Assembly (NCBI RefSeq): GCF_005876955.1
Contig: NZ_SSCL01000001.1
Coordinates: 124,001-188,000 of the forward strand
Direction: 5' to 3'
DNA: 64,000 nt
DNA from: Sinomonas gamaensis
Lineage (GTDB): Bacteria; Actinomycetota; Actinomycetes; Actinomycetales; Micrococcaceae
A model generated the notes under the pieces. It was not told the origin of the DNA and made no database searches. It worked only from the letters and a program-made list of their open reading frames with translations. Positions 1 through 64,000 of the stretch are shown here, piece after piece. Position numbers and translations under genes: made by a program. Position 1 is the first letter of the stretch; each line of letters opens with the position of its first letter.

Positions 1-638
1 TCGAAGGCCTCGTGCTCGGTGTCGTGGAGCAGGGTGAACGAATGGGCCGCCGTGCCGACGGTCCGCAATCCGTATCGCAGGCCGGCGGCGAGGTTCGACG
101 TGCTCGCGAAGCCGGCGACGGCGGCGGCGCGCGCCGCCGCGACGGCGGACTCTTCGTGGGTGCGGCGCGAGCCCATCTCGATGCACGGGCGGCCGTTGGC
201 GGCGATGGTCATGCGGGACGCGGCGGAGGCGATGGCGGAGTCGTGGTTGAGCACGGACAGGAGGTAGGTCTCGAGGATGCAGGCCTCAGCGAACGTGGAC
301 TCGACGATGAGGATCGGCGAGTTGGGGAAGTAGACCTCGCCTTCGGCGTAGCCCCAGATGTCGCCCGAGAAGCGGTAGTCGGCGAGGTAGTCGAGGGTTT
401 CGCGGTTCACTACGCGCGTGCTCTCAAGGAAGGAAAGCTCCTCGTCCTTGAAGCGGAAGTCGGCGATCCCCTCGAGGAGTCGCCCCGTTCCGGCGACCAC
501 GCCGTACCGCCGCCCGTCGGGCAGCCGCCGCGCGAAGACCTCGAACACCGAGCGTCTGTGCGCCGCCCCCGAGTGGAGGGAAGCTTGGAGCATCGTGAGT
601 TCGTAATGGTCTGTGAAGAGCGACGTGCGGGGAGTCAC
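1..638 (-). CDS. pncB: Nicotinate phosphoribosyltransferase, partial (cut by window edge)
   Basis: The reverse strand reads from a GTG at 636-638 into a protein beginning VTPRTSLFTDHYELTMLQA, the typical N-terminus of nicotinate phosphoribosyltransferase, and stays open to the window edge, so the C-terminal part is missing. The enzyme converts nicotinate and PRPP to nicotinate mononucleotide in NAD salvage. It is transcribed divergently from clpS, with only about 50 bp between the starts. The pncB/clpS pairing is the same in mycobacteria, which supports the call. No other start fits: an upstream GTG runs into a stop at once. Confidence 0.88.
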   Translation of the reverse strand, partial: MTPRTSLFTDHYELTMLQASLHSGAAHRRSVFEVFARRLPDGRRYGVVAGTGRLLEGIADFRFKDEELSFLESTRVVNRETLDYLADYRFSGDIWGYAEGEVYFPNSPILIVESTFAEACILETYLLSVLNHDSAIASAASRMTIAANGRPCIEMGSRRTHEESAVAAARAAAVAGFASTSNLAAGLRYGLRTVGTAAHSFTLLHDTEHEAF

Positions 639-687
639 GGGTTCACTCTAACCGGGGTGACGGCCGAGCCCTGCCTAGAATGGCCAC

Positions 688-1005
688 ATGAGCTTGAGCG
701 TCGCCACGGAACCCACGCATGGCCTCCGCGAGCAGACGACGGCGGCAACCGACTCAGCGTCGATGGTGCCCTGGAACCTTGTCGTCTGGAACGACCCCGT
801 CAACCTGATGAGCTACGTGAGCTACGTCTTCCAGACCTACTTCGGATACTCGGAGGAGAAGGCGGACGCGCTCATGATGCAGGTGCACACCGAGGGGCGG
901 TCCATCGTGTCCCACGGCTCGAAGGAGACGGTGGAGCGGCAGGCCGTCGCCATGCACAACTTTGGACTTTGGGCCACGGTGGAGAGGGCTGGCGAGGATG
1001 GCTGA
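688..1005 (+). CDS. clpS: ATP-dependent Clp protease adaptor ClpS
   Basis: A 105-residue protein with the ClpS core PWNLVVWNDPVNLMSYV (residues about 27-43) and the following helices FGYSEEKADALMMQVHTEGRSIV. ClpS binds the ClpA/ClpC N-domain and delivers N-degron substrates to the Clp protease in the cytosol. The length is usual for actinobacteria, where a short variable N-terminal tail precedes the core. The stop codon lies inside the start region of the DUF2017 gene (8-bp overlap), so the two are almost certainly translationally coupled. Confidence 0.95.
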   Translation: MSLSVATEPTHGLREQTTAATDSASMVPWNLVVWNDPVNLMSYVSYVFQTYFGYSEEKADALMMQVHTEGRSIVSHGSKETVERQAVAMHNFGLWATVERAGEDG

Positions 1006-1594
1006 GCCGTTCACTTATGGGCGCAAGGGGATCAGCGGACGCTTCGAAGACGCCGAGCGCGAGCTGCTCCGGGGTTTGTTCCGCGACGTCGTGGCACTCC
1101 TTGAGCCCGACGAGCAGCCGGAGGAGGACCCGCTCGCTGCCCTCGTCGGCATCACTCCCAACGCCGCCGAGCCGGAGGACCCCGCGCTGAAACGCCTCCT
1201 CCCGAACGTCTCCAAGGACGACGGCGAAGCCTCCCTGGAGTTCCGCCGCCTCACCGAGCGCTCGCTCCGGGAGAGCAAGGCTGGGGCGCTGCGGGCGGCG
1301 GCGATGGGCCTTGAGTCCAAGGACGTCCTGTTGGATGCGACGGCCGCTGCGCATTGGGCGACGGCGCTCACGGACGTCCGTCTGGTCCTCGCCGAGCGCC
1401 TGGGCATCCGTTCCGAGGAGGACGCGGAGCGCGTGCACGAGATTACGGACTGGTCTGACGTCGGGGACGACGACGTCGACGCCTACCTTGCCCTCGTCTA
1501 CAACTTCGTCACGTGGCTCCAGACGACGCTCATCGACGCGATGATGGCCGCGTATCGTGCCGAGGGCGGCCACGGGCAGGCGGACCGGGCATGA
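998..1594 (+). CDS. DUF2017 family protein
   Basis: A 198-residue acidic, mostly helical protein. I chose the ATG at 998 ([16 protein letters not shown]) rather than one further upstream because it gives a short overlap with clpS and matches the family's usual N-terminus. DUF2017 proteins are found next to clpS in actinobacteria (Rv1332 position in M. tuberculosis) and have no established function; a role with Clp adaptor-mediated proteolysis is only inferred from the fixed neighbourhood. The stop overlaps the murI start as ATGA, indicating one operon clpS–DUF2017–murI–MBL hydrolase. Confidence 0.88.
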
Positions 1595-2589
1595 CGAGTC
1601 CCCGTGCTGTGGACCCCCTGCTCGACCGGTCGGAGCGCCCGATCGGGATCTTCGACTCCGGGGTGGGTGGCCTCACGGTAGCCCGCGCGGTCATCGACCA
1701 GCTCCCGAATGAGTCGGTCCTCTACGTCGGCGACACGGCGCACGGGCCGTACGGCCCGCTTCCCATCGCGGAGGTCCGCGCCAACGCCCTCGGCGTCATG
1801 GACGAGCTTGTGGATTCGGGCGTCAAGCTCCTCACGATCGCGTGCAACTCGGCCTCCGCCGCGGTCCTTCGCGACGCGAGGGAGCGCTACACCGCGCGCT
1901 ACGGCATCCCCGTGATCGAGGTGATCCAGCCCGCGGTCCGGCGGGCCGTCGTCGCCACCCGCAACGGCCGCGTGGGCGTGATCGGGACAAGCGCAACCAT
2001 CGGCTCCCGCGCCTACGACGACACCTTCGCGGCCGCGCCTGACCTGCACATCGCCTCGGCGGCGTGCCCGGACTTCGTCCGCTACGTCGAGGCCGGCGTC
2101 ACCACGGGTCCGGAGCTCCTCGCCGCCGCCGAAGGCTATCTCGCGCCGCTGCGCGAGGCCGGCGTGGACACGCTCGTGCTGGGCTGCACGCACTATCCGC
2201 TGCTCACCGGAGTCATCAGCTATGTCATGGGCGACGGCGTCACCCTCGTCTCGAGCGCCGAGGAGACCGCGAAGGACGTGTACCGGGCTCTGGTGAGCCA
2301 TGGTCTTGAGCGCCGTTCCCTCGAGCCGCCGAGCCACACTTTTCTCGCCACGGGGGACGCCGCCCAGTTCGAAGTCCTCGCGCGACGCTTCCTCGGGCCC
2401 GAGGTCCAGCGCGTGGAGCACGCGGAGCATGTCTCGGCGCACTATCCCACGGGAAGCCTCGCGCGGATCACCCCCGAGATGATCGAGGCGGCGCGGGCGG
2501 ATGCGAGCGCCGGGGGCACCGGGCGCGTTTCCTACTTCGTGTCGCCGTCTGCGTCCGATGGCCTGCCCGTGGATAAGATGCAGCAGTGA
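1591..2589 (+). CDS. murI: Glutamate racemase
   Basis: A 332-residue enzyme that interconverts L- and D-glutamate for peptidoglycan synthesis. The family landmarks are all visible: [12 protein letters not shown] near the N-terminus, the first catalytic cysteine in ACNSASAA, and the second in LGCTHYPLL. The residue after CN is Ser where Thr is more usual, a conservative change. Start at 1591 is set by the ATGA overlap with DUF2017; a longer frame exists upstream but has no family similarity. The C-terminus extends about 50 residues beyond the core. Confidence 0.95.
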
Positions 2590-3383
2590 AACTCACCATC
2601 GTCGGCTGCAGCGGTTCGTTTCCGGGGCCGAGTTCGCCGGCGAGCTGCTACCTCCTGACGGCGAACGACGGCGAACGCGACTGGCGCATCCTGCTGGACC
2701 TCGGCTCGGGCGCCCTCGGCACGCTCCAGCGCTACATGGACCTCGAGGACATCGATGGTGTGCTGCTGAGCCACCTCCACCCTGATCACTGCATGGACCT
2801 GACGGGTCTTCAGGTGGCGATCCACTGGAATCCGAAGGGCTGGAGCTCGGGACGCGTCCCGGTCTGGGGCCCCGAGGCCACCGCACGGCGCCTCTCGATC
2901 GCGCTGGACATGGAACCGGCTGCGGACCTCCACGAGGACTTCGAGTTCCACACCTGGGCCGTGGGGGAGACGACTGAGCTGGGCCCGTTCCGCTTCTCCG
3001 TGCACACGGCCCGCCACCCGATCGCCGAGGCGTACTCGATGCGCATCGAAGCCGTGGAACCCCGTCGAGACGGGACCCTTGAGCGGCGGATTCTGGCGTA
3101 TTCGGGCGACACGGACTCGTGCCCTGGGCTGCTCGAAGCCGCCCTGGATGCGGACATGTTCCTGTGCGAGGCGGCTTACCACGAGGGCCGCGACGACGCG
3201 ATCGACGGCGTGCACCTCACCGGACTTCGCGCTGGGCAGGCGGCTGCCGACGCCGGAGCGAAGCGCCTGCTGTTGACGCACCTTCCCGTGTGGAACGACG
3301 CGAACCGGACCGTCGCGGAGGCGCAGCGCGCCTACGCCGGCCCGATCTCAGTGGCGGTCGCCGGGGTCCACTACATCGTCTGA
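2586..3383 (+). CDS. MBL-fold metallohydrolase (Rv1339-like, putative cyclic nucleotide phosphodiesterase)
   Basis: A 265-residue metallo-beta-lactamase-fold protein with the metal motif [10 protein letters not shown] (HxHxDH) around residue 60, a middle histidine in ARHPIAEA, and an Asp in YSGDTDSC. It starts at a GTG overlapping the murI stop (GTGA). Position after murI and sequence type match M. tuberculosis Rv1339, reported as an atypical cAMP phosphodiesterase; a more general RNase Z-like phosphodiesterase role cannot be excluded from sequence. The 3' end overlaps the convergent lgt gene by 36 bp. Confidence 0.85.
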
Positions 3384-4304
3384 CGGCGACGTCTGCGGCG
3401 CCGACTTGATGTCCTCGGTACCGGAGCGATCGTCGGTGCCGGAGTGGTCGTCTGTGCCGGAGTGGTCGTCTGTGCCCGGGCGCCGCCCCCGGCGGAGGAG
3501 CAGCGCGAAGGCCACGGCACCGCCGAGGAAGACGAGCCCGGCGACCCACGTGTTGACGCGGAGCCCCAGGATCAGGTTCGCGTAGTCGGAGCGCATGAGC
3601 TCGACCGCGAAGCGCCCAGCGGTGTAGACCATGACATAGAGGCAGAACTCGGCCCCGCGGGGGAGCCGGAATCGACGCGCCGCCACGAGGATGGCGATGC
3701 CGCCGAGGGTGCACCACAAGGCTTCGTAGAGGAAAGTGGGCTGGAAGTAGCCAAGGACGATCGGCTGTCCGTCGGGTCCGACGGCCGCGCCGCCGCTCGC
3801 GGGGTCCATCTCGTGGATCTCGAGGCCCCAGGGCAGCGACGTGGGGTCACCGTAGAGCTCGTTGTTGAACCAGTTTCCGAGTCGGCCGAGGGCTTGGGCG
3901 AAGAGAAGGCCGGGGGCGAGAGCGTCGGCATAGTCCGCAAGGTTGACCTTCGCCCGGCGGCAGCCAATCCAGGCCCCGAGGCCGCCGAGCGCGATCGCGC
4001 CCCAGATGCCGAGGCCGCCGTCCCAGATGGCGAACGCGTTCCACGGATTCTTGCCCGGAAGGAAGTACAGCTCGGGGTCCGTGATCACGTGGTAGATGCG
4101 TCCGCCGACGATGCCGAAGGGGATGGCCCACAGCGAAATGTCGAGCACCTGGCCCGCCTTGCCACCGCGATGGACCCATCGCCGGTCGGTCAGCCACAGG
4201 GCCACTCCGATGCCTGCGAGGATGCACAGCGCATAGAAATGGATCTTCAGCGGGCCGAGGCTGAAGGCGTTGACCGTCGGGGACGGAAGATAGGCGGGAT
4301 GCAC
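3348..4304 (-). CDS. lgt: Prolipoprotein diacylglyceryl transferase
   Basis: A 318-residue polytopic membrane enzyme that transfers diacylglycerol to the lipobox cysteine of lipoproteins. Landmarks: GGRIYHVITD, DGGLGIWGA (actinobacterial version of the GG..G loop), and the signature GRLGNWFNNELYG. The motif usually written HPTFLYE reads QPTFLYE here, so the His is replaced by Gln. The C-terminus ends in a hydrophilic GTDDHS repeat (see the repeat entry). It lies on the strand opposite to the murI–rph cluster and interrupts it; in M. tuberculosis lgt sits elsewhere, after trpA, so this could be a second copy, which I cannot test here. Confidence 0.93.
   Translation of the reverse strand: MHPAYLPSPTVNAFSLGPLKIHFYALCILAGIGVALWLTDRRWVHRGGKAGQVLDISLWAIPFGIVGGRIYHVITDPELYFLPGKNPWNAFAIWDGGLGIWGAIALGGLGAWIGCRRAKVNLADYADALAPGLLFAQALGRLGNWFNNELYGDPTSLPWGLEIHEMDPASGGAAVGPDGQPIVLGYFQPTFLYEALWCTLGGIAILVAARRFRLPRGAEFCLYVMVYTAGRFAVELMRSDYANLILGLRVNTWVAGLVFLGGAVAFALLLRRGRRPGTDDHSGTDDHSGTDDRSGTEDIKSAPQTSPSDDVVDPGDRH
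3421..3474 (-). repeat. Three 18-bp tandem repeats in the lgt 3' end
   Basis: Three consecutive 18-bp units start at 3421, 3439 and 3457; the last two are identical and the first differs at a few positions. They are in frame and encode GTDDHS/GTDDRS in the cytosolic tail of Lgt. The unit length keeps the frame, so copy number can change without breaking the gene. Confidence 0.85.
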
Positions 4305-4324
4305 GCGTCCAGTCTAGGCGGGGC

Positions 4325-5206
4325 TCAGAGCATCTCGAGCGGTACCGGGTGCCGGGGCGCCGGAAACGCAGCGTCGAGGTCGCCGAGGTCCGCCGACGTG
4401 AGCTCGACCTCGAGGGCGTCGCGGTTCTCGAGGGTGTGCTGCACCGAGGACGACTTCGGGATGGCGAGCACGCCGTCGTGCCGGAGGACCCAGGCGAGAG
4501 CGATCTGTGCGGCCGTCGCCTGGTGGCGGGCCGCCAGCTCGGCAAGGACCGGGTGGCCCAGGACGCGGCCCTGCTCCACGGGGGAGTAGGCCATGACCGG
4601 AATGCTCGCAGACTGCAGCCGGGGGAGGAGGTCGGCCTCGATGCCGCGGCGGGTGAGGTTGTACAGCACCTGGTCAGTCTGCACGCCTTGCGGGCCGGAC
4701 GTGCCCGGGAGCGCTGAGAGCTCGTCGAGGTCGGCGGGGTCGAGGTTGCTCACGCCCCACGCCCGAATGAGTCCCTGCTCCTGCAGTGCAGCGAGGGCCT
4801 CCACGCTCTCCGCCAGGGGTACGTGTCCTCGCCAGTGGTACAGGTACAGATCGAGCCGGTCCGTGCGAAGGCGCCGCAGGCTCGCCTCGACGGAGCGCTT
4901 CGTTCCCTTCCGAGTCGCGTTCCAGGGGAGGACCTTGCTCACCAGGAAGACCTCGTCGCGGCGCCCCGCGATGGCCTCGGCGACCAGCTCCTCGGAGCGA
5001 CCGTCGCCGTACATCTCGGCGGTGTCGATGAGGGTCAGTCCCGCGTCGAGCCCGGCCTGCAGCGCTCGCACTTCGTCGTGGCGGCGAGAGGCGTCCTCGC
5101 CCAGGAACCACGTCCCCTGCCCCAGCCGTGGCACGCTGAGTCCGCAGGGCAGCGTGACGGTCGGCACGCCGTCGTGCATCGCAGGGGCGCCGCTCGGGGT
5201 GGTCAT
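4325..5206 (-). CDS. Aldo/keto reductase
   Basis: A 293-residue NADPH-dependent oxidoreductase of the aldo/keto reductase superfamily, TIM barrel. The catalytic tetrad is recognisable: Asp and Tyr in IDTAEMYGDG, Lys in FLVSKVLPW, His in LYLYHWRG. The cofactor region near the C-terminus (IPKSSSVQHTLENRDAL) is also typical. The ATG at 5204-5206 was chosen; the frame stays open upstream but that part is unlike the family. The physiological substrate is unknown. It lies 20 bp upstream of lgt on the same strand, so co-transcription with lgt is likely, and is divergent from rph. Confidence 0.9.
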   Translation of the reverse strand: MTTPSGAPAMHDGVPTVTLPCGLSVPRLGQGTWFLGEDASRRHDEVRALQAGLDAGLTLIDTAEMYGDGRSEELVAEAIAGRRDEVFLVSKVLPWNATRKGTKRSVEASLRRLRTDRLDLYLYHWRGHVPLAESVEALAALQEQGLIRAWGVSNLDPADLDELSALPGTSGPQGVQTDQVLYNLTRRGIEADLLPRLQSASIPVMAYSPVEQGRVLGHPVLAELAARHQATAAQIALAWVLRHDGVLAIPKSSSVQHTLENRDALEVELTSADLGDLDAAFPAPRHPVPLEML

Positions 5207-5242
5207 GGGCCCAGCGTAGCCGGGCGCCGCTAAGCTGGTCCC

Positions 5243-6016
5243 ATGATCCCAAGCACTTCTGCCAGTCCTTCTGCCGTGCGTGCCGACGGGCGCACTCCCG
5301 ATCAGCTGCGTCCGATCAGCATCACCCGCGGATGGTCCAAGCAGGCCGAAGGATCGGCGCTCATCGAGTTCGGGAACACGCGGGTGCTGTGCACGGCGTC
5401 GTTCACGGAGGGGGTGCCCCGTTGGCTCAAGGGCGAGGGCAGGGGTTGGGTGACCGCCGAATATGCCATGCTCCCGCGCGCAACGAACACCCGCTCGGAC
5501 CGCGAGTCCGTCAAGGGCCGCATCGGTGGGCGCACCCACGAGATCTCGCGGCTCATCGGCCGCTCGCTCCGCTCGATCATCGACCTCCAGGCGCTCGGCG
5601 AGAACACGATCGTGCTCGACTGCGACGTCCTCCAGGCCGACGGCGGCACCCGCACCGCCGCGATCACCGGCGCGTTCGTGGCGCTCGCCGAGGCAGTGCG
5701 ATGGGCCAAGGACAAGGGATTGGTGGAGCCGGGTGCAGAGCCGCTCGTCGATACTGTCTCTGCGGTCTCGGTGGGCATCATCGACGGGGTCCCCATGCTC
5801 GACCTCCCATACGTCGAGGACGTGCGCGCGGAGACCGACATGAACGTGGTGGTCACGGGATCGGGGAAGTTCGTGGAGGTCCAGGGGACGGCCGAGGGCG
5901 CGCCGTTCGACCGGGATGAGCTCAACAACCTGCTCGACCTCGCCCTCATCGGCACCGCGCAGCTTGCCGATATCCAGCGCGAGACGCTCGCCGAGGCCCT
6001 CAGGACCGTCTCGTGA
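5243..6016 (+). CDS. rph: Ribonuclease PH
   Basis: A 257-residue phosphorolytic 3'-5' exoribonuclease that trims tRNA 3' ends. Family sequence is present along its length: [57 protein letters not shown] and [19 protein letters not shown]. Length is normal. The stop overlaps the rdgB start as GTGA. The rph–rdgB pair follows the murI/MBL pair in the conserved actinobacterial order once the inserted lgt–aldo/keto reductase pair is ignored. Confidence 0.96.
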
Positions 6017-6666
6017 GTGCAGCTCGACAGCTCGCGCAGCAGCCTCGACTGGTCCTCGCGACCCACAATCAGGGCAAGCTCCGCGAGCTGCGGGACCTGC
6101 TCAGGGGCCAGGTGCCGGGCCTTGACGTCGACACCCAGGTGGTCGACGCGCCGAGCGTTGGGGGCCCCGACGTCCTGGAGGATGGCGTGACCTTCGCCGA
6201 GAACTCGCTTCTCAAGGCGCGGGCGGTCTCCGCCGCCACAGGACTCGTCGCGATCGCGGACGATTCGGGACTCGCCGTGGACGTCCTCGGCGGCGCGCCG
6301 GGGATCTTCTCTGCCCGCTGGGCGGGTCGCCACGGCGACGACGAGGCGAATCTGCGGCTCCTGCTGGCTCAGCTCTCCGAGGTCCGCGACGAGCACCGAG
6401 CCGCCGCCTTCGTCTGTGCCGCGGCGCTTGTCACCCCGGCGGACGACGGCGGCGCTCCCTACGAGCACGTCGAATACGGCGAGCTGCGGGGAACGCTCCT
6501 GCGTGAGCCCCGCGGCGAGGGCGGCTTCGGGTACGACCCGATCCTGCAGCCCGAGGGCATGGACCGGAGCTGCGCGGAGCTCAGCCGCGAGGAGAAGAAC
6601 GCGATCAGCCACCGAGGCCAGGCGTTCCGGGCCCTTCTGCCGGAGATCGTGAAGGCGCTGTCCTAG
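6013..6666 (+). CDS. rdgB: Non-canonical purine NTP pyrophosphatase (dITP/XTP)
   Basis: A 217-residue HAM1/RdgB-family enzyme that hydrolyses dITP, dHapTP and XTP to monophosphates, keeping deaminated purines out of nucleic acids. Motifs: [12 protein letters not shown] at the substrate-binding N-terminus, [36 protein letters not shown] with the catalytic Asp, and GGFGYDPIL. It starts at a GTG overlapping the rph stop. The 3' end overlaps the convergent MFS gene by 62 bp, an unusually long antisense overlap. Confidence 0.95.
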
Positions 6667-7876
6667 CGGTCGCCCGCGGGGCGGGCGCCGCAGACGCGTG
6701 TCCCACGAAGCGTCGCCGCCCCGAGAGCGCGCCGAAGACCGCGGCGCACAGGCCGACGACGCCGAAGAGTGCCGCAACGGGCGCAAAGGACCCGGCAGCC
6801 GCGTGGAGCTGGGCGACGAGGAGCGTCCCCGTCGAGCCCAGCCCATAGCCGAAGCCCTGCATCATGCCCGAGAGCCTCGCCGCGGTGCCGGCATCCCGCG
6901 TCCGGAGCATGGCCATCGTGAGGGCGAGAGCCGTGAGGGCGCCCTGGCCGACCCCGAGCATGGCCGACCAGAGCCAGACTCCGCCAAGCGGCCCGACGAT
7001 GCACAGGGCGAAGCCCGAGCCGGTGAGCAGGGCGACGACGGCGTTGAGCGCACTCTGTTGGAAGAGCCGCGCTGCGATGGCCGGGGCGACGAGCGAGCCG
7101 GCCATCTGGAGGACGATCGAGAACGAGGCGATCAGGCCAGCACTCGTGCCGTCGACGCCGCGCTCCCTGAGGATGGGGGAAAGCCACGCGAAGACGCTGA
7201 ACGACATCATCGCCTGCGCCACCATGAAGAGCGTGACGTGCCAGGCGATGGGATCGCGCGTGAGCCGAGGCCCGTCGTCGTCCGCGGTGTGGAGCGGTTC
7301 GCGGCCCGCCCAGGCGAGCGGGGCGAAGGCGACGGCGACCGCAGCCGCCGGGAGGGCCCAGAAGCCGAGAGCGAGCTGCCATGAGCCGCTTGCACTGAGG
7401 ACTGGGTAGGTGAGGCCCGCCGCCAGCGCTGCCGACGCCGCGATCGCTGTGGTGTAGAGCCCGCTCATGAGCCCGAGGCGGTGCGGGAAGTCCCTCTTCA
7501 CGAGCCCGGGGAGCAGGACGTTGCCGAGCGCAATGGCGAACCCGCAGACGGCCGTGCCGAACAGCAGGGAGGGCAGCGTCCCCCAGCCGGGAACGGCCGT
7601 CGGCCGCACGAGGAGGCCGAGCGTGAGGAGCGCGGTCGCGGCGAGGAGGACGCGCTCGGCTCCGAATCGGCGGGCCAGCGGCGGCGCGAGGGGAGCAAAG
7701 ATCCCGAGGCATGCCACAGGCGCGGTGGTCAGCACGGTGACCGACCAGTCGGGAAGGCCCGCCGCGCCCCGGACTTCCGACAGCACGGCCGAGAAGCTCG
7801 AGAAGACGGTGCGGAGATTCAGTCCGACGAGGATCAGCCAGAGGCCGAGGAGCGCAAGCCTCCGCCGTCCCGACAC
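6605..7876 (-). CDS. MFS transporter, CynX/NimT-like
   Basis: A 423-residue protein with about twelve hydrophobic segments and an N-terminus (LGLWLILVGLNLRTVFSSFSAVLSEVR) characteristic of the CynX/NimT (cyanate/2-nitroimidazole) branch of the major facilitator superfamily. Substrate cannot be read from sequence. It starts at a GTG immediately after the dedA stop (no spacer), so dedA and this gene are one transcription unit on the reverse strand. The tail beyond the last membrane segment ([16 protein letters not shown]) is low complexity and corresponds to the part overlapping rdgB. Confidence 0.85.
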   Translation of the reverse strand: MSGRRRLALLGLWLILVGLNLRTVFSSFSAVLSEVRGAAGLPDWSVTVLTTAPVACLGIFAPLAPPLARRFGAERVLLAATALLTLGLLVRPTAVPGWGTLPSLLFGTAVCGFAIALGNVLLPGLVKRDFPHRLGLMSGLYTTAIAASAALAAGLTYPVLSASGSWQLALGFWALPAAAVAVAFAPLAWAGREPLHTADDDGPRLTRDPIAWHVTLFMVAQAMMSFSVFAWLSPILRERGVDGTSAGLIASFSIVLQMAGSLVAPAIAARLFQQSALNAVVALLTGSGFALCIVGPLGGVWLWSAMLGVGQGALTALALTMAMLRTRDAGTAARLSGMMQGFGYGLGSTGTLLVAQLHAAAGSFAPVAALFGVVGLCAAVFGALSGRRRFVGHASAAPAPRATARTAPSRSPAEGPGTPGLGG

Positions 7877-8635
7877 CTAGCGGCCCTCGGGGGTCTCCGG
7901 ATCGCTCGCTTCGGCGAGCCGCTCCTCGAGGTCTTCCGGAATGCTGCGGCCCTTCGCGCGGGACCTGATGAACTCGACGAAGATCGGGATCACGGAGATG
8001 AGGACGATGACGATGAAGATGAGGTCGAGGTTCTTCCCCACCCACTCGTAATGGCCGAGCCACGCGCCGAGCAGGGTCACGCCGCCACCCCACGGGATGG
8101 CGCCGAGAACGTTGTAGAGGAAGAACTTCCGGCGGTCCATCCCTGCCACGCCCGCGATGACCGGAACGAAGGTGCGGATGATCGGGACGAAGCGGGCCAG
8201 GATGAGCGACTGGCCACCGTGGCGCTCGAAGAATTGGTGGGCCTTGCGGACGTTCTCCTGCTTGAAGAAGCGGGAGTCGGGCCGGCTGAACAGAGAGGGC
8301 CCGACTTTCGTGCCGATGAGATATCCGACCTGGTTGCCGATGATCGCCGCGATGATGACAAACAGGACCAGCAGCCACAGGTTGAAGCTGATGGCGCCTG
8401 TGGCGACGAGCAGGCCCGCCGTGAACAGCATGGAGTCGCCGGGCAGGAAGAACCCGATGAGGAGTCCGGTCTCGGCGAAGATGATGGCGCACACGACCAG
8501 CACGATCCAGGGGCCGAGCGGCGAGTCCCGGAGGAAGACGTCCGGGTTGAGCCAGTCAGGGAGGAGCGAGGCGCTCTTCGGCTGGACCGCCGCAGGCAGG
8601 GCGGCAACGAGCTGGGTCAAGGCGGCGGGGATCAC
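7877..8635 (-). CDS. DedA family membrane protein
   Basis: A 252-residue integral membrane protein of the DedA/VTT family. Diagnostic stretches are FAETGLLIGFFLPGDSMLFTAG, GNQVGYLIGTKVG, the arginine motif ILARFVPIIRTFVPVIAGVAGM and GAIPWGGGVTLLG. Members are lipid scramblases or flippases linked to undecaprenyl phosphate recycling and membrane energetics; which lipid this paralog moves is not known. The charged C-terminal tail is cytosolic. It is first in a two-gene unit with the MFS gene and divergent from the exonuclease gene at 8704. Confidence 0.92.
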   Translation of the reverse strand: MIPAALTQLVAALPAAVQPKSASLLPDWLNPDVFLRDSPLGPWIVLVVCAIIFAETGLLIGFFLPGDSMLFTAGLLVATGAISFNLWLLVLFVIIAAIIGNQVGYLIGTKVGPSLFSRPDSRFFKQENVRKAHQFFERHGGQSLILARFVPIIRTFVPVIAGVAGMDRRKFFLYNVLGAIPWGGGVTLLGAWLGHYEWVGKNLDLIFIVIVLISVIPIFVEFIRSRAKGRSIPEDLEERLAEASDPETPEGR

Positions 8636-8703
8636 CCTCCAAGGGTACCGGAGGGGCCGTGGCGTTCCCGGATCGGAGGGAGCCCCGCGGCTAGAGTTGC
8701 CGC

Positions 8704-9759
8704 GTGCCCTTGGACTTCACCGCGATCGACTTCGAGACAGCCAACGGTTTCCGGGGCTCTCCTTGTGCGGTAGGCCTCGTGAAGGTCCGCGACGGTCGCG
8801 CGGTGGAGGAGGCCGCGTGGCTCATGAGGCCGCCGGCAGGTCACGACGCCTTCGACCCGCGGAACGTCGCGATCCACGGCATTCGTCCTGAGGACGTCGC
8901 GGACCGTCCGCGCTTCGGCGAGCTCTTCGACGAGATCGGCGGCTTCATCGGGGACGACGTCCTCGTGGCCCACAACGCGGCCTTCGACCTCGGCGTGATC
9001 CGCTCGGCACTCGAAGTCTCGGACCTGCCTGCTCCTGCCTACGATTACGCGTGCACCGTGGTCCTGTCCCGACGCACGTACGACCTGCCGTCCCATTCGC
9101 TCCCGTTCGTCGCCGAGGCGGCGGGCGTCCCGCTCGTCAATCACCACGACGCCATCGAGGACGCCGCAGCCTGCGCGGGCATCCTGGTCGATATCGCGCA
9201 ACGTCATGCTGCGGTGAGCGTCGATCACCTGTATTCGTCGCTGCATCTCGCGCTGCCCCGTCACCCGGAGTTCGTCCCGGGCCGCGACGCGGTGTCCGCG
9301 GCCACGGCGGTGCGCTTGGGGTCTGCAGGGGGCCCGGGGTCTGCCGGGGGCCAGCGGACGACGGCGGCTCCCGGCTTCGTGGGCACGCGGCGGTGGGCGC
9401 CGTGGCCTGAGGAGGGGGTCAACCCGGACGCGAACCCGACCGCGGATCCCGCCCACCCCCTGTTCGGCCACCGGATCGTCTTCACTGGAGCGCTCGGCAT
9501 GACGCGGGCCGAGGCGAAGGCGCGGGCGGCCGCGCTGGGCGCCCAGCCCGCGAGCTCGGTTACTCGCGCGACCACACTCCTCGTGGTGGGCGATGGCTTC
9601 GTCGCGTCGGATCTCCGCTCGGGCGTGGAGAGCGGCCGTGTGACCTCCAAGGCGCGACGCGCCCTCAAGCTGAGATCCGATGGCTATTCGGTGGAAGTGC
9701 TGTCCGAGGGCGAATTCCTCCAGATGCTCGGCGGAGAGTGGCCCGCACGGAGCGCGTAG
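8704..9759 (+). CDS. DEDDh exonuclease with C-terminal BRCT domain (DnaQ/DNA Pol III epsilon-like)
   Basis: A 351-residue protein starting at GTG 8704. Residues about 1-175 form a 3'-5' exonuclease domain: Exo I DFTAIDFETAN, Exo II VAHNAAFDLGVI, and Exo III with HHDAIEDAAACA. A glycine-rich linker (GSAGGPGSAGGQ near residue 205) leads to a BRCT domain at about 245-345 (LFGHRIVFTGALGMTRAEAKARAAALGAQ). This exonuclease–BRCT architecture is common in actinobacteria and probably acts in DNA repair or proofreading outside the main replicase; that role is inferred. It stands alone, divergent from dedA. Confidence 0.9.
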   Translation: MPLDFTAIDFETANGFRGSPCAVGLVKVRDGRAVEEAAWLMRPPAGHDAFDPRNVAIHGIRPEDVADRPRFGELFDEIGGFIGDDVLVAHNAAFDLGVIRSALEVSDLPAPAYDYACTVVLSRRTYDLPSHSLPFVAEAAGVPLVNHHDAIEDAAACAGILVDIAQRHAAVSVDHLYSSLHLALPRHPEFVPGRDAVSAATAVRLGSAGGPGSAGGQRTTAAPGFVGTRRWAPWPEEGVNPDANPTADPAHPLFGHRIVFTGALGMTRAEAKARAAALGAQPASSVTRATTLLVVGDGFVASDLRSGVESGRVTSKARRALKLRSDGYSVEVLSEGEFLQMLGGEWPARSA

Positions 9760-9811
9760 CGCAAGGCAACATTTCTTTTCTGGCGCGCCCACGCGTTCTT
9801 AGTCTGGGAGG

Positions 9812-10306
9812 ATGCTTCGCCGTGCCTTCGCGTTCCCGAACCCTGTGAACGAGTACGCCGCCCGCTCGACGGCGGGAATCATCGTCGTCGTCAGCCTTGC
9901 CGCCCTCGCGGTGGGGCTGGTGACCGGGTGGGGCTGGTCGCTCTGGGCCATCGCACTCGGTTTCTGGCTGCGCGTGGCTGGCGGCCCCCGATACTCGCCG
10001 GCGGGCCGCCTTGCTGTCCACGTGATTGTGCCGGCGCTCGGCAGGCGACGCCTCGTTGCGGGCCCCCCGAAGCGCTTCGCCCAGACGATCGGCGCCGCGC
10101 TCTCGACCGCGGCTGCCATCCTGTGGACCGTCGGCGCTGCACCCGCGGCGTGGACGCTCCTGGGCCTGCTCATCGTCGCGGCGTCGCTGGAGGCGTTCGC
10201 CGGTTTCTGCCTCGGGTGCTGGATCTTCGGCAGACTGCAGGCCGCCGGCGTCATTCCCGAGAGCGTGTGCGAGGCGTGCAGCAACATCGCGCTGCGGCGG
10301 GGCTAG
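9812..10306 (+). CDS. DUF4395 family membrane protein
   Basis: A 164-residue protein with four predicted membrane segments; it opens with the DUF4395 signature FPNPVNEYAARSTAG and has GGPRYSPAGRLA and a cysteine-containing end (GFCLGCWIFGRLQAAGVIPESVCEAC). The paired cysteines in GFCLGC and VCEAC suggest thiol chemistry or metal binding, and DUF4395 genes are often beside sulfur-transfer or thioredoxin-like genes elsewhere; no such partner is adjacent here. Function unknown. It overlaps the convergent ADP-ribosylglycohydrolase-like gene by 4 bp. Confidence 0.82.
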   Translation: MLRRAFAFPNPVNEYAARSTAGIIVVVSLAALAVGLVTGWGWSLWAIALGFWLRVAGGPRYSPAGRLAVHVIVPALGRRRLVAGPPKRFAQTIGAALSTAAAILWTVGAAPAAWTLLGLLIVAASLEAFAGFCLGCWIFGRLQAAGVIPESVCEACSNIALRRG

Positions 10307-11367
10307 TTCGCGCCGGACGCCTCGGCGAGCTCGTCCGCGAGGCGAGCCACGACGTCGGCTCCCTCAAGCCGGCGGGTCCAGGCGCCGGCCACGGCGTCGT
10401 CGCCCCAGAGGGTGCCGAGGATCGCTCCGGCGATGGCGGCAGCCTCCGGTCCGGAATCTGCGGCCCGTTCCACGGCATTCTCGAAGCTGTGCGGCGTTCT
10501 CTCGGCCGGGCCCGCGGTCCGCTCGGCGATGATCGCCGAGGACAGAGCGGCCGCGAGCGCCCGGGCTGCGGGTGAAGCGTCTTCGAGCCGCGCGCCTTCC
10601 TCCGGTGTCACATCCAGTGCCGCGAGAACGTCGTCGGACGGGGCCCGCAGGGCGGCGAGCACGGCGCGAGCGGCCTCCGCCGCGTCGCTGATGGCCGCAC
10701 CCGCCACGAGCTCGCGGATGATCAGGGCGACCGCTGCGGCTGACTGCATCGCCGCACGATCGCCGTGGGTGAGGGCTGCGCCGTCGAGGGCCATCGACAC
10801 GACCGCGGCGGACGGGGTTCCCTGGACGAGGCCGAACGGAGCGGAGCGGGCGGCGGCAGCGCCGTCGTCGTATTCGCTGCCGAGAGGCCGAGCTGCGCTA
10901 CCCATCTCCCCGCCCGCGAGAGAGTCCACCCACGGGGGGCGCTCCGGGAGACGACGGCGGGCGGCGGGCTGGGTGTCGATCCACCGTTCCGTGATCGGCG
11001 GGGCCGACGACGGGAGTGCGACCCCCTGCCCGCTCGCCCACCGCAGGAAGGCGAGCCACACGCAGGCGGCCTGATCCGCGTACACGCCATCGTTCGCCCA
11101 CTCGAGGACCTGCGCGAGGGCGTCTGCGGTGTACAGCGAGAGCTGGCCGGCCGCGCCCAAGCGGAGGACGCCGTCGTCTGTGCTGTGCGGGCCTGCGCTG
11201 TGGTGACCCGCGCTGTGCTGGCCTGCGCTGTGCTGGCCCGCGCTGTGCTGGCCCGTGCTGTGCTGGCCCGCACTGTGCTGCCCCGCGGCGAGGGCCGCGG
11301 CCTCCGCTGCGGCAGCCCCCAGAAGGCAGCCATGGATTCTCGATGCGGTGCTCGGCGTGCTCGTCAC
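10303..11367 (-). CDS. ADP-ribosylglycohydrolase-like protein, apparently catalytically degenerate
   Basis: A 354-residue alpha-helical protein with the ADP-ribosylglycohydrolase outline: N-terminal RIHGCLLGAA, a middle segment LYTADALAQVLEW, and C-terminal AAIAGAILGTLWG. In active members these correspond to GDA(L)G, TDDT and (G)DTDT metal-binding motifs; here they read AAAAEA, TADA and DSGPE, so the magnesium-binding aspartates seem to be lost. Residues 28-62 are seven GQHS-type pentapeptides. It may be a binding-only or structural paralog; hydrolase activity is doubtful. The GTG start at 11365-11367 has no strong ribosome-binding site, so the start is uncertain. Confidence 0.72.
   Translation of the reverse strand: MTSTPSTASRIHGCLLGAAAAEAAALAAGQHSAGQHSTGQHSAGQHSAGQHSAGHHSAGPHSTDDGVLRLGAAGQLSLYTADALAQVLEWANDGVYADQAACVWLAFLRWASGQGVALPSSAPPITERWIDTQPAARRRLPERPPWVDSLAGGEMGSAARPLGSEYDDGAAAARSAPFGLVQGTPSAAVVSMALDGAALTHGDRAAMQSAAAVALIIRELVAGAAISDAAEAARAVLAALRAPSDDVLAALDVTPEEGARLEDASPAARALAAALSSAIIAERTAGPAERTPHSFENAVERAADSGPEAAAIAGAILGTLWGDDAVAGAWTRRLEGADVVARLADELAEASGAN
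11182..11286 (-). repeat. Seven 15-bp tandem repeats encoding (A/T)G(Q/H/P)HS
   Basis: Seven in-frame 15-bp units within the ADP-ribosylglycohydrolase-like gene encode AGQHS with small variants (TGQHS, AGHHS, AGPHS). The inserted His-rich tract lies between the first helix and the position of the family's TDDT motif. The near identity of the DNA units points to recent slipped-strand expansion. Confidence 0.9.
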
Positions 11368-11489
11368 GTGAGCAATGTACCGTCATCGCGCCCGGCATCC
11401 GGTCAAAGCCGGGAGGTAGCATGAGGGGCGGCCCGCCTGAGGCCCCTGTGATCGGGCCTCATCCGACGACTCGAAAGAGGAAATCCCCC

Positions 11490-12500
11490 ATGACCAGCCC
11501 CGCGGTCCCCACCGCAGACGCCGCTCTCGCGGCCCCGAAGGAATTCGGCATCATCCCGAAGCTTGCGGCCGAGGCCTTCGGCACGTTCATTCTCGTCTTC
11601 GGCGGCCTCGGCGTTGCGCTCTTCAGCGATCCGTCGTCGGCTCCGCTTCCCGCCCCGCTGGCCATCGGCCTCAGCGTGGCCGTGGGCATCGCCGCGGTCG
11701 GGCACATCTCCGGCGGGCACTTCAACCCCGCCGTGACGCTCGGCACCGCGGTGGCCGGCCGTACGCCGTGGAAGGCCGTTCCCGGCTACGTCCTGGCCCA
11801 GCTCGTGGGAGGCGCGCTCGGCGCCCTCGTGCTGTGGGTCTCGGTGCGGACGCTGCCGAACCTCTCGAACCTCTCCAGCGTGCAGCCGATCTTCACGCAC
11901 ATCTCCAACGGCGTCGACGACCTCTCGCCGAACAAGTTCCCCATGGCGGCGGGCCTGCTCGCCGAGGTCGTGGCGACGGCCGTGTTCCTCGGCATCATCC
12001 TCGCGGCGACGTCCAAGCGCGCGGCGAAGGGCGTAGCGCCCTGGGCGATCGGCATCACGCTGGCGATCCTGATCCAGTCGATCGCCCCCATCACCAACGC
12101 GTCGATCAACCCCGCCCGTTCGACCGCGACGGCCATCTTCGCCGAGACGAACTCGCTCGGCCAGCTCTGGATCTTCTGGCTCGCCCCGCTCCTCGGGGCC
12201 GTGATCGCTGGCCTCATCTTCCGCGGCTTCGGCTCGCCCGACGACGTCATCGTGACGGGCGCGCCGGGGGCGCCCTCCTTCACCACCGTCGAGGGTCTCC
12301 CCACGGAGGGCGCCACGGCCTCCGAGGTCGAGGCAGCCGAGGCGGCCGAGCGGGAAGCCGGTGCCGAGACGCGCCTCGACCTAGCGACGTCCGGGGAGGA
12401 CGACGCCATCATCGACGCCCCGGGGACCTCCGACCGGCCGCGCACGGACGAGGATGACGCCAAGTCCTTCTTCGACCGCGACAAGCAGTCGGATCGCTGA
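11490..12500 (+). CDS. Aquaporin / MIP family channel
   Basis: A 336-residue protein. The core (about 20-250) has six hydrophobic helices and both pore NPA motifs, HFNPAVT and SINPARS; the TSPAVPTADAALAAP leader is variable. It moves water and possibly small neutral solutes across the plasma membrane. Selectivity cannot be fixed without alignment of the ar/R positions. The C-terminal tail of roughly 90 residues is acidic and disordered (EVEAAEAAEREAGAETR), longer than in typical bacterial aquaporins. The ATG follows GAAAGAGGAAATC, a fair ribosome-binding site. It is divergent from the preceding gene. Confidence 0.92.
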   Translation: MTSPAVPTADAALAAPKEFGIIPKLAAEAFGTFILVFGGLGVALFSDPSSAPLPAPLAIGLSVAVGIAAVGHISGGHFNPAVTLGTAVAGRTPWKAVPGYVLAQLVGGALGALVLWVSVRTLPNLSNLSSVQPIFTHISNGVDDLSPNKFPMAAGLLAEVVATAVFLGIILAATSKRAAKGVAPWAIGITLAILIQSIAPITNASINPARSTATAIFAETNSLGQLWIFWLAPLLGAVIAGLIFRGFGSPDDVIVTGAPGAPSFTTVEGLPTEGATASEVEAAEAAEREAGAETRLDLATSGEDDAIIDAPGTSDRPRTDEDDAKSFFDRDKQSDR

Positions 12501-12515
12501 TCCTCGACTCCTGCG

Positions 12516-12549
12516 GCGGGTGGCACCGAAGATTGTCGGTGCCACCCGC
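12516..12549 (+). terminator. Hairpin terminator after the aquaporin gene
   Basis: A perfect 13-bp inverted repeat (GCGGGTGGCACCG at 12516-12528 and its complement at 12537-12549) with an 8-nt loop lies 15 bp after the aquaporin stop. No long T tract follows, as often seen in high-GC actinobacteria. It ends 13 bp before sbcD. Confidence 0.75.
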
Positions 12550-12562
12550 TAGCTTGTGACCC

Positions 12563-13726
12563 ATGAGAATCCTGCACACCTCGGACTGGCACCTCGGCCG
12601 CTCGTTCCACGGCCTTGGGCTCCTTTCCGCGCAAGCCGAATGGCTCGACGGGCTCGTGGAGTACGTCGCTGCGGAATCGGTCGACGCGGTGCTCGTCTCC
12701 GGGGACGTGTACGACCGCGCTCTCCCGGCCGTCGACGTCGTCGCGCTCCTCGACGAGACGCTCGTCCGACTCGCGGAGGCCGGGGCAAGCGTTATCCTCA
12801 CGAGCGGCAACCATGACTCGGCCGTGCGCCTCGGCTTCGGCGCGCGGCTGCTCGAACGGGCCCGCGTTCATGTCCGTACGCGGGTCGCCGATCTTGACGC
12901 GCCGATCCTGCTCGAAAAGCACGGCGCCACGCCCGTCGCGGTCTACGGACTGCCCTATCTCGAACCGCGCCTCGTTGCCGCGGAACTCGACGCGGACGCT
13001 ACAGGGCACACCGCGGTGACACGGGCCGCGCTCGACCGCGTGCGCGCAGATCTCGAGGTCCGCCGCACCGCTGGACCCGTGCATGCCGTGGTGATGGCGC
13101 ACACCTTCGCGTCCGGCGGTGTTCCGGCTGAGAGCGAGCGCGCCCTCGCCGTGGGAGGGCTGGACGTGGTGCCGGCCGAGGTCTTCGAAGGGTTCGACTA
13201 CGTGGCCCTCGGTCACCTGCACGGACGACAGACACTCTCCTCCTCCGTGCGGTATTCGGGTTCGCCGCTCGCCTATTCCTTTGGCGAGGCCCGGCAGTCA
13301 AAGGGTGCATGGCTCGTCGAATTCGACGATTCCGGCCTCGTTGGCGTGGAGGAAGTCGGATGGCCCACCCAGCATCGGCTTGCGGTCCTGCGGGGGAAGC
13401 TTGAGGAGCTCCTGGCGGACCCTGCGCTGGCGGACGCGGAGACGGCCTGCTGCCAGGTGACCCTCACAGACGCCGAACGTCCCCAGCGGGCCATGGAGCG
13501 GCTGCGCGCCCGCTTCCCCCTGACCCTCTCGCTGCAGTTCGCGCCGGACGGAAGTCGGGTCCGAGGTCCCTCGACGTACAGCGGCCGCCTCGCAGCCTCC
13601 CGCGACAACCTCGACGTCTGCTGCGGCTTCCTTGAGCACGTGCGCGACCGGGGACCCAACGACGCCGAGCGCGCGGCACTGGCTCAGGCGCTCGAGGCCG
13701 TTCGACTCGCGGAGCTGGCGCGATGA
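12563..13726 (+). CDS. sbcD: Exonuclease SbcCD, subunit D (Mre11-like nuclease)
   Basis: A 387-residue calcineurin-like nuclease. Phosphoesterase motifs are in order: RILHTSDWHLGRSFHG, SGDVYDRA, TSGNHDSA, VVMAHTF and ALGHLHGRQ. With SbcC it forms an ATP-dependent complex that opens DNA hairpins and processes double-strand break ends. The stop overlaps the sbcC start (ATGA), so the subunits are made from one message. Length is normal for the family. Confidence 0.96.
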   Translation: MRILHTSDWHLGRSFHGLGLLSAQAEWLDGLVEYVAAESVDAVLVSGDVYDRALPAVDVVALLDETLVRLAEAGASVILTSGNHDSAVRLGFGARLLERARVHVRTRVADLDAPILLEKHGATPVAVYGLPYLEPRLVAAELDADATGHTAVTRAALDRVRADLEVRRTAGPVHAVVMAHTFASGGVPAESERALAVGGLDVVPAEVFEGFDYVALGHLHGRQTLSSSVRYSGSPLAYSFGEARQSKGAWLVEFDDSGLVGVEEVGWPTQHRLAVLRGKLEELLADPALADAETACCQVTLTDAERPQRAMERLRARFPLTLSLQFAPDGSRVRGPSTYSGRLAASRDNLDVCCGFLEHVRDRGPNDAERAALAQALEAVRLAELAR

Positions 13727-16700
13727 GGCTGCACACCCTGTCCGCAACCGCTTTCGGTCCCTTCGCTACGCGCCAGACCGTCGATTTCGATGCGCTGGCC
13801 GAGCACGGACTCTTCCTTCTCAACGGAGCAACGGGGGCCGGCAAGACCAGCGTTCTGGACGCCGTCTGCTTCGCCCTCTACGGCGGCCTCCCCGGCGCGC
13901 GGCAGGGGAGCAAGTCCCTCAAGAGCCACTACGCCGACGCGGGGGCCGAGCCCGAGGTCGTGCTCGAGTTCAGCGCCCAGGGCCGGCGCTTCGAGGTGCG
14001 GCGCACGCCTGCGTGGGACCGGCCGAGCGCCCGATCGAGGAACGGCTTCACCGCCCAGCAGGCGAGGACGCATCTGAGGGAACTCGTGGACGGCGAGTGG
14101 CGTCCGCTGTCCTCCCGGAACGACGAAGCCTCCGCTCTGGTTCGCGAAGTGCTCGGCCTGGACCGCGAGCAGTTCACCCGTGTGGCCATGCTTCCGCAGG
14201 GTGAGTTCGCGGCGTTCCTCCGGTCTGATCCGAAGGAGCGCGAACGGCTGCTGGAGAGCCTCTTCGGGACCAGGCTCTTCGCGGACGTCGAAGGTCAGCT
14301 GACCGCGATGGCGCAGGACGCTGAGTCGGCCGCGGGCGAGGCAGAACAAGCGGTCCTCTGGCCGCTCCGCCAACTCGAGGCCGAGCTGGCCGCACAGTCA
14401 GTTGAGGCCGACCATCCCGGGGAAGTGGCGGACGCAACGGGCTCCGACCCAGTCGCGCCCACGGTGGAGGAAGGCGAGGCGCGCTTCGCCTGGGCGATCT
14501 CGTGGTTCGACGGGCAGGCCGGGGAAGCCGCCGCGGAGATCGAAGACGCGCGAGGGGATGTGGCCTCGGCGCGCGCAGCTGAAGAACAGTGCCGGAGGGC
14601 CGTCGAGGACGCGGCAGAGCTTGCGGCCGCGAGAGCCCGCCGGTCCCGGTGGGAGGCTGGGGCCGCCCAGCACGGGGAAAGGGTCGAGAGGCTGCGGCGA
14701 GGAGAAGACGCGGCGCGCCTTCGGACCGAGCTCGAGAACGAACGGCGTGCCGCCCGTGACTGCGAGGACTCGGAGCTCGAGCTCGGAAGGGCACTGGCCG
14801 AGGCTGCGGCAGCGGGCTGGAGCGCGCCCGCCGATGGCGAGGTGTCGCCGGCGGCCCTGCGCGCCGAGACGGGCGATGTGCGCGCGCAAGCGGCGGTCTT
14901 GGCCGAGCGCATTCCGCTTGAGGCGGAGCTCGGGCGGCTCGAGGAGGAGCTGCGAAGGGCCACCGCCGAATCCGAGCGTCAGCGTGCCACCGTCGCGGGT
15001 CTTGAGTCGGAGATCGCGGCGATCGACGGCACTCTGACGGAACTCGCCGCCGAACGAAAGAGGCTCGAGCCTGCGGCGGCAGTGCTCAACTCTGCACAGC
15101 GCGACGAGCAGGGGGCCCGGGAAATCGTCGCGGCAGTGCAGGAGCACGCCGCGGCGTCGGAGCGTCTGTCGAAGGCCGAGAGCCGCCTGATCCACTGCCG
15201 GGATGAATCCCTGACGCTTCGGGCCCACTGGCTGGACCTGCGGGAGCAGCGACTCGCGAGCACCGCCTTCGAGCTCGCCGCGGCACTGGAAGACGGCGCA
15301 GCCTGCCCCGTGTGCGGGTCGGTTGACCATCCAGAGCCTGCCACAGGAGAGGAGGACCCCCTTCGGCTGGTGGACCGCGAGAAGGAGGCCTTCCTCGCGG
15401 TGGAACGGGCGCAGCAGCACGAGTCCGAGGCGGCCTCGGCACTCACCGACGCGAGAGCTGATCTGGCCGCCGTCGAGGCGCGTGGCGGGGGCGCGGATCC
15501 GGACAAAGCTGCGAGGCAGCTCGAGGAGGCCGTGGTGGCCCTCCAGTCAGCCGAGGCAGCGCAGAAGCGCCTCGCCATGGTGACGGAACGCCTTGCGGCG
15601 GGCGAAGCACGGCGGCGCAGCGCCGCCGACGAGCGCGAGGCTGCGTCGACCGCGCTGTCACTCGCCGTCGCGGACGCCGAGCGCCTGGGGAAGGAGACCC
15701 AACGACTCACGCGCGAGCTGGCCGACTGGCGCGAAGGCTGGCCCAGCCTTGAGGCACGGCACGCCGCGCTCGCCGCCGTCGTGCGGGCTCTCGAACCGCT
15801 GGCCGACGCGGCAGGGAATGCCGCCGCGGCCCGTGCGCGTCTCGGGGAGGCACGCACGGCTCTCGGCCAGGCGCTCGCCTCCAGCCCGTTCGCCGATGCC
15901 CCTGCGGCGCGCGCCGCGATGCTCGGCGACGGCGAGGCACAGGAGCTCCGCGCGGCGATCGCCGCCCACGGCGCGGAAGAACAGGCAGTCGCCGCCCTTC
16001 TTTCCTCCGCGGCGGCGGTCAGGGCAGCGGCCGCGGAGGAAGCGGCCTTGGGATCGGGGGAGCAGGACGCGGTGGAGGACCGCCTCGCGGCCGCGTCGAC
16101 CCGGTTGGGGGATGCCGAAGCCAGGTTCGCGGCGGCCCATGCCGCAGAGCACGCGGCCACGGCCGGGCGGAACCGCTGCGAGCGGCTTCGGACCGCGTTC
16201 CTGGAGGCCCTGCCTCTGCTGGAGACCGCGAGGGCCCGTGCGGATCTGCTCGGCGAACTTCAGCGGACGGCGCGCGGGAGCGGCGACAACCGGCTCCGGA
16301 TGTCCCTCCATCGGTACGTTCTCGCCGCGCGACTCGAGCAAGTGGCAATCGCAGCGAGCGAACGCCTCGCGGTGATGAGCGACGGCCGTTTCAGTCTGGA
16401 ACACAGCGATGCCCTCGCCGCGCGCGGCGCCGCGTCGGGGCTGGGCCTCGAGGTCCTCGACGCTTGGACCGGCCAGCGCCGTGACCCTGCCACGCTGTCC
16501 GGCGGCGAATCGTTCATGGCCTCGCTGGCCCTGGCGCTCGGACTCGCGGACGTCGTGCAGCACGAGGCGGGCGGGATCGACATCGAGACGCTCTTCGTCG
16601 ACGAAGGCTTCGGAACGCTGGACGAGCAGACCCTCGAACAGGTCATGGAGGCGATTGAAGGGCTCCGGGACGGAGGCCGGATCGTTGGCCTCGTGAGCCA

Positions 16701-16833
16701 CGTGCCGGAGCTCAAGCTGCGGATCCCAGCCCAGATCCGGGTCATCAAGGGGCGTTCCGGCTCGACGCTCGAGGTCGTCGCCGGCTTCGAGCGGGTTTCG
16801 GACACTTCCGTCCGAGACCTCGCAGCGGTCTGA
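13723..16833 (+). CDS. sbcC: Exonuclease SbcCD, subunit C (SMC-like ATPase)
   Basis: A 1036-residue Rad50-like protein. The Walker A motif GATGAGKTS is at residues 35-43, followed by a QLR-type region (DREQFTRVAMLPQGEFAAFL, about 148-167), long Glu/Ala/Arg-rich coiled coils, a CPVC zinc hook at about 528-531 that dimerises the arms, a second coiled coil, the ABC signature LSGGESF at about 925, and Walker B with LFVDEGFGTLDEQ. It partners SbcD, encoded directly upstream with a 4-bp overlap. The strong Ala/Glu bias of the arms is normal for an actinobacterial coiled coil. Confidence 0.96.
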   Translation: MRLHTLSATAFGPFATRQTVDFDALAEHGLFLLNGATGAGKTSVLDAVCFALYGGLPGARQGSKSLKSHYADAGAEPEVVLEFSAQGRRFEVRRTPAWDRPSARSRNGFTAQQARTHLRELVDGEWRPLSSRNDEASALVREVLGLDREQFTRVAMLPQGEFAAFLRSDPKERERLLESLFGTRLFADVEGQLTAMAQDAESAAGEAEQAVLWPLRQLEAELAAQSVEADHPGEVADATGSDPVAPTVEEGEARFAWAISWFDGQAGEAAAEIEDARGDVASARAAEEQCRRAVEDAAELAAARARRSRWEAGAAQHGERVERLRRGEDAARLRTELENERRAARDCEDSELELGRALAEAAAAGWSAPADGEVSPAALRAETGDVRAQAAVLAERIPLEAELGRLEEELRRATAESERQRATVAGLESEIAAIDGTLTELAAERKRLEPAAAVLNSAQRDEQGAREIVAAVQEHAAASERLSKAESRLIHCRDESLTLRAHWLDLREQRLASTAFELAAALEDGAACPVCGSVDHPEPATGEEDPLRLVDREKEAFLAVERAQQHESEAASALTDARADLAAVEARGGGADPDKAARQLEEAVVALQSAEAAQKRLAMVTERLAAGEARRRSAADEREAASTALSLAVADAERLGKETQRLTRELADWREGWPSLEARHAALAAVVRALEPLADAAGNAAAARARLGEARTALGQALASSPFADAPAARAAMLGDGEAQELRAAIAAHGAEEQAVAALLSSAAAVRAAAAEEAALGSGEQDAVEDRLAAASTRLGDAEARFAAAHAAEHAATAGRNRCERLRTAFLEALPLLETARARADLLGELQRTARGSGDNRLRMSLHRYVLAARLEQVAIAASERLAVMSDGRFSLEHSDALAARGAASGLGLEVLDAWTGQRRDPATLSGGESFMASLALALGLADVVQHEAGGIDIETLFVDEGFGTLDEQTLEQVMEAIEGLRDGGRIVGLVSHVPELKLRIPAQIRVIKGRSGSTLEVVAGFERVSDTSVRDLAAV

Positions 16834-16930
16834 ATCCCCGTCTCAAGCATTCCGCGGTCTAGGATGGGGGTGTTTCCGGGTCGGGCGCGACGGGAGGCAG
16901 GGACGTCGCGCATGAGGTGAGGTGTACCTC

Positions 16931-18151
16931 GTGTCGATCCGTGTTTCCGTCCTGTCGCGTTACAAGGTCCTGCCCGATCTGGCGGGTCCCGGCTTTCTTC
17001 CCTTGGGCCTCGTCGCGCGTCTGCCCCTCGCGATGCTGACGATCGGGACCCTGACCCTTGTCTCCGTGACGTCCGGTTCCTACGCCCTCGCAGGACTGTC
17101 GGCCGGCGCCGTGGGCGTCGGCTCCGCGGTCGGGGCCACGATCCTGGGCGCCCTCGCGGACCGCATCGGCCAGAGGGCGGTCCTTCTGGTGGCGGCCGGC
17201 CTCAACTCCGCAGCGGTAATCGCCGTCGTTCTGTGTTCATTACCTCCCTCGGGTGGGACGGGGAGTCCCGCACCTGTGGTGGTCTCGGCGCTCGCCGCCG
17301 GGCTCACCACCCCTCAGGTGGGCCCCTTCGCTCGGGCCCGCTGGATCGGCCTGACCGACGGAAGAACTCTCAAGGCGCTCGAGCTAGACGCCGCGCTCTC
17401 CTACGAGGGCACCGCCGATGAGGTCACGTTCGTCCTCGGACCGGCGCTCGTGGGCGTCCTGGGCGCGGGGATCGCTCCCTGGGTCCCGCTGGCGGCGGCG
17501 GCCCTGCTCACGGCCACGTTCGTGACGTGGTTCGCGCTGCACCCGACGGCGCACGCGGCGCGTCCGCTCGCGCCCCACGACGTCCCCCGCGTCTCAGGGC
17601 GGGAGTGGGCCGTGGTGCTCGTCCCTGTCGCGGCCATGATCGCGATGGGCGCCTTCTTCGGAAGCACGCAGGCGGCGCTCACCGCGTTCGCCGGCGAACA
17701 CGGATCCCCGGACCTCGGCGGGCTCCTCTATGCCGCTGTCGGGCTCACCTCGGCAGTCGCCGCGCTGAGCGTGGCGGCATGGCCGACGGCGTTCGGCCTC
17801 GCCCCGCGGTGGGTCGCCTGTGCGGCGGCGATGCTTCTCTTCAGCCTGACGCTGTTCGTGCCCGACAGCATGGACTCAATGACAGCCGCCCTTCTGCTGG
17901 TCGGCATCCCCGTGGGCCCCATCATGGTCACCGTCTTCGGCATCGGCGGCCGGGTTGCGCCCGCGGGAAGGACCAGCACGGTGATGACGGGTCTCGCGAG
18001 CGGCATCGTCGCGGGCACGGCCCTCGGTTCCGCGCTGGGGGGCCAGCTCGCCTCGCACGGTGGATCCGCCCTCGCCTTCGCCGCGCCCACAGCCGCGGGA
18101 GGCGCGCTCCTCGCCTTGGGGCTCGCCGTCGTCGTCATGCGCCGCGGCTGA
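16931..18151 (+). CDS. MFS transporter
   Basis: A 406-residue protein with about twelve hydrophobic segments, for example LAMLTIGTLTLVSVTSGSYALAGL and a loop GALADRIGQRAVLL like the MFS motif A. Two GTG starts are possible, 16922 and 16931. I prefer 16931 because the GAGGTGAGGTG stretch (16914-16924) is then 6-10 nt upstream, whereas it would run into the 16922 start. Substrate unknown; the family resembles efflux-type MFS proteins. It is monocistronic and converges on the iclR-type gene. Confidence 0.82.
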   Translation: MSIRVSVLSRYKVLPDLAGPGFLPLGLVARLPLAMLTIGTLTLVSVTSGSYALAGLSAGAVGVGSAVGATILGALADRIGQRAVLLVAAGLNSAAVIAVVLCSLPPSGGTGSPAPVVVSALAAGLTTPQVGPFARARWIGLTDGRTLKALELDAALSYEGTADEVTFVLGPALVGVLGAGIAPWVPLAAAALLTATFVTWFALHPTAHAARPLAPHDVPRVSGREWAVVLVPVAAMIAMGAFFGSTQAALTAFAGEHGSPDLGGLLYAAVGLTSAVAALSVAAWPTAFGLAPRWVACAAAMLLFSLTLFVPDSMDSMTAALLLVGIPVGPIMVTVFGIGGRVAPAGRTSTVMTGLASGIVAGTALGSALGGQLASHGGSALAFAAPTAAGGALLALGLAVVVMRRG

Positions 18152-18194
18152 CGCCACGCGCACGGCCTTTCACCGCGCGTACAGCGAAAGGCGA

Positions 18195-18905
18195 TCAGCC
18201 GAGCGAATGCGCGATGCGCCGCGCCGCCTCCTGAAGGTGGCGGCCGATGTTCTCCGTGTCCATGTTGCCGCCCAGATGGACGACGGCGATCGCTGACGGC
18301 CGCTGCCGCGACGGCACGATCGGCGCGGCGATCGAGAAGACGCCGGGGATCACCTCGTCGTGGCTGATGGCGTACCCGCGCTCGCGGGCCTCGTCGGCTT
18401 CGGTGCGGTAAGGGATGTCCGGCATTCGGCGCTCCCATTCAGTCCGCCCGACTGCGGACTGGATGGCGATGCTCGGGGCGCCTGACGCAATGCTGTGACG
18501 GGTGCCGGGGCGCTGCGCGATGGCTGTGCCGTTGTGGCGCGGTTCGACAGTGGCGAGGGTGACGCAGTCGGCGTGATCCCACACGACAACGAAGGCGGTC
18601 ATGCCGAGTTCATCGGCCAGCCCGCCCAGTTCCGGCGAGGCGGCCGTCTGAAGATCGCGGGCCACGCCTCGGGCCAGCACTGCCAGGCCGACTCCGGGTT
18701 GGAGCCGCCCGGAGTCATCGCGTTCGATGAGCGAATGGTCCTCGAGTGTGCGGATGATGCGGTACGCGATGGAGCGGTGGACGCCGAGCGATTCTGCCAA
18801 TTCGGCGATCGTGAGCGGAACCCGGGAGTCGGCCAGGATCTCGAGGGCCCGTACGCCCCGGGATAGGGTCTGTGAATGGGCCGCTGTCTCGCTGGCGTGC
18901 GGCAT
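18195..18905 (-). CDS. IclR family transcriptional regulator (probable hpaBC regulator)
   Basis: A 236-residue regulator. The N-terminal winged helix is at about 12-75 (LSRGVRALEILADSRVPLTIAELAESLGVHRSIAYRIIRTLE), and the IclR effector domain follows with the usual GYAISHDEVIPGVFSIAAPI segment. The ATG at 18903-18905 is preceded by AAAGGAGCG. The frame is open upstream but lacks family similarity. It is divergent from the flavin reductase/hydroxylase genes, with IclR-type boxes between, so control of hpaC–hpaB, probably with 4-hydroxyphenylacetate or a related aromatic acid as effector, is the likely role. Confidence 0.9.
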   Translation of the reverse strand: MPHASETAAHSQTLSRGVRALEILADSRVPLTIAELAESLGVHRSIAYRIIRTLEDHSLIERDDSGRLQPGVGLAVLARGVARDLQTAASPELGGLADELGMTAFVVVWDHADCVTLATVEPRHNGTAIAQRPGTRHSIASGAPSIAIQSAVGRTEWERRMPDIPYRTEADEARERGYAISHDEVIPGVFSIAAPIVPSRQRPSAIAVVHLGGNMDTENIGRHLQEAARRIAHSLG

Positions 18906-18982
18906 GGGGTGCGCTCCTTTGGCTGGGGACTGCACGACTGACGAGGCCTTGTGCTCCCTCGTGCGGTCCCTTAAAGTGATTG

Positions 18983-19019
18983 TGTTCGATATCGGCACAA
19001 GAAATTCTATTATCGAACA
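18983..19019. promoter_or_regulatory. Inverted pair of IclR-type boxes between the regulator and hpaC
   Basis: TGTTCGATA at 18983-18991 and its exact complement TATCGAACA at 19011-19019 form an inverted pair. The left arm extends to GTTCGATATCGGCAC, close to the GTTCGATAATCGCAC box known for PcaR/PcaU-type IclR regulators, and the right arm read backwards is GTTCGATAATAGAAT. The pair lies in an AT-rich stretch that probably holds both divergent promoters. Confidence 0.7.
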
Positions 19020-19066
19020 AGATTCATTATTGACCAACCTCGAGGATCGGACAAGAGGCGTTGCCC

Positions 19067-19597
19067 ATGTTCGCCCAGCCAGGAGCGCTTCCCGAGCGGC
19101 AGGGCAGGACCGTGCGTTCGAGGTCGCATCACTTCCGGGGGAGCTTGGGCCGCTTTGCGACGGGGGTCGCGATCGTGACGTTCGACGGCGCGACGAAGCG
19201 CCACGGCATCACCGTCAACTCGTTCACATCCGTCTCGCTGGATCCGCCACTTGTGCTGGTGAGCATCGCGCGCCACACGCGGGCCCACGACGAACTCGCC
19301 GGACGCCCGTTCTCGGTGAACATCCTCGGGGCCGAACAGGAGGCCCTCGCGCGCCACTTCGCGGGCCAGCCAGGCGTTGAACCGGTATGGGTCGAGAGCC
19401 CGCTCGCCCCGCGCCTGGCGCGCGTGCTGGCCTATTTCGAATGCAAGCCGTGGGCTGCCTACGACGGCGGCGACCACACCCTGTACTTGGGCGAAGTGGT
19501 GGACTTCGGCTACCGCTCGGGAGACGCCCTTGCCTTTGCCAACGGACGTTTCACCACGATTCCCGAAAGCCAGCTCGGCGTCGAAGACCTGCTCTGA
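19067..19597 (+). CDS. hpaC: Flavin reductase, probable HpaC component of 4-hydroxyphenylacetate 3-monooxygenase
   Basis: A 176-residue flavin reductase-like FMN/FAD-binding protein: FRGSLGRFATGVAIVTF, GITVNSFTSVSLDPPLVLVSI and FSVNIL are typical of the HpaC/flavin reductase family. It would supply reduced flavin to the oxygenase HpaB encoded 30 bp downstream. The ATG at 19067 has AGAGG 8 nt upstream; a TTG two codons earlier is possible. The gene order reductase–oxygenase and the IclR boxes upstream support the assignment. Confidence 0.85.
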   Translation: MFAQPGALPERQGRTVRSRSHHFRGSLGRFATGVAIVTFDGATKRHGITVNSFTSVSLDPPLVLVSIARHTRAHDELAGRPFSVNILGAEQEALARHFAGQPGVEPVWVESPLAPRLARVLAYFECKPWAAYDGGDHTLYLGEVVDFGYRSGDALAFANGRFTTIPESQLGVEDLL

Positions 19598-19626
19598 CCA
19601 TCCGCTCGAGGACGAAGGGAAACACC

Positions 19627-21078
19627 ATGGGCATCCGAACCGGCCAGCAATTCCTGGAGAAGCTCAACTCGATGCGGCCCCACCTCGTGATCGACGGCGA
19701 GGTCGTCTCGGAGAACCTCGCGGAACATCCCGCGTTCAGGGGCCTCGCCCGGACCTACGCACACCTGTTCGATCTGCAGCACGACCCGCAGTACCAGAAT
19801 GTGCTCACGTACCCGTCGCCGACGACGGGAGACTTGGTCAACGCGTCTTTCCTCGTCCCGAGAACCAAGGAGGATCTCGAGAGGCGACGCCGTGCCATGT
19901 CGGTCTGGGCTCAGTACTCGAACGGGTTCCTCGGCCGCACGGGGGACTACATGAATTCCGCGCTCACGGCCCTCGCCTCGGCCAAGAAGTTCTTCGCCGG
20001 TGCCGATCCGGTTTTCGGTGAGCGCGTGGAGGCGTACTACGAGATGGCGCGCGAGCAGGATCTCCTGGCAACCCATACGCTCATTCCGCCTCAGGCCAAC
20101 CGTTCGGTGTCCGGTTCCGAGCAGCTGGGTGGGCAGCTCGCCGCGCGCGTTGTCGAGGAGCGCGACGACGGCGTGGTGATCCGTGGCGCACGGATGCTCG
20201 CCACGATCGCGCCCATCGCCGACGAACTCCTGGTCTTCCCTTCGACGCTGCTGCGCGCGACGCCCGAGGACGCCCCGTACTCCTTCGCGTTCGCCATCCA
20301 GAACGACGCGCCAGGGCTGCGGTATCTGTGCAGGGCCGGACTGCACCATGGCGGAAGTCACCACGACGAGCCGCTCGCGAGCCGCTTCGAGGAGGTCGAC
20401 GCCGTCGTGGTCTTCGACGACGTCTTCGTCCCGAACGAGCGCGTCTTCATGCTCGGGCATCCCGAGCTGTGCAACCAGTGGTACTCCGACACTGGCGCGG
20501 CAGCCCTCATGACCCATCAGGTCGTGACCCGCACTCTTGCCAAGAGCGAGTTCTTCCTCGGCCTGGCCTCGGAGATTGCCGTGTCCATCGGCATCGACGG
20601 GTTCCAGCACATCCAGGAGGACCTTGCCGAGCTGATCAGGAATGTGGAGATCGGCAGGGCCTTCGTGGTCGCCTCCGAGGCGCAGGCCGAGCTGAGCGAC
20701 GACGGCGTGATGCTGCCGCACTGGCCCACTCTGAACGCTGCCCGCAACTGGTATCCGAAGGCCTCGCAGCGCTACCCGGAGATCATCCGGAAGTTCTGCG
20801 CCTCCGGGCTCATGGCGCTCCCGGGCGAAGCCGACCTCGACGTGGCGCGCCAGGACATCGAGATGTACCTGCAGGGCAAGTCCCTCACCGGCCCCGAGCG
20901 CCTGCGCCTCTTCAAGCTCGCCCTCGACGCGTCCGTCTCAGGCTTCGCGGGACGCCAGTCGCTGTATGAGTACTTCTTCTTCGGCGACCCGGTCCGGATG
21001 GCCGGCGCGCTCGTCAACAGCTACGACCGCGAGCCCCTGCGCGCCCGGGTGAGGGAGCTGCTGCACCGCAACGACTGA
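19627..21078 (+). CDS. hpaB: 4-hydroxyphenylacetate 3-monooxygenase, oxygenase component
   Basis: A 483-residue HpaB/PvcC-family flavin monooxygenase, converting 4-hydroxyphenylacetate to 3,4-dihydroxyphenylacetate with reduced FAD and oxygen. The start MGIRTGQQFLEKLNSMRPH, followed by the internal DFQHDPQ-like stretch LFDLQHDPQYQNVLTYPSP, LATHTLIPPQANRSVS, RGARMLATIAPIADELLVFP and the late VGRAFV/SGFAGRQSLYEYFFFGDP region all fit. The ATG at 19627 is preceded by AAGGGAAAC. The product is the substrate of the meta-cleavage genes at 51-58 kb. Confidence 0.92.
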   Translation: MGIRTGQQFLEKLNSMRPHLVIDGEVVSENLAEHPAFRGLARTYAHLFDLQHDPQYQNVLTYPSPTTGDLVNASFLVPRTKEDLERRRRAMSVWAQYSNGFLGRTGDYMNSALTALASAKKFFAGADPVFGERVEAYYEMAREQDLLATHTLIPPQANRSVSGSEQLGGQLAARVVEERDDGVVIRGARMLATIAPIADELLVFPSTLLRATPEDAPYSFAFAIQNDAPGLRYLCRAGLHHGGSHHDEPLASRFEEVDAVVVFDDVFVPNERVFMLGHPELCNQWYSDTGAAALMTHQVVTRTLAKSEFFLGLASEIAVSIGIDGFQHIQEDLAELIRNVEIGRAFVVASEAQAELSDDGVMLPHWPTLNAARNWYPKASQRYPEIIRKFCASGLMALPGEADLDVARQDIEMYLQGKSLTGPERLRLFKLALDASVSGFAGRQSLYEYFFFGDPVRMAGALVNSYDREPLRARVRELLHRND

Positions 21079-21119
21079 GGCGCCCTGTGCTGCGACTCAC
21101 ACATCCTGTATTCTCACCA

Positions 21120-21145
21120 ATAGTGACCGACCAATCGGTCACTAT
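21120..21145. promoter_or_regulatory. Perfect 11-bp palindrome upstream of the MHS transporter
   Basis: ATAGTGACCGA at 21120-21130 and its exact complement at 21135-21145 are separated by CCAA. It lies 41 bp after hpaB and 52 bp before the transporter start. The sequence has the look of a TetR- or GntR-type operator; a TATTCT element sits just upstream. A terminator for hpaB is the alternative, but no T tract follows and the arms are not especially GC-rich. Confidence 0.6.
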
Positions 21146-21197
21146 TTCGTGACACCATCCCTTCTGGGCTCGCACCCCTGAGAACGACGGAGTTCGC

Positions 21198-22559
21198 ATG
21201 ACCCACACCACGAGCGACGCTGCAGCGCGCTCCGGCCAGCTGTCCCGAGAGGAACGCAAGGTCCTCGCAGGCACGCTCGTCGGCACCACCATCGAGTGGT
21301 ACGACTTCTTCATCTATGCACAGGCGGCGGGCGTCGTCTTGGCGCCCCTGTTCCTCGCTCCTGTCGCGAAGGACAACGCCGGCCTCGCCCAGGTGCTGTC
21401 CTTCGCGACGATCGGCATCTCGTTCCTCTTCCGTCCCCTCGGCGCCATCGTCGCGGGACACCTCGGCGATCGACTCGGGCGGAAGAAGATGCTCGTCTTC
21501 ACGCTCATCCTCATGGGCCTCTCCACCTCCCTCATCGGCGTCCTCCCGACGTACGCCCAGGCGGGCATCGCAGCACCCGTTCTGCTGATCCTCCTGCGGG
21601 TGATCCAGGGCTTCTCGGCGGGCGGCGAATGGGGCGGGGCCGCCCTCATGGCGGTCGAGCACGCGCCTCGGGGCCGACGTGGCTACTTCGGCGCCTACCC
21701 CCAGATCGGCGTTCCGATCGGAATGATCCTGGCCACGTTCACGCTGTGGCTGCTCACCGCCGTCATGGGCCCGGCGTTCGGGGAGTGGGGATGGCGCCTC
21801 CCATTCCTCCTCTCGATCGTGCTCATCGCGGTTGGCTACATGATCCGGCGAGCGGTGGAGGAGAGCCCTGTCTTCACGCAGCTCCTGGAACGGCGCAAGG
21901 AATCGTCGGCGCCGCTCGGCCAGCTGTTCCGTTACAACCTCAAAGAGGTCGTCCTCACGGCCGTCATCTTCATCGCGAACAACGCGGCCGGCTACCTGCT
22001 CATCGCCTACTTCTCCACCTACGCTGCCAAGTCGCTCAAGATGGATCAGGCCACGGTGCTCCTCGCCACCACGCTCGCGTCCTTCGGCTGGCTCGGCTTC
22101 ACGCTCTGGGGCGGAGCCCTTTCGGACAGGCTCGGCCGGGTCCGGACGTTCCAGATCGGCTACGCGTTCCTCGCCGTCTGGGCCGTGCCGATGTGGTTCC
22201 TCATCGACACCAAGAACATCGTCTGGTACTTCGTGGCGCTCTTCGTGATGACGCTCGGGCTGGGCCTGAGCTACGGCCCGCAGTCAGCTCTCTACGCGGA
22301 GATGTTCCCGGCCAAGGTCCGGTACTCGGGCGTCTCCATCGGCTATGCCCTGGGGGCGATCTTGGGCGGGGCGTTCGCGCCGATGATCGCCGAGATGCTC
22401 ATGAACGAGTTCAAGGCGTCCTGGACGATCGGCGTGTACATCGCCATCGCCGCGGTCGTCTCATTCATCGGGGTGTGCTTGGTGAAGGAGACGAAGGGCG
22501 CAGACCTCCACGTCGCGGAGGCCCACGCCGAGTACGCCCGGGAGCAGGGGGCCGGTTAG
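21198..22559 (+). CDS. MFS transporter, metabolite:H+ symporter (MHS) type
   Basis: A 453-residue permease. The MHS signature is present: GTTIEWYDFFIYAQAAG at the first helix, RPLGAIVAGHLGDRLGRKKMLVFTL (motif A), and RVIQGFSAGGEWGGAALMAVEHAP. MHS proteins carry carboxylic acids such as citrate, ketoglutarate, shikimate and some aromatic acids with protons. The location after hpaB suggests uptake of 4-hydroxyphenylacetate or a related acid, which is inference. Its own operator-like palindrome lies upstream, so it may be regulated separately from hpaCB. Confidence 0.88.
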   Translation: MTHTTSDAAARSGQLSREERKVLAGTLVGTTIEWYDFFIYAQAAGVVLAPLFLAPVAKDNAGLAQVLSFATIGISFLFRPLGAIVAGHLGDRLGRKKMLVFTLILMGLSTSLIGVLPTYAQAGIAAPVLLILLRVIQGFSAGGEWGGAALMAVEHAPRGRRGYFGAYPQIGVPIGMILATFTLWLLTAVMGPAFGEWGWRLPFLLSIVLIAVGYMIRRAVEESPVFTQLLERRKESSAPLGQLFRYNLKEVVLTAVIFIANNAAGYLLIAYFSTYAAKSLKMDQATVLLATTLASFGWLGFTLWGGALSDRLGRVRTFQIGYAFLAVWAVPMWFLIDTKNIVWYFVALFVMTLGLGLSYGPQSALYAEMFPAKVRYSGVSIGYALGAILGGAFAPMIAEMLMNEFKASWTIGVYIAIAAVVSFIGVCLVKETKGADLHVAEAHAEYAREQGAG

Positions 22560-22560
22560 C

Positions 22561-22578
22561 CAGTCCCAGTCGGGACTG
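22561..22578. terminator. Bidirectional hairpin between convergent genes
   Basis: CAGTCCC at 22561-22567 pairs with GGGACTG at 22572-22578 around an AGTC loop. It sits in the 35-bp gap between the ends of the MHS transporter gene and the convergent GntR gene, so it can serve both. Confidence 0.55.
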
Positions 22579-22594
22579 CCAGGCCTAGTCAGAT

Positions 22595-23290
22595 CTAGGA
22601 AGTGGTGGCGGTGCTCGCGTCGCTGATCGCGCGGCTTCTGACGTTCGAGATGTGAGCGAGCATCGCTTCCCGGGCCTTGGCCGGCTCTCCGGCCTCAAAC
22701 GCTTCGAGGATGCGGCTGTGCTCGGCGATGGCGTTTTCGGCGTCGGTCACGCCGAGATTTCCGAAGAACCGGAAACGCTGCACTTGGCCGCCCAGGGCGT
22801 TGTATGCGTTGAGCAGGAACCTGTTGTGGGCGTTCTGGGCAATGATCCGATGGAACCGCTCGTCGGCCTCCCAGTACGCCCCATACTCGGCGAAGGTTGG
22901 CCCGGTGGGCGCTCCGCGCAGGTCATCGACGGCCTGTTCCAGTTCGGCCAGAACGGCGGGTGTCACATGGGCGCACGCGCGCTCGGCGATCGGAGGCTCC
23001 AGGACGGCGCGGGAATCCATGAGCTCGTCCAACTCTTCGGCGGTGAAGAGCGGAGCGACCCGATACCCCTTGAGTGCCTCGCGGCGCACCAGCCCTGTGG
23101 CCTCCAGGCGAGCGAGCGCTTCGCGGATGGGGGTTTGGGAAACCTCGAGTTCCTGCGCCATCCGGTCGATGCCGATCCCGGCCCCGGGCTCGAGCCGACC
23201 GTCCATGAGGGACGCGAGCAGCTCCTGGTAGACGTAGTCGGCCAGGAGCTGGCGGTTGGCCGGGCGGCGGCCACCGGAGACGGCGGGCAT
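22595..23290 (-). CDS. GntR family transcriptional regulator (FadR/FCD type)
   Basis: A 231-residue regulator. The wHTH is at about 12-78 (QLLADYVYQELLASLMDGRLEPGAGIGIDRMAQELEVSQTPIREALARLEATGLV) and the helical FCD effector domain at about 90-220 shows the metal-ligand pattern with FHRIIAQNAHN and IAEHSRILEA. The ATG at 23288-23290 was chosen because similarity begins there. It is co-directional with and downstream of the five-gene operon 23412-27646. ATCCTATCGTGT at 23298-23309, just before its start, matches 9 of 12 positions of the palindrome upstream of that operon, so it is my first candidate for the regulator of that site. Confidence 0.9.
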   Translation of the reverse strand: MPAVSGGRRPANRQLLADYVYQELLASLMDGRLEPGAGIGIDRMAQELEVSQTPIREALARLEATGLVRREALKGYRVAPLFTAEELDELMDSRAVLEPPIAERACAHVTPAVLAELEQAVDDLRGAPTGPTFAEYGAYWEADERFHRIIAQNAHNRFLLNAYNALGGQVQRFRFFGNLGVTDAENAIAEHSRILEAFEAGEPAKAREAMLAHISNVRSRAISDASTATTS

Positions 23291-23411
23291 GCGAATGATC
23301 CTATCGTGTCGTGCTGGGGAGAAGCGGGTCAGAAGACGGTGCCGGGCCGTCGATGACGACGGCCCGGCACACGGCTGCTGCAATGGTTGAGCCCTTCGGG
23401 CGCAACCGGTC

Positions 23412-24785
23412 TCAGTGGAGAGGCGTCACCGGCTCATCGAGCATCTCGTCAGACTTCGAGGTGCGGAAGAACTTGGTGAGGTAGATCATCACCGCGGCGA
23501 GGAACGCGAACACGCCGAGCGAGACGACGCCCCACGCACCGCTGGCGGTCGGCATCGCATCGTTGAAGGCCGTCCGCATGAGCGGGGCGACGAATCCGCC
23601 GAGGTTGCCGAGCGAATTGATGAGGCCGATGCCGGCGGCCGCCGCCGCACCGGTGAGGAACGAGGTCGGGTAGGCCCACGTGATCGGCCCGACCGAGAGG
23701 AAGCTCGCGACCGCCAGGGTGATGAACACGATCCCGAGGAGGGGCTGGTTGTTCATGCCGGCCCATGCGGAGCCGATGATGAACAGGCCGGTTCCGATGT
23801 AGAACAGCGTGCCCCAGTTGCGCCGGCGGGGGATCGTGTTCGCGGCCCGACCGAAGTAGTAGCAGGCGAACAGGCCCACGAGCCACGGGATCGCCGAGAC
23901 GAGCCCGACTTCCCAGCCGACCTTCTTGCCCAGAAGCCCCGCGACCTCCTGCGGGAGGTAGAACGTGGTGCCGTAGACAGCGATCTGCAGTGCGAAGTAG
24001 ATGACCGTGAAGTACCAGACCTTCCAGTTGCCCATGGCACGCCAGATGCCCTTCGGGCCGTCCTCGGTGCGGACCTGGTCCTCGACCGCCATCGCGCTCG
24101 AAAGCGCCGCCTTCTCGTCGTCGTTGAGGAACTTCGCCTGGGCGGGGCTGTTGGTGAGGAAGAAGATCGCCGCAATGCCCACGATGACGGCAAGCAGGCC
24201 TTCGACGAAGAACATCACCTGCCATCCGCGGGCGAACCCGAGCGCGTCACCGAAGCTGATGAGGCCACCGCTCAGCGGGGCGCCGATCATCTGCGAGAAC
24301 GGCTGGGCAAGGTAGAAGATCGCGAACATCTGGACGCGGACCTTGTTCGGGAACCACTCGGAGAGGTACATGATCACGCCCGGGAACAGGCCGGCTTCGG
24401 TCACACCGAGCAGGAAGCGCAGGACGTTGAACATGACGTCGTTCGTGGTGAACGCGAACGCTGCCGCGACGATGCCCCACGTGATCGAGATGCGGGCGAG
24501 CCAGAAGCGCGCGCCGAACTTCTTGAGCAGGAGGTTGCTCGGAACTTCGAACAGGGCATAGCCGATGAAGAAGATGCCGGCGCCGAGGGCGAAGGCAGCG
24601 TCTCCCACGCCTCGGTCGGCCTTGAGCGCGGCCTGGGCGAACCCCACGTTCGTGCGGTCCAGGAAGGCCACGAAGTAGAGGATCACGAGCATCGGCATGA
24701 GGTGCCGTGCCGCCTTGGAGATGGCGGACTTGAGGGTAGTGCCCTGGATGGACAGGACGCCTGCCCGATCGGGGGAGGTGGACAC
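23412..24785 (-). CDS. MFS transporter, anion:cation symporter (ACS) type
   Basis: A 457-residue permease with twelve membrane segments. ACS features: LYFVAFLDRTNVGFAQ in helix 1, RFLLGVTEAGLFPGVIMYLSEWFPNKVR between helices 4 and 5. ACS members import organic anions such as tartrate, galactarate, glucarate, phthalate and 4-hydroxyphenylacetate. Here it closes an operon for what looks like sugar-acid breakdown, so a polyhydroxy acid is the likely cargo. The GTG start at 24783-24785 has AAAGGAGAG upstream. The gap to the small upstream ORF is 42 bp. Confidence 0.9.
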   Translation of the reverse strand: MSTSPDRAGVLSIQGTTLKSAISKAARHLMPMLVILYFVAFLDRTNVGFAQAALKADRGVGDAAFALGAGIFFIGYALFEVPSNLLLKKFGARFWLARISITWGIVAAAFAFTTNDVMFNVLRFLLGVTEAGLFPGVIMYLSEWFPNKVRVQMFAIFYLAQPFSQMIGAPLSGGLISFGDALGFARGWQVMFFVEGLLAVIVGIAAIFFLTNSPAQAKFLNDDEKAALSSAMAVEDQVRTEDGPKGIWRAMGNWKVWYFTVIYFALQIAVYGTTFYLPQEVAGLLGKKVGWEVGLVSAIPWLVGLFACYYFGRAANTIPRRRNWGTLFYIGTGLFIIGSAWAGMNNQPLLGIVFITLAVASFLSVGPITWAYPTSFLTGAAAAAGIGLINSLGNLGGFVAPLMRTAFNDAMPTASGAWGVVSLGVFAFLAAVMIYLTKFFRTSKSDEMLDEPVTPLH

Positions 24786-24827
24786 TTCAGCTCTCCTTTG
24801 AGATGAACTACTCAGGATGGGTGGGGA

Positions 24828-24929
24828 TTAGTGTTGGAACAGCGAGACCGCGCCGAAGGCGACGAGCACAATGCCGATCGCCAGGAACGCGAAGCGGGAC
24901 TTGGTCCAAGTGCCGAAGAGAGTTCGCAA
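24828..24929 (-). CDS. Small single-span membrane protein (33 residues)
   Basis: Between the SDR and MFS genes the reverse strand has a 33-codon frame from TTG 24927-24929 to TAA. It has a basic N-terminus (LRTLFGTWTKSR) followed by one strongly hydrophobic segment, FAFLAIGIVLVAFGAVSLF, and ends QH. A GAGGG sequence lies 8 nt upstream. The composition, placement in a same-strand operon, and the fact that the 150-bp gap is otherwise unexplained favour a real gene. Small membrane proteins next to MFS carriers are known in other bacteria, but I recognise no specific family. The TTG start and absence of homology evidence keep this tentative. Confidence 0.5.
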   Translation of the reverse strand: MRTLFGTWTKSRFAFLAIGIVLVAFGAVSLFQH

Positions 24930-24939
24930 TGGTCGGCCC

Positions 24940-25707
24940 TCAGTGCATGTAGAGGCCGCCGTCGACGTTCAGGGTCTGGCCCGTCACGAAACCGGCGTCT
25001 TCGCTGATGAGGTAGGCGATTGCAGCGGCGATGTCGCGCGGAGTGCCAATGCGCGGCAGAACGCCGTCGGCCGCCATCTTGGCCTTGCGCTCCTCGGTGA
25101 GGGTGCCGCCCATGATGTCCGTGTCGATCGGACCGGGGGAGATCACGTTGACGGTGACGCCATCCTGGCCGAGTTCGCGGGCCACGCTGCGCGAGAAGCC
25201 GATGATGCCGGCCTTGGCCGCGGAGTACGGAGTCTTGCTGTAGGTTCCGCCGCCGCGCTGGGCGGAGACGGAGGCAAGGCTCACCACGCGGCCGACGCCG
25301 TGCTTGACCATCGACTCGACGGCGCGACGGGTTGCGTAGTGCACGCCGTTGAGGTTGATGTTCATCACGCGGTTCCACTCCTCGGCCGTGACCTCGAGGT
25401 ACGGGACCGGCGAGGACACACCAGCGAGGTTCACGAGCGCGACGATCTGGGGAAGCGCACCCTCGAGCTCGTCGAACGCAGCCCGGACCTGGGCCTCATT
25501 CGAGACGTCCGCGCCGGCACCTGCGGCCTTGACGCCGTGCTCGAGGGCGATCTCCTCGGCCACCTTCTTGGCGGCGTCGGCGTCCAGATCGATGATGCCC
25601 ACGTTCCAGCCGCGCTCGGCGAGGTAGTGGGCCGATGCGCGTCCGATGCCGCGAGGCGATGCGGCGCCCGTCAGGACGACGGTGCGGGACGCGGGAAAGT
25701 CAGTCAT
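24940..25707 (-). CDS. SDR family NAD(P)-dependent oxidoreductase
   Basis: A 255-residue classical short-chain dehydrogenase. The nucleotide loop is TGAASPRGIGRA (about 14-25), the NAG-equivalent is NLAGVSS, catalytic Ser in SLASVSA and Tyr/Lys in YSAAKAG, and the end GFVTGQTLNVDGGLYMH is typical of FabG-like enzymes. The Asp in IIDLDAD suggests NAD preference. It sits between a 3-hydroxyacyl-CoA dehydrogenase-like gene and the transporter; in this context it probably oxidises a hydroxyl of a polyol or sugar acid. The ATG follows AGGAGAACCCCA. Confidence 0.9.
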   Translation of the reverse strand: MTDFPASRTVVLTGAASPRGIGRASAHYLAERGWNVGIIDLDADAAKKVAEEIALEHGVKAAGAGADVSNEAQVRAAFDELEGALPQIVALVNLAGVSSPVPYLEVTAEEWNRVMNINLNGVHYATRRAVESMVKHGVGRVVSLASVSAQRGGGTYSKTPYSAAKAGIIGFSRSVARELGQDGVTVNVISPGPIDTDIMGGTLTEERKAKMAADGVLPRIGTPRDIAAAIAYLISEDAGFVTGQTLNVDGGLYMH

Positions 25708-25725
25708 TGGGGTTCTCCTGAAAGG

Positions 25726-26697
25726 TCAGTTGATCGGTGCCGGACCGAGCTCGTCCATGAGCTTCTTGATGGCCACGTACGCCTTGTTGCGGTACGCCAC
25801 CAGCTCGGGAATACGGTCGGCGGGGACGTTCAGGTAGCCGGCGCCGGACTTCGTGCCGAACTTGCCGGCGTCGACGAGCTCGCGGAGCGACTCGGGGGTG
25901 GCGAAGCGCTCGGGCCAGCGGGTCTGGAGCGACGCGTAGCAGAACGCGTACACGTCGAGCCCGGCCATGTCGGCGATCGCGAACGGGCCGAACGCCGGAA
26001 GGCGGAAGCCGAAGGTGGTCCGGACGATCGTGTCGATGTCCTCGGGGGTAGCGATGCCCTCCTCGACGATCTGCGTCGCCTCGTGGAACAGCGCGTACTG
26101 GAGGCGGTTGAGCACGAAGCCGGTCGAGTCCTTGACCCGCGCGCTCTCCTTGCCGGTCGAGGCGACGATCTCCTCGACGAACGGCAGGATGCTCTCGTCG
26201 GTGCCCTCATGCGGGATGAGCTCGACGCCCGGGATGAATGGCGCCGGGTTCGAGAAGTGCACCCCGAGGAAGCGCTCAGGGCGCTCGACGGCGGTGGCCA
26301 GCTCCGCGATGCGGATGGTCGAGGTGTTCGACCCGATGATGGCCTCCGGCCGGGCGGCCGTGCTGATGCGGCGAAGCGTCTCGTGCTTGATCTCGATCTT
26401 CTCCGGGACGGCCTCCTCGATGAAGTCGGCGTCCGCGACGGCATCCTCGATGGAGGCCGCAGGAGAGAGGTTCGCCTGGATGCGCTCGACGGCGTCGGCG
26501 GGGAAGAGGCCCTGCTCGGCGAAGTCGGCAGCCTCGGCGAGGAGGCGATCGTAGTTCTTCTTGGCGATCTCCTCGGAGATGTCCGCGATCTTCACCGTTG
26601 CGCCGGAGAGGGCCAGCGACTGGGCAATGCCGCCTCCCATGTACCCCGAGCCGACGACGGCGATCTTGCGCTGATTTTCCGAAGCGCGCTGAGTCAT
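25726..26697 (-). CDS. 3-hydroxyacyl-CoA dehydrogenase family NAD-dependent dehydrogenase
   Basis: A 323-residue two-domain enzyme. The Rossmann fingerprint VVGSGYMGGGIAQSLAL is at about 14-30, the SNTST motif at about 130, and the catalytic His in LGVHFSNPAPFIPGVELIP. The C-terminal helical domain has DSTGFVLNRLQYALFHEA and FGFRLPAFGPFAIADMAGLD. Family members include 3-hydroxybutyryl-CoA and L-gulonate 3-dehydrogenases. With an isomerase and an SDR around it rather than beta-oxidation genes, a sugar-acid substrate is more likely than an acyl-CoA. The start at 26697 has AAGAAGGAAAG upstream. Confidence 0.87.
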   Translation of the reverse strand: MTQRASENQRKIAVVGSGYMGGGIAQSLALSGATVKIADISEEIAKKNYDRLLAEAADFAEQGLFPADAVERIQANLSPAASIEDAVADADFIEEAVPEKIEIKHETLRRISTAARPEAIIGSNTSTIRIAELATAVERPERFLGVHFSNPAPFIPGVELIPHEGTDESILPFVEEIVASTGKESARVKDSTGFVLNRLQYALFHEATQIVEEGIATPEDIDTIVRTTFGFRLPAFGPFAIADMAGLDVYAFCYASLQTRWPERFATPESLRELVDAGKFGTKSGAGYLNVPADRIPELVAYRNKAYVAIKKLMDELGPAPIN

Positions 26698-26710
26698 GAG
26701 TCTTTCCTTC

Positions 26711-27646
26711 TTAGGCCTTGGGCAGGAGCGAACGGATGTACTTCTGGTTCGTGGCGCACACGCCGAGGCTGTCGCCGCCGTACTGCTCGGTGAGGATGAT
26801 GCCGCTGAAGCCGAGCTTGAGGGCGTCGCGGAACACCTGCCGGTAGTTGATGAGGCCGGTTTCCATGGTCGACGGCACGGACGTCGCCCAGCTGCCGTCG
26901 GCCGCCTCGTCGCGGGTGTAGTTCTTGACGTGCCAGTAGTTGGCGTAGGGGAGCGTCTTGGCGTAGAGGTCGCGCCAGTCCTCGACGGGACGGTGGAGAC
27001 GGATGAGGTTGGCGACGTCCGGGTTGAGGCCGACGTTGTCCAGCCCGACCTCCTCGACGAAGCGCACGGCGCTGTCGGCGGTGCCGAGGTACGTGTCCTC
27101 ATACAGCTCGAGGGAGACGGGCAGTCCCACCTCAGCCGCGTGCTTGCCGAGCTCGCGGATCCGGCTGACCGCCAGGTTCCACATCTCGGGATCAGCGGGG
27201 TCCTTCGGGCCCTCGGCGGTCCAGAACCAGAGCGCCTTCTTCTGGGCCTCGCTGAACGGCTGGTGCAGTCCGGTCGAGAAGACCTTCATGCCCCACTCCG
27301 CTGCGGCGTCGATGGTGCGGTGCGCGTACTCGAGGTTGCGCTCGTCGTGGCCCGGCATGATGACGCTCTGCCGCTGGAGGTGCACGGACGGGATGCCCAC
27401 CCCGTGCGAGGCGGCGATGGCGAGGAACTCGTCGCGGCGAGCCGGCGAGAGGTCGGCCGGGCGGACGTGGCTGTCCGCAAGCTCGGCGAGATTGAACCCG
27501 ACCTCTTCGATCTGGGCGAACATGTCGTCCCAGACCTCGGGCTCGGCGTCATGCAGGCGCACGCCGTTCTCATCGACGGTGGGGAACGCGTGGAGGCACG
27601 TGGCGATAGGCCAGGTTTCGGCGGTGTAAGGAGGATTCTCCGGCAT
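26711..27646 (-). CDS. Sugar phosphate isomerase/epimerase-like TIM-barrel protein
   Basis: A 311-residue AP-endonuclease-2-like TIM barrel. Metal-ligand type segments are LELYEDTYLG, GLNPDVANLIRLHRP, WHVKNYTRDE and the final ILTEQYGGDSLG. These enzymes epimerise or isomerise free or phosphorylated sugars and sugar acids with a divalent metal. It is the first gene of the operon running to 23412, and a perfect 12-bp palindrome lies 41 bp upstream. It could play the 2-oxotetronate isomerase role (OtnI-like) in the neighbouring tetronate route, but direct assignment is not possible from sequence alone. Confidence 0.85.
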   Translation of the reverse strand: MPENPPYTAETWPIATCLHAFPTVDENGVRLHDAEPEVWDDMFAQIEEVGFNLAELADSHVRPADLSPARRDEFLAIAASHGVGIPSVHLQRQSVIMPGHDERNLEYAHRTIDAAAEWGMKVFSTGLHQPFSEAQKKALWFWTAEGPKDPADPEMWNLAVSRIRELGKHAAEVGLPVSLELYEDTYLGTADSAVRFVEEVGLDNVGLNPDVANLIRLHRPVEDWRDLYAKTLPYANYWHVKNYTRDEAADGSWATSVPSTMETGLINYRQVFRDALKLGFSGIILTEQYGGDSLGVCATNQKYIRSLLPKA

Positions 27647-27687
27647 GATGCTCCGTTGCAGGTGGTGTCGATCGTAAGCGATCGTAG

Positions 27688-27699
27688 ATCCTATAGGAT
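27688..27699. promoter_or_regulatory. Palindromic operator ATCCTATAGGAT, copy 1
   Basis: A perfect 12-bp palindrome 41 bp upstream of the isomerase gene. The same palindrome plus the flanking TATA (ATCCTATAGGATATA) recurs at 34073 upstream of the DhaKL-type kinase operon. Its size and symmetry fit an FCD-type GntR regulator. It lies in the only AT-rich part of the gap and probably overlaps the promoter. Confidence 0.78.
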
Positions 27700-27750
27700 A
27701 TAGCGTCCTCTCATCCGCGTCGTTTGTCAAGGCGGGGGAGGGGGCGCGGC

Positions 27751-28677
27751 CTACCCTTCGGCCAGCGCGGCCGAGCGCAGCTCGGGTGCGAGGACACGGA
27801 TCACGGACGAGTCGTCCGCCGCCTCGAGTCCCATGGCCTGGCCGAGGAGGAAGAGCTGCTCTGCGGCGGCCGCGACAGGGGTCGCCAGGGCAACGTCGCG
27901 CGCGGCCCGGCCCACGATGCCCATGTCCTTCACGAAGATGTCGAGCCGGCTCAGCACGGGCGCGCCCTCGCCGTCGTACGCCTCGAGCATCCGGCGTCCG
28001 CGGTCGCCGAGCATGAATGAGCCTGCCGCGCCCGCGGTGAGCGCGTCGAGAGTCCTCGCACGGTCCAGGCCCATCGCGTCGGCGAGGGCGAGAGCCTCGG
28101 CTGCCGCGGCGATGTGGATTCCGCACAGGAGCTGGTTCACGGTCTTGAGGGCTTGGCCGTCGCCGACGCGGTCGCCTACGACGGTAAGCGTCGAGGCGAG
28201 CAGGTCGAGGACCGGCCGGGCGCGCTCGATGGCGCTCTCAGGGGCGCCGACGACGACGAGCAGGTCGCCGTTCCCCGCACGCACCGGTCCGCCGGAGAGC
28301 GGCGCGTCGACGAGGTCCACTCCCAGCTCGGCGAGCCGCTCCGCCGTCGCCGTGACGGGGCCCGTCCCCACGGTGCTGGTGAGGATGACCACCGCGCCGC
28401 GCGCGAGCTCCCGCGCCACGTCTGCCTCGCCGAAGAGCACGTCCTCGAGCTGCGCACCGTTGCGGACCGCCAGCAGCACGGCGTCCGCCCCGCGGGCGGC
28501 CTCCTGCGCGGAGCCGAACGTCTCGATCCCCGCGTCGCGGGCGAGCGAGAGGCGGTCCTCAGAGATGTCGAAGCCGTGGACGGTGAGGCGTGAGGCCAGG
28601 CGCGTGGCCATCGGCAGGCCCATGGCGCCGAGGCCGAGCACGGCGACGGTGTAGCGGCCCTGAGCGGATTCAGTCAT
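27751..28677 (-). CDS. NAD-dependent 3-hydroxyisobutyrate dehydrogenase-family enzyme (LtnD-like)
   Basis: A 308-residue beta-hydroxyacid dehydrogenase. It has the Rossmann motif VLGLGAMGLPMATRLA, the substrate-binding DAPLSGGPVRAGNGDL, and the catalytic lysine in GDGQALKTVNQLLCG. It overlaps the DUF1537 kinase gene by 8 bp. This pairing is characteristic of four-carbon acid sugar catabolism, where LtnD oxidises L-threonate at C2 before isomerisation and phosphorylation by OtnK. Start MTESAQG at 28677 was chosen for the short overlap. Confidence 0.87.
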   Translation of the reverse strand: MTESAQGRYTVAVLGLGAMGLPMATRLASRLTVHGFDISEDRLSLARDAGIETFGSAQEAARGADAVLLAVRNGAQLEDVLFGEADVARELARGAVVILTSTVGTGPVTATAERLAELGVDLVDAPLSGGPVRAGNGDLLVVVGAPESAIERARPVLDLLASTLTVVGDRVGDGQALKTVNQLLCGIHIAAAAEALALADAMGLDRARTLDALTAGAAGSFMLGDRGRRMLEAYDGEGAPVLSRLDIFVKDMGIVGRAARDVALATPVAAAAEQLFLLGQAMGLEAADDSSVIRVLAPELRSAALAEG

Positions 28678-30151
28678 TGATCGCTTCCTTCTGATTGCTG
28701 AGCTGGCCAACGCTGAGCTTGCCTACGACGTCGGCGAGCGAGCCGTCGTCCCCGACGTTGCCTGCGAACACGATGTAGGGGATGCCGCGCGCGGGTCCCT
28801 CCATGGGCTCCCAGAGCGAGACGATGCCCGGGAGCATGGGCCCACGGACGATCGCGCGGCGGATGCCGAGGCCGTGCGCGGCGACGTCGGACGAAGTGAT
28901 CCCGCCCTTGGCGACGACGAAGCGTGGGTGCACGGTGGCAACTGTCCTGCGCACGACGTCCACGAGCGCCGCGGAGACCCGCCGAGCGATCGCGAGGCTC
29001 GCGGCTGCGTCGTCGGCCGTCACGAGGGTGCGGCTTGTATGCACGACGACGTCGCCCTCGCCGAGTGCCGCGACGACGCGCTCAGCGGTCTCGGCGACGT
29101 GGGCGTCGTCGCCGCCGAGGAGGCGTTCGACGTCGAGCTCGACGACGCGCACTGATGGCAGCCGGCGCAGGAGCGCCTCGAGCTGGCGCGTCGTCTGCCC
29201 CACGTGGGAGCCGACGACGACGAGGCCGCCACGCTCGGGAGCGTCGCCTCCGAGGGCCTCGTCGGAGCTGAGGGGCGCTCGAACGTCTTGGCCGATCCGC
29301 CCGCGCACGAAGGGCGGTCCCACGCGGTAGATGAGGTTCTTGCCGCGTCGTTCGGCCTCGGCAAGTCCGAGCGCGAGGCGCCGCAGGTCGTTCTCGGTCA
29401 CGATGTCGACGGCGATCGGCGTGCGGTTCGCGGCGGGCTCGAGGGTGTCCGCGATGGCGGCAGCGCTCTCCTCGGGAGTGCCGGTGCGGAGCAGCCCGAG
29501 GTCCAGGACGATCACATCTGCCGCGCGATACCGTCCCGCAGACTTCTCCTCGACGTACTCGGCCAGACTCGAGTTCGCGTAACCGAAGGTCGCGTCCCGG
29601 GCGAACTCGGTCTCCGCGACCGGAGTGAGCGTGCCGTTGCCGCCGCGCGTGTAGTGGATGGCCCCGATGGTCAGGCGGCCGGCGTCGGGGAACGCGGGGA
29701 CCATGACGACGCCATCCGTGCTTCGTCCTGCACAAGTCTCGAGGGTCTCGGCGATGGTGTCCGTCTCAAGCGGGAAGTGGCCGCGGAGGGTCGAGTCGCT
29801 CCGGCTCGTGAACGCGAGCTCGAGGTCCAGATCCCGCGCCGCCTCAAGGGAGTTGACGACGACCTCGCGATTCCGGGCCGCGGCCTCGGCGGGATCGAGA
29901 CTGCGGGTATTGGTGAGAACGTAGACGGCCGCGGGCCGCGCCTCGTCGCCGAACACGGCGAAGGCCCAGCGGAAGTCCTCGGGCTGCCACGCGGTGAGGA
30001 CGGGCAGGTCAGCCACCGACTGCGTTCCGGTGGGGTCGTCGTCGAGCACGACGAGGACGCGCTTGGACGCGGAAACGGCCTCGGCCACCTGCTGGGCGGG
30101 AACCGGGGCGTCAGGGGGGAACTTCGACAGCAGCTCGTCTTCGAGGATCAC
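28670..30151 (-). CDS. Four-carbon acid sugar kinase family protein (DUF1537, OtnK-like)
   Basis: A 493-residue kinase with the N-terminal signature VLDDDPTGTQSVADLPVLTAW at about 32-52 and a C-terminal ATP-binding domain (VAKGGITSSDVAAHGLG, MLPGIVSLWEP). Characterised members phosphorylate 3-oxotetronate at C4 in threonate/erythronate breakdown; other members act on 3-oxo-isoapionate or similar acids. The frame opens at 30211, but the first 20 codons run through an operator-like palindrome; I prefer GTG at 30149-30151, which has ATGAGG 5 nt upstream. It is divergent from the GntR gene at 30294. Confidence 0.88.
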   Translation of the reverse strand: MILEDELLSKFPPDAPVPAQQVAEAVSASKRVLVVLDDDPTGTQSVADLPVLTAWQPEDFRWAFAVFGDEARPAAVYVLTNTRSLDPAEAAARNREVVVNSLEAARDLDLELAFTSRSDSTLRGHFPLETDTIAETLETCAGRSTDGVVMVPAFPDAGRLTIGAIHYTRGGNGTLTPVAETEFARDATFGYANSSLAEYVEEKSAGRYRAADVIVLDLGLLRTGTPEESAAAIADTLEPAANRTPIAVDIVTENDLRRLALGLAEAERRGKNLIYRVGPPFVRGRIGQDVRAPLSSDEALGGDAPERGGLVVVGSHVGQTTRQLEALLRRLPSVRVVELDVERLLGGDDAHVAETAERVVAALGEGDVVVHTSRTLVTADDAAASLAIARRVSAALVDVVRRTVATVHPRFVVAKGGITSSDVAAHGLGIRRAIVRGPMLPGIVSLWEPMEGPARGIPYIVFAGNVGDDGSLADVVGKLSVGQLSNQKEAIND

Positions 30152-30200
30152 AGGCACCTCATCGTGGGGAATAGCGGAAAAGTTCAAAGAGAAACATAAG

Positions 30201-30211
30201 ATGTCTGACAT
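30201..30211. promoter_or_regulatory. Operator ATGTCTGACAT in the kinase/GntR divergent promoter
   Basis: ATGTC and GACAT form a perfect inverted repeat about a single T. The TGTCTGACA core resembles sites bound by FCD-type GntR proteins. It is 50 bp from the preferred kinase start and 83 bp from the divergent GntR start, so that regulator is the probable ligand. It differs clearly from the ATCCTATAGGAT sites nearby. Confidence 0.68.
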
Positions 30212-30293
30212 ATCGTGACATGATGGCGGTCACAGTGCAAGGGCCCGGATTGAGGAGCCCTAGACTGTCGGAGAGCAACAGGGACGGAGGACG

Positions 30294-31004
30294 ATGGCTC
30301 GAAAGTCGCTCGTCGGCGAGGTGGCCGACGACCTTTTGGATCGGATCGTCGCGGGGGAGTTCCCTCCCGGTTCCCTGGTTCCCGGCGAGCTTGAACTCTC
30401 AGCCCAGCACGAGGTCAGCCGCATGACCGTGCGGGAGGCGATGAAGACTCTGGAGGCGCAAAGGATCCTCAGCGTCCAGCGCGGCCGCGGGACGTTCGTC
30501 AATCCCGTCCCCCAGTGGAACTCCCTCGACGCCGTCCTGCGGGCGGCGTCGGCCGAAATCGGCCACGACGTCGCCGCCGTGCAGCTCATTGAGCTGCGGC
30601 GCATGCTGGAGACGGGGGCCTGCGCCCTCGCGGCCCAGCGGATCACCCCCGAGGCCCTTGAGCGCCTCCGGGATTGCGTCGCCGAGATGCGGGCGACTCA
30701 CGCGAGCGACAGCCTCGAGGAGTTCGTCGCGGCGGACCTTGCCTTCCACGACGTCATCCTCGAGGCCTCAGGCAACATGTTCCTGACCGCCGTCTTCCAG
30801 CCGCTTCACCGGGTCCTCGAGGCCCGGCGTGCCGAGACCTCAGCGGTTCCCGAGATCCAGGAGCACGCCATCGTCATGCACGAGCGCGTGCTGGCAGCCC
30901 TCGAGACCCGCGATCCGAGGGCCGCCCGCGACGCGATGGACGAGCACATGACGCAGACCCTCGACGATCTCGTGACGTTCATCCAACACGGGGCGCGAGC
31001 CTAG
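30294..31004 (+). CDS. GntR family transcriptional regulator (FadR/FCD type)
   Basis: A 236-residue regulator with an N-terminal wHTH (EVADDLLDRIVAGEFPPGSLVPGELELSAQHEVSRMTVREAMKTLEAQRIL, about 8-58) and wing VQRGRGTFV, then an FCD domain with the ligand pattern FHDVILEASGN and HERVLAALETRD. It is divergent from the DUF1537 kinase operon and converges on the TPI-like gene with a 26-bp overlap. Most likely it senses a tetronate or tetrose intermediate and controls the kinase operon; this is inferred from position. The ATG has GGACGGAGGACG upstream. Confidence 0.9.
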   Translation: MARKSLVGEVADDLLDRIVAGEFPPGSLVPGELELSAQHEVSRMTVREAMKTLEAQRILSVQRGRGTFVNPVPQWNSLDAVLRAASAEIGHDVAAVQLIELRRMLETGACALAAQRITPEALERLRDCVAEMRATHASDSLEEFVAADLAFHDVILEASGNMFLTAVFQPLHRVLEARRAETSAVPEIQEHAIVMHERVLAALETRDPRAARDAMDEHMTQTLDDLVTFIQHGARA

Positions 31005-31770
31005 GAACCTCGTCGAGGACCGCGGCCAGGGATTCGGGCCGGTGGGCGAAGCGTCCGAGGAACAGTCCGTCCACGTCCGGCGCGATCTCGGTCAGAAGCC
31101 CGGGCTTGGCGCTCCCGCCGTAGATGACGCGGGAGTCGGGGAACTCCCGCAGCGAACGGATGTGATCGCGGAGGGCCGAAGACACCGAGCGAATGTAGTC
31201 GGCTTGAGCGGGCGCCTCGGCGCCAATGGCCCACTGCGGTTCGTAGGCCACGATGACGCGGCCCCCGAGCTGCCCGGCCCGCGCAGACGCGAGCGCGTCC
31301 TCGACCTGGCGGATGCACTCACGGGCCGCACTGCCGGGATCCCCGCGCTCGGCCTCGCCCACGCACAGGATCGGGGTCAGCCCGTTGCGGAGCGCGGCGG
31401 TGGTCTTGGCGCGCACCACGCGGTCGGTCTCGCCGAAGAGCCGGCGCCGTTCCGCGTGACCGACCTCTGCGAGCCTCGCGCCCACCTCGGCAATCTCGGC
31501 CCCGCTCACCTCGCCGGTGAACGCCCCGGTGTCCGCTTCCGCGAGATCCTGCGCCCCGACGGCGGCGACATCAGCGAGGATGCCGACCGCCGCGGGGACC
31601 GACAGGAATCCGGGGACGACGAAGAGCTCGGCGCGGCCATCCTGTATCGCCGGGTGCGATCGGCCGAGCGCCGCGACGTCCCGGCACCACGCGAGGGTCC
31701 GAGCGTGGCCGAAGTACATCTTGAGGCTGACGCCGATGATGTACTCGGCCCGATCGATGCCAGGCGCCAC
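30979..31770 (-). CDS. Triosephosphate isomerase paralog (L-erythrulose 1-phosphate isomerase-like, LerI/EryH type)
   Basis: A 263-residue TIM barrel. All three catalytic residues of TPI are kept: Lys17 in SLKMYFG, His105 in GHAERR and Glu177 in AYEPQWAIG, and the phosphate loop YGGSAKPG is present. The N-terminus (GVSLKMY instead of GNWKMN) marks it as a tetrose-pathway paralog rather than the glycolytic enzyme. In erythritol/threitol catabolism such enzymes convert L-erythrulose 1-phosphate to D-erythrulose 4-phosphate. It is 3 bp downstream of the rpiB-like gene. Confidence 0.83.
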   Translation of the reverse strand: MAPGIDRAEYIIGVSLKMYFGHARTLAWCRDVAALGRSHPAIQDGRAELFVVPGFLSVPAAVGILADVAAVGAQDLAEADTGAFTGEVSGAEIAEVGARLAEVGHAERRRLFGETDRVVRAKTTAALRNGLTPILCVGEAERGDPGSAARECIRQVEDALASARAGQLGGRVIVAYEPQWAIGAEAPAQADYIRSVSSALRDHIRSLREFPDSRVIYGGSAKPGLLTEIAPDVDGLFLGRFAHRPESLAAVLDEVPRLAPRVG

Positions 31771-31773
31771 GGA

Positions 31774-32235
31774 CTAGACGCCCTCGTAGGCGCAGATCTC
31801 CTGGACCTTGGCGTTCGAAGCGCTGGTTTCGTCGAACTCGTAGGTGAGCCATTCGCGCACGTTGCGACGCGCGAGCTCGAGCCCGACGACGCGCTGGCCC
31901 ATGCACAGCACCTGGGCGTTGTTGGAGAGCACCGAGCGCTCGACCGAGAACGAGTCGTGGGCCGTGACCGCGCGGATCCCCGGGACCTTGTTGGCCGCGA
32001 TCGCCACGCCGAGGCCGGTGCCGCAGATGAGCACGGCGCGGTCGGCCTCGCCCCGTGCGACCATTTCGGCCGCGCTTGTGGCGATCTTCGGGTAGTTGGT
32101 GTGGCCGTCTGCCGTCACACCCACATCCGTGACCGAGGCGACGAGGTCGTGCGCCTCGAGGTCCTTCTTGATTGCTTCCTTGTACTCGAATCCGGCGTCG
32201 TCCGAACCGACGACGATCCGCCACTGACGTGCCAT
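31774..32235 (-). CDS. RpiB/LacAB family isomerase (D-erythrulose 4-phosphate isomerase-like, DerI/EryI type)
   Basis: A 153-residue RpiB-family enzyme: [15 protein letters not shown] at the N-terminus, catalytic Cys71 in [15 protein letters not shown], and [26 protein letters not shown]. RpiB proper interconverts ribose and ribulose 5-phosphate; family members encoded beside a DhaK-type kinase and a TPI paralog convert D-erythrulose 4-phosphate to D-erythrose 4-phosphate. The neighbourhood favours the latter. It lies between the kinase and TPI-like genes in a single reverse-strand operon. Confidence 0.87.
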
Positions 32236-32293
32236 GGTGTCTCCTTCTGAAGAGGTGTTCGTGGAGGTAAGAGCGGGCTACTGGCTAGCGGTG

Positions 32294-34039
32294 CTACTGG
32301 CTGACGTCGGCCGCGCTGGCCAGCCGCGAACCGACGGTCGTCACGATGAGGGCGAGGGACACGGCACCCGGATCGGAGACACCGAGCGCCTTCTCGCCGT
32401 GCGAGCGGGCGCGGCCCGTGACCGGCATGAGATCGGCGGTGGCATCGGCAGCAGCGGACGCCGCCGAGGCGGCCGACGCCCACGCGTCGGCGAGGGTGCC
32501 GCCGTCGTGCACTCCCTGGGCGAGCGTGTCCGCAAAGGGGACCAGCGCATCGACCATCGTCTTCTCTCCGACCTTGGCCTTGCCGTACGCCATGACGGCC
32601 TCCGACGCACGGGCCACGCCGTCGGCAACGGTGCTGGCCCCGGGCGCCTCGGTGTCCCCGAGCTGCGCGCCGAGGGTGCGGAGGATGACGCCCCACAGCG
32701 CGCCGGAGGTTCCGCCAGCGCGGTCGGCCCATGCATCGGCCGCCCGCGTCAGGAGGGTCCCCGCCCCGGCGCCCTGCTCGGCGAGGGTGGCAGCGGCTGC
32801 CGCTGCGGCCCTGACCCCGCGCTGCATGCCGATGCCGTGGTCGCCGTCGCCGGCGATCGCGTCGATGCGGCCCAGTTCGTCGGCATTCTCGTCGATCACT
32901 TCGCGAGCCGCCTCGAGGAGCTCGGCGATCAGCCGCGCGGCGGTGCGGGAATCCTCGGTTGCAGCGGGCAGGTCGCCTTCGGCCCCGCTCTCGCCGTCGG
33001 CCTCGACTGCCGCGAGGGCGCCCGAGTCGACGGCGCCGCGCCGGAAGGCGGGTGTGTCCGCGGGGGCGAGCCACAGGCGCTCGAGTTCATCGTCCAGCCA
33101 GAACAGGGTGAGCGAGACGCCCGCCATGTCGAAGCTCGTGCAGAACTCGCCCACCTGGGGATCGACGAGCGTGACGCCCTTCTCCTCCGCGAGCTGGGCG
33201 ATGCGCCGGTAGACCACGAAGAGCTCCTCGGACTTCACCGAGCCGAGGCCGTTGAGGACGGGAACCGCCCGGCCGCCCCTGGCTTCCACGCCGTCCGGGA
33301 TCTCGGCGTCTGCGAGGAGGTGCTCCACGAACAGCTCGGCGAGGCCGTCCGCGCTCGGGATGCCCGTTTCGGCGAGTCCGGGCTCGCCGTGGATGCCGAG
33401 GCCGATGGCCATGCGGCCTTCTGGGACCGTGAACAGCGGCTCCGCCGCGCCCGGCATCGTGCATCCGGTGAAGGCGACGCCCATGGAACGGGTGCGATCG
33501 TTGGCACGCTGCGCCACGGTCTCGACGCCGTCCAGGTCGTAGCCGAGGGAGGCTGCGGCACCGGCGATCTTGAAGACCGTGAGGTCGCCGGCGATGCCAC
33601 GTCGCTTCTCGCGCTCATGGGGGCCGGCAGAGAAGATGTCGTCCCGGACCGCCACGCTGCGGCAGTCGATCCCTTCCGCCCGCAGGGCTTCCTGCGCCTC
33701 GGTGAAATGCAGGACGTCGCCGGCGTAGTTGCCATAGCTCAGCAGGACGCCGCGGCCGCGGTTGCTCGCCCTCGCGACGCACTCGACCTGGTGGGCAGAC
33801 GGCGAGGCGAACAGGTTTCCCATGGCCGCGCCGTGTGCGAGGCCGGGTCCGACGAGCCCGGCGAAGGCGGGGTAGTGGCCGGACCCGCCGCCGATGACGA
33901 CGGCGACCTCCGGCTCGGGCGATGCGGTCGAGCGCGAGACGCCGCCGTAGACCTTCCGGACCCACTGGCTGTTGGCCTGGGCGAAGCCCTCCACCATCTC
34001 GTCCGCGAAGTCTGCAGGGTCATTCCAGAGTCTGGTCAT
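32294..34039 (-). CDS. Dihydroxyacetone kinase family protein, DhaK–DhaL fusion (erythrulose kinase-like)
   Basis: A 581-residue ATP-dependent kinase. Residues about 1-330 are the DhaK domain with GGGSGHYPAFAG (50-61) and the substrate-binding His217 in GIHGEPG. Residues about 365-575 are the DhaL domain with the Mg-ATP motif GDGDHG (397-402) and GGTSGALWG. Single-chain DhaKL kinases phosphorylate dihydroxyacetone; those encoded with RpiB and TPI paralogs act on erythrulose (LerK/DerK in M. smegmatis). Its operon starts with a palindrome shared with the isomerase operon at 27.6 kb. Confidence 0.9.
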   Translation of the reverse strand: MTRLWNDPADFADEMVEGFAQANSQWVRKVYGGVSRSTASPEPEVAVVIGGGSGHYPAFAGLVGPGLAHGAAMGNLFASPSAHQVECVARASNRGRGVLLSYGNYAGDVLHFTEAQEALRAEGIDCRSVAVRDDIFSAGPHEREKRRGIAGDLTVFKIAGAAASLGYDLDGVETVAQRANDRTRSMGVAFTGCTMPGAAEPLFTVPEGRMAIGLGIHGEPGLAETGIPSADGLAELFVEHLLADAEIPDGVEARGGRAVPVLNGLGSVKSEELFVVYRRIAQLAEEKGVTLVDPQVGEFCTSFDMAGVSLTLFWLDDELERLWLAPADTPAFRRGAVDSGALAAVEADGESGAEGDLPAATEDSRTAARLIAELLEAAREVIDENADELGRIDAIAGDGDHGIGMQRGVRAAAAAAATLAEQGAGAGTLLTRAADAWADRAGGTSGALWGVILRTLGAQLGDTEAPGASTVADGVARASEAVMAYGKAKVGEKTMVDALVPFADTLAQGVHDGGTLADAWASAASAASAAADATADLMPVTGRARSHGEKALGVSDPGAVSLALIVTTVGSRLASAADVSQ

Positions 34040-34072
34040 AGGTGCGCCTCCACGCTGAGTCCTTCAAAGAAC

Positions 34073-34084
34073 ATCCTATAGGAT
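34073..34084. promoter_or_regulatory. Palindromic operator ATCCTATAGGAT, copy 2
   Basis: An exact repeat of the 12-bp palindrome at 27688, here 33 bp upstream of the kinase start, with the same flanking TATA on the same side. Its presence ahead of both operons indicates one regulator controlling both. Confidence 0.78.
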
Positions 34085-34207
34085 ATACGAATAACGACGA
34101 CGGCGAAAGGCGCCTGTCGCTTCGGCGGTTTGGCTTCTGCTCTCCTCGACAAGGGCTGTGCGCCGAGCTCAATGCCCTGCCTCCGGGACATGGGCGAATG
34201 TGGACCC

Positions 34208-34639
34208 ATGGCCGCTCATTACCCAGTTCCTCGCGCCTCGCTCCGGCGAGCCACCGTCCTTCATGCGCGCGTGGCGGCCCTCGCGGCGGCCCTGGGAGCT
34301 GTGGCCCACCTCGGGATGGCAATGTCTGGCGGCTGGATGGCAGCCCTCTCTCTCGTGATGGCGTCCGCCTGCGCCCCCTGTGCCTGGAAGATGCTCCACC
34401 GGCCCTCCCTGGGGGCCGCGAGGATGCTCGTGGCCATGTCGCTGGGGATGGCCGTGCTGCACGGTGCGCTCCTGCTCGTCACCGGGCCTGCCTTCGGGCA
34501 TTCCCACGGTGCTGGTACGACCGCCACGACGGTCCTCCCTTCGGCGCATGCGGCTGCCGCACTCGCCGTCATGGGCGCGGACTTCGCGTCGGCGCTCCTC
34601 ACCGCAAGCTGGATCAGGCGGAAGGCGGCCGTACGCTGA
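34208..34639 (+). CDS. Hypothetical membrane protein
   Basis: A 143-residue alanine- and methionine-rich protein with about four hydrophobic segments (VAALAAALGAVAHLGMAMSG; MLVAMSLGMAVLHGALLLVTG) and a short His-containing loop FGHSHGAG between the third and fourth. No family recognised. Starts at 34130, 34190 and 34208 are possible; 34208 (MAAHYPVPRASL) is preferred because the upstream residues are unlike a membrane protein leader, but no clear ribosome-binding site is seen for any. The stop is 4 bp before the hydrolase start, suggesting a two-gene unit. Confidence 0.6.
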   Translation: MAAHYPVPRASLRRATVLHARVAALAAALGAVAHLGMAMSGGWMAALSLVMASACAPCAWKMLHRPSLGAARMLVAMSLGMAVLHGALLLVTGPAFGHSHGAGTTATTVLPSAHAAAALAVMGADFASALLTASWIRRKAAVR

Positions 34640-34643
34640 CCCA

Positions 34644-35429
34644 GTGAGCACGGCCATCAACCCCACAGACGGAACGCTTCTTTCCTACGAGTCGTCCGGC
34701 GAGGGGCCCGCAGTCGTCCTTCTCCACGGCTCCGCGCTCTCGCGGTCCATCTGGCGCGGCCTTGGCTACGTGAAGGCGCTTGACGGATTCAGGACGCTTC
34801 GCCTGGACCTGCGCGGCCATGGAAGGAGCGGCAAGCCGCACGACGCCGACGCGTACGCGATGCCCCTCGTCGTGGAGGACGTCCTTGCGGTGCTGGGCGC
34901 CGAGGGTATCGAGCGCGCACACATCGTGGGCTATTCCTTCGGCTCGAGAGTCGCGTTTGCGCTCGCCGCAGGGAAGCCTGAGCGGGTCGCCAGCCTCGTG
35001 ACTCTCGGCGGTACGTATCAATCGCAGCGGGGGCAGGTGGCGAAGGTGTTCTTCCCCGGCTATCTGGAAGCAATCCGCTCGGGCGGAATGAGCGCTTTCG
35101 CGGACGGCTTCGCGGCAGCCGGAAACAGCCTCGATCCCGTCACCCGGGCCGCCTTCCTCGCGAACGACCCCGAGGCGCTCGCCGCCTATTTCGAGGCGAC
35201 CGAGGCTGGGGAGGGGATTCCCGACCAGACCCTGACGCGGATGACCGTTCCTGCATTGCTCCTGGCCGGAACGCTCGACCTGCCCCGGCACGAGCAGTCG
35301 CAGCGCGCGGCGGCCCTCATGCCGCATGCCCGCTTCGTGGAGCTTCCCGGACGCACCCATGCCTCGACGCTCTTCCCCTCGGGCCCGGTGCTCGACGAGC
35401 TGGTGCCCTTCTTGCGGGCGCACGTATGA
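34644..35429 (+). CDS. Alpha/beta fold hydrolase
   Basis: A 261-residue enzyme with the oxyanion stretch VVLLHGSALSRSIW, LDLRGHGRSGKP, the nucleophile Ser in IVGYSFGSRVAF, the acid in LAGTLDLPRHE and the catalytic His in LPGRTHAST. Reaction and substrate cannot be told from sequence; esterase, lactonase or haloperoxidase-like roles are all possible. It starts at GTG 34644, 4 bp after the membrane protein gene. Confidence 0.87.
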   Translation: MSTAINPTDGTLLSYESSGEGPAVVLLHGSALSRSIWRGLGYVKALDGFRTLRLDLRGHGRSGKPHDADAYAMPLVVEDVLAVLGAEGIERAHIVGYSFGSRVAFALAAGKPERVASLVTLGGTYQSQRGQVAKVFFPGYLEAIRSGGMSAFADGFAAAGNSLDPVTRAAFLANDPEALAAYFEATEAGEGIPDQTLTRMTVPALLLAGTLDLPRHEQSQRAAALMPHARFVELPGRTHASTLFPSGPVLDELVPFLRAHV

Positions 35430-35511
35430 GCTAGATGATGCGAATGCGGGAATGAACGTTCGAAACCCTATGGTATGATTAGTCATTACGTTCGATGAAT
35501 TGGGGGCATCG

Positions 35512-36948
35512 ATGGGCAGGGACTTCTCGGTCATAGAGTCGTCGGGGGATGTTGTGCTTGTTCCCCTTCCGGACTCCCTCCTCAAGGGTGCGCTGTGGCA
35601 TCCGGACCCCTCGCACCTGACGGGCGTGCAGGCGCGCCAGGTGCTCGTCGACATCGGGAGCGTGCGTTCCTTTCTTGCGGCGGTCGAGGCGCTCGCCGTC
35701 GATCGGGTGCGGCTCGCCTGCGAGGATGAGGCCCGACGCGTTGCCGAGCAGGAGCATGGACAGCCGGTGCGCTTCGACGGGCGCCTCGCGCATGCTCTCG
35801 CCGTTTCCGAAGTGGCTGTCGCCGAGGGCATCTCGGAGTCAGCGGCCGCGCGCCTTGTCACTGCTTCCGAGCTTCTCTGCGGCCCGCAGCTCGAGATTCT
35901 TGAGCGGCTCGAGTGCGGCGACCTCTCGGAGGCTCACGCTCGGGCCATCGTGGAGGAGGCCTCGAATCTGCCGGAGCATCTAGCCGAAGAGTTCGGCATC
36001 AAGGCGCTCGCGAAGCTCGAGACGCGGACCGGCAGGCACCGGGCCCCTGGCGAGTTCCGGCGAGCGGTCAGGGATCTTCGGGAACGGCTCCATCCCGAGA
36101 CGATCGCCGCGCGGCGGTCCCGAGCTGCTCGGGATCGGTGCGTGACGTTCAAGCCTGAGCCGGACGGCATGTGCACGCTGACCGCCTTCATGCCCGCCGA
36201 AGCGGGACTCGCCGCGTTCTCTCGGCTCGACTCGCTCGCCCGCCGCCAACGGATCGCCGATCCCGAGGATGTTCGGACACTTGCGCAGCTCCGCGCAGAC
36301 CTGTTGGCCGGGCTCGTGCTCGGAGGCGAGCTCAACTCTCCGGAATACGTCGGGCCCACCCCGGCGGCCGAGATCGTCGTGCACGTTTCGGCGTCGGCAC
36401 TGCTGGGCTCGTCCGATGAGCCCGCGGCCTTGGACGGGTATGGGCTGATAGATGCGGAGACCGCTCGGGATCTCGCCATCGCCGCTCCCACGTGGCAGCG
36501 GCTCGGCGTCGATGAGGACGGGGTCCCGCTCAGTCTGGGCAGGTCGGCGTATCGGCCGCCGAAGGGGTTGAGGCGCTTCATCGAGTATCGCGACGGAACG
36601 TGCCAGTTCCCAGGTTGCCGCTGCCCGGCGTCACGGTCGGACATCGATCACCGTGTGGAGTGGCAGCATGGCGGGACGACGGGCGCCGACAACCTGCAGT
36701 CCCTATGCCGCAAACATCACGCGCTCAAGAGTGTCGGCTCCTGGAAGTCCGAGCGCGAGGGGGACGACGTGGCGTGGACCTCGCCGCTCGGGGGCCGAGC
36801 CATGGCGGGGCCGCTAGACCGCGGTCTCGCGCCAGACGTTGCAGTGAAGCCAGGCGTCGCGGTGAAGCCAGGCGTCGCAGTGAAGTCGGGTCCTGCCGCC
36901 AACGAACGGGCCGAACCCCCGGCGGGGGAGCAGCCTCCTCCGTTCTGA
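35512..36948 (+). CDS. HNH endonuclease signature protein with DUF222 domain (13E12 repeat family)
   Basis: A 478-residue protein of the REP13E12 family, common in multiple copies in actinobacterial genomes. The DUF222 helical region spans about 40-330; the HNH module is near residues 360-405 with CQFPGCRCPASRSDIDHRVEW and NLQSLCRKHHALK, keeping both zinc cysteine pairs and the catalytic histidine. The tail has three VAVKPG-type repeats. ATG 35512 preferred (GGGGGC upstream). A TATGAT element at 35474 and GAACGTTC at 35454 mark a probable promoter. Function is unproven; mobility is often suggested. Confidence 0.88.
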   Translation: MGRDFSVIESSGDVVLVPLPDSLLKGALWHPDPSHLTGVQARQVLVDIGSVRSFLAAVEALAVDRVRLACEDEARRVAEQEHGQPVRFDGRLAHALAVSEVAVAEGISESAAARLVTASELLCGPQLEILERLECGDLSEAHARAIVEEASNLPEHLAEEFGIKALAKLETRTGRHRAPGEFRRAVRDLRERLHPETIAARRSRAARDRCVTFKPEPDGMCTLTAFMPAEAGLAAFSRLDSLARRQRIADPEDVRTLAQLRADLLAGLVLGGELNSPEYVGPTPAAEIVVHVSASALLGSSDEPAALDGYGLIDAETARDLAIAAPTWQRLGVDEDGVPLSLGRSAYRPPKGLRRFIEYRDGTCQFPGCRCPASRSDIDHRVEWQHGGTTGADNLQSLCRKHHALKSVGSWKSEREGDDVAWTSPLGGRAMAGPLDRGLAPDVAVKPGVAVKPGVAVKSGPAANERAEPPAGEQPPPF

Positions 36949-36976
36949 TCCCGCAGCCGTCAATCCATCACAGCTG

Positions 36977-37621
36977 TCACCCGTTGCGGGTGCCGGCGGC
37001 CTCGGCCTGCATTTCCGCGGAAACGAGCGCCCCGAGGGAATCCGCGAGCAGCTCGATGAGCTGCCGTGACTGTTCCTCGTGGGGATCGGCGATGTGCTGC
37101 ATGCTGATGCCGTCGATCCCGGAGACGAACAGCCGTGCGATGAGATCGAGGTTGGGAGGTACCGGCTGGCCTGCGGCCTCTGCAGCGGAGCGGAAGAGCT
37201 CCTTCGTCGCCGAAACCCAGCCCTCGTACATCGAGCGGTTCTGTTCGCGCGCCGCAGACTCCTGCTCGGGTCCCTCGCGGAATCGACGCAGCAACAGCTC
37301 GAACGTGGTGACCTGCTCGTGCGGGCGCTGACGCATGCGCTCCCAGATGCGCCGGGCGTGCTGGCGGATCACTGAAGGCAGTCCTGCGCCCAGATCGGCG
37401 ATGGGCGGGAGGCTCTTGGCGTAGTCGCGGCTCAGGAAGTAGTAGACCTCCTGGAGCAGCTCCTCCTTGTTGCGAAAGCAGTAGTGCAGTGCCGCGAGCG
37501 GGGCTTCCGCCTCCGCCGCGATCCGCCGGGTCGTCGCGGCGGGAAGTCCCTCCGTGGCGATCACGCGCGCCGCGGCTTCGACGAACTGCAAACGCCGCTC
37601 CTCGGCCGGAATTCTCGGCAT
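36977..37621 (-). CDS. TetR family transcriptional regulator
   Basis: A 214-residue regulator. The HTH (about 8-52) reads RRLQFVEAAARVIATEGLPAATTRRIAAEAEAPLAALHYCFRNKEELL; the C-terminal ligand domain is helical. ATG at 37619-37621 is chosen because GGGGAGG lies 5 nt upstream; longer frames reach 37708. It is divergent from the amidohydrolase–ABC transporter–sulfatase cluster and the gap contains a repeated ACCTAGTCAA, so it probably represses that cluster and itself. Confidence 0.88.
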   Translation of the reverse strand: MPRIPAEERRLQFVEAAARVIATEGLPAATTRRIAAEAEAPLAALHYCFRNKEELLQEVYYFLSRDYAKSLPPIADLGAGLPSVIRQHARRIWERMRQRPHEQVTTFELLLRRFREGPEQESAAREQNRSMYEGWVSATKELFRSAAEAAGQPVPPNLDLIARLFVSGIDGISMQHIADPHEEQSRQLIELLADSLGALVSAEMQAEAAGTRNG

Positions 37622-37698
37622 CCAGACCTCCCCACTCAACGCGCCCATCCTAGGCAGACGACCGCTCCTGAAGCCGTCACAAAAGATTTTACGACAAA

Positions 37699-37721
37699 AC
37701 CTAGTCAACTGACCTAGTCAA
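37699..37721. promoter_or_regulatory. Repeated ACCTAGTCAA, probable TetR operator
   Basis: ACCTAGTCAA occurs at 37699-37708 and 37712-37721, a direct repeat with a 13-bp period; the junction also contains the inverted element GTCAACTGAC. It lies between the TetR gene and the divergent amidohydrolase gene, close to an AT-rich stretch (AAAGATTTTACG). Confidence 0.65.
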
Positions 37722-37779
37722 GCGACATACTTCTGTCCAGAGATGTTGGCCAGCTCACATCGGACGTGAGGAGACACGA

Positions 37780-39455
37780 ATGACGGCAGATGCCGAGGTT
37801 GCGATCGTCAATGCCGACGTGCTGACCATGGACGCGTCGGCTCCGCAGGCGGACGCCGTGGCGATCGCAGCCGGGCGAGTGACGGCGGTGGGATCGGATG
37901 AGGTCGGCACGGCGATCGGCCCGGCGACGACGGTCGTCGATGCTAAGGGGGGAGCTGTTCTTCCAGGCATCAACGACGCCCACCTCCACTTCACCGCCGC
38001 CTCCATGGCTGCGTTCGGGTACGTCTCGGTGGATGCCGCGGCCGCCCCGAGCTGGGCACAGGTCGCAGCGAGCCTCGAGCGGGCCGAACCTGGGGACGAC
38101 GGGTGGATCCGTGCGCGGGGCTGGGACGACGTCCTCATCGGACCGGCGCAGGGCCAGCTCCTCGACGTTCGCCCAGGCGTTCCGGTCATCGCGTTCGACG
38201 CGACAGGGCATCAGCTGGTGGCGAACCGGGACGCCCTGGAGCGAGCCGGACTCACGCGTGGCATCCAGGCCCCGGAGGGCGGTGTAGTCGGCAGGGATGC
38301 TGACGGCGAGCTCACCGGCGTCTTTCAGGACGGCGCGATGGAGTTGCTGAACAGGGCGCTTCCGCCCATCCCGCAGCGCACCCTTCGCGAGGCCATGCTT
38401 GCGATGCAGCGTCGTCTCCACGCCTTGGGCATCACCTCCCTTACCGAGCCCGGATTGGGGCCGGCCAGTGCCGGGCTGCTTGACGGCTCCGGTTCCGTCG
38501 CCGCGCTGAGGCTGTTGGGAGACCTCGCCGAGGCGGGGGAGCTGACGCTCCGCACCACAGTCCTCCTGCTCTTTGCAGGCACAGGCGGGGCGGATGCCGC
38601 CGCGGTCGAGGCCGGGCTGAACAGCGGCCTTGCCCGCGAATACTCGGATCGAGGTCTGGATTCCGCGCTCGTTCGGATCGCCGGAGTGAAGGTCTTCGCG
38701 GACGGCATCCCACGCAGCGGAACCGCTTGGATGACCGAACCGTACGGTGACCATTGCACGCGGGGGAGCCTCGTCGTCGTCGGCCGCTCCGAAGCGGAAC
38801 GCGTCGAGGAACTGGCGCGCATCCTGGAGCTCATCGACGCCGCCGGTCTCCAAGCCGGCATCCACGCGACGGGCGACGCGGCCACGGGACGGCCGTCGAC
38901 GCGCTCATCACGCGGGCCAACCCAGCCCTCAACCGCCACTACATCATCCACGGTGCCTTCAGCAGCAACGAGACGCTGTCGCGCATGGCGCGGCACGGCG
39001 TCGGCTACAGCACGAATCCCCTGATCCGCCACGGCGCCGGAGACGCGATGCGCCGTCTGCTCGGCAACGCACGGTTCACGCGCCACCAGCCCCTGCGTTC
39101 GGCGTCAGAGGCGGGAATCAAATTCAGCCTTGCCTCGGATGCACCGGTGGCAAGCACGGACTGGCGCGAGACCATCGTGGCCGCCGTGCGCCGGGGAACC
39201 CGAACCACGACGGGTGCCCCGAACGATCCCGAGCGCATCGGCGGTCGCCGCGCACTCGCCGCCATGACCGCCGACGCCGCCTGGCAGGACCGCGCCGAGA
39301 CGGTCAAGGGGCGCATCATGCACGGAATGGCAGCCGACCTCTGCGTCCTGTCCACGCCGTGGCCTGACGACGATCGCATCGAGGAGCTCCTCGATGCGGA
39401 CATCACTCTCACGCTCGCTGCCGGACGCACCGTCCACGAGCGAGCACTGCTCTGA
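37780..39455 (+). pseudogene. Amidohydrolase (YtcJ-like), interrupted by a frameshift
   Basis: The first frame from ATG 37780 encodes an amidohydrolase family protein (VLTMDASAPQADAVAIAAGRVTAVG, GAVLPGINDAHLHF, SLTEPGLGP) up to GIHATGDAATG, then turns into nonsense and stops at 39024. The next frame continues exactly where expected with TAVDALITRANPALNRHYIIHGAF, then GIKFSLASDAPVAS and the normal end, stopping at 39455. One base is missing near the GGGA run at 38886-38889. Together about 558 residues, the usual YtcJ-like length. It may be a real null mutation or a sequencing error in a GC-rich hairpin. SD GAGGAG precedes the start. Confidence 0.82.
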
Positions 39456-39499
39456 ATTTCATCCCCCACCCACCCCCACCATCACGAGGAGACCTCTCC

Positions 39500-40483
39500 A
39501 TGCGACGAAGCATTCCCGCGGCCCTCGCCGCCGTCCTCGCGCTCGCGCTCTCTGCGTGCGGAGGAAGCTCGTCGGCGAGTTCGGCCGCCGGCGACTCTGT
39601 CACGACCCTCAAGGTCGGCACCATCGGCATCGGCAGCGACGCCGCGATCAAACTCGCCATCGACAAGGGCTTCTTCAAGGAACAGGGCCTTGACGTGAAG
39701 ACCTCCGTTGTCGCAAATCCGCCAGCCGGAATTGCCGCCGCCCAGAGCGGGCAGCTCGACCTCACCTACACGCCGTCGATCCCGCTTCTGAACGCCCTCA
39801 GCAACAACGTGCCGTTGACTGTGGTGGCCGCGGCGGACGGCTACTCGGCTGAGGCCATGTCCAGCAAGGACATGACCAAGGTGGACGACACAGGCCTCCT
39901 GGTCCAGAAGGACTCGACGATCAAGCGGCCGAAGGACCTCGAAGGCAAGTCGGTGTCCGTCCCGGCCCGCAAAGCACAGCTCGAAGTCACCGTGAGCAAG
40001 CTGATCAAGGACGACGGCGGCGACCCCTCGAAGGTGAACTGGATGGTGCTCGACCCCTCGTCGGCGCTCCAGTCACTGAACTCGGGCCGAGTGGACGCCG
40101 CTTCCCTCGTCGCGCCGTTCGTCTCGAAGGCCATGTCTCAGGGGGACCGCCTGCTCGCTTCCCCAGGTGTCGAATTCTTCAAGGCCGGCGCAGTAGGGCT
40201 CTGGGTGACGGGCAACAGCGCGCTGCAGAAGGAGCGCAAGGCCATCGAGGGCTTCAAGGCCGCCATCTACAAGGCGAACGCCTATGCGAACCAGCACATC
40301 GACGAGGCCCAGCAGCTGAGCGCACAGATCACGAACAACCCCATCGACGTCATCAAGGGCGGGGCGGTGAACTATTGGCCGGACAAGGTCACGACCGACG
40401 ACATCCAGCGGGTCAACGATTCCATGGTCGAGCTTGGGTACCTCAAGACGCCCGTGAAGCTGCCGGCAAACCTGGTTCTCTGA
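39500..40483 (+). CDS. ABC transporter substrate-binding lipoprotein (NitT/TauT/SsuA type)
   Basis: A 327-residue lipoprotein: MRRSIPAALAAVLALALSACGG is a signal peptide with lipobox LSAC. The mature part is an SsuA/THI5-like periplasmic-binding fold (VGTIGIGSDAAIKLAIDKGFFKEQGLDV; GKSVSVPARKAQLEVTVSKLI; SGRVDAASLVAPFVSKAM). Such proteins bind sulfonates, nitrate, taurine, thiamine precursors or aromatic acids. Two permeases, an ATPase and a sulfatase follow in one operon, suggesting a sulfur- or acid-containing ligand. Confidence 0.9.
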   Translation: MRRSIPAALAAVLALALSACGGSSSASSAAGDSVTTLKVGTIGIGSDAAIKLAIDKGFFKEQGLDVKTSVVANPPAGIAAAQSGQLDLTYTPSIPLLNALSNNVPLTVVAAADGYSAEAMSSKDMTKVDDTGLLVQKDSTIKRPKDLEGKSVSVPARKAQLEVTVSKLIKDDGGDPSKVNWMVLDPSSALQSLNSGRVDAASLVAPFVSKAMSQGDRLLASPGVEFFKAGAVGLWVTGNSALQKERKAIEGFKAAIYKANAYANQHIDEAQQLSAQITNNPIDVIKGGAVNYWPDKVTTDDIQRVNDSMVELGYLKTPVKLPANLVL

Positions 40484-40485
40484 GC

Positions 40486-41259
40486 ATGAGGACGTCGTTC
40501 AAGCCGCTCGCAGCGGGGGTCGGGGGTGTCGCCGCCGCTCTGCTCCTCTGGCAGGCCGCGTCCGGGGCCCGCGCCGCTGGCGGTTCCTTGCCGTCGGTGG
40601 GCAGCGTCGCCACCGACCTCGGCGCACTCGCTGGCAGCCCCGATTTCTGGTCCGCGCTCGCCCAGACGGTCGGGATCGCCCTCCTCGGCCTCGCTGCCTC
40701 AGGCCTCGGGGGGATCGTCGTCGGGATCCTTGTGGGGAGCTTCGAGCCCGTGCGCTACGCGACGCGCGCGGCCCTCGAATTCCTCAAGCCGATCCCGCCC
40801 ATCGTGATCCTCCCGCTCGTGGTGCTCATCCTCGGACCCACCGGGCAGATGTCCTGGTTCCTCGTCTTCCTCGGCTGCCTCCTGCCGATCGTGATGCAGA
40901 CCGTCGACGGCGTCCACAGCACAGACCCCGTGGCCCGTGACACCGCCCGCTCATACGGAATGAAGCCGGTCGAGATCCTCGTCCGCATCGTGCTCCCGAG
41001 CGCCATGCCGTACATCGGGACGGCAATGCGGGTATCGGCTCCTGCCGCGCTCATCATCACGGTCGTCGCTGGACTCTTGGGCGGCGGGCCCGGGCTCGGC
41101 CAGAGCCTGTACCTCGCCCAGGCCGGCGGCGACTACCCGACGCTCTACGCTCTCGTGATCGTGCTGGGCATCCTTGGCCTGCTGTTCCAGCTGGGGACGC
41201 GGGTCGCGGAGCGGCGGCTTCTGCACTGGCACGAGTCCTACCGTGAGGTGGCGCACTAA
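40486..41259 (+). CDS. ABC transporter permease (NitT/TauT type), first
   Basis: A 257-residue membrane protein with about six helices and the BPD permease loop EFLKPIPPIVILPLVVLILGPTG plus the EAA-type segment ARDTARSYGMKPVEILVRIVLPSAMPYIGTAMRVSAPAAL. The ATG at 40486 lies 2 bp after the binding-protein stop. It forms the channel with the second permease encoded immediately downstream (1-bp overlap, TAATG). Confidence 0.9.
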   Translation: MRTSFKPLAAGVGGVAAALLLWQAASGARAAGGSLPSVGSVATDLGALAGSPDFWSALAQTVGIALLGLAASGLGGIVVGILVGSFEPVRYATRAALEFLKPIPPIVILPLVVLILGPTGQMSWFLVFLGCLLPIVMQTVDGVHSTDPVARDTARSYGMKPVEILVRIVLPSAMPYIGTAMRVSAPAALIITVVAGLLGGGPGLGQSLYLAQAGGDYPTLYALVIVLGILGLLFQLGTRVAERRLLHWHESYREVAH

Positions 41260-42047
41260 TGGACAAGCTGATGAACAAGCGTCCTGTCCTCTGGCTCCTC
41301 GGAATAGGGACGCCGGCGCTCCTCCTGGCCGCCTGGTGGCTCGCCTCGGCGGGGTCCACGGACACCTTCTTCCCGCCCCTCGCGGACATCGTGGACCGGT
41401 TCCGGGCCCTGTGGCTCTTCGACCACTTCGGGTCCGACGTGCTCGTGAGCCTGAGGAACCTCGTTCTCGGGTACGCGATCGCGGCGCTCGCCGCCGTCGC
41501 CGTGGGCTTCGTGACGGCCCTGGCTGCACCCGTCCGCTGGGCCGTGGATCCCCTGATCCATTTCCTGCGCGGCATCCCGCCCGTGGCGCTGGTTCCGATC
41601 TTCATTTCGCTCATGGGTTTCGGCCCCGAGATGCGCGTGGCGAGCATCGCCCTCGCGGCGTTCTTCCCGACGTTCATCGCGACGGTCGACGGCCTGCGGG
41701 CCGTGGACCGCGGACTGCTCGACGTTGCGCAGGTCTACCGGCTCTCGCGCCGCGACCGCGTCGTCGCCGTCCTCCTCCCCGCGGCGTCTCCGCAGATCTT
41801 CTCGGGTCTGCAGGTGAGCCTGCAGACCGCGTTCGTGGTGATGATCGCCTCGGAGATGCTCGGCCCCTCGCGGGGCATCGGTGCCATGACGCTCTTGGCC
41901 CAGCAGAGCTTCATGATCTCGGACATGTGGTCCGGAATCCTGCTCCTCGGTGTGATCGGCTTCGCCGCCAACTTCCTGTTCGACCTGGTCCGGCGCAAGG
42001 TGCTGGCCTGGTATATCGGCTCCCGCAGATTGGCCCGTGCATCATGA
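41259..42047 (+). CDS. ABC transporter permease (NitT/TauT type), second
   Basis: A 262-residue membrane protein with the same family pattern: HFLRGIPPVALVPIFISLMGFGPEMRV and the EAA-like loop LLDVAQVYRLSRRDRVVAVLLPAASPQIFSGLQVSLQTAF. It overlaps both neighbours (TAATG with the first permease, ATGA with the ATPase). Two distinct permeases imply a heterodimeric channel, less usual for SsuC/TauC systems, which are normally homodimers. Confidence 0.9.
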   Translation: MDKLMNKRPVLWLLGIGTPALLLAAWWLASAGSTDTFFPPLADIVDRFRALWLFDHFGSDVLVSLRNLVLGYAIAALAAVAVGFVTALAAPVRWAVDPLIHFLRGIPPVALVPIFISLMGFGPEMRVASIALAAFFPTFIATVDGLRAVDRGLLDVAQVYRLSRRDRVVAVLLPAASPQIFSGLQVSLQTAFVVMIASEMLGPSRGIGAMTLLAQQSFMISDMWSGILLLGVIGFAANFLFDLVRRKVLAWYIGSRRLARAS

Positions 42048-42880
42048 GAACTACAGAAACCGCGCCCATCACCACGACCGACACGCCCGTGGTCCCCGAG
42101 CCTCCTCGCCTCGACGTCGTCCACCTCGCCAAGAGCTACGGCTCCTCTTCACAAAAGGGCGACGGCGGCAAGAAGGTGATCGAGGACCTCACCTTCAGCG
42201 TCGGGGCCGGGGAGGTGGTGTGCATCGTCGGGCCTTCCGGCGTCGGCAAGACGACGCTCCTGAAGTGCCTCGCCGGCCTCCAACCTGCCTCCTCCGGGTA
42301 CGCGGCGATCGACGGGCGCACGATCAGCGGGCCCCCGCCCGAGATGGCGCTCGTGTTCCAGGACTACAGCCGCTCGCTCATGCCGTGGCTCACGGTCCGC
42401 AAGAACGTCATTCTGCCGCTGCGGCACCTGCGTCTGGCGAAGGCCGAACTGAAGGCCCGCTGCGACGAGGCTCTCGAAGCCGTGGGGCTCTCCCACGCTG
42501 AGAACCAGTACCCCTGGCAGCTCTCCGGCGGCATGCAGCAGCGGGTTGCTATCGCCCGAGCCCTCGCGTACCGCCCGGAGATCCTCATCATGGACGAGCC
42601 TTTCGCCTCGGTGGACGCCCAGACGCGGTTCGACCTCGAGGACCTGTGCCTCAGGATCCGCGAGGACTTCGGCATGACCATCCTCGTGGTGACCCACGAC
42701 ATCGATGAGGCGGTGTACCTGGCCGATCGCGTCGTCGTGCTCGGATCCAAGCCCGCCCGCGTGCTGCGCGTCGTCGACGTCGATCTCCCGTCCCCGCGCG
42801 ACCAGATCTCCACGCGCGCTCTGCCCGAGTTCGCCGAGCAGCGCACCGAGGTGCTCGCGCTGATCAAGAGGCCCGCGTGA
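42044..42880 (+). CDS. ABC transporter ATP-binding protein (NitT/TauT type)
   Basis: A 278-residue ATPase: Walker A GPSGVGKTT, Q-loop VFQDYSRSLMPWLTV, signature LSGGMQQRVAIARAL, Walker B ILIMDEPFASVDAQTR and H-loop VTHDIDEA. The LMPWLTV after the Q-loop is typical of SsuB/TauB/NrtD-type ATPases. It begins inside the preceding permease gene (ATGA) and overlaps the sulfatase start (GTGA), so all five genes are tightly coupled. Confidence 0.93.
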   Translation: MRTTETAPITTTDTPVVPEPPRLDVVHLAKSYGSSSQKGDGGKKVIEDLTFSVGAGEVVCIVGPSGVGKTTLLKCLAGLQPASSGYAAIDGRTISGPPPEMALVFQDYSRSLMPWLTVRKNVILPLRHLRLAKAELKARCDEALEAVGLSHAENQYPWQLSGGMQQRVAIARALAYRPEILIMDEPFASVDAQTRFDLEDLCLRIREDFGMTILVVTHDIDEAVYLADRVVVLGSKPARVLRVVDVDLPSPRDQISTRALPEFAEQRTEVLALIKRPA

Positions 42881-44505
42881 CGGCCGCCGGGCGCCCGGTG
42901 CAACCGGAGCGACGCCCCAACGTCCTGGTGATCGTCGCGGATCAGCTGCGCGCCGACCACCTCGGCTTCGGCGGGAATTCGGTGGTGCGGACCCCCCATC
43001 TCGATGCGCTCGCCGCCCGGGGGACCGTCTTCGAGAACGCGACCGTCGCCAACCCGACGTGCATGCCCAATCGCGCCTCGCTCGCCACCGGCCGATGGCC
43101 CTCAGCCCACGGCACGCGCTGCAATGGGATCCCGCTCGATCCGGAGTCGCGCACGCTCATGCGTTCGCTCGCCGATTCGGGCTATCGGACGATCGGCGTC
43201 GGCAAGCTGCACCATCAGAACATGGGGTGGGACTTCGAGCCCGAACAGCAGGAGGAGATTCGGGCGACAGCGCCGCTCCTGCTGGATGAGCACTCCGCCG
43301 ACGCGCGCCAGCGCGGGCGCGCGGAGGGGTGGGACCGCTGGGAAGACCGGAGGGCCCACGAGGAGCGGTTCATCCCCCTGCCCTCCGACTACTACGGTTA
43401 CGGGCACGTGGATCTCGTGGTAGGCCACGGTGACCATCCAGGCGGGCATTACCTGCACTGGGCGCGCGAGCGCGGACTGGATCCAGACGTCGTTGGGGGC
43501 CCAGAGAACTCGAAGGCCCCGTATCCGGGGTGGGATCAGGTGTACCGCACCGCGATCCCGGCGGAACTGCACCCGAGCACCTACATCGGGGAAAAGGCAG
43601 TGGAGCACCTCAAGGACGCCGCGGGACAGGATGCACCGTTCTTCCTGTTCGTCTCCTTCCCCGATCCCCACCACCCGTTCTCGCCGCCGGAGGGGTACGA
43701 CCTGCTCTATAGCCCCGACGACATTCCCCTGCCGCTGGGCTTCGAGCAGGATCATTCGAGGTCGCCGCGGCACATCCAGCAGATGGTCGCGCGTCGGGGC
43801 TGCCCGGGAAGCGATCCCACGATGACCTGGGCGGCGACGGCCGACCAGTATCGGCACGCTGCTGCGGCCCAGTACGGGTTGATCACGCTCATGGACGAGC
43901 AGATCGGACGCATCCTCGCCGAGCTCGAGGTGCAGGGACTCGCAGATGATACGGTCGTCGTCTTCACGGCCGACCACGGCGACCTCTTCGGCGATCACGG
44001 GCTCATGCTCAAGCACTTCTCGCATTACCGAGCGGTCACGAATGTCCCGCTCGTTGTCGCGCTGCCAGCCAGCTTCGACGCGGTCGGCGACGGCCGCCGC
44101 AGCGAGGCGCTCGTCTCGAGCCCGGATCTCGTTCCGACGCTCATGGAGCTCACGGGGGCTGCGCCGTTCCGCGGGATCCAGGGGAAGTCCTTTGCAGGGA
44201 TTCTGCGGGGCGAGGCTCGGACGCATCGCGAGGCCCTGCTCGTCGAAGAGGATCAGCCGTTCGGGCTCCCGGGCCTTCCCGGGCCCGTTCGGATGCGGAC
44301 GGTCATCACAGCCCAGGGCCGCCTCACGCGCTACTTCGGATCAGGGATGGCAGAGGTCTACGACCACCGTGCTGATCCCGGCGAGCTTGAGAACCTCGCC
44401 GGTCGCCCGGAGCACCGCGACTTGGAGCGGCAGCTCACGGAAGCGCTCGTCGTCGAGATGGCGGGCGTCGCAGACGAGGGAACGGCGCCAACTGCGGCGG
44501 CGTAG
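42877..44505 (+). CDS. Sulfatase / phosphonate monoester hydrolase-like arylsulfatase
   Basis: A 542-residue alkaline-phosphatase-superfamily hydrolase. The formylglycine motif is at Cys62 (TCMPNRASLATG), the metal Asp in VIVADQLRADH, and the late metal site FTADHGDLFGDHGLMLKH. Cys62 must be matured by a formylglycine-generating enzyme, not seen in this window. It hydrolyses sulfate esters or phosphonate/phosphate monoesters. No signal peptide is evident, so it acts in the cytosol on whatever the upstream importer brings in. Confidence 0.9.
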   Translation: MTAAGRPVQPERRPNVLVIVADQLRADHLGFGGNSVVRTPHLDALAARGTVFENATVANPTCMPNRASLATGRWPSAHGTRCNGIPLDPESRTLMRSLADSGYRTIGVGKLHHQNMGWDFEPEQQEEIRATAPLLLDEHSADARQRGRAEGWDRWEDRRAHEERFIPLPSDYYGYGHVDLVVGHGDHPGGHYLHWARERGLDPDVVGGPENSKAPYPGWDQVYRTAIPAELHPSTYIGEKAVEHLKDAAGQDAPFFLFVSFPDPHHPFSPPEGYDLLYSPDDIPLPLGFEQDHSRSPRHIQQMVARRGCPGSDPTMTWAATADQYRHAAAAQYGLITLMDEQIGRILAELEVQGLADDTVVVFTADHGDLFGDHGLMLKHFSHYRAVTNVPLVVALPASFDAVGDGRRSEALVSSPDLVPTLMELTGAAPFRGIQGKSFAGILRGEARTHREALLVEEDQPFGLPGLPGPVRMRTVITAQGRLTRYFGSGMAEVYDHRADPGELENLAGRPEHRDLERQLTEALVVEMAGVADEGTAPTAAA

Positions 44506-44513
44506 TTCCCTCC

Positions 44514-44557
44514 GGTGCCCCGGTTCGCGGTTCTCCAGTCCCGCGCACCGGGGCACC
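44514..44557. terminator. Bidirectional hairpin terminator
   Basis: GGTGCCCCGG at 44514-44523 pairs perfectly with CCGGGGCACC at 44548-44557, and the loop contains an inner CGCGG/CCGCG stem. It lies between the convergent sulfatase and AraC genes, 9 bp after one stop and 11 bp before the other. Confidence 0.78.
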
Positions 44558-44568
44558 ATGCTTCGGGT

Positions 44569-45531
44569 TCAGCCAGCGCGGTAGCCCGTGGGGGATTCGC
44601 CGTAGGCCGCCCGGAAGATGCGGCTGAAATGAGCCGAGTCGAGGAAGCCCCAGCGGGCGGCGATCACCGTGACGGGCCGATCAGCGAGGACGGGGTCGCG
44701 AAGGTCGCGCCGGCAGCGCTCGAGCCTGCGCTCGCGGATCGACGCCGCGACTGTGGTGCCCACTTCGCGGAAGAGGTCGTGGAGGTGGCGCGTCGAGATG
44801 TAATGGGCGGCCGCGATTGAGCCGGGCGAGAGGTCCGGATCGCCGAGGTGCGCCTCGATGAAATCGTGGATCCTCCCCAGGAGCAGCTGGTGCGGGTCTC
44901 TGGAGGACGCGCCGCGCAGGTCCAGCTCGCCGTTGAACAGCGTGGTCACAAGGTCGAGCGCATTGTGGACGAGGCGCGTGCCATTTGGGCCGGCGATCGA
45001 CTCGAGGCTGTCCGCGAGGCGCAGAAGGAAGGGGCTCACGAGGGCGCCAAGTCCACTCGAGCCGCTGATCGTCGTCGCCGTGATCTGCGTCATCGCCTCG
45101 GCCGGAAGGTCGAGGGCCGTATGGGGGAACATGAAGATCAGGCTGCGGAAGTCGCCGTCGAACGCGAGGGTGTACGGCCGATCGGTCGAATACACGGCGA
45201 GGTCACCGGGACGGACCACGGCTTCCCGCCCGTCTTGGAGGAGGAGTCCGGTCCCGGCGAGCTGCACGCCCAGCTTGAAGTACTTGCGGTCGGAGGCCGC
45301 GATCAGCTCGTCGGTGCGGTGCACCGCGTGCCCGCTCGCGGAGACCTCGATCATGCTGAGGTCCTCGAGCTCCAGCCTCTTGCCGCGCATACTGCCCTGG
45401 AAGCCCGCAACGCGGTCGGCGGTGACCTTGAGCGGGACGAAGGAGTCGGACGTCGCGCGGCGCCACGCGTCGATATCGTGAGCGACGGCGAGGTCGAGCC
45501 CGGGCGATTTGACGACGGCTGGCGCTGTCAT
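44569..45531 (-). CDS. AraC family transcriptional regulator (FeaR-like)
   Basis: A 320-residue regulator: N-terminal AraC-binding-like domain (GFQGSMRGKRLELEDLSMIEVSASGHAVHRT; LAVYSTDRPYTLAFDG), then a C-terminal double HTH (about 215-318) with SPGSIAAAHYISTRHLHDLFRE and the terminal WGFLDSAHFSRIFRAAYGESPTGYR. This type includes FeaR, the activator of tyramine oxidase and phenylacetaldehyde dehydrogenase in E. coli. It overlaps the upstream TetR gene by ATGA and both precede the copper amine oxidase on the opposite strand, so activation of that gene is likely. Confidence 0.88.
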   Translation of the reverse strand: MTAPAVVKSPGLDLAVAHDIDAWRRATSDSFVPLKVTADRVAGFQGSMRGKRLELEDLSMIEVSASGHAVHRTDELIAASDRKYFKLGVQLAGTGLLLQDGREAVVRPGDLAVYSTDRPYTLAFDGDFRSLIFMFPHTALDLPAEAMTQITATTISGSSGLGALVSPFLLRLADSLESIAGPNGTRLVHNALDLVTTLFNGELDLRGASSRDPHQLLLGRIHDFIEAHLGDPDLSPGSIAAAHYISTRHLHDLFREVGTTVAASIRERRLERCRRDLRDPVLADRPVTVIAARWGFLDSAHFSRIFRAAYGESPTGYRAG

Positions 45532-46112
45532 GCGGTGCCTCCGATCAGTGCAGTGAGCAGGCAGTCGAGCTGGTCGACGAGCTGCTGCGGCGAGTGGTGG
45601 GCGGGGGAGAGGGTTGCGGTGATCTGGGCCCCGAGGACGAGGTCCATGATGGCGCCGACGGCGGTGACGGCATCTGAGCCGCCGTGCCCCGCCTGAACGA
45701 GGAGCCTGCCGAGCGATTCCCGCCACTGCTCCATGGACCGCTCGTGGACGGCCGCCTTTGCGGGATCCTGCAGCGCCTTCTGCCAGAACGCGATGGCAAC
45801 CCGAGCCTCGTTCCGTCGCTCGTCATCGAGCGGGAGGATCTCGTGGCAGTACGCCCGCAGCGCCTCCCGCCCGGCGAGCCCGGCGACGGCTGCGTCCATA
45901 CGGCGGTTGGTCTGGGCGAAGATGTGCTCGAACGCGAAGTCCAGAAGTCGGTCCTTCGACGGGAAGTAAGGCTTGAGTGCGCCGTTTGCGAAGCCGGCCT
46001 CGGCGGCGATGTCGCGCATGGTGGCGCCGTCGAGTCCCTTCTCGGCGATGATGCGCCACGTTGCGTCCACGAGCTCCATGCGGCGCTGGTCATGGTCGAC
46101 GATCTTCGGCAT
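45528..46112 (-). CDS. TetR family transcriptional regulator (BetI-like)
   Basis: A 194-residue regulator with the HTH at about 8-52 ([48 protein letters not shown]) and a BetI/TetR_C_6-like C-terminal domain. It is the first gene of the tetR–araC pair and faces the amine oxidase gene across a 113-bp gap containing an inverted repeat. It probably represses the amine oxidase promoter and its own. Confidence 0.88.
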
Positions 46113-46139
46113 CGGTTCTGCGTCCTCATTCGAAAAGTC

Positions 46140-46202
46140 TTTTTTCTACAGCTGTTGTGATTCAGCTTACAGGCGGTTTATTCTCTACGTCTATAGAAAA
46201 AA
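46140..46202. promoter_or_regulatory. AT-rich divergent promoter with a 9-bp inverted repeat
   Basis: TTTTTTCTA at 46140-46148 and its complement TAGAAAAAA at 46194-46202 flank a region that includes ACAGCTGT (46148-46155). The stretch is strikingly AT-rich for this genome and lies between the tetR–araC pair and the amine oxidase gene, so it should hold both promoters and their operators. Confidence 0.55.
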
Positions 46203-46225
46203 CCCATCCGCCTTCCGGAGGACCC

Positions 46226-48256
46226 ATGAGCATCGAGACCAGCGCCCACGCCTGTCATGCGGCTGACCAGCGCCCAGACTATGAAGAACACGCAGACCAT
46301 GAAGAAGACGAGCTCGCCGGCGCCTACGCCCTCGCGACCTCCCAGGAAATCAGCGCAGTCCGCGAGATCCTCGCCGAGGCCGGCCTGTGGAGCGAGACCA
46401 CCCGCGTCGCGTACCTGGGTCTCGTGGAGCCGGCACGAGGCACCCATGCCGATGCCGCCGACGGACATGCCGCCGTTGACCGCCGTTTCCGTGCCTTCCT
46501 CCACGACACCGCCGGCGCCCGCCCGCACGACGTCACGGTCTCGGTGACCCGCCGCGAGGTGGACAGGGACGTCGAGCTCGACACCGCCCTCACCGGTGAG
46601 CTGCCCGTGCTCGAGGAGGAGTTCGAGGCCGTCGAGGAGATCCTCAACGCGGACGAGCGCTGGCTCGCGGCGCTCGCGGCCCGCAATCTGGACGTCGCCA
46701 AAGTCCGCGTGGCCCCATTGTCGGCGGGCGTGTTCGAGTATCCGGAGGAGAAGGGCCGCCGGATCCTCCGCGGGCTCGCCTTCGTGCAGGAGTTCCCCGA
46801 GGATCTCCCGTGGGCCCACCCGGTCGACGGCCTCGTGGCGTACATCGACATCGTGAACCGCGCGGTGGATCAGGTCCTCGACTTCGGACCCGTGCCGGTT
46901 CCGGCCGAGCACGGCAACTTCACGGACCCAGAGCTCACCGGTCCGCTGCGCACGAGCCAGAAGCCGATCGAGATCACTCAGCCCGAGGGGCCGAGCTTCA
47001 CGGTCACCGGCGGCAATCACGTCGAGTGGGAGCGCTGGAGCCTGGACGTCGGCTTCGACGTGCGCGAGGGCCTCGTGCTCCACAACATCGCGTTCGACGA
47101 CGTCACACCCCACCAGAAGGCGCCCCACCAGGAAGCGCGTCGCCGCCGCATCCTGGACCGCGCCTCGATCGCGGAGATGGTGGTTCCCTACGGCGACCCC
47201 TCGCCCGTGCGGTCTTGGCAGAACTACTTCGACACGGGGGAGTACCTCGTGGGCCAGTACGCCAACTCGCTCGAGCTCGGCTGTGACTGCCTCGGCGAGA
47301 TCACCTACCTGAGCCCCGTGGTGAGCGACGCCTTCGGCAACCCGCGGACCATCCGCAACGGGATCTGCATGCACGAGGAGGACTGGTCGATCCTCTCGAA
47401 GCACTCCGACCTGTGGGCAGGCGTGAACTACGTGCGCCGCAACCGGCGCCTTGTCATCAGCTTCTTCACCACGATCGGCAACTACGACTACGGCTTCTAC
47501 TGGTACCTCTACCTCGACGGCACCATCGAGTTCGAGGCGAAGGCCACGGGCGTCGTCTTCACGAGTGCCTACCCGGGCAAGGGCTACGAGTACGCCTCGG
47601 AGATGGCGCCGGGCCTGGGAGCGCCGTTCCACCAGCACCTCTTCAGCGCGCGCTTGGATTTCGCGCTCGACGGCGGTCCGAACCGCGTCGAGGAAGAGGA
47701 CGCCGTGCGCGTCCCCATGGGTCCGGGCAACGAGCGCGGGAATGCCTTCACGAGGCGCCGCACCGTGATCCGCCGGGAATCCGAAGCGGCCCGCACCGCC
47801 GACATGGCGGCCGGCCGCGCCTGGATCGTCACGAATCCCGCGTCGCTCAACCGCCTCGGCGAGCCGGTCGGGTACAAGCTGCACCCGCAGGGCCAGCCCA
47901 TGCTGCTCGCCGACCCGTCGTCGTCGGTCGCCGCCCGCGCCGCGTTTGCAACGAAGGACCTCTGGGTGACGCGCTACGACGAGAGCGAGCGGTATCCCAC
48001 CGGCGACTTCGTCAATCAGCACTCGGGAGGCGCGGGGCTCCCCGCGTACCAGGCGCAAGACCGCGACCTCGACGGCACTGATCTCGTCGTGTGGCACACC
48101 TTCGGCCTGACCCACTTCCCGAGGCCCGAGGACTGGCCGATCATGCCCGTCGACCACGTGGGCTTCCGGCTCCGGCCGGAGGGCTTCTTCGATCGCAGCC
48201 CGGTCCTGGACGTGCCGCCGTCCGCTCCCCGCGAAGGCGGTCACTGCCACGCCTAG
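46226..48256 (+). CDS. Primary-amine oxidase (copper/topaquinone; tyramine-oxidase type)
   Basis: A 676-residue copper amine oxidase. N-terminal N2/N3-like domains span about 30-230. The cofactor tyrosine is Tyr420 in the TIGNYDYGF motif, the catalytic-base Asp is Asp336 in NYFDTGEY, and His469 and His471 (FHQHLF) are copper ligands; no signal peptide is present, as in Arthrobacter cytosolic enzymes. It oxidises primary amines such as tyramine, phenethylamine or histamine to aldehydes with release of ammonia and hydrogen peroxide. Start at 46226 ([11 protein letters not shown]) has GGAGGACCC just upstream. Confidence 0.94.
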
Positions 48257-48325
48257 GCGCCCGCTCCCGGGGACCCGCTCCTTGGGGGACAAGAAGCGTT
48301 CGCTGTGGGACAAGTCACACGGCAC

Positions 48326-48355
48326 GCGGCCGCAGCACGATGGTGCTGCGGCCGC
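48326..48355. terminator. Very stable hairpin between amine oxidase and permease genes
   Basis: GCGGCCGCAGCAC at 48326-48338 pairs perfectly with its complement at 48343-48355 around a GATG loop (13-bp, GC-rich stem). It lies 70 bp after the oxidase stop and 41 bp before the permease start. No T tract follows directly, so it could attenuate or stabilise mRNA rather than fully terminate. Confidence 0.7.
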
Positions 48356-48395
48356 AGCCGCATCCACCTTTTCATCCACCATCGACTGGAGAACC

Positions 48396-49928
48396 ATGAG
48401 CATCGAGACGGGCTCGCACCACGCGCAGGGGGTGACGTCGACGGGAGCGCACCATCGGGAGCGGAGGCTCGGCGTCGCGTCGGTGACCATGATGATCATT
48501 GCCGCATCCGCGCCGCTGACCGTTCTGGCCGGCGGCGTCACCACCACGTTCGCCGTGACGGGGCTTCTGGGGGTGCCCCTGTCGTACCTCATCCTGGGCG
48601 CCGTCCTGACCGTCTTCGCCGTCGGCTACGCCGCGATGAGCCGGCACGTCACGAATGCCGGGGCCTTCTACGCCTACGTCGCGCAGGGGATCTCGCGCCC
48701 GGCCGGTGTTGGCGTGTCGCTCGTGGCCCTCATGTCCTACAACCTCATGCAGGTCGGCATCTACGGCCTGTTCGGCTTCACGGTTTCGTCGCTCCTCTCC
48801 GAGCGCTTCGGCGCCGACATTCCGTGGTGGATTCCCGTCGTCGTCTGCATCGCCGTCGTCGCGGTCCTCGGTGTCAATCGGGTGGATCTCTCGGCGAAGG
48901 TGCTCGGCGCGCTCGTGGCGCTCGAGTTCCTCGTGGTGATCGTGTACGACGTCGTCTCGTTCGCCGTCGCGCCGGAGGGCGTCTCGGCGGAACCGCTGTC
49001 TCCTGCCAGCCTGTTCGTCCCGGGCGTGGGCGCGGTCCTCTCCTTCGGCATCGCGGCGTTCATGGGCTTCGAATCGGCGGCCATCTACGGCGAGGAGGCC
49101 AAGGACCCCGAGCGGACGATTCCCCGCGCGACCTACACGGCAGTCGGCGTGATCGCCGTCTTCTACGCTGTGTCGTCCTGGGCGATGGCGATCGGCGCCG
49201 GTCCGTCCCAGCTCTTCGACGTGGCCGGCAAGCAGGGCCCGGACCTGGTCTTCACGTTCCTCTCGGGCCACGTTGGCCAGATCGTCGCCGACATCGCGCA
49301 GGTCCTGTTCTGCACGAGCCTCTTCGCAGCACTCGTGAGCTTCCACAACGCCGTGGCCCGGTACTTCTTCTCGCTGGGGCGCGAGCGCGTCCTCCCGCCG
49401 TGGCTCGAGGCCACCAGCCGGCACGGCGCGCCCAAGGCGGGCTCGCTCGTCCAGACCGGGATCGCCGTCGTCGTGACTGTGGCATTCGCCATCGCCGGTA
49501 CCGGCGCGGATCCGCTGTACCCCGTCCTGACGATGTTCACCTGGCTCACCAACGCGGGCGCCATGGGCCTCGTGCTCCTCATGGCGATCGTCTCCGCAGC
49601 CGTTGTCGGCTTCTTCCGGCGGCGTCGGAATCTCGCCCGCGGCGCGTGGTCCGCTGTCGTCGCGCCCTCGCTCGGCGCAGTGTCCCTGGCCGTCGTCTTC
49701 GGACTCATCGTGGCGAACTTCGACGTCCTGCTCGGGCAGACCGAGCCCAGTGCCTTGAGCTTCGTCCTCCCGGCGCTCATTGTGCTCCCGGGGATCGCCG
49801 GAGTTGCCTGGGCCCTGCGCCTGCGGCGCGTGAGCCCGGCGCTATATCAGCGGATCGGCCACGGCGTGGAGAAAGGCGTGGCGGTCCACCACTTGGGCGA
49901 GGACGACGGCGACCAGCCGAGCCACTAG
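48396..49928 (+). CDS. APC family amino acid/amine permease
   Basis: A 510-residue permease with about twelve membrane segments. APC-family features: LGVASVTMMIIAASAPLTVLAGG in helix 1, GAFYAYVAQGISRPAGVG, and FMGFESAAIYGEEAKDPERTIPRATY between helices 6 and 7. Located right after the amine oxidase, it probably imports the biogenic amine. Start 48396 has CTGGAGAACC upstream; the first five residues (MSIET) are the same as those of the oxidase. Confidence 0.88.
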   Translation: MSIETGSHHAQGVTSTGAHHRERRLGVASVTMMIIAASAPLTVLAGGVTTTFAVTGLLGVPLSYLILGAVLTVFAVGYAAMSRHVTNAGAFYAYVAQGISRPAGVGVSLVALMSYNLMQVGIYGLFGFTVSSLLSERFGADIPWWIPVVVCIAVVAVLGVNRVDLSAKVLGALVALEFLVVIVYDVVSFAVAPEGVSAEPLSPASLFVPGVGAVLSFGIAAFMGFESAAIYGEEAKDPERTIPRATYTAVGVIAVFYAVSSWAMAIGAGPSQLFDVAGKQGPDLVFTFLSGHVGQIVADIAQVLFCTSLFAALVSFHNAVARYFFSLGRERVLPPWLEATSRHGAPKAGSLVQTGIAVVVTVAFAIAGTGADPLYPVLTMFTWLTNAGAMGLVLLMAIVSAAVVGFFRRRRNLARGAWSAVVAPSLGAVSLAVVFGLIVANFDVLLGQTEPSALSFVLPALIVLPGIAGVAWALRLRRVSPALYQRIGHGVEKGVAVHHLGEDDGDQPSH

Positions 49929-49976
49929 GGCACAAGGGCCTGTCTCTGGGCTGCGGAGCCAGCCACTATGAAACCG

Positions 49977-50028
49977 CGTGGACTCGCCACGGTAGGGCAA
50001 GTAGCGGTGCCCACCGGGCGAGTCCACG
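49977..50028. repeat. 52-bp imperfect palindrome between convergent genes
   Basis: CGTGGACTCGCC at 49977-49988 pairs with its exact complement at 50017-50028; inside, GGGCA and TGCCC pair again, giving a long two-tier hairpin. It fills the gap between the permease and phosphoribosyltransferase ends and can act as a bidirectional terminator; its size and symmetry also fit a dispersed palindromic repeat. Confidence 0.65.
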
Positions 50029-50048
50029 TAGGTTCGGCCCTTGCAGGT

Positions 50049-50738
50049 TCAGCCACGTACGGCGAGGAGGTCTTGGACCTCCTCGTCGCTGCATTGCGGA
50101 AAGCCTTCGTAGGCGCCGCCGACTGAGAGGAACACTAGCGGCTGGCGCGGGCACACTACCCGATCCGCCACCGCCGCGAGATCTTCCACCGCGGCGGGAG
50201 GAGCCACGGGCAGGGCGAGGACGACCACAGCGGCCCCCGCCGCGCGCACCGCTCCCACCGCGGCACGCGCCGTGTCCCCGGTGGCCGCACCGTCGTCGCA
50301 CAGGATCACTCTGCGGCCCGCCGCGCCCTGGGAGCGGCCGTGCAGGAAGACGCGCTCCTGGCGTCCGAGCTCGGCGAACTCCCGATCGCGCACCTTGTCG
50401 AGGGACGCCGGGCTGAAGCCGGAGGCAAGCAATCGGCGGATGAGGGGGCGGTCCAGATCAGCGCAGCGGTGGCCGTCGCACGAGGCGATCGCTCCGAAGG
50501 CCACCTCTTCGTGCCCCGGGATCCCGAGCTTGCGTGCAGGCACCGCGTCGAAGGGGAGGCTTAGCTCGCGTGCGATCGCCGCGGCGACCGGAACGCCCCC
50601 ACGGGTCAGCCCGAGGACCAGCGCATTGGCGAGAGCGGGCATTTCGGCCCGCAGGGCTCCCGCGAGCACACGGCCAGCTTCAGCGCGGTCGGCATAGCGG
50701 CCGTTCTCGGTGGCGCTGTCCTCCTGCGGCGCGGCCAT
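50049..50738 (-). CDS. Phosphoribosyltransferase family protein
   Basis: A 229-residue type I phosphoribosyltransferase-like protein. It has the N-terminal RYADRAEAGRVLAGALR, the loop LGLTRGGVPVAAAIARELSLPFD and the PRPP motif VILCDDGAATGDTARAAV. Such stand-alone proteins are often fused to or encoded beside alpha/beta hydrolases, and their substrate is unknown; nucleotide salvage is not implied. It diverges from the DUF1992 gene at 50760, with 21 bp between the starts. Confidence 0.87.
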   Translation of the reverse strand: MAAPQEDSATENGRYADRAEAGRVLAGALRAEMPALANALVLGLTRGGVPVAAAIARELSLPFDAVPARKLGIPGHEEVAFGAIASCDGHRCADLDRPLIRRLLASGFSPASLDKVRDREFAELGRQERVFLHGRSQGAAGRRVILCDDGAATGDTARAAVGAVRAAGAAVVVLALPVAPPAAVEDLAAVADRVVCPRQPLVFLSVGGAYEGFPQCSDEEVQDLLAVRG

Positions 50739-50759
50739 AATCTCAGTATCGTCGATGGG

Positions 50760-51395
50760 GTGAACCACAGGGGAGGGGACGAGCTCCGGAGACGACTCGA
50801 ACACTTGGCGGAGCTGCGGGCCGCCCAGGCGGGGGAGAACGATTCCGAACTGTCTGAGGCGGAGCGCACAGAGGAGCAGCGCCAGGAGGAGCTGCGGAAG
50901 AAGCGCCTCAGGTTCGATTCCGCCCGCCGTGCCGACTATCTGGTCCGAGACGCCATGGCCCGCGGGGAATTCGACAACCTGAAGTACGCCGGCAAGCCGA
51001 TCCCGGGCCTCAGCGGAACGCACGACCCCGACTGGTGGATCAAGGGGCTCATCCAGCGCGAGCATCTCACCGGGCTTGGGCCGAAGGCGCTCCTCCTGCG
51101 CGTGGAGGACGGCCAGCTCGACGAACGCCTCGATGCCCTGTTCACCGAGAAGGAAGTCCGCGATGCCGTCGAGGACTTCAACGCCCGCGTGGTCGACGCC
51201 CGCCGCCAGCTCGAAGGCGGCCCTCCCGTCGTGACGAAGACCAGGGACGTCGACGGCGAGGTTCAGCGTTGGCGGGAGCGGCGCGAAGAGCAGACGGCGG
51301 CGGCGCGGCAGGCTGAGGAGGAGGCCGCCGCTGAGGCGGAGCTGCTGAGGAGGCAGCGCCCGTGGTGGCAGCGCCTCTGGCGCGGGCAGAGCTGA
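50760..51395 (+). CDS. DUF1992 domain protein (DnaJC28-like conserved region)
   Basis: A 211-residue charged protein. The DUF1992 core is at about 58-125, with LVRDAMARGEFDNLKYAGKPI and DPDWWIKGLIQRE. The C-terminal half is a Glu/Arg/Ala-rich helix and ends in a basic, tryptophan-rich tail (RRQRPWWQRLWRG) that may bind membrane. Function unknown. GTG start 50760. Confidence 0.82.
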   Translation: MNHRGGDELRRRLEHLAELRAAQAGENDSELSEAERTEEQRQEELRKKRLRFDSARRADYLVRDAMARGEFDNLKYAGKPIPGLSGTHDPDWWIKGLIQREHLTGLGPKALLLRVEDGQLDERLDALFTEKEVRDAVEDFNARVVDARRQLEGGPPVVTKTRDVDGEVQRWRERREEQTAAARQAEEEAAAEAELLRRQRPWWQRLWRGQS

Positions 51396-51421
51396 AGCCT
51401 GCCCGCGCCGGGCGGCGCGCG

Positions 51422-52267
51422 TCAGTAGCTGGCGGGGCGCTCGCCGCCGTCGGCTTTCCCAGGGGTCTGGGCGAAGCGCGCGGCGAGCTCCTCGCTCGAG
51501 CGGGCGAGGATGGCGACGTCGGCTCCCACCAGGACGAAGCGCGCGCCGGCGTCGATGTAGCGGCGGGCGGTCGCCTCGACGAAGGCGTTGACGCCCGCGG
51601 GCTTCCCCGCCTCCTGGGCGGCGGCGAGGCAGCGTTCGACGGCGGAGGTCACCTCGGGATGCTCCTGCTGGCCGAGGTAGCCCATCGAGGCAGCGAGGTC
51701 CGAGGGGCCGATGAAGATCGCGTCGACGCCGTCGACGGCGAGGATGTCCTTGACGTTCTCCACGGCCTCGGCGGTCTCGATCTGCACCGCGAGCGAGATC
51801 GTCTCGTCGGCCCGGGCGAGGTAGTCCGGGATCCGGTTCCAGCGCGCGGCGCGGGCGAGGGCAGAGCCGACCCCGCGCACGCCGTGCGGCGGGTACCGCA
51901 CGGCGGCGACGGCGGCCCGCGCCTGCTCGGCGTCGTTGACCATGGGGATGAGCAGATTCTGCGCCCCGAGGTCGAGGTACTGCTTGATGAGCACGGCGTC
52001 GTTCCACGGCAGGCGGACCATGGGCAGCACCGGGTAGCCGTGGACCGCGTGGAGCTGTGCCAGGACGGATTCGAGCGAGTTCGGGCTGTGCTCGGCGTCG
52101 ATGAGCAGCCAGTCCGCGCCCGATCCGGCCATGATCTCGGCCACGAGTGGACTGCCGGAGCAGACCCAGAGGCCGATCTTCGCGGTGCTCTGGTGATTGT
52201 TCTGGTGGTCTCCGGCCTGTTCGAGGGCGTGCCGGAAGGTCCGTTCGGGTTCTAGACGAAACGGCAT
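51422..52267 (-). CDS. hpaI: HpcH/HpaI aldolase (4-hydroxy-2-oxoheptanedioate aldolase)
   Basis: A 281-residue class II pyruvate aldolase: IGLWVCSGSPLVAEIMAGSGADWLLIDAEHSPN contains the catalytic His, then MVRLPW, VQIETAEAVENV with the metal Glu, and FIGPSDLAASMGYLG with the metal Asp. It splits 4-hydroxy-2-oxoheptane-1,7-dioate to pyruvate and succinate semialdehyde, the last step of homoprotocatechuate degradation. The start overlaps the hpaH end by 16 bp, and the gene closes the operon. Confidence 0.92.
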   Translation of the reverse strand: MPFRLEPERTFRHALEQAGDHQNNHQSTAKIGLWVCSGSPLVAEIMAGSGADWLLIDAEHSPNSLESVLAQLHAVHGYPVLPMVRLPWNDAVLIKQYLDLGAQNLLIPMVNDAEQARAAVAAVRYPPHGVRGVGSALARAARWNRIPDYLARADETISLAVQIETAEAVENVKDILAVDGVDAIFIGPSDLAASMGYLGQQEHPEVTSAVERCLAAAQEAGKPAGVNAFVEATARRYIDAGARFVLVGADVAILARSSEELAARFAQTPGKADGGERPASY

Positions 52268-53037
52268 GTCACCGTCCCCAGTGGCCCGTAGTCCGCGTAG
52301 ACGGTGTCTCCTTCGTAGACCCACATGGGCCGGGTGAACGAGCCGGCGAGCACGAGGTCCCCGGCGCGGAGCGACTGGCCGTGCTGGGCGAGCTTGTCGG
52401 CGAGCCACGCGACGCCCGATGCCGGGTGGTTGAGCACGCCCGCGGCCACGCCGGTCTCCACGATCTCCTGGTTCTGGTACAGGAGCGCCGAGATCCAGCG
52501 GAGGTCCACGTCGTGCGGCCGCACCGGGCGCCCGCCCACCACCATGGCGCCCATAGCGGCGTTGTCCGAGATGGTGTCCACGATCGTGCGGCCCTGCATC
52601 TCGATCCGGGAATCGAGGATCTCGAGGGCCGGGACTACGTAGTCGGTCGCGTCGAGGACGTCGAAGAGCGTGACGCCCGGGCCCTTGAGGTCCTGGTTGA
52701 GCCGGAACGCTAGCTCGACCTCGATGCGCGGATGGGTGTAGCGCTTCCATTCCACGACCGAGCCGTTCTCGAGGACCATGTCGTCGAAGATGACGCCGTA
52801 GTCGGGCTCCGTGATGCCGGTGGCGGCCTGCATGGCCTTGGACGTGAGGCCGATCTTCCGGCCCACGACCCGCTTTCCCTGCGCCTCGAGCCGGGAGGCC
52901 CACAGCTTCTGCACGGCGTACGAGTCTTCGATGTCCATGCCGTCGTAGCGGGTGTGCAGGAGCGGGACGGGCGTGCGCGTCCGGCCCGCCTCCACGAGCT
53001 CGTCCGCGATCGCCTCGATGGTGCGCGCGTCCAGCAT
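52252..53037 (-). CDS. hpaH: 2-oxo-hept-4-ene-1,7-dioate hydratase
   Basis: A 261-residue hydratase of the MhpD/HpaH family: DSYAVQKLWASRLEAQGKRVVGRKIGLTSKAMQAATGI, IEVELAFRLNQDLKGPGVT and VLNHPASGVAWLADKLAQHG. It adds water to 2-oxohept-4-enedioate before aldol cleavage by HpaI. It lies 2 bp after the dioxygenase gene and overlaps hpaI, in pathway order. Confidence 0.93.
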   Translation of the reverse strand: MLDARTIEAIADELVEAGRTRTPVPLLHTRYDGMDIEDSYAVQKLWASRLEAQGKRVVGRKIGLTSKAMQAATGITEPDYGVIFDDMVLENGSVVEWKRYTHPRIEVELAFRLNQDLKGPGVTLFDVLDATDYVVPALEILDSRIEMQGRTIVDTISDNAAMGAMVVGGRPVRPHDVDLRWISALLYQNQEIVETGVAAGVLNHPASGVAWLADKLAQHGQSLRAGDLVLAGSFTRPMWVYEGDTVYADYGPLGTVTCRFV

Positions 53038-53039
53038 GC

Positions 53040-54134
53040 TCAGACCTGGCTTCCGAGCTTGAAGCCCTTGGAGGCCTCGCCGTGGTAGGAGCCGGATTCG
53101 TCGCCGGGGCGGGTGTAGGAGAAGCCGTCGGCGCCGATGGTCACGGCCATCTCGGACTTGTCCTCGCGCTTGATGACCTCCTGCGGGTTGCCGTCGAGGT
53201 CGAGCACGAGGGAGGCCTCGGTGTACCAGGACGGGACCACGGGGTTGCCCCACCAGTCGCGGCGCTGGTTGTCGTGGACGTCCCAGGTGATCGTGGGGTT
53301 GTCCGGGTCGCCCGTGTAGTAGTCCTGCGTGTAGATCTCCACGCGGTGCCCGTCCGGGTCGAGGATGTAGAGGTAGAACGCGTTCGAGACGCCGTGGCGG
53401 CCGGGCCCGCGCTCGATCCGATCCGACATGCGCAGGGCGCCCATCTTGTCGCAGATCTGGATGATGTTGTGCTTCTCGTGCGTGGAGAAGGCGATGTGGT
53501 GCAGGCGCGGGCCGTCGCCGCCGGTGAGCGCGGTGTCGTGCACGGTGTCCTTGCGGTGGAGCCAGGCGGCGTAGGTGGTGCCCTCGGAGTCCTTGATGTC
53601 CTCGGAGACGCGGAAGCCGAGGCCCTCGAGGTAGGCGCGGCCGCGGGGGACGTCCGGGGTGACCTGGTTGAAGTGGTCCAGGCGCACGAGCTCCCCAGCC
53701 GAGTAGAGGTCGTAGCGCATGTGGAGGCGCTCGACGTGCTCGACCTCGTAGAAGAACTCGTACGGGAACCCGATCGGGTCCTCGACGCGGACGGCGTCCC
53801 CGATGCCGCGGACGAAGCCCTCCTTGCGGCGCTCGGTCCGGCAGCCGAGCTCCTTGAAGTAGGCCTCGGCCTTGTCCACGTCCTCGGGGGTGCGGACCCG
53901 GAAGGCGAAGGCCGCGGCGGCGGCGATCGGGCCCTTGCGCAGCACGAGGTTGTGGTGGATGAACTCCTCGAAGGAGCGCAGGTAGATCGCCTCGTCGTCC
54001 TCGTACGTCACGTGAAGGCCGAGCAGGCCGACGTAGAAGTCGCGTGACTTCTTCAGGTCCGTGACCACGAGGTCGAGGTAGGCGCAGCGGACGATGTCCG
54101 GCGCGGGGACGGAGGGGGTGGGGATGGTGCTCAT
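53040..54134 (-). CDS. hpaD: 3,4-dihydroxyphenylacetate 2,3-dioxygenase (homoprotocatechuate dioxygenase)
   Basis: A 364-residue type I extradiol dioxygenase, matching in length and sequence the actinobacterial Fe/Mn homoprotocatechuate 2,3-dioxygenases. The metal triad is His154 (RLDHFNQ), His213 (LHHIAF) and Glu266 (HRVEIYTQDYYTGDPDNP). It opens the ring of 3,4-dihydroxyphenylacetate to 5-carboxymethyl-2-hydroxymuconate semialdehyde. Start at 54134 gives MSTIPTPSVPAPDIVRCAYLDLVV. Confidence 0.95.
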   Translation of the reverse strand: MSTIPTPSVPAPDIVRCAYLDLVVTDLKKSRDFYVGLLGLHVTYEDDEAIYLRSFEEFIHHNLVLRKGPIAAAAAFAFRVRTPEDVDKAEAYFKELGCRTERRKEGFVRGIGDAVRVEDPIGFPYEFFYEVEHVERLHMRYDLYSAGELVRLDHFNQVTPDVPRGRAYLEGLGFRVSEDIKDSEGTTYAAWLHRKDTVHDTALTGGDGPRLHHIAFSTHEKHNIIQICDKMGALRMSDRIERGPGRHGVSNAFYLYILDPDGHRVEIYTQDYYTGDPDNPTITWDVHDNQRRDWWGNPVVPSWYTEASLVLDLDGNPQEVIKREDKSEMAVTIGADGFSYTRPGDESGSYHGEASKGFKLGSQV

Positions 54135-54159
54135 GGAATCTCTCCTCTTCGAGATAAGG

Positions 54160-55665
54160 TCAGGCGCCGAACTTCGGCGTGTGGACGTCGCCGAGCGTGA
54201 TGTGCACGGCCTGCTGGTCGGTGTAGAAGTCGATCGAGCGGTAGCCGCCCTCGTGGCCGAGGCCCGAGGCCTTGACGCCGCCAAACGGCGTGCGCAGGTC
54301 GCGGACATTGTGCGAGTTGAGCCAGACCATGCCGGCCTGGATCGACTGGGCGAAGTTGTGGGCGCGCTTGAGATCGTTGGTCCACACGTAGGCGGCGAGA
54401 CCGTACTTGGTGTTGTTGGCCAGCGAAAGCGCCTCGTCGTCGTCGTCGAACGGGGTGATCGCGACGACCGGGCCGAAGATCTCCTCCTGGAAGATGCGGG
54501 CGTCCGGCTTGACGTCCGCGAACACCGTCGGCGCGACATACGAGCCGTTCTCCTGGCCCTCGGGCAGGTTCTCGGGGCGGCCACCGCCAGCCAGAAGCCG
54601 GCCCTCGGACTTGCCGATCTCGACGTAGCTCATGACCTTCTCGTAGTGCTCGGGGTGCACGAGCGCGCCGACCTGGGTCTTCGGGTCGTGCGGGTCGCCG
54701 ACCACGATGTTCTTGGCACGTTCGGCGTAGCGCTCGGTGAACTCGTCGTAGATGCTGCGCTCGACGAGGATGCGCGAGCCGGCGGTGCAGCGCTCGCCGT
54801 TGAGCGAGAAGACGCCGAAGAGGGTCGAGTCGATCGCGGCGTCGAGGTCGGCGTCCGCGAAGACCACGGCGGGGGACTTGCCGCCGAGCTCCATCGACAT
54901 GCCCTTGAGGTTCTCCGCGCAGTTCCGGTAGATGAGCTGGCCCGTCGAGGACTCGCCCGTGAAGGAGATGAGCGGCACGCCGGGGTGCTTCACGAGGGAA
55001 TCGCCCGCGGTCTCGCCGAAGCCGTTCACGAGGTTGAAGACGCCCTCGGGAAGGCCGGCTTCCTCGAAGATGTCAGCCCAGAGCGAGGCCGAGAGCGGCG
55101 TGAACTCGGCGGGCTTGAGCACGACGGTGCAGCCCGAGGCGAGCGAGGGGCCCAGCTTCCACGATTCGAGCATGAACGGCGTGTTCCACGGCGTGATGAG
55201 GCCCGCGACGCCGATCGGCTTGCGGTTGACGTAGTTGAGCTGGCTGCCGGGGACCTTGAGGGCGTTGTCCTGCTGGGCGACGATGAGGTCCGCGAAGAAG
55301 CGGAAGTTCTCCGCCGCGCGGAGCGCCTGGCCGCGGGCCTGCGTGATCGGGAGACCGGTGTCGAAGGTCTCGAGCTCGGCGAGCCGGTCCTCCTGGGCCT
55401 CGACCGCGTCGGCGATCGCGAAGAGCACCTTGGCGCGGGCGCGGGCCTTCATACGGGGCCACGGGCCGTTCTCGAAGGCCTCGGTGGCGGCGGCGACGGC
55501 GGCGTCGATATCGGCCTTCTGGCCGGAGGCGGCGGTCGCGTAGGTCGTGTTCGTGACGGGATCGAGGACCTCGAACGTCTCTCCGCCGATCGAGTCGACG
55601 CGCTTGCCGCCGATGTAGTGCTGGAGGTGCGTGGGGAGGTTCTCGGGCACGAAGTGCTTGCTCAT
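54160..55665 (-). CDS. hpaE: 5-carboxymethyl-2-hydroxymuconate semialdehyde dehydrogenase
   Basis: A 501-residue NAD-dependent aldehyde dehydrogenase. It has the family motifs ITPWNTPFM, VVLKPAEFTPLSA, FTGESSTGQLI, the catalytic Glu in MELGGKSP and Cys in NGERCTAGSR, and IFGPVVAI. It oxidises the ring-cleavage aldehyde to 5-carboxymethyl-2-hydroxymuconate. The position directly before hpaD identifies it among aldehyde dehydrogenases. ATG 55663-55665 with GAAGGAGCAACC upstream. Confidence 0.93.
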   Translation of the reverse strand: MSKHFVPENLPTHLQHYIGGKRVDSIGGETFEVLDPVTNTTYATAASGQKADIDAAVAAATEAFENGPWPRMKARARAKVLFAIADAVEAQEDRLAELETFDTGLPITQARGQALRAAENFRFFADLIVAQQDNALKVPGSQLNYVNRKPIGVAGLITPWNTPFMLESWKLGPSLASGCTVVLKPAEFTPLSASLWADIFEEAGLPEGVFNLVNGFGETAGDSLVKHPGVPLISFTGESSTGQLIYRNCAENLKGMSMELGGKSPAVVFADADLDAAIDSTLFGVFSLNGERCTAGSRILVERSIYDEFTERYAERAKNIVVGDPHDPKTQVGALVHPEHYEKVMSYVEIGKSEGRLLAGGGRPENLPEGQENGSYVAPTVFADVKPDARIFQEEIFGPVVAITPFDDDDEALSLANNTKYGLAAYVWTNDLKRAHNFAQSIQAGMVWLNSHNVRDLRTPFGGVKASGLGHEGGYRSIDFYTDQQAVHITLGDVHTPKFGA

Positions 55666-55697
55666 GGTTGCTCCTTCGAAAATGGAGGGCGGGTAGG

Positions 55698-56420
55698 TCA
55701 GAGGTTCGGGAAATTCGGGTGCGCGTCGGTCCGCGCGAGGTAGGCGTCGAGTGTTGCCGAGCGGTGGCGCCGAGCGGCAATCTCGATCTCCGACGTCGGA
55801 GCCCCGCTCTCGATGAGCCGCAGGAGCTCCTCGTGCTCCTCCACGGATTCGCTCGCGCGCTCCGGGACGAAGCTGAACGTCGAGCCGCGGAGCGCCGTGA
55901 GCCGATTCCAGCCGCGGTGGACGAGATCGAGGATGTGCGGGTTCGGGCAGTGCTCGAACAGCACGCTGTGGAAGTCGTGGTTGAGCTGGGTGAATTGGAC
56001 GGGATCGAAGCTGTCGGGGAAATCGGCGACCATGGCTCGCATCCGCGTGTTCACTTCGCGGGCGGCCGCCAGGTCCTGATGGCCGACGGCGGGCGCGGAC
56101 AGGGCGGTCGCGGCACCTTCCACGAGGCTCAGCGTCTGCATCGTGTAGAGGTACTCGACCGGATCGATCCCGGCCACGGTGGCCCCCACGTTCTTCTCGA
56201 AGGTTACGAGCCCTTCAGCCTCAAGGCGTCGCACGGCCTCGCGGACCGGCACGACCGAGACCTCGAGCTCGGTCGCGACCTGTGCGAGCACCAGACGGGC
56301 CCCGGGAGCGAGGGTGCCCGAGACGATCCGCTCGTGGAGCCACTCGTAGGCGAGCTGGGACTTGCTCAGCGCAGGGGAAACGGCGGAGGTGTCCGCTGCG
56401 CTTCGCGCCGGGGCGCTCAT
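55698..56420 (-). CDS. GntR family transcriptional regulator (FCD type), inside the hpa operon
   Basis: A 240-residue FadR-type regulator: wHTH at about 18-85 (SQLAYEWLHERIVSGTLAPGARLVLAQVATELEVSVVPVREAVRRLEAEGLV), FCD domain at about 95-225 with LNHDFHSVLFEHCPN and EEHEELLRLIE. It is embedded between the FAH–RraA gene (4-bp overlap) and hpaE, an arrangement that makes it self-regulating. The tandem TCGTATACGA upstream of the operon is its likely operator. Confidence 0.9.
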   Translation of the reverse strand: MSAPARSAADTSAVSPALSKSQLAYEWLHERIVSGTLAPGARLVLAQVATELEVSVVPVREAVRRLEAEGLVTFEKNVGATVAGIDPVEYLYTMQTLSLVEGAATALSAPAVGHQDLAAAREVNTRMRAMVADFPDSFDPVQFTQLNHDFHSVLFEHCPNPHILDLVHRGWNRLTALRGSTFSFVPERASESVEEHEELLRLIESGAPTSEIEIAARRHRSATLDAYLARTDAHPNFPNL

Positions 56421-57916
56421 GGCCGGACCACCGCGGCGCCGGAAGTCTCGGCTTCGTACTTCGCGCGCCACTCGGCGTTCATCGGGAACAGCCCGTCCAC
56501 GGGATTCCCCTCGGCGACCCGCTGCGCAACCCACGCTTCCTCGCGCTCCTGCTTGACGGCGTCGTCCGCCACCTCCTCGACAAGCTGCGGTGGGATGACC
56601 ACGAGCCCGTCCTCGTCGCCCACGATCACATCGCCTGGCTGGACCGCGGCGCCGCCGCACGCGACCGTCTCGTCGACGGCCCACGGCACGTGCTTGCGGC
56701 CGAGCACGGCCGGGTGGGCGTTCGCGCCCCAGGCCGGGATGTCCATGCCCGAGACGGGGCCGAAGTCGCGGATGCCGCCGTCGGTGATGATCGCCGCCGC
56801 GCCGAGCACCTGCGCCCGCAGCGCGAGAACGTCCCCGAGCGTCCCGGAGCCCTTCTCGCCGCGGGCATCCATGACGAGGATGTCGCCTGGGCGGAGCGAA
56901 TCCACGGCGCGCTTCTGCGCGTTGTACCCGCCGCCATGGGTCTTGAAGAGGTCTTCGCGGGCCGGAATGTACCGGAGCGTGCGCGCCGTTCCGACCACCT
57001 TCGCTCCCGGTTTCGTGGGGATCAGGCCCTCGATGTGGCAGTTCTGCATGCCGCGCTTGCGCAGTTGGACGCTCAGGGTGGCTGTGCCGACGGAGCGGAG
57101 CTTCTCCGTGAGCGCGGGGGTGAGGACGCTGGCGGGCCGCGAATCCGGCTGCGCGGCGGGAGCCAGGCCGGCGGCTTCGGCGGAGCCCCACGCATCGATG
57201 CGGTCGGCGTCGGTGAGCTTCGGCATCGCGCCATACGGCTCGAGCGCCTGTGATTCGACGACCCGGTTCGAGAGGCGACCGGTGCTGAGCAGCGAACCGT
57301 CCGAGGCGGTGCCGTCCACCTCGACCTCGACGACGTCGCCCGGCCGCGCCACCGTGGCCCCCGCCGGAGTTCCGGTGAGGATGATGTCCCCCGGCTCGAG
57401 CGTCATGAGGCGGGAGAGGTCCGCGACGAGCTGGGCGAACGGGAACAGGAGCGTTCCGGTGGAGTCCTCCTGGACCAATTCGCCGTTGATCCACATGCGC
57501 ACCCGCAGGGCGGCGGGGTCGAGCTCCTGGGCCGGGAGGAGCTGCGGGCCGATCGGTGCGATGCCGTCGGCGCCCTTGGAACGGAGGTTGGAGCCCTTGT
57601 CCGGCCAGCGGAGGTCGGCGAGCCCGGCGTCGTTCGCCGCGGTGACCGCGGCGACGTAGCGCCATGCTTCGTCGGGGGAGACGCGGCGGGCGCGGGCCCC
57701 CATCACCAGGGCGACTTCGCCCTCGACCGTGAGCAGTTCGACGCCCTGCGGTCGCTCGAGGTCAGCCCCCGAGAGCGCGAGCGAGGTCGCGGGCTTCAGG
57801 AAGTACGAGGGGACCTCGGGCGTCCTGCCCCGCTGCGCAGCCCTGCTGGGGTAGTTGAGGTGGACGGCGATGACCTTGCCGGCCCCATCCAGCTGTTCCT
57901 GCGTGAGCTGTTCCAC
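56417..57916 (-). CDS. Fumarylacetoacetate hydrolase–RraA fusion protein (HpaG-like decarboxylase/isomerase)
   Basis: About 500 residues. The N-terminal half (about 10-235) is an FAH-family domain, with VALVMGARARRVSPDEAWRYVAAVTAANDAG and ILTGTPAGATVARPGDVVEVEV; the C-terminal half (about 270-490) is RraA-like, with GDILVMDARGEKGSGTLGDVLALRAQVLG, IITDGGIRDF and VIVGDEDGLVVIPP. HpaG proteins usually have two FAH domains, for decarboxylation and isomerisation; here RraA, a fold with known oxaloacetate decarboxylase/aldolase activity, replaces one. I prefer GTG 57916 (AAGGAGAG 7 nt upstream) over ATG 57952, which has no ribosome-binding site and sits against the operator. Confidence 0.88.
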   Translation of the reverse strand: MEQLTQEQLDGAGKVIAVHLNYPSRAAQRGRTPEVPSYFLKPATSLALSGADLERPQGVELLTVEGEVALVMGARARRVSPDEAWRYVAAVTAANDAGLADLRWPDKGSNLRSKGADGIAPIGPQLLPAQELDPAALRVRMWINGELVQEDSTGTLLFPFAQLVADLSRLMTLEPGDIILTGTPAGATVARPGDVVEVEVDGTASDGSLLSTGRLSNRVVESQALEPYGAMPKLTDADRIDAWGSAEAAGLAPAAQPDSRPASVLTPALTEKLRSVGTATLSVQLRKRGMQNCHIEGLIPTKPGAKVVGTARTLRYIPAREDLFKTHGGGYNAQKRAVDSLRPGDILVMDARGEKGSGTLGDVLALRAQVLGAAAIITDGGIRDFGPVSGMDIPAWGANAHPAVLGRKHVPWAVDETVACGGAAVQPGDVIVGDEDGLVVIPPQLVEEVADDAVKQEREEAWVAQRVAEGNPVDGLFPMNAEWRAKYEAETSGAAVVRP

Positions 57917-57957
57917 GAGAGCGCTCTCCTTCGGAGTCCGACTGCCTGTCATTCAGG

Positions 57958-57981
57958 ATCGTATACGAAAATCGTATACGA
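57958..57981. promoter_or_regulatory. Tandem palindromic operator TCGTATACGA x2
   Basis: Two perfect 10-bp palindromes at 57959-57968 and 57972-57981, with a 13-bp period, lie 43-65 bp upstream of the preferred start of the first operon gene. This GTATAC-centred form is typical of FCD-type GntR regulators. Only one such regulator belongs to the operon (55698-56420). Confidence 0.82.
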
Positions 57982-58017
57982 AGCCGGGGAAGTGCTCAAG
58001 GGGCAAATTGGAACGGC

Positions 58018-58839
58018 TTACGACAGGAACTCGATCGCAGCCTGCTTGAACGCCCGCGCGGTGACCGCATTCACGTGATTCCGGCCGGGAATCAGCATGA
58101 GCTGGGCTGAGGGGACGAGCGAGTGCAGGGCCTCCAGCCCCGCCGCCCGCTCGTCCTTCTCGCCCGCCACGATGAGGATCGGCTGCTGCGGCACAGCCTC
58201 TGCGGCGTCGAACGGCTCCTCCTTGATGGCCTCCACGAGCGAGAGGAGCGCGTACATGTCGGAGTTGGGGGAGGCAAGCGCCATCGCCACAAGGTTCGCG
58301 GTGGATTCGTCGTCGATCGGGGTACCGTCGGCGAGGAAGCGCTGCGCCGCGGCCAGATCGAACTCGGCGAGCGGATCCCGGCTGCTCGGCCCGCCGAGCA
58401 CGAGGCGCCGCACGAGCGCCGGCTGGGTTGCGCCGAATTCCCACGCGAGCCGCGAGCCCAGGGAGTAGCCGATGACGTCGAGCCCGCTCTCGGGGCGCGC
58501 GGGATCGAGGGGGCGGGCCCCCTCGTCGAAGGCGATCTGGAGCAGGTCCGCCCGGATGCGGCTCGGCGAGTACGAGTCAACGTCCTCCGGAGCCGCGCTC
58601 AGGCCATGCCCCGGGAGATCGACGGCGATCACCCTCCTGCCCGCGTCGAGCAGCGCCGGGATCCACCCGCTCTGCTCCCAGTTCAGCGCCACGGAGGATG
58701 CGAAGCCGTGGATGAGGAGCACGGGCGGCAGAGGCGCCGGCGACTCAGGCTCGTGCGTCTGGACGTTGAGCCCGGGGTCCGTGCCCTCGACCGTGTGGTG
58801 AACCGGGCTGCCTGCGTGCCGTCCCATTGCCGTCTCCAT
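58018..58839 (-). CDS. Alpha/beta fold hydrolase, possible detached C-terminal half of an AcoC-type E2
   Basis: A 273-residue hydrolase with VLLIHGFASSVALNWEQSGW, VDLPGHGLSAAPE, nucleophile Ser in VIGYSLGSRLAWEFG, acid in IVAGEKDERAAG and His in IPGRNHVNAVT. It follows the lipoyl protein by 27 bp in the same direction. In acetoin dehydrogenase AcoC proteins of pseudomonads a lipoyl domain is fused to exactly this type of hydrolase domain, which suggests that the two genes together replace one E2. An unrelated esterase is the alternative. Confidence 0.85.
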   Translation of the reverse strand: METAMGRHAGSPVHHTVEGTDPGLNVQTHEPESPAPLPPVLLIHGFASSVALNWEQSGWIPALLDAGRRVIAVDLPGHGLSAAPEDVDSYSPSRIRADLLQIAFDEGARPLDPARPESGLDVIGYSLGSRLAWEFGATQPALVRRLVLGGPSSRDPLAEFDLAAAQRFLADGTPIDDESTANLVAMALASPNSDMYALLSLVEAIKEEPFDAAEAVPQQPILIVAGEKDERAAGLEALHSLVPSAQLMLIPGRNHVNAVTARAFKQAAIEFLS

Positions 58840-58866
58840 CAGTCCCTGTTCTCTCCCGTGTTTCGG

Positions 58867-59196
58867 TCAGTCGTCGTCGAGGTTGGCGCTGAGGCGGACG
58901 CGCCGTTTGGGCGCTTCCTCGCTCGGCACCGTGCCGACGATGCCCGCCGTGTCGTCCGGGACCTCGAACACGATGAGCGGCTCGCCCACCTTGATCACGT
59001 CGCCGGGCGCGCCGTGAAGCTTGAGCACCTTGCCCGACTGCGGCGAGGGAAGCTCGAGTGCGGATTTCGTGGTCTCGACCTCGACGAGCGGCTGATTCCG
59101 CTCGACCTGATCGCCCTCGCCGACGAGCCATTCGAGGACGGTGGCCTCGATGAGTCCTTCGCCGAGGTCGGGGAGGGGGAAGGGAATCTCAGCCAC
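58867..59196 (-). CDS. Stand-alone lipoyl-domain protein (E2-like, no acyltransferase core)
   Basis: A 109-residue protein: residues 1-76 are a lipoyl domain (EIPFPLPDLGEGLIEATVLEWLVGEGDQVERNQPLVEVETTKSALELPSP) with the lipoylated Lys in ETTKSALE. The last part is a short linker (RVRLSANLDDD). It lacks a peripheral-subunit-binding domain and the 2-oxoacid dehydrogenase acyltransferase core, so it cannot by itself be a complete E2. GTG start 59196 overlaps the E1 beta stop by 8 bp. Confidence 0.88.
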   Translation of the reverse strand: MAEIPFPLPDLGEGLIEATVLEWLVGEGDQVERNQPLVEVETTKSALELPSPQSGKVLKLHGAPGDVIKVGEPLIVFEVPDDTAGIVGTVPSEEAPKRRVRLSANLDDD

Positions 59197-60223
59197 GCTT
59201 GTACTCCAATACTCGTTGGATGCCGAACAGGATCCGGTCGATGTTCGGGATGTACTCGTCCTCCAGGTCGCCTGAGGGATACGGTACGTCGAAGCCCGTG
59301 ACGCGCTCAACGGGTGCCTTGAGCGTTCCGAAGCAGCGCTCGATGATGATCTGGGCCACCTCCGCGCCGAGACCGGAGGTCCGCGGCGCCTCATGGACGA
59401 CGACGGCGCGCCGCGTCTTGCCCACGGAGGTCGCCAGGGCCTCGGCGTCGATGGGCTTCAGCCAGCGCAGGTCCAGGACCTCGATGTCGATCCCGTCCTC
59501 CGCGGCGAGCTCGGCGACCTGGATGCAGCGGGAGACCATGGCGCCCCACGCGACGAGGGTGAGGTGCTTCCCCGGGCGGGCAATCCGGGCGCCGCTGACA
59601 TCGGCGGGGGACTCGGTGCTGGTGACGAGGCCCTTCTGCCAGTACCGCGACTTGGGCTCCATGAAGATGACGGGGTCGGGCATCCTTGCCGCGGCCTTGA
59701 GAAGGGAGTAGCCCTGCTGCGGGTCGGAGGGGGAGACGACCTTGAGGCCCGGGACGTGGGCGAAGAGCGCCTCGAGGCTCTCGCCGTGGTGCTCGGGCGC
59801 CCGGATCCCGCCGAAGCTCGGCACGCGCAGCGTGACCGGCATGGGCAGGGTGCCGCGGCTGCGGTAGTTCATGCGGCCGAGCTGGCAGACGATCTGGTTC
59901 ACGGCAGGGTAGGCGAAGCCGTCGAACTGGACCTCGGGGATGGGGTGGAAGCCGGCCATCGCCAGGCCGATCGACATGCCCAGGATCCCGGACTCGGCGA
60001 GCGGGGTGTCGAAGACGCGCTCCGCCCCGTGCTTTGCAGCCAGCCCGGAGGTGACGCGGAAGACGCCGCCGAGCGTGCCGACGTCCTCGCCGAGGACGAG
60101 GGCCTTGGGGTCCTCGGCGAGGATCTCGTCGAGCGCGAGGTTGAGCGCGCCCTGAAGGGACAGCTCTTGCGCTTTCGGCTGCGTGTCCATGACCGGTTCG
60201 GGGGCTGTCATCGTCTCAGGCAT
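59189..60223 (-). CDS. 2-oxoacid/acetoin dehydrogenase E1 component, beta subunit
   Basis: A 344-residue transketolase-like E1 beta: LSLQGALNLALDEILAEDPKALVLGEDVGTLGGVFRVTSGL, FDTPLAESGILGMSIGLAMAGFHPIPEVQFDGFAYPAVNQI and GIRAPEHHGESLEALFAHVPGLKVVSPSDP. It completes the thiamine diphosphate site of the E1 heterotetramer. The sequence is of the branched-chain/pyruvate dehydrogenase type. It overlaps E1 alpha by 8 bp. Confidence 0.92.
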   Translation of the reverse strand: MPETMTAPEPVMDTQPKAQELSLQGALNLALDEILAEDPKALVLGEDVGTLGGVFRVTSGLAAKHGAERVFDTPLAESGILGMSIGLAMAGFHPIPEVQFDGFAYPAVNQIVCQLGRMNYRSRGTLPMPVTLRVPSFGGIRAPEHHGESLEALFAHVPGLKVVSPSDPQQGYSLLKAAARMPDPVIFMEPKSRYWQKGLVTSTESPADVSGARIARPGKHLTLVAWGAMVSRCIQVAELAAEDGIDIEVLDLRWLKPIDAEALATSVGKTRRAVVVHEAPRTSGLGAEVAQIIIERCFGTLKAPVERVTGFDVPYPSGDLEDEYIPNIDRILFGIQRVLEYKRG

Positions 60224-61325
60224 GATCGGTCTCTTCCTGCCAGTTGGCCTTCTGTCGCAGCAGCTCGTCGGTGGGCTCCTGGAAGACCAGGTCGAACATC
60301 TCGGCGCCGGGGCGGGACCCGAGGGCCATGATGCCCTCACGCACTGCCTCGGCCTCGGCCTTGCCGGACGCATCGGCCGCGTCCAAGGCCGCGGCATCCG
60401 CGGCAGCCTCGGCCAGGATCCGTTCCCGGAGCCGCACAAGGGGGTCGGTTCCGCCGTCGGCGCGCTCCTCGTCGAGGGTGCGGTAGCGGCCGGGGTCGTC
60501 GGAAGTCGCGTGGGGACCGCGGCGATAGGTCATGGCCTCGACGATGGCGGGGCCGTGGCCGGCGCGGGCGTGGGCGACGGCACGGCGGGTGGCCTCGAGG
60601 ACGGCTGCGGCCTCGTTGCCGTCCACCTGGATGGCCGGGATGCCGTAACCGGCGCCGCGCGCGGCCACGCTGCCGCCCGCCACCTGCTTCTCCGTCGGAA
60701 CCGAAATGGCCCAACCGTTGTTCTGCACGAAGAACACCACGGGGGCCTTGAAGATCGCGGCGAAGTTCATGGCCTCGTGGACGTCGCCCTGGCTTGAGGC
60801 CCCGTCGCCGAGGTAGGTGATCGCGACGTTGTAGCCGGCTTCGGGGACCTCGCCGTGCGCGTCGAGGGTCTGGCCGTGAGCCCAGCCGACCGCGTGGAGC
60901 ACAGAGCCGGCCACGACTGCCTGGATCGGCGCGACGTGAGTCTCGGCCGGGTTCCACAGGCCGCCATGCCAGATGGCCTTGTGCGTGGACATGTACTCGA
61001 CCATGTCCACTCCGCAGGCCCGCGCGACGCCGAGCTCGCGGTAGGTGGGGAAGACGAAGTCGCGGCACACGTCGACGGCGAGGGCGGAGCCGACCTGCGC
61101 CGCCTCCTGGCCCAACTCGGGCGCGTACGCGGGGACGAGGCCCTGGCGCTGCCACGAGATCGCCGCGAGGTCCAGCTGGCGGACGGCCGTCATGAGGCGG
61201 TAGAGCTCCACGAGGTCGGAGGGTGCCACCGGGTCGACCATGGGAAGCTCGGGGAGCTGCTCCCGCGCCGCACCTGCCAGCCCCGCCCGGCCTGCCGCCG
61301 TCGTGCTCTGTGGTGAAGTCTGCAT
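60216..61325 (-). CDS. 2-oxoacid/acetoin dehydrogenase E1 component, alpha subunit
   Basis: A 369-residue thiamine diphosphate-dependent E1 alpha. The ThDP motif is ITYLGDGASSQGDVHEAMNFAAIFKAPVVFFVQNN (GDG...NN), and the phosphorylation-loop region contains YRRGPHATSDDPGRYR. ATG 61323-61325 is preferred; the longer frame runs into an AT-rich promoter region with AAAACGTAAG and AAAATGTAAG (61330 and 61382). It opens the operon E1 alpha–E1 beta–lipoyl protein–hydrolase. The substrate, branched-chain oxoacid, pyruvate or acetoin, is not certain. Confidence 0.92.
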   Translation of the reverse strand: MQTSPQSTTAAGRAGLAGAAREQLPELPMVDPVAPSDLVELYRLMTAVRQLDLAAISWQRQGLVPAYAPELGQEAAQVGSALAVDVCRDFVFPTYRELGVARACGVDMVEYMSTHKAIWHGGLWNPAETHVAPIQAVVAGSVLHAVGWAHGQTLDAHGEVPEAGYNVAITYLGDGASSQGDVHEAMNFAAIFKAPVVFFVQNNGWAISVPTEKQVAGGSVAARGAGYGIPAIQVDGNEAAAVLEATRRAVAHARAGHGPAIVEAMTYRRGPHATSDDPGRYRTLDEERADGGTDPLVRLRERILAEAAADAAALDAADASGKAEAEAVREGIMALGSRPGAEMFDLVFQEPTDELLRQKANWQEETDHA

Positions 61326-61426
61326 AGCAAAAACGTAAGGTCGACGCGCAGGCTGTGCAACAGGGGACAGCTTGACTGTACAAAATGTAAGATTCGAATG
61401 CCGTGTGCGCTCCGTCACTCGTCACT

Positions 61427-61464
61427 GTGTCTGATAGCACGAAAGGTGTCTGAAAGCACGAAAG
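61427..61464. repeat. Two tandem 19-bp repeats
   Basis: A 19-bp unit beginning GTGTCTGA and ending GCACGAAAG is present twice in immediate tandem (61427-61445, 61446-61464), with one mismatch. It lies between the E1 alpha gene and the permease terminator; purpose unknown. Confidence 0.7.
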
Positions 61465-61495
61465 CGCCCCAGGCTCGCGGCGAACCTGGGGCGCT
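61463..61495 (-). terminator. Intrinsic terminator of the amino acid permease gene
   Basis: AGCGCCCCAGG at 61463-61473 pairs perfectly with its complement at 61485-61495 around an 11-nt loop. Read on the reverse strand, the stem is followed by TTTCGTGCTTTC, a partial T-rich tail, 17 bp past the permease stop. Confidence 0.82.
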
Positions 61496-61512
61496 CTACT
61501 TGCCCTGGCGGC

Positions 61513-62910
61513 TTACTTGCTGGCGACCGCCCGGCGGCGCAGCGCGCTTCCCCCGGCGAGCACGGCGACAAGCGCGAAGGTGCTCAGCAGCTGGGGTCGC
61601 GACTCGTCACCGATGAGGCCGACGGCGAACGTCGCGGCGAGGATGACGAGGCCGAGGACGGTCAGAACCGGGAACCCGGCCATGCGAAGGGGGAGCTCCG
61701 TGCCCTCGCGGTCCGCGCGGAAACGCAGGACCAGCTGGGAGACGAGCGCCGAGCCCCACACCAGCAGACAGGTCGACCCGACGATGTTCAGCAGGATCGG
61801 GAGGACGCGGTCGGGGAAGATCAGCTCGAGCACGGTGGCGACGATGCCGAACGCGACGCTCGCCAGGACAGCCGCTGCCGGCACGCGTGCCGTCGTCAGT
61901 GACGCGAGCGCTCGAGGGGCCTCACCGCGTTCGGCGAGGGAGAAGATCATGCGGGACGCGCCATACAGGTTCGCGTTGAGGGCCGAGAGGAGGGCGACGA
62001 CGGCCACGAGCGTGATCGCCGTCGCGGCACCCGGGAGGCCCGCGGCGTCGAGGACGGCGGCGAACGGGCTCTTGAGTCCGGCCGAATTCCACGGCAGGAC
62101 CGCCGCGATGATGAAGATCGAGCCGATGTAGAAGACCAGGATGCGCCAGACGACGGTTCGGACGGCCTTGCCTACGCTCCGGGCCGGGTCCTCGGTCTCA
62201 GCCGCGGCAACCGAGACGATCTCCGTGCCGCCGAAGGCAAAGGCAACCACGAAGAGCGCCGTGGCGATGCCGCCGAAGCCGTGCGGCGCGAAGCCCTCGC
62301 CCCCGAAGTGCGCAAGCCCCGGCGACGGGACGCCCGGGATCCAGCCGAACAGCAGGGCTGCGCCGATCACCAGGAAGCCGACGATCGCGGCAACCTTGAG
62401 GAGCGCGAACCAGAACTCGAACTCGCCGAAGTTCCGCACCCGCGTGAGGTTGACCGCCGTCAACACCGCGACGAACAGCAGCGCCATGAGCCACACCGGC
62501 AGGGCGGGGAAGACGGTCGCAAGGAGGCCCGCAGCTCCGAGGGCTTCCGCCGCGATCACCACGACGAGCTGGAGCCACCACAGCCAGCCGACCGTAGCTC
62601 CGGCCACGGGGCCCAGGGCGCGGGCGGTGTAGACGGAGAAGGCGCCGCTGTTCGGGTTCGCCGCAGCCATCTCGCCGAGCGCCCACATGACGAGGATGAT
62701 GAGCGTTCCTGCGACGAGGTAGGAAATGAGGACGGCGGGCCCGGCGGCCTGGATGCCCGCTCCCGAGCCGATGAAGAGGCCAGCGCCGATCGCGCTGCCG
62801 AGCCCCATCATGGTGAGCTGCCGGGGCTTGAGTGCTGCCCCAAGCGTCGACTTCGTTGTCGTAGTCGCTTGTTCGGTGTGCGCTGCGTTTGCAGTCTGCA
62901 TAGGTGTCAT
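61513..62910 (-). CDS. Amino acid permease (APC superfamily, AAT type)
   Basis: A 465-residue permease: MMGLGSAIGAGLFIGSGAGIQAAGPAVLISYLVAG in helix 1 and 2, ALGEMAAANPNSGAFSVYTARALG, and FGGTEIVSVAAAETEDPARSVGKAVRTVVWRI are hallmarks of the AAT/GABA-permease group. It is a proton symporter, probably for a neutral or aromatic amino acid. ATG 62908-62910 is chosen because GAAGAGGG lies just upstream. It is divergent from the Lrp/AsnC gene. Confidence 0.9.
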   Translation of the reverse strand: MTPMQTANAAHTEQATTTTKSTLGAALKPRQLTMMGLGSAIGAGLFIGSGAGIQAAGPAVLISYLVAGTLIILVMWALGEMAAANPNSGAFSVYTARALGPVAGATVGWLWWLQLVVVIAAEALGAAGLLATVFPALPVWLMALLFVAVLTAVNLTRVRNFGEFEFWFALLKVAAIVGFLVIGAALLFGWIPGVPSPGLAHFGGEGFAPHGFGGIATALFVVAFAFGGTEIVSVAAAETEDPARSVGKAVRTVVWRILVFYIGSIFIIAAVLPWNSAGLKSPFAAVLDAAGLPGAATAITLVAVVALLSALNANLYGASRMIFSLAERGEAPRALASLTTARVPAAAVLASVAFGIVATVLELIFPDRVLPILLNIVGSTCLLVWGSALVSQLVLRFRADREGTELPLRMAGFPVLTVLGLVILAATFAVGLIGDESRPQLLSTFALVAVLAGGSALRRRAVASK

Positions 62911-63149
62911 TGACCCTCTTCGGTTCTTCGATGGCCGCGGCGGGGTATGCCGGACCAAGGGGACGGTGACGAGGATAGCCTCATTTTCCGACCTTGTGTG
63001 GCGCGGATCACGGCTCTGAGCAGAGTGCTAGGAGTCGCGGGTGGAGCGAGTTCGGATCTGGGCAGAATGCGCAATGGATGTTCATGCGGGCATCAATCTG
63101 TAGCATCGTGTCTGCGTGGCACCGGTGCCAAGCGAAGGGGAGTGATGCG

Positions 63150-63620
63150 GTGAAGGTCGACGAGCTGGATGCCAAGATCGTGAGGCTGTTCACGGAGGAG
63201 CAGCGCATGTCCGTCCTCGAGGCGTCTCGCATCCTCAAGGTGGCCCGCGCCACCGTCCAGGCGCGGCTCGACCGGATGATCGCCAACGGCGTGATCGCGC
63301 GCTGGGCGCCGGAGCCCGAGCCTCGGGCCTTCGGCTTTCCCGTCGTCGCGTTCTGCTTCCTGACCATCAACCAGGATCTCGGGCACGACGCCGTCTCCAA
63401 GACCCTGGCGGAAATCCCCGAGGTCATCGAAGTCCATACCGTGTCGGGCGACAGCGACCTCATGGCCCGCGTCGCCGCCCGCTCCAACTCAGACCTGCAG
63501 AGGGTCCTCGACATCATCATGGCCACGAAGGCCGTGGTCCGGTCCTCGAGCGTGATCGCCCTCAACACCCACTTCGAGGGGCGCACCCTGCCGCTGCTGG
63601 AAGCTGCCGCGCGGGGCTGA
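63150..63620 (+). CDS. Lrp/AsnC family transcriptional regulator
   Basis: A 156-residue regulator: AsnC-type HTH at about 1-60 (KVDELDAKIVRLFTEEQRMSVLEASRILKVARATVQARLDRMIANGVI) and a C-terminal RAM/effector domain (VIEVHTVSGDSDLMARVAARSNSDLQRVLDIIMATKAVVRSSSVIAL). GTG 63150 is preceded by AAGGGGAGTGA at a good distance. It is divergent from the amino acid permease and near the E1 operon; BkdR-like control of branched-chain oxoacid or amino acid metabolism is the likely role. Confidence 0.9.
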   Translation: MKVDELDAKIVRLFTEEQRMSVLEASRILKVARATVQARLDRMIANGVIARWAPEPEPRAFGFPVVAFCFLTINQDLGHDAVSKTLAEIPEVIEVHTVSGDSDLMARVAARSNSDLQRVLDIIMATKAVVRSSSVIALNTHFEGRTLPLLEAAARG

Positions 63621-63658
63621 CCGTCCCCGCTGCGGGGCCAGCTTCGTTGCGACGCTGA

Positions 63659-63978
63659 CCCCGTTGCGCCGTCAGCAGGGTCCTCGTTCCGTCCTCACCA
63701 GCTTTAGGCTTCAATCCGCGGCGAGTCGCCCGGATCTACCGGCGAGTCGTGCTGCTGTCGCCTTGAAAAGTGGGGAGGAAGGCAGTCCCCAGAGGCCGGC
63801 GGCGGCATCTGCAACTGACGCTCCCCGTTGCGCCGTCAGCTTTGCAGGGCCCTCGTTCCGTCCTCACCAGCTTTAGGCTTCAATTCGCGGCGAGTTGCCC
63901 CAATTTGCCGGCGAGTCGTGCTGCTGCCGCTTTGAAAAGTGGGGAGGAAGGCAGCGCCCAGACGCCGACGGCGGCGCG
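63659..63978. repeat. Two diverged copies of a roughly 150-bp non-coding repeat
   Basis: The last 380 bp hold no convincing gene. Copy 1 (about 63659-63808) and copy 2 (about 63823-63978) share long identical blocks, such as CGTTGCGCCGTCAG, CTCGTTCCGTCCTCACCAGC, TTTAGGCTTCAAT, GAGTCGTGCTGCTG and GAAAAGTGGGGAGGAAGGCAG, separated by short diverged stretches and a few indels. Each copy has two GGCGAGT elements about 20 bp apart. A short CCCCG/CGGGG hairpin at 63625-63637 after the lrp stop precedes them. No transposase or inverted ends are seen. Confidence 0.85.
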
Positions 63979-64000
63979 TCACCTTTTGCTCCTCCGCTCG

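Follow-up and report, generated by a model that had tools for sequence, protein, structure and literature searches.

The four genes packed tightly as open frames on the minus strand at 58018-61325 in a 64,000-nucleotide stretch of the genome of the soil bacterium Sinomonas gamaensis (the window, to whose positions all coordinates refer; Table 1) raise the question of how an acyl group might leave a lipoyl arm when its operon provides no E2 acyltransferase to take it up. In the usual teaching, 2-oxo acid dehydrogenase complexes consist of E1, E2 and E3 and make acyl-CoA; in this four-gene set, E1 alpha and E1 beta are instead followed by a lipoyl-only protein and an alpha/beta hydrolase (ABH). 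We propose, at a probability a little short of one half (about 0.47), that the set encodes a 2-oxo acid dehydrogenase with hydrolytic release, which would turn 4-hydroxyphenylpyruvate (4-HPP) into free 4-hydroxyphenylacetate (4-HPA). If true, a lipoyl arm can deliver its acyl group to water and not to CoA, keeping the NADH and yielding a free acid, and the set becomes a candidate system by which Gram-positive bacteria could break down tyrosine through 4-HPA.

Table 1. Genes of the four-gene set and associated genes in the window
Feature	Position	Strand	Profile match
E1 alpha, ThDP-dependent 2-oxo acid dehydrogenase	60216..61325	-	PF00676 2.2e-68
E1 beta	59189..60223	-	PF02779 6.9e-41 + PF02780 4.7e-39
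Stand-alone lipoyl protein, 109 aa	58867..59196	-	PF00364 4.1e-18
ABH, proposed acyl-lipoyl thioesterase	58018..58839	-	PF00561 1.6e-22
FAH-RraA fusion, HpaG-like (hpa meta-cleavage), associated, outside core	56417..57952	-	PF01557 + PF03737
GntR-family regulator (associated)	55698..56420	-	PF00392, PF07729
HpaE dehydrogenase (associated)	54160..55665	-	TIGR02299 669.1 bits, over cut-off
HpaD homoprotocatechuate 2,3-dioxygenase (associated)	53040..54134	-	TIGR02295 450.1 bits, over cut-off
HpaH hydratase (associated)	52252..53037	-	TIGR02312 364 bits, over cut-off
HpaI-like aldolase (associated)	51422..52267	-	TIGR02311 322.9 bits, under 368.8 cut-off
Amino acid permease, upstream (associated)	61513..62958	-	PF00324
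Divergent Lrp/AsnC regulator (associated)	63150..63620	+	PF01037, PF13404
HpaC-like flavin reductase + HpaB 4-hydroxyphenylacetate 3-monooxygenase, elsewhere in window	19145..21078	+	

The initial annotation had described the third gene as a lipoyl domain devoid of an acyltransferase core and the fourth as an alpha/beta hydrolase, and both descriptions hold. PF00364 is the sole full domain match of the lipoyl protein in Pfam, the same scan detecting neither an E2 core (PF00198) nor a peripheral-subunit-binding domain (PSBD). Its acceptor lysine lies in the motif VETTKS and is followed by a conserved C-terminal tail, GIVGxVP...RRVRL; the lysine and RRVRL are invariant in 16/16 aligned orthologues. 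The gene has a GTG start and overlaps E1 beta by 8 nt, E1 beta itself beginning either at ATG 60223 (an 8-nt overlap with E1 alpha) or at 60211 (none), and ABH begins 27 nt past the lipoyl gene. In its AlphaFold model (pLDDT 92), ABH adopts the alpha/beta hydrolase fold, with a complete triad of Ser126 (the nucleophile, in GYSLG), Asp229 and His255 that is invariant across 25 aligned sequences and in 26/26 of a second set—features expected of an acyl-lipoyl thioesterase. The set thus shares with the pyruvate and branched-chain complexes the E1 alpha and E1 beta families (although TIGR03181 on E1 alpha, at 362.7 bits, and NF006667 on E1 beta, at 272.8 bits, fall under their cut-offs of 411.35 and 321), a lipoyl carrier with its lysine, and an Lpd (E3) encoded elsewhere in the genome (TIGR01350, 451 bits, over cut-off). 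It differs from them in that the E2 is trimmed to a lipoyl domain and tail, with neither PSBD nor acyltransferase core in chain or operon, and in that ABH stands in the operon at the place of the core.

This arrangement recurs widely. The lipoyl protein and ABH follow E1 at 38/38 genome loci holding a set-type E1 and at 20/22 named loci, the other two lying at contig ends, and a profile search found an E2 core at 0 of these 60 loci; the genome and named sets overlap in Sinomonas sp. ASV322 and Nocardiopsis listeri, and among genomes other than that of S. gamaensis with a close E1 beta, 20 of 21 were examined, i.e., all except G092. At set-type loci, E1 alpha reaches 507-633 on the set profile, against 321-419 at 61 more distant loci, scores that favor the set because the profiles were built from sequences of the present analysis. 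Among the distant loci, an E2 core was found in 54/61 (3/3 genome, 51/58 named) and ABH in none; six of the seven without a core lie at contig ends, and the seventh, L144 from Chloroflexota, pairs E1 with a stand-alone lipoyl protein and has no adjoining ABH, a strong (indeed the best) ABH of that genome being on another contig. In all, 112 loci show either partner: 58 have ABH, 54 an E2 core and none both. The four-gene set is a conserved unit in which ABH occupies the place held elsewhere by the E2 core; the same recurrence disposes of ABH as a chance neighbor and bears out the earlier surmise that the hydrolase belongs with the lipoyl protein. The mutual exclusion of E2 core and ABH favors hydrolytic release.

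The initial annotation had also entertained the idea that the lipoyl protein borrows an E2 core, together with a search of the genome for other E2 cores and E3. Besides Lpd, that search brought up four E2 proteins and a 1316-aa OdhA-like frame in S. gamaensis, and a search of 24 genomes, some with the set and some lacking it, gave 4-6 PF00198 matches in each. A known actinobacterial case of lipoyl borrowing across complexes is OdhA/AceF. The E2 of another complex could thus move the acyl group to CoA, with ABH as an acyl-CoA thioesterase or as something unrelated; this is an unlikely account, for it leaves unexplained both the 58/54/0 split and the presence of ABH with set-type E1 also in Nocardiopsis, Saccharopolyspora and Cryobacterium, and the carrier shows no PSBD match. 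E1 beta of the set is consistently unlike that of E2-linked operons at its C-terminus, and a loss of PSBD docking might be read from this. PDH E1 beta subunits that bind PSBD show C-terminal residues similar to those of the set, and hence this reading was dropped and the difference is not used as evidence.

A second suggestion had been that the set is an AcoABC acetoin dehydrogenase with AcoC split in two. The combination of E1 alpha, E1 beta, lipoyl and hydrolase domains is indeed the same, but AcoC joins in one chain what the set has in two, and the genomic setting of the set is one of aromatic catabolism. In a comparison with two AcoC-type loci above the NF011457 cut-off, AcoA is 29-30% identical to the window E1 alpha and AcoB 37-38% to the window E1 beta, whereas the E2-linked E1s of S. 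gamaensis itself reach 40-43% and 46-50%, respectively; the assignment of the E1 subunits to the pyruvate/branched-chain type is upheld. The AcoC lipoyl domain shows 33% identity over 70 aa to the window lipoyl protein, the AcoC hydrolase 28% over 134 aa (E=0.001) to ABH, and NF011457 scores 50.2 and 44.8 bits on the two window chains against a cut-off of 307. In the tree of E1 beta, the set forms one clade (support 100/100) that is nearer to the E2-linked E1 than to AcoB, which falls outside it; this makes a split AcoABC unlikely and also speaks for hydrolytic release. The tree of E1 alpha is ambiguous, with a very long AcoA branch joining on the side of the set, and on this tree kinship with Aco is thus conceivable. 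With that caveat, descent from a split AcoABC is rejected on the identities and the E1 beta tree, and we regard it as highly improbable.

The set lies inside the 4-hydroxyphenylacetate (hpa) gene cluster of the window, a context that the initial annotation passes over. The FAH-RraA fusion of this cluster exceeds the cut-off of NF009399 (794.6 bits) and matches HpaG-C-term at 1.9e-42, under cut-off. The window further encodes HpaB, an enzyme whose substrate is free 4-HPA (TIGR02309, 562.7 bits, over cut-off), beside a flavin reductase with 112.7 bits on NF052639, under cut-off. For the upstream permease, the GABA-permease, AroP and phenylalanine-transporter models all stay under cut-off; as to the Lrp/AsnC regulator beyond it, an Lrp-like gene also adjoins 2/3 of the E2-linked operons of S. 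gamaensis. Across the family, hpaGEDHI-type genes or hpaBC are near the set in 17/18 Micrococcaceae genome regions (13 Sinomonas, 5 other genera) and at 6/10 named Micrococcaceae loci, the thresholds for "near" being our own choice. Co-occurrence with HpaD was rejected as proof, since HpaD is present in 35/36 Micrococcaceae genomes with or without the set. HppD was found in 0/36 Micrococcaceae genomes searched, S. gamaensis included, which together with HpaB and the hpa setting favors the 4-HPA route. In Cryobacterium flavum, the opposite strand beside the set codes for a TrpX-like transporter and for a protein related (3.5e-80) to a structure named "putative phenylalanine aminotransferase." The setting of the set thus points to aromatic amino acids in Micrococcaceae.

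The same neighborhood bears on whether ABH could be a true acyltransferase from lipoyl to CoA, as is annotated for AcoC, a single chain that holds both domains and bears the name acetyltransferase (NF011457). Some alpha/beta hydrolase folds do work as acyltransferases, and a search of titles and abstract starts found no account of the AcoC mechanism. The adjacent hpa pathway, however, begins from free 4-HPA, no CoA ligase or thioesterase was recognized among the cluster genes scanned with Pfam and profile models, and the AcoC hydrolase domain is just distantly related; transfer to CoA by ABH is accordingly somewhat less probable than even a borrowed E2 core.

Under hydrolytic release, E1 alpha/beta would decarboxylate an aryl-pyruvate, most likely 4-HPP derived from tyrosine, and reductively acylate the small carrier on its lipoyl arm; ABH, replacing the E2 acyltransferase core, would then cleave the acyl-lipoyl thioester with water, releasing free 4-HPA with no CoA, while Lpd, which is present in the genome, would reoxidize the carrier in trans with NAD+. 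The 4-HPA would then be degraded by HpaBC and HpaDEGHI. A precedent, by analogy of function, is human ABHD11, an alpha/beta hydrolase that is reported to cleave the glutaryl-lipoyl thioester and to have shown no activity towards glutaryl-CoA (PMC12643935). Just as ABHD11 does, ABH might act on an acyl-lipoyl thioester; unlike ABHD11, which clears glutaryl adducts from a complex that retains its E2, ABH would carry out the normal release step. More tentatively than the reaction itself, the set may be seen as a CoA-independent 2-oxo acid dehydrogenase, in which an E1 lineage would have shed the E2 core and PSBD and a thioesterase would free the acid, giving an NAD-linked conversion of 4-HPP to 4-HPA in Micrococcaceae.

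Against hydrolytic release stands the persistence of ABH under constraint in genomes without E1 or the lipoyl protein. Five Micrococcaceae regions (L050, L051, L052, L057 and L058) carry such solo ABHs, 48-79% identical, in genomes with no close E1 beta (best 48-54%); more distant ones occur at L060-L064. Solo ABHs nest among paired ABHs, and two of them, compared with close kin, are under equal constraint (dN/dS 0.149 vs 0.160 paired for L050 and 0.136 vs 0.136 for L051; the L057 pairs give 0.29-0.30 vs 0.36), from which it follows that ABH has some use without the set E1. This, along with the Chloroflexota genome in which the best ABH lies away from the E1-lipoyl genes, would suit a general lipoyl-maintenance thioesterase, ABHD11-like, serving several complexes, with the operon link being secondary. 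That view appears improbable: it leaves unexplained how the acyl group exits a carrier in a set with no E2 core, and why ABH follows the set E1 wherever the contig allows (60 loci). The fold of ABH is a common one, and its thioesterase activity is a proposal that sequence does not prove.

A role as a ring-cleavage-product hydrolase was considered as well, since hpa clusters house the solo ABHs of L050, L057 and L058, and on a Rhodococcus opacus plasmid a relative with 34% identity adjoins bphC in an aromatic cluster, where such a hydrolase would be expected. For the solo ABHs this is possible. For the set ABH, a C-C hydrolase of the hpa pathway is unlikely: it follows E1 in 19/19 Nocardiopsis-type (f35) regions, among whose carriers HpaD is found in only 2/20, and the HsaD model matches at just 3.1e-5. 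The plasmid search for ABH gave 65 records at 1e-5, all below 60% identity, the settings being viewed for four, two of them without annotation; that for E1 beta gave 11 records at 49-55%. In a wider ABH plasmid search, 0/60 among the matches listed bore the AcoC label.

The net reaction proposed here, 4-HPP to free 4-HPA and CO2, parallels that of 4-HPP oxidase (EC 1.2.3.13; Blakley 1977 as cited in PMC5331431, PMC2991359 and PMC9338888) in Arthrobacter relatives, although that enzyme is named as an oxidase while the set would be NAD-linked via Lpd. Another enzyme may perform the step, as the Arthrobacter globiformis 4-HPP oxidase has been cloned into plants according to a review (PMC9338888); in 11 regions inspected by eye, no flavin oxidase was recognized in the vicinity of the set. 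For one tyrosine-using Arthrobacter, the gene of the 4-HPP oxidase is described as not located (PMC2991359), and one pathway survey states that it left out the tyrosine route via 4-HPA for lack of knowledge (PMC9007349, section 20). Arthrobacter Rue61a is reported to grow on tyrosine, 4-HPA and homoprotocatechuate, with A. aurescens TC-1 as its closest sequenced relative (PMC3534580), and TC-1 has the four-gene set (L135). Among titles and abstract starts, with few subscription papers covered, no description of an E1-lipoyl-hydrolase set was found.

The Nocardiopsis-type carriers, mostly without HpaD, weigh against the proposed reaction, as does L144 with no adjoining ABH. No close hpa genes lie near the set in 29 Nocardiopsis-type regions, and, given this and the HpaD count, the substrate may differ in these carriers; six regions of the Nocardiopsis or Cryobacterium type, read by eye, made no pathway evident. 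Among these, the Nocardiopsis-type regions have a nucleoside-type transporter downstream; some regions have close by a cluster resembling an acyl-CoA carboxylase, or else an aldehyde dehydrogenase with 38-41% identity to HpaE.

This conserved E1 lineage carries a hydrolase in the place where other E1 operons have an acyltransferase (E2) core. In the window, it is represented by four head-to-tail genes, each confirmed by Pfam, for the two E1 subunits, a lipoyl protein and an alpha/beta hydrolase (ABH). The initial annotation had read the third gene as lipoyl only and the fourth as an alpha/beta hydrolase. Pfam bears this out: the lipoyl protein is a single lipoyl domain with a short tail, with no match in it to a peripheral-subunit-binding domain or an acyltransferase core (PF00198). 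The observation thus holds, and as a conserved lineage it goes beyond what was first noted. The assignment of the E1 subunits to the pyruvate/branched-chain type also holds, in that PDH-type E1 models match both, though with scores below the curated cut-offs.

Features of the four-gene set and its surroundings in the window
Feature	Position	Strand	Remarks
E1 alpha	gene 1 of set, 58018-61325	-	369 aa; Pfam
E1 beta	gene 2 of set, 58018-61325	-	340-344 aa; Pfam
Lipoyl protein	gene 3 of set, 58018-61325	-	109 aa; Pfam
ABH (alpha/beta hydrolase)	gene 4 of set, 58018-61325	-	273 aa; Pfam
HpaG-like FAH-RraA fusion	56417-57952, downstream of set	-	NF009399 family; hpa cluster
GntR regulator	downstream of set	-	
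HpaE	downstream of set	-	above cut-off
HpaD	downstream of set	-	above cut-off
HpaH	downstream of set	-	above cut-off
HpaI-like aldolase	downstream of set	-	below cut-off
Amino acid permease	upstream of set		
Lrp regulator	upstream of set	divergent	
HpaB and HpaC-like reductase	19145-21078		
Primary-amine oxidase	46226-48256	+	over cut-off
FeaR-like regulator	44569-45531	-	below cut-off
Transporter-like gene	48396-49928		by eye

A GTDB genome search with the E1 alpha, from which the best 80 of 556 loci were taken, yielded two score groups separated by a gap from 419 to 507. The high group comprises 22 of these 80 loci, with the lipoyl gene in 21, the ABH in 20 and an E2 core in none, those lacking the lipoyl gene or ABH all lying at contig ends; its members come from Nocardiopsis, Streptomonospora, Allosalinactinospora, Saccharopolyspora, Cryobacterium, Arthrobacter, Paenarthrobacter, Sinomonas and one uncultured member of the Micrococcaceae. 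The low group holds the other 58 of the best 80, with an E2 core in 51 and an ABH in none; of the seven without an E2 core, six end too early and the seventh is the Chloroflexota locus L144. Within the class, a close E1 beta occurs in 22 of 394 genomes, that of S. gamaensis included, and in all 20 examined of the 21 others the lipoyl protein and ABH adjoin the E1. The set is present in 5 of the 11 other family genomes having an ABH relative, and the four genes together with the hpa cluster in 13 of 14 Sinomonas relatives. The exception, genome G004, keeps the normal arrangement of Lrp gene, permease gene, ABH gene and hpa cluster (locus L050); E1 alpha, E1 beta and the lipoyl gene are absent, with no close E1 beta anywhere else in that genome. 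This locus is a natural deletion between permease and ABH, which parts the ABH from the rest of the set. In one other Sinomonas genome, transposase-like genes (L048, 10751-13455; by eye) separate the ABH from the hpa genes.

Both another E2 core and an E3, for which the initial annotation had proposed a genome search, were found in S. gamaensis: PF00198 matches at five places, four of them E2 proteins and the fifth a 1316-aa OdhA-like frame, and Lpd (E3) lies on a contig other than that of the set. Three further E1 alpha/beta operons each have a full E2 of their own, making the set of the window a fourth E1 alpha/beta pair, one without its own E2 core. That its lipoyl protein borrows an E2 core from another complex is unlikely.

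The set had also been likened to an acetoin dehydrogenase system (AcoABC) with AcoC, a lipoyl-hydrolase chain, split in two, and here the comparisons mostly go the other way. The window E1 shares 40-43% (alpha) and 46-50% (beta) identity with its paralogues in the same genome, and 29-30% with AcoA and 37-38% with AcoB. These identities favor E2-linked E1s over AcoA/B as the nearer kin. In the E1 beta tree (34 rows), the set groups as a single clade (support 100/100, recovered in 99% of the 200 bootstrap trees) neighboring the E2-linked E1s, with AcoB far away; in the E1 alpha tree, it is split from the E2-linked E1s (100/100), and the very long branch of the AcoA pair attaches on its side. AcoC scores above the NF011457 cut-off in 2 of the 394 class genomes. 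Another 57 genomes have weaker matches; with a single exception, the listed ones begin no earlier than model position 89 and so cover the hydrolase part. The tail of the lipoyl protein (GIVGxVP...RRVRL) can be aligned by eye with the post-lipoyl linker of two S. gamaensis E2s, which suggests that the protein is a truncated E2, cut off ahead of its binding domain.

L144 has both E1 genes and, next to them, a lipoyl protein that stands alone and whose tail is similar; the locus falls beside the set clade in the E1 beta tree (96/93) and on the E2 side in the E1 alpha tree. It has no adjoining ABH, which weakens the rule that the ABH is always adjacent. The best ABH of that genome (L223; 218 bits, the next 71) lies on a different contig among pilus-assembly-like genes (by eye), and is only suggestive of a link to the E1 because the ABH profile also covers ABHs that stand without E1 or lipoyl genes (solo ABHs). 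Together, these loci may indicate that the E2-less form is older than the four-gene operon.

With a hydrolase at the place of the E2 core and the lipoyl carrier kept, the acyl group must leave some other way. In the ABH, the nucleophile elbow reads GYSLG and the triad is invariant across 25 aligned homologues, and its AlphaFold model is a confident alpha/beta hydrolase (pLDDT 92); the PDB neighbors include haloperoxidases, esterases, MenH and a thioesterase, and the substrate can therefore not be read from the fold by itself. A precedent exists in the hydrolase ABHD11, which acts on an acyl-lipoyl thioester and showed no activity on the CoA ester (PMC12643935). Transfer of the acyl group to CoA by the ABH appears improbable, more so than a borrowed core, and we put putative hydrolytic release with an aromatic substrate at slightly under even odds (roughly 0.47).

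The settings of the set point to aromatic amino acids. Genes of the hpaGEDHI type adjoin it in Sinomonas and others; in three Arthrobacter loci and in L054, its neighbors are hpaBC. Overall, hpa genes lie near it in 17 of 18 family genome regions and in 6 of the 10 named loci from Micrococcaceae. HpaD is found in 35 of 36 family genomes and HppD in none of the 36. By name and family, HpaB acts on free 4-hydroxyphenylacetate (4-HPA). Adjoining the set in Cryobacterium flavum, on the opposite strand, are genes for a TrpX-like transporter (311 bits against a cut-off of 390) and for an aminotransferase that closely resembles a putative phenylalanine aminotransferase whose structure is known; this aminotransferase also passes two histidinol-phosphate transaminase cut-offs and so may act on another substrate. 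Close hpa genes are missing from the neighborhood of the set in 29 Nocardiopsis-type regions, in both Cryobacterium-type regions and at the Saccharopolyspora locus. HpaD and HppD are each absent from 18 of 20 Nocardiopsis-type carriers, so the substrate may differ there.

Published work touches the step from 4-hydroxyphenylpyruvate (4-HPP) to 4-HPA. PMC2991359 describes Arthrobacter arilaitensis as using tyrosine and having homoprotocatechuate genes, and reports that its 4-hydroxyphenylpyruvate oxidase gene could not be located; tyrosine degradation via this oxidase was left out, for lack of knowledge, in PMC9007349. Strain Rue61a grows on tyrosine and 4-HPA (PMC3534580) and has A. aurescens TC-1 as its closest sequenced relative, which carries the set (L135). 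On the opposing side, PMC9338888 mentions the cloning of an A. globiformis 4-HPP oxidase into plants, so the 4-HPP step may belong to another enzyme.

Some results count against this reading of the set. Solo ABHs are nested among the paired ones in the ABH tree, so E1 and the lipoyl gene have probably disappeared on several occasions while the ABH was retained. Two solo ABHs are under constraint equal to that of paired ABHs when compared with close kin, and a third is no less constrained; the ABH must therefore do something else as well, and other lipoyl proteins may be its targets. A relative on a Rhodococcus opacus plasmid (L044, 7992-8741; 34% identity) lies beside bphC and aldolase genes, with no annotated lipoyl or E1 gene within the 16.7 kb shown.

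The window thus carries genes for 4-HPA breakdown. No separate HpaF isomerase was recognized among the hpa-cluster genes scanned, and the RraA-like part of the HpaG-like fusion may substitute for a missing hpa step. The amine oxidase, FeaR-like and transporter-like genes (44569-49928) perhaps form a tyramine branch into the pathway. At 39500-44505, a gene for a sulfatase-family protein (258 bits on NF010322, short of its cut-off) comes after ABC-transporter-like genes (by eye), and the group may serve the use of sulfate esters. A second alpha/beta hydrolase, at 34644-35429, is 34% identical to the ABH.
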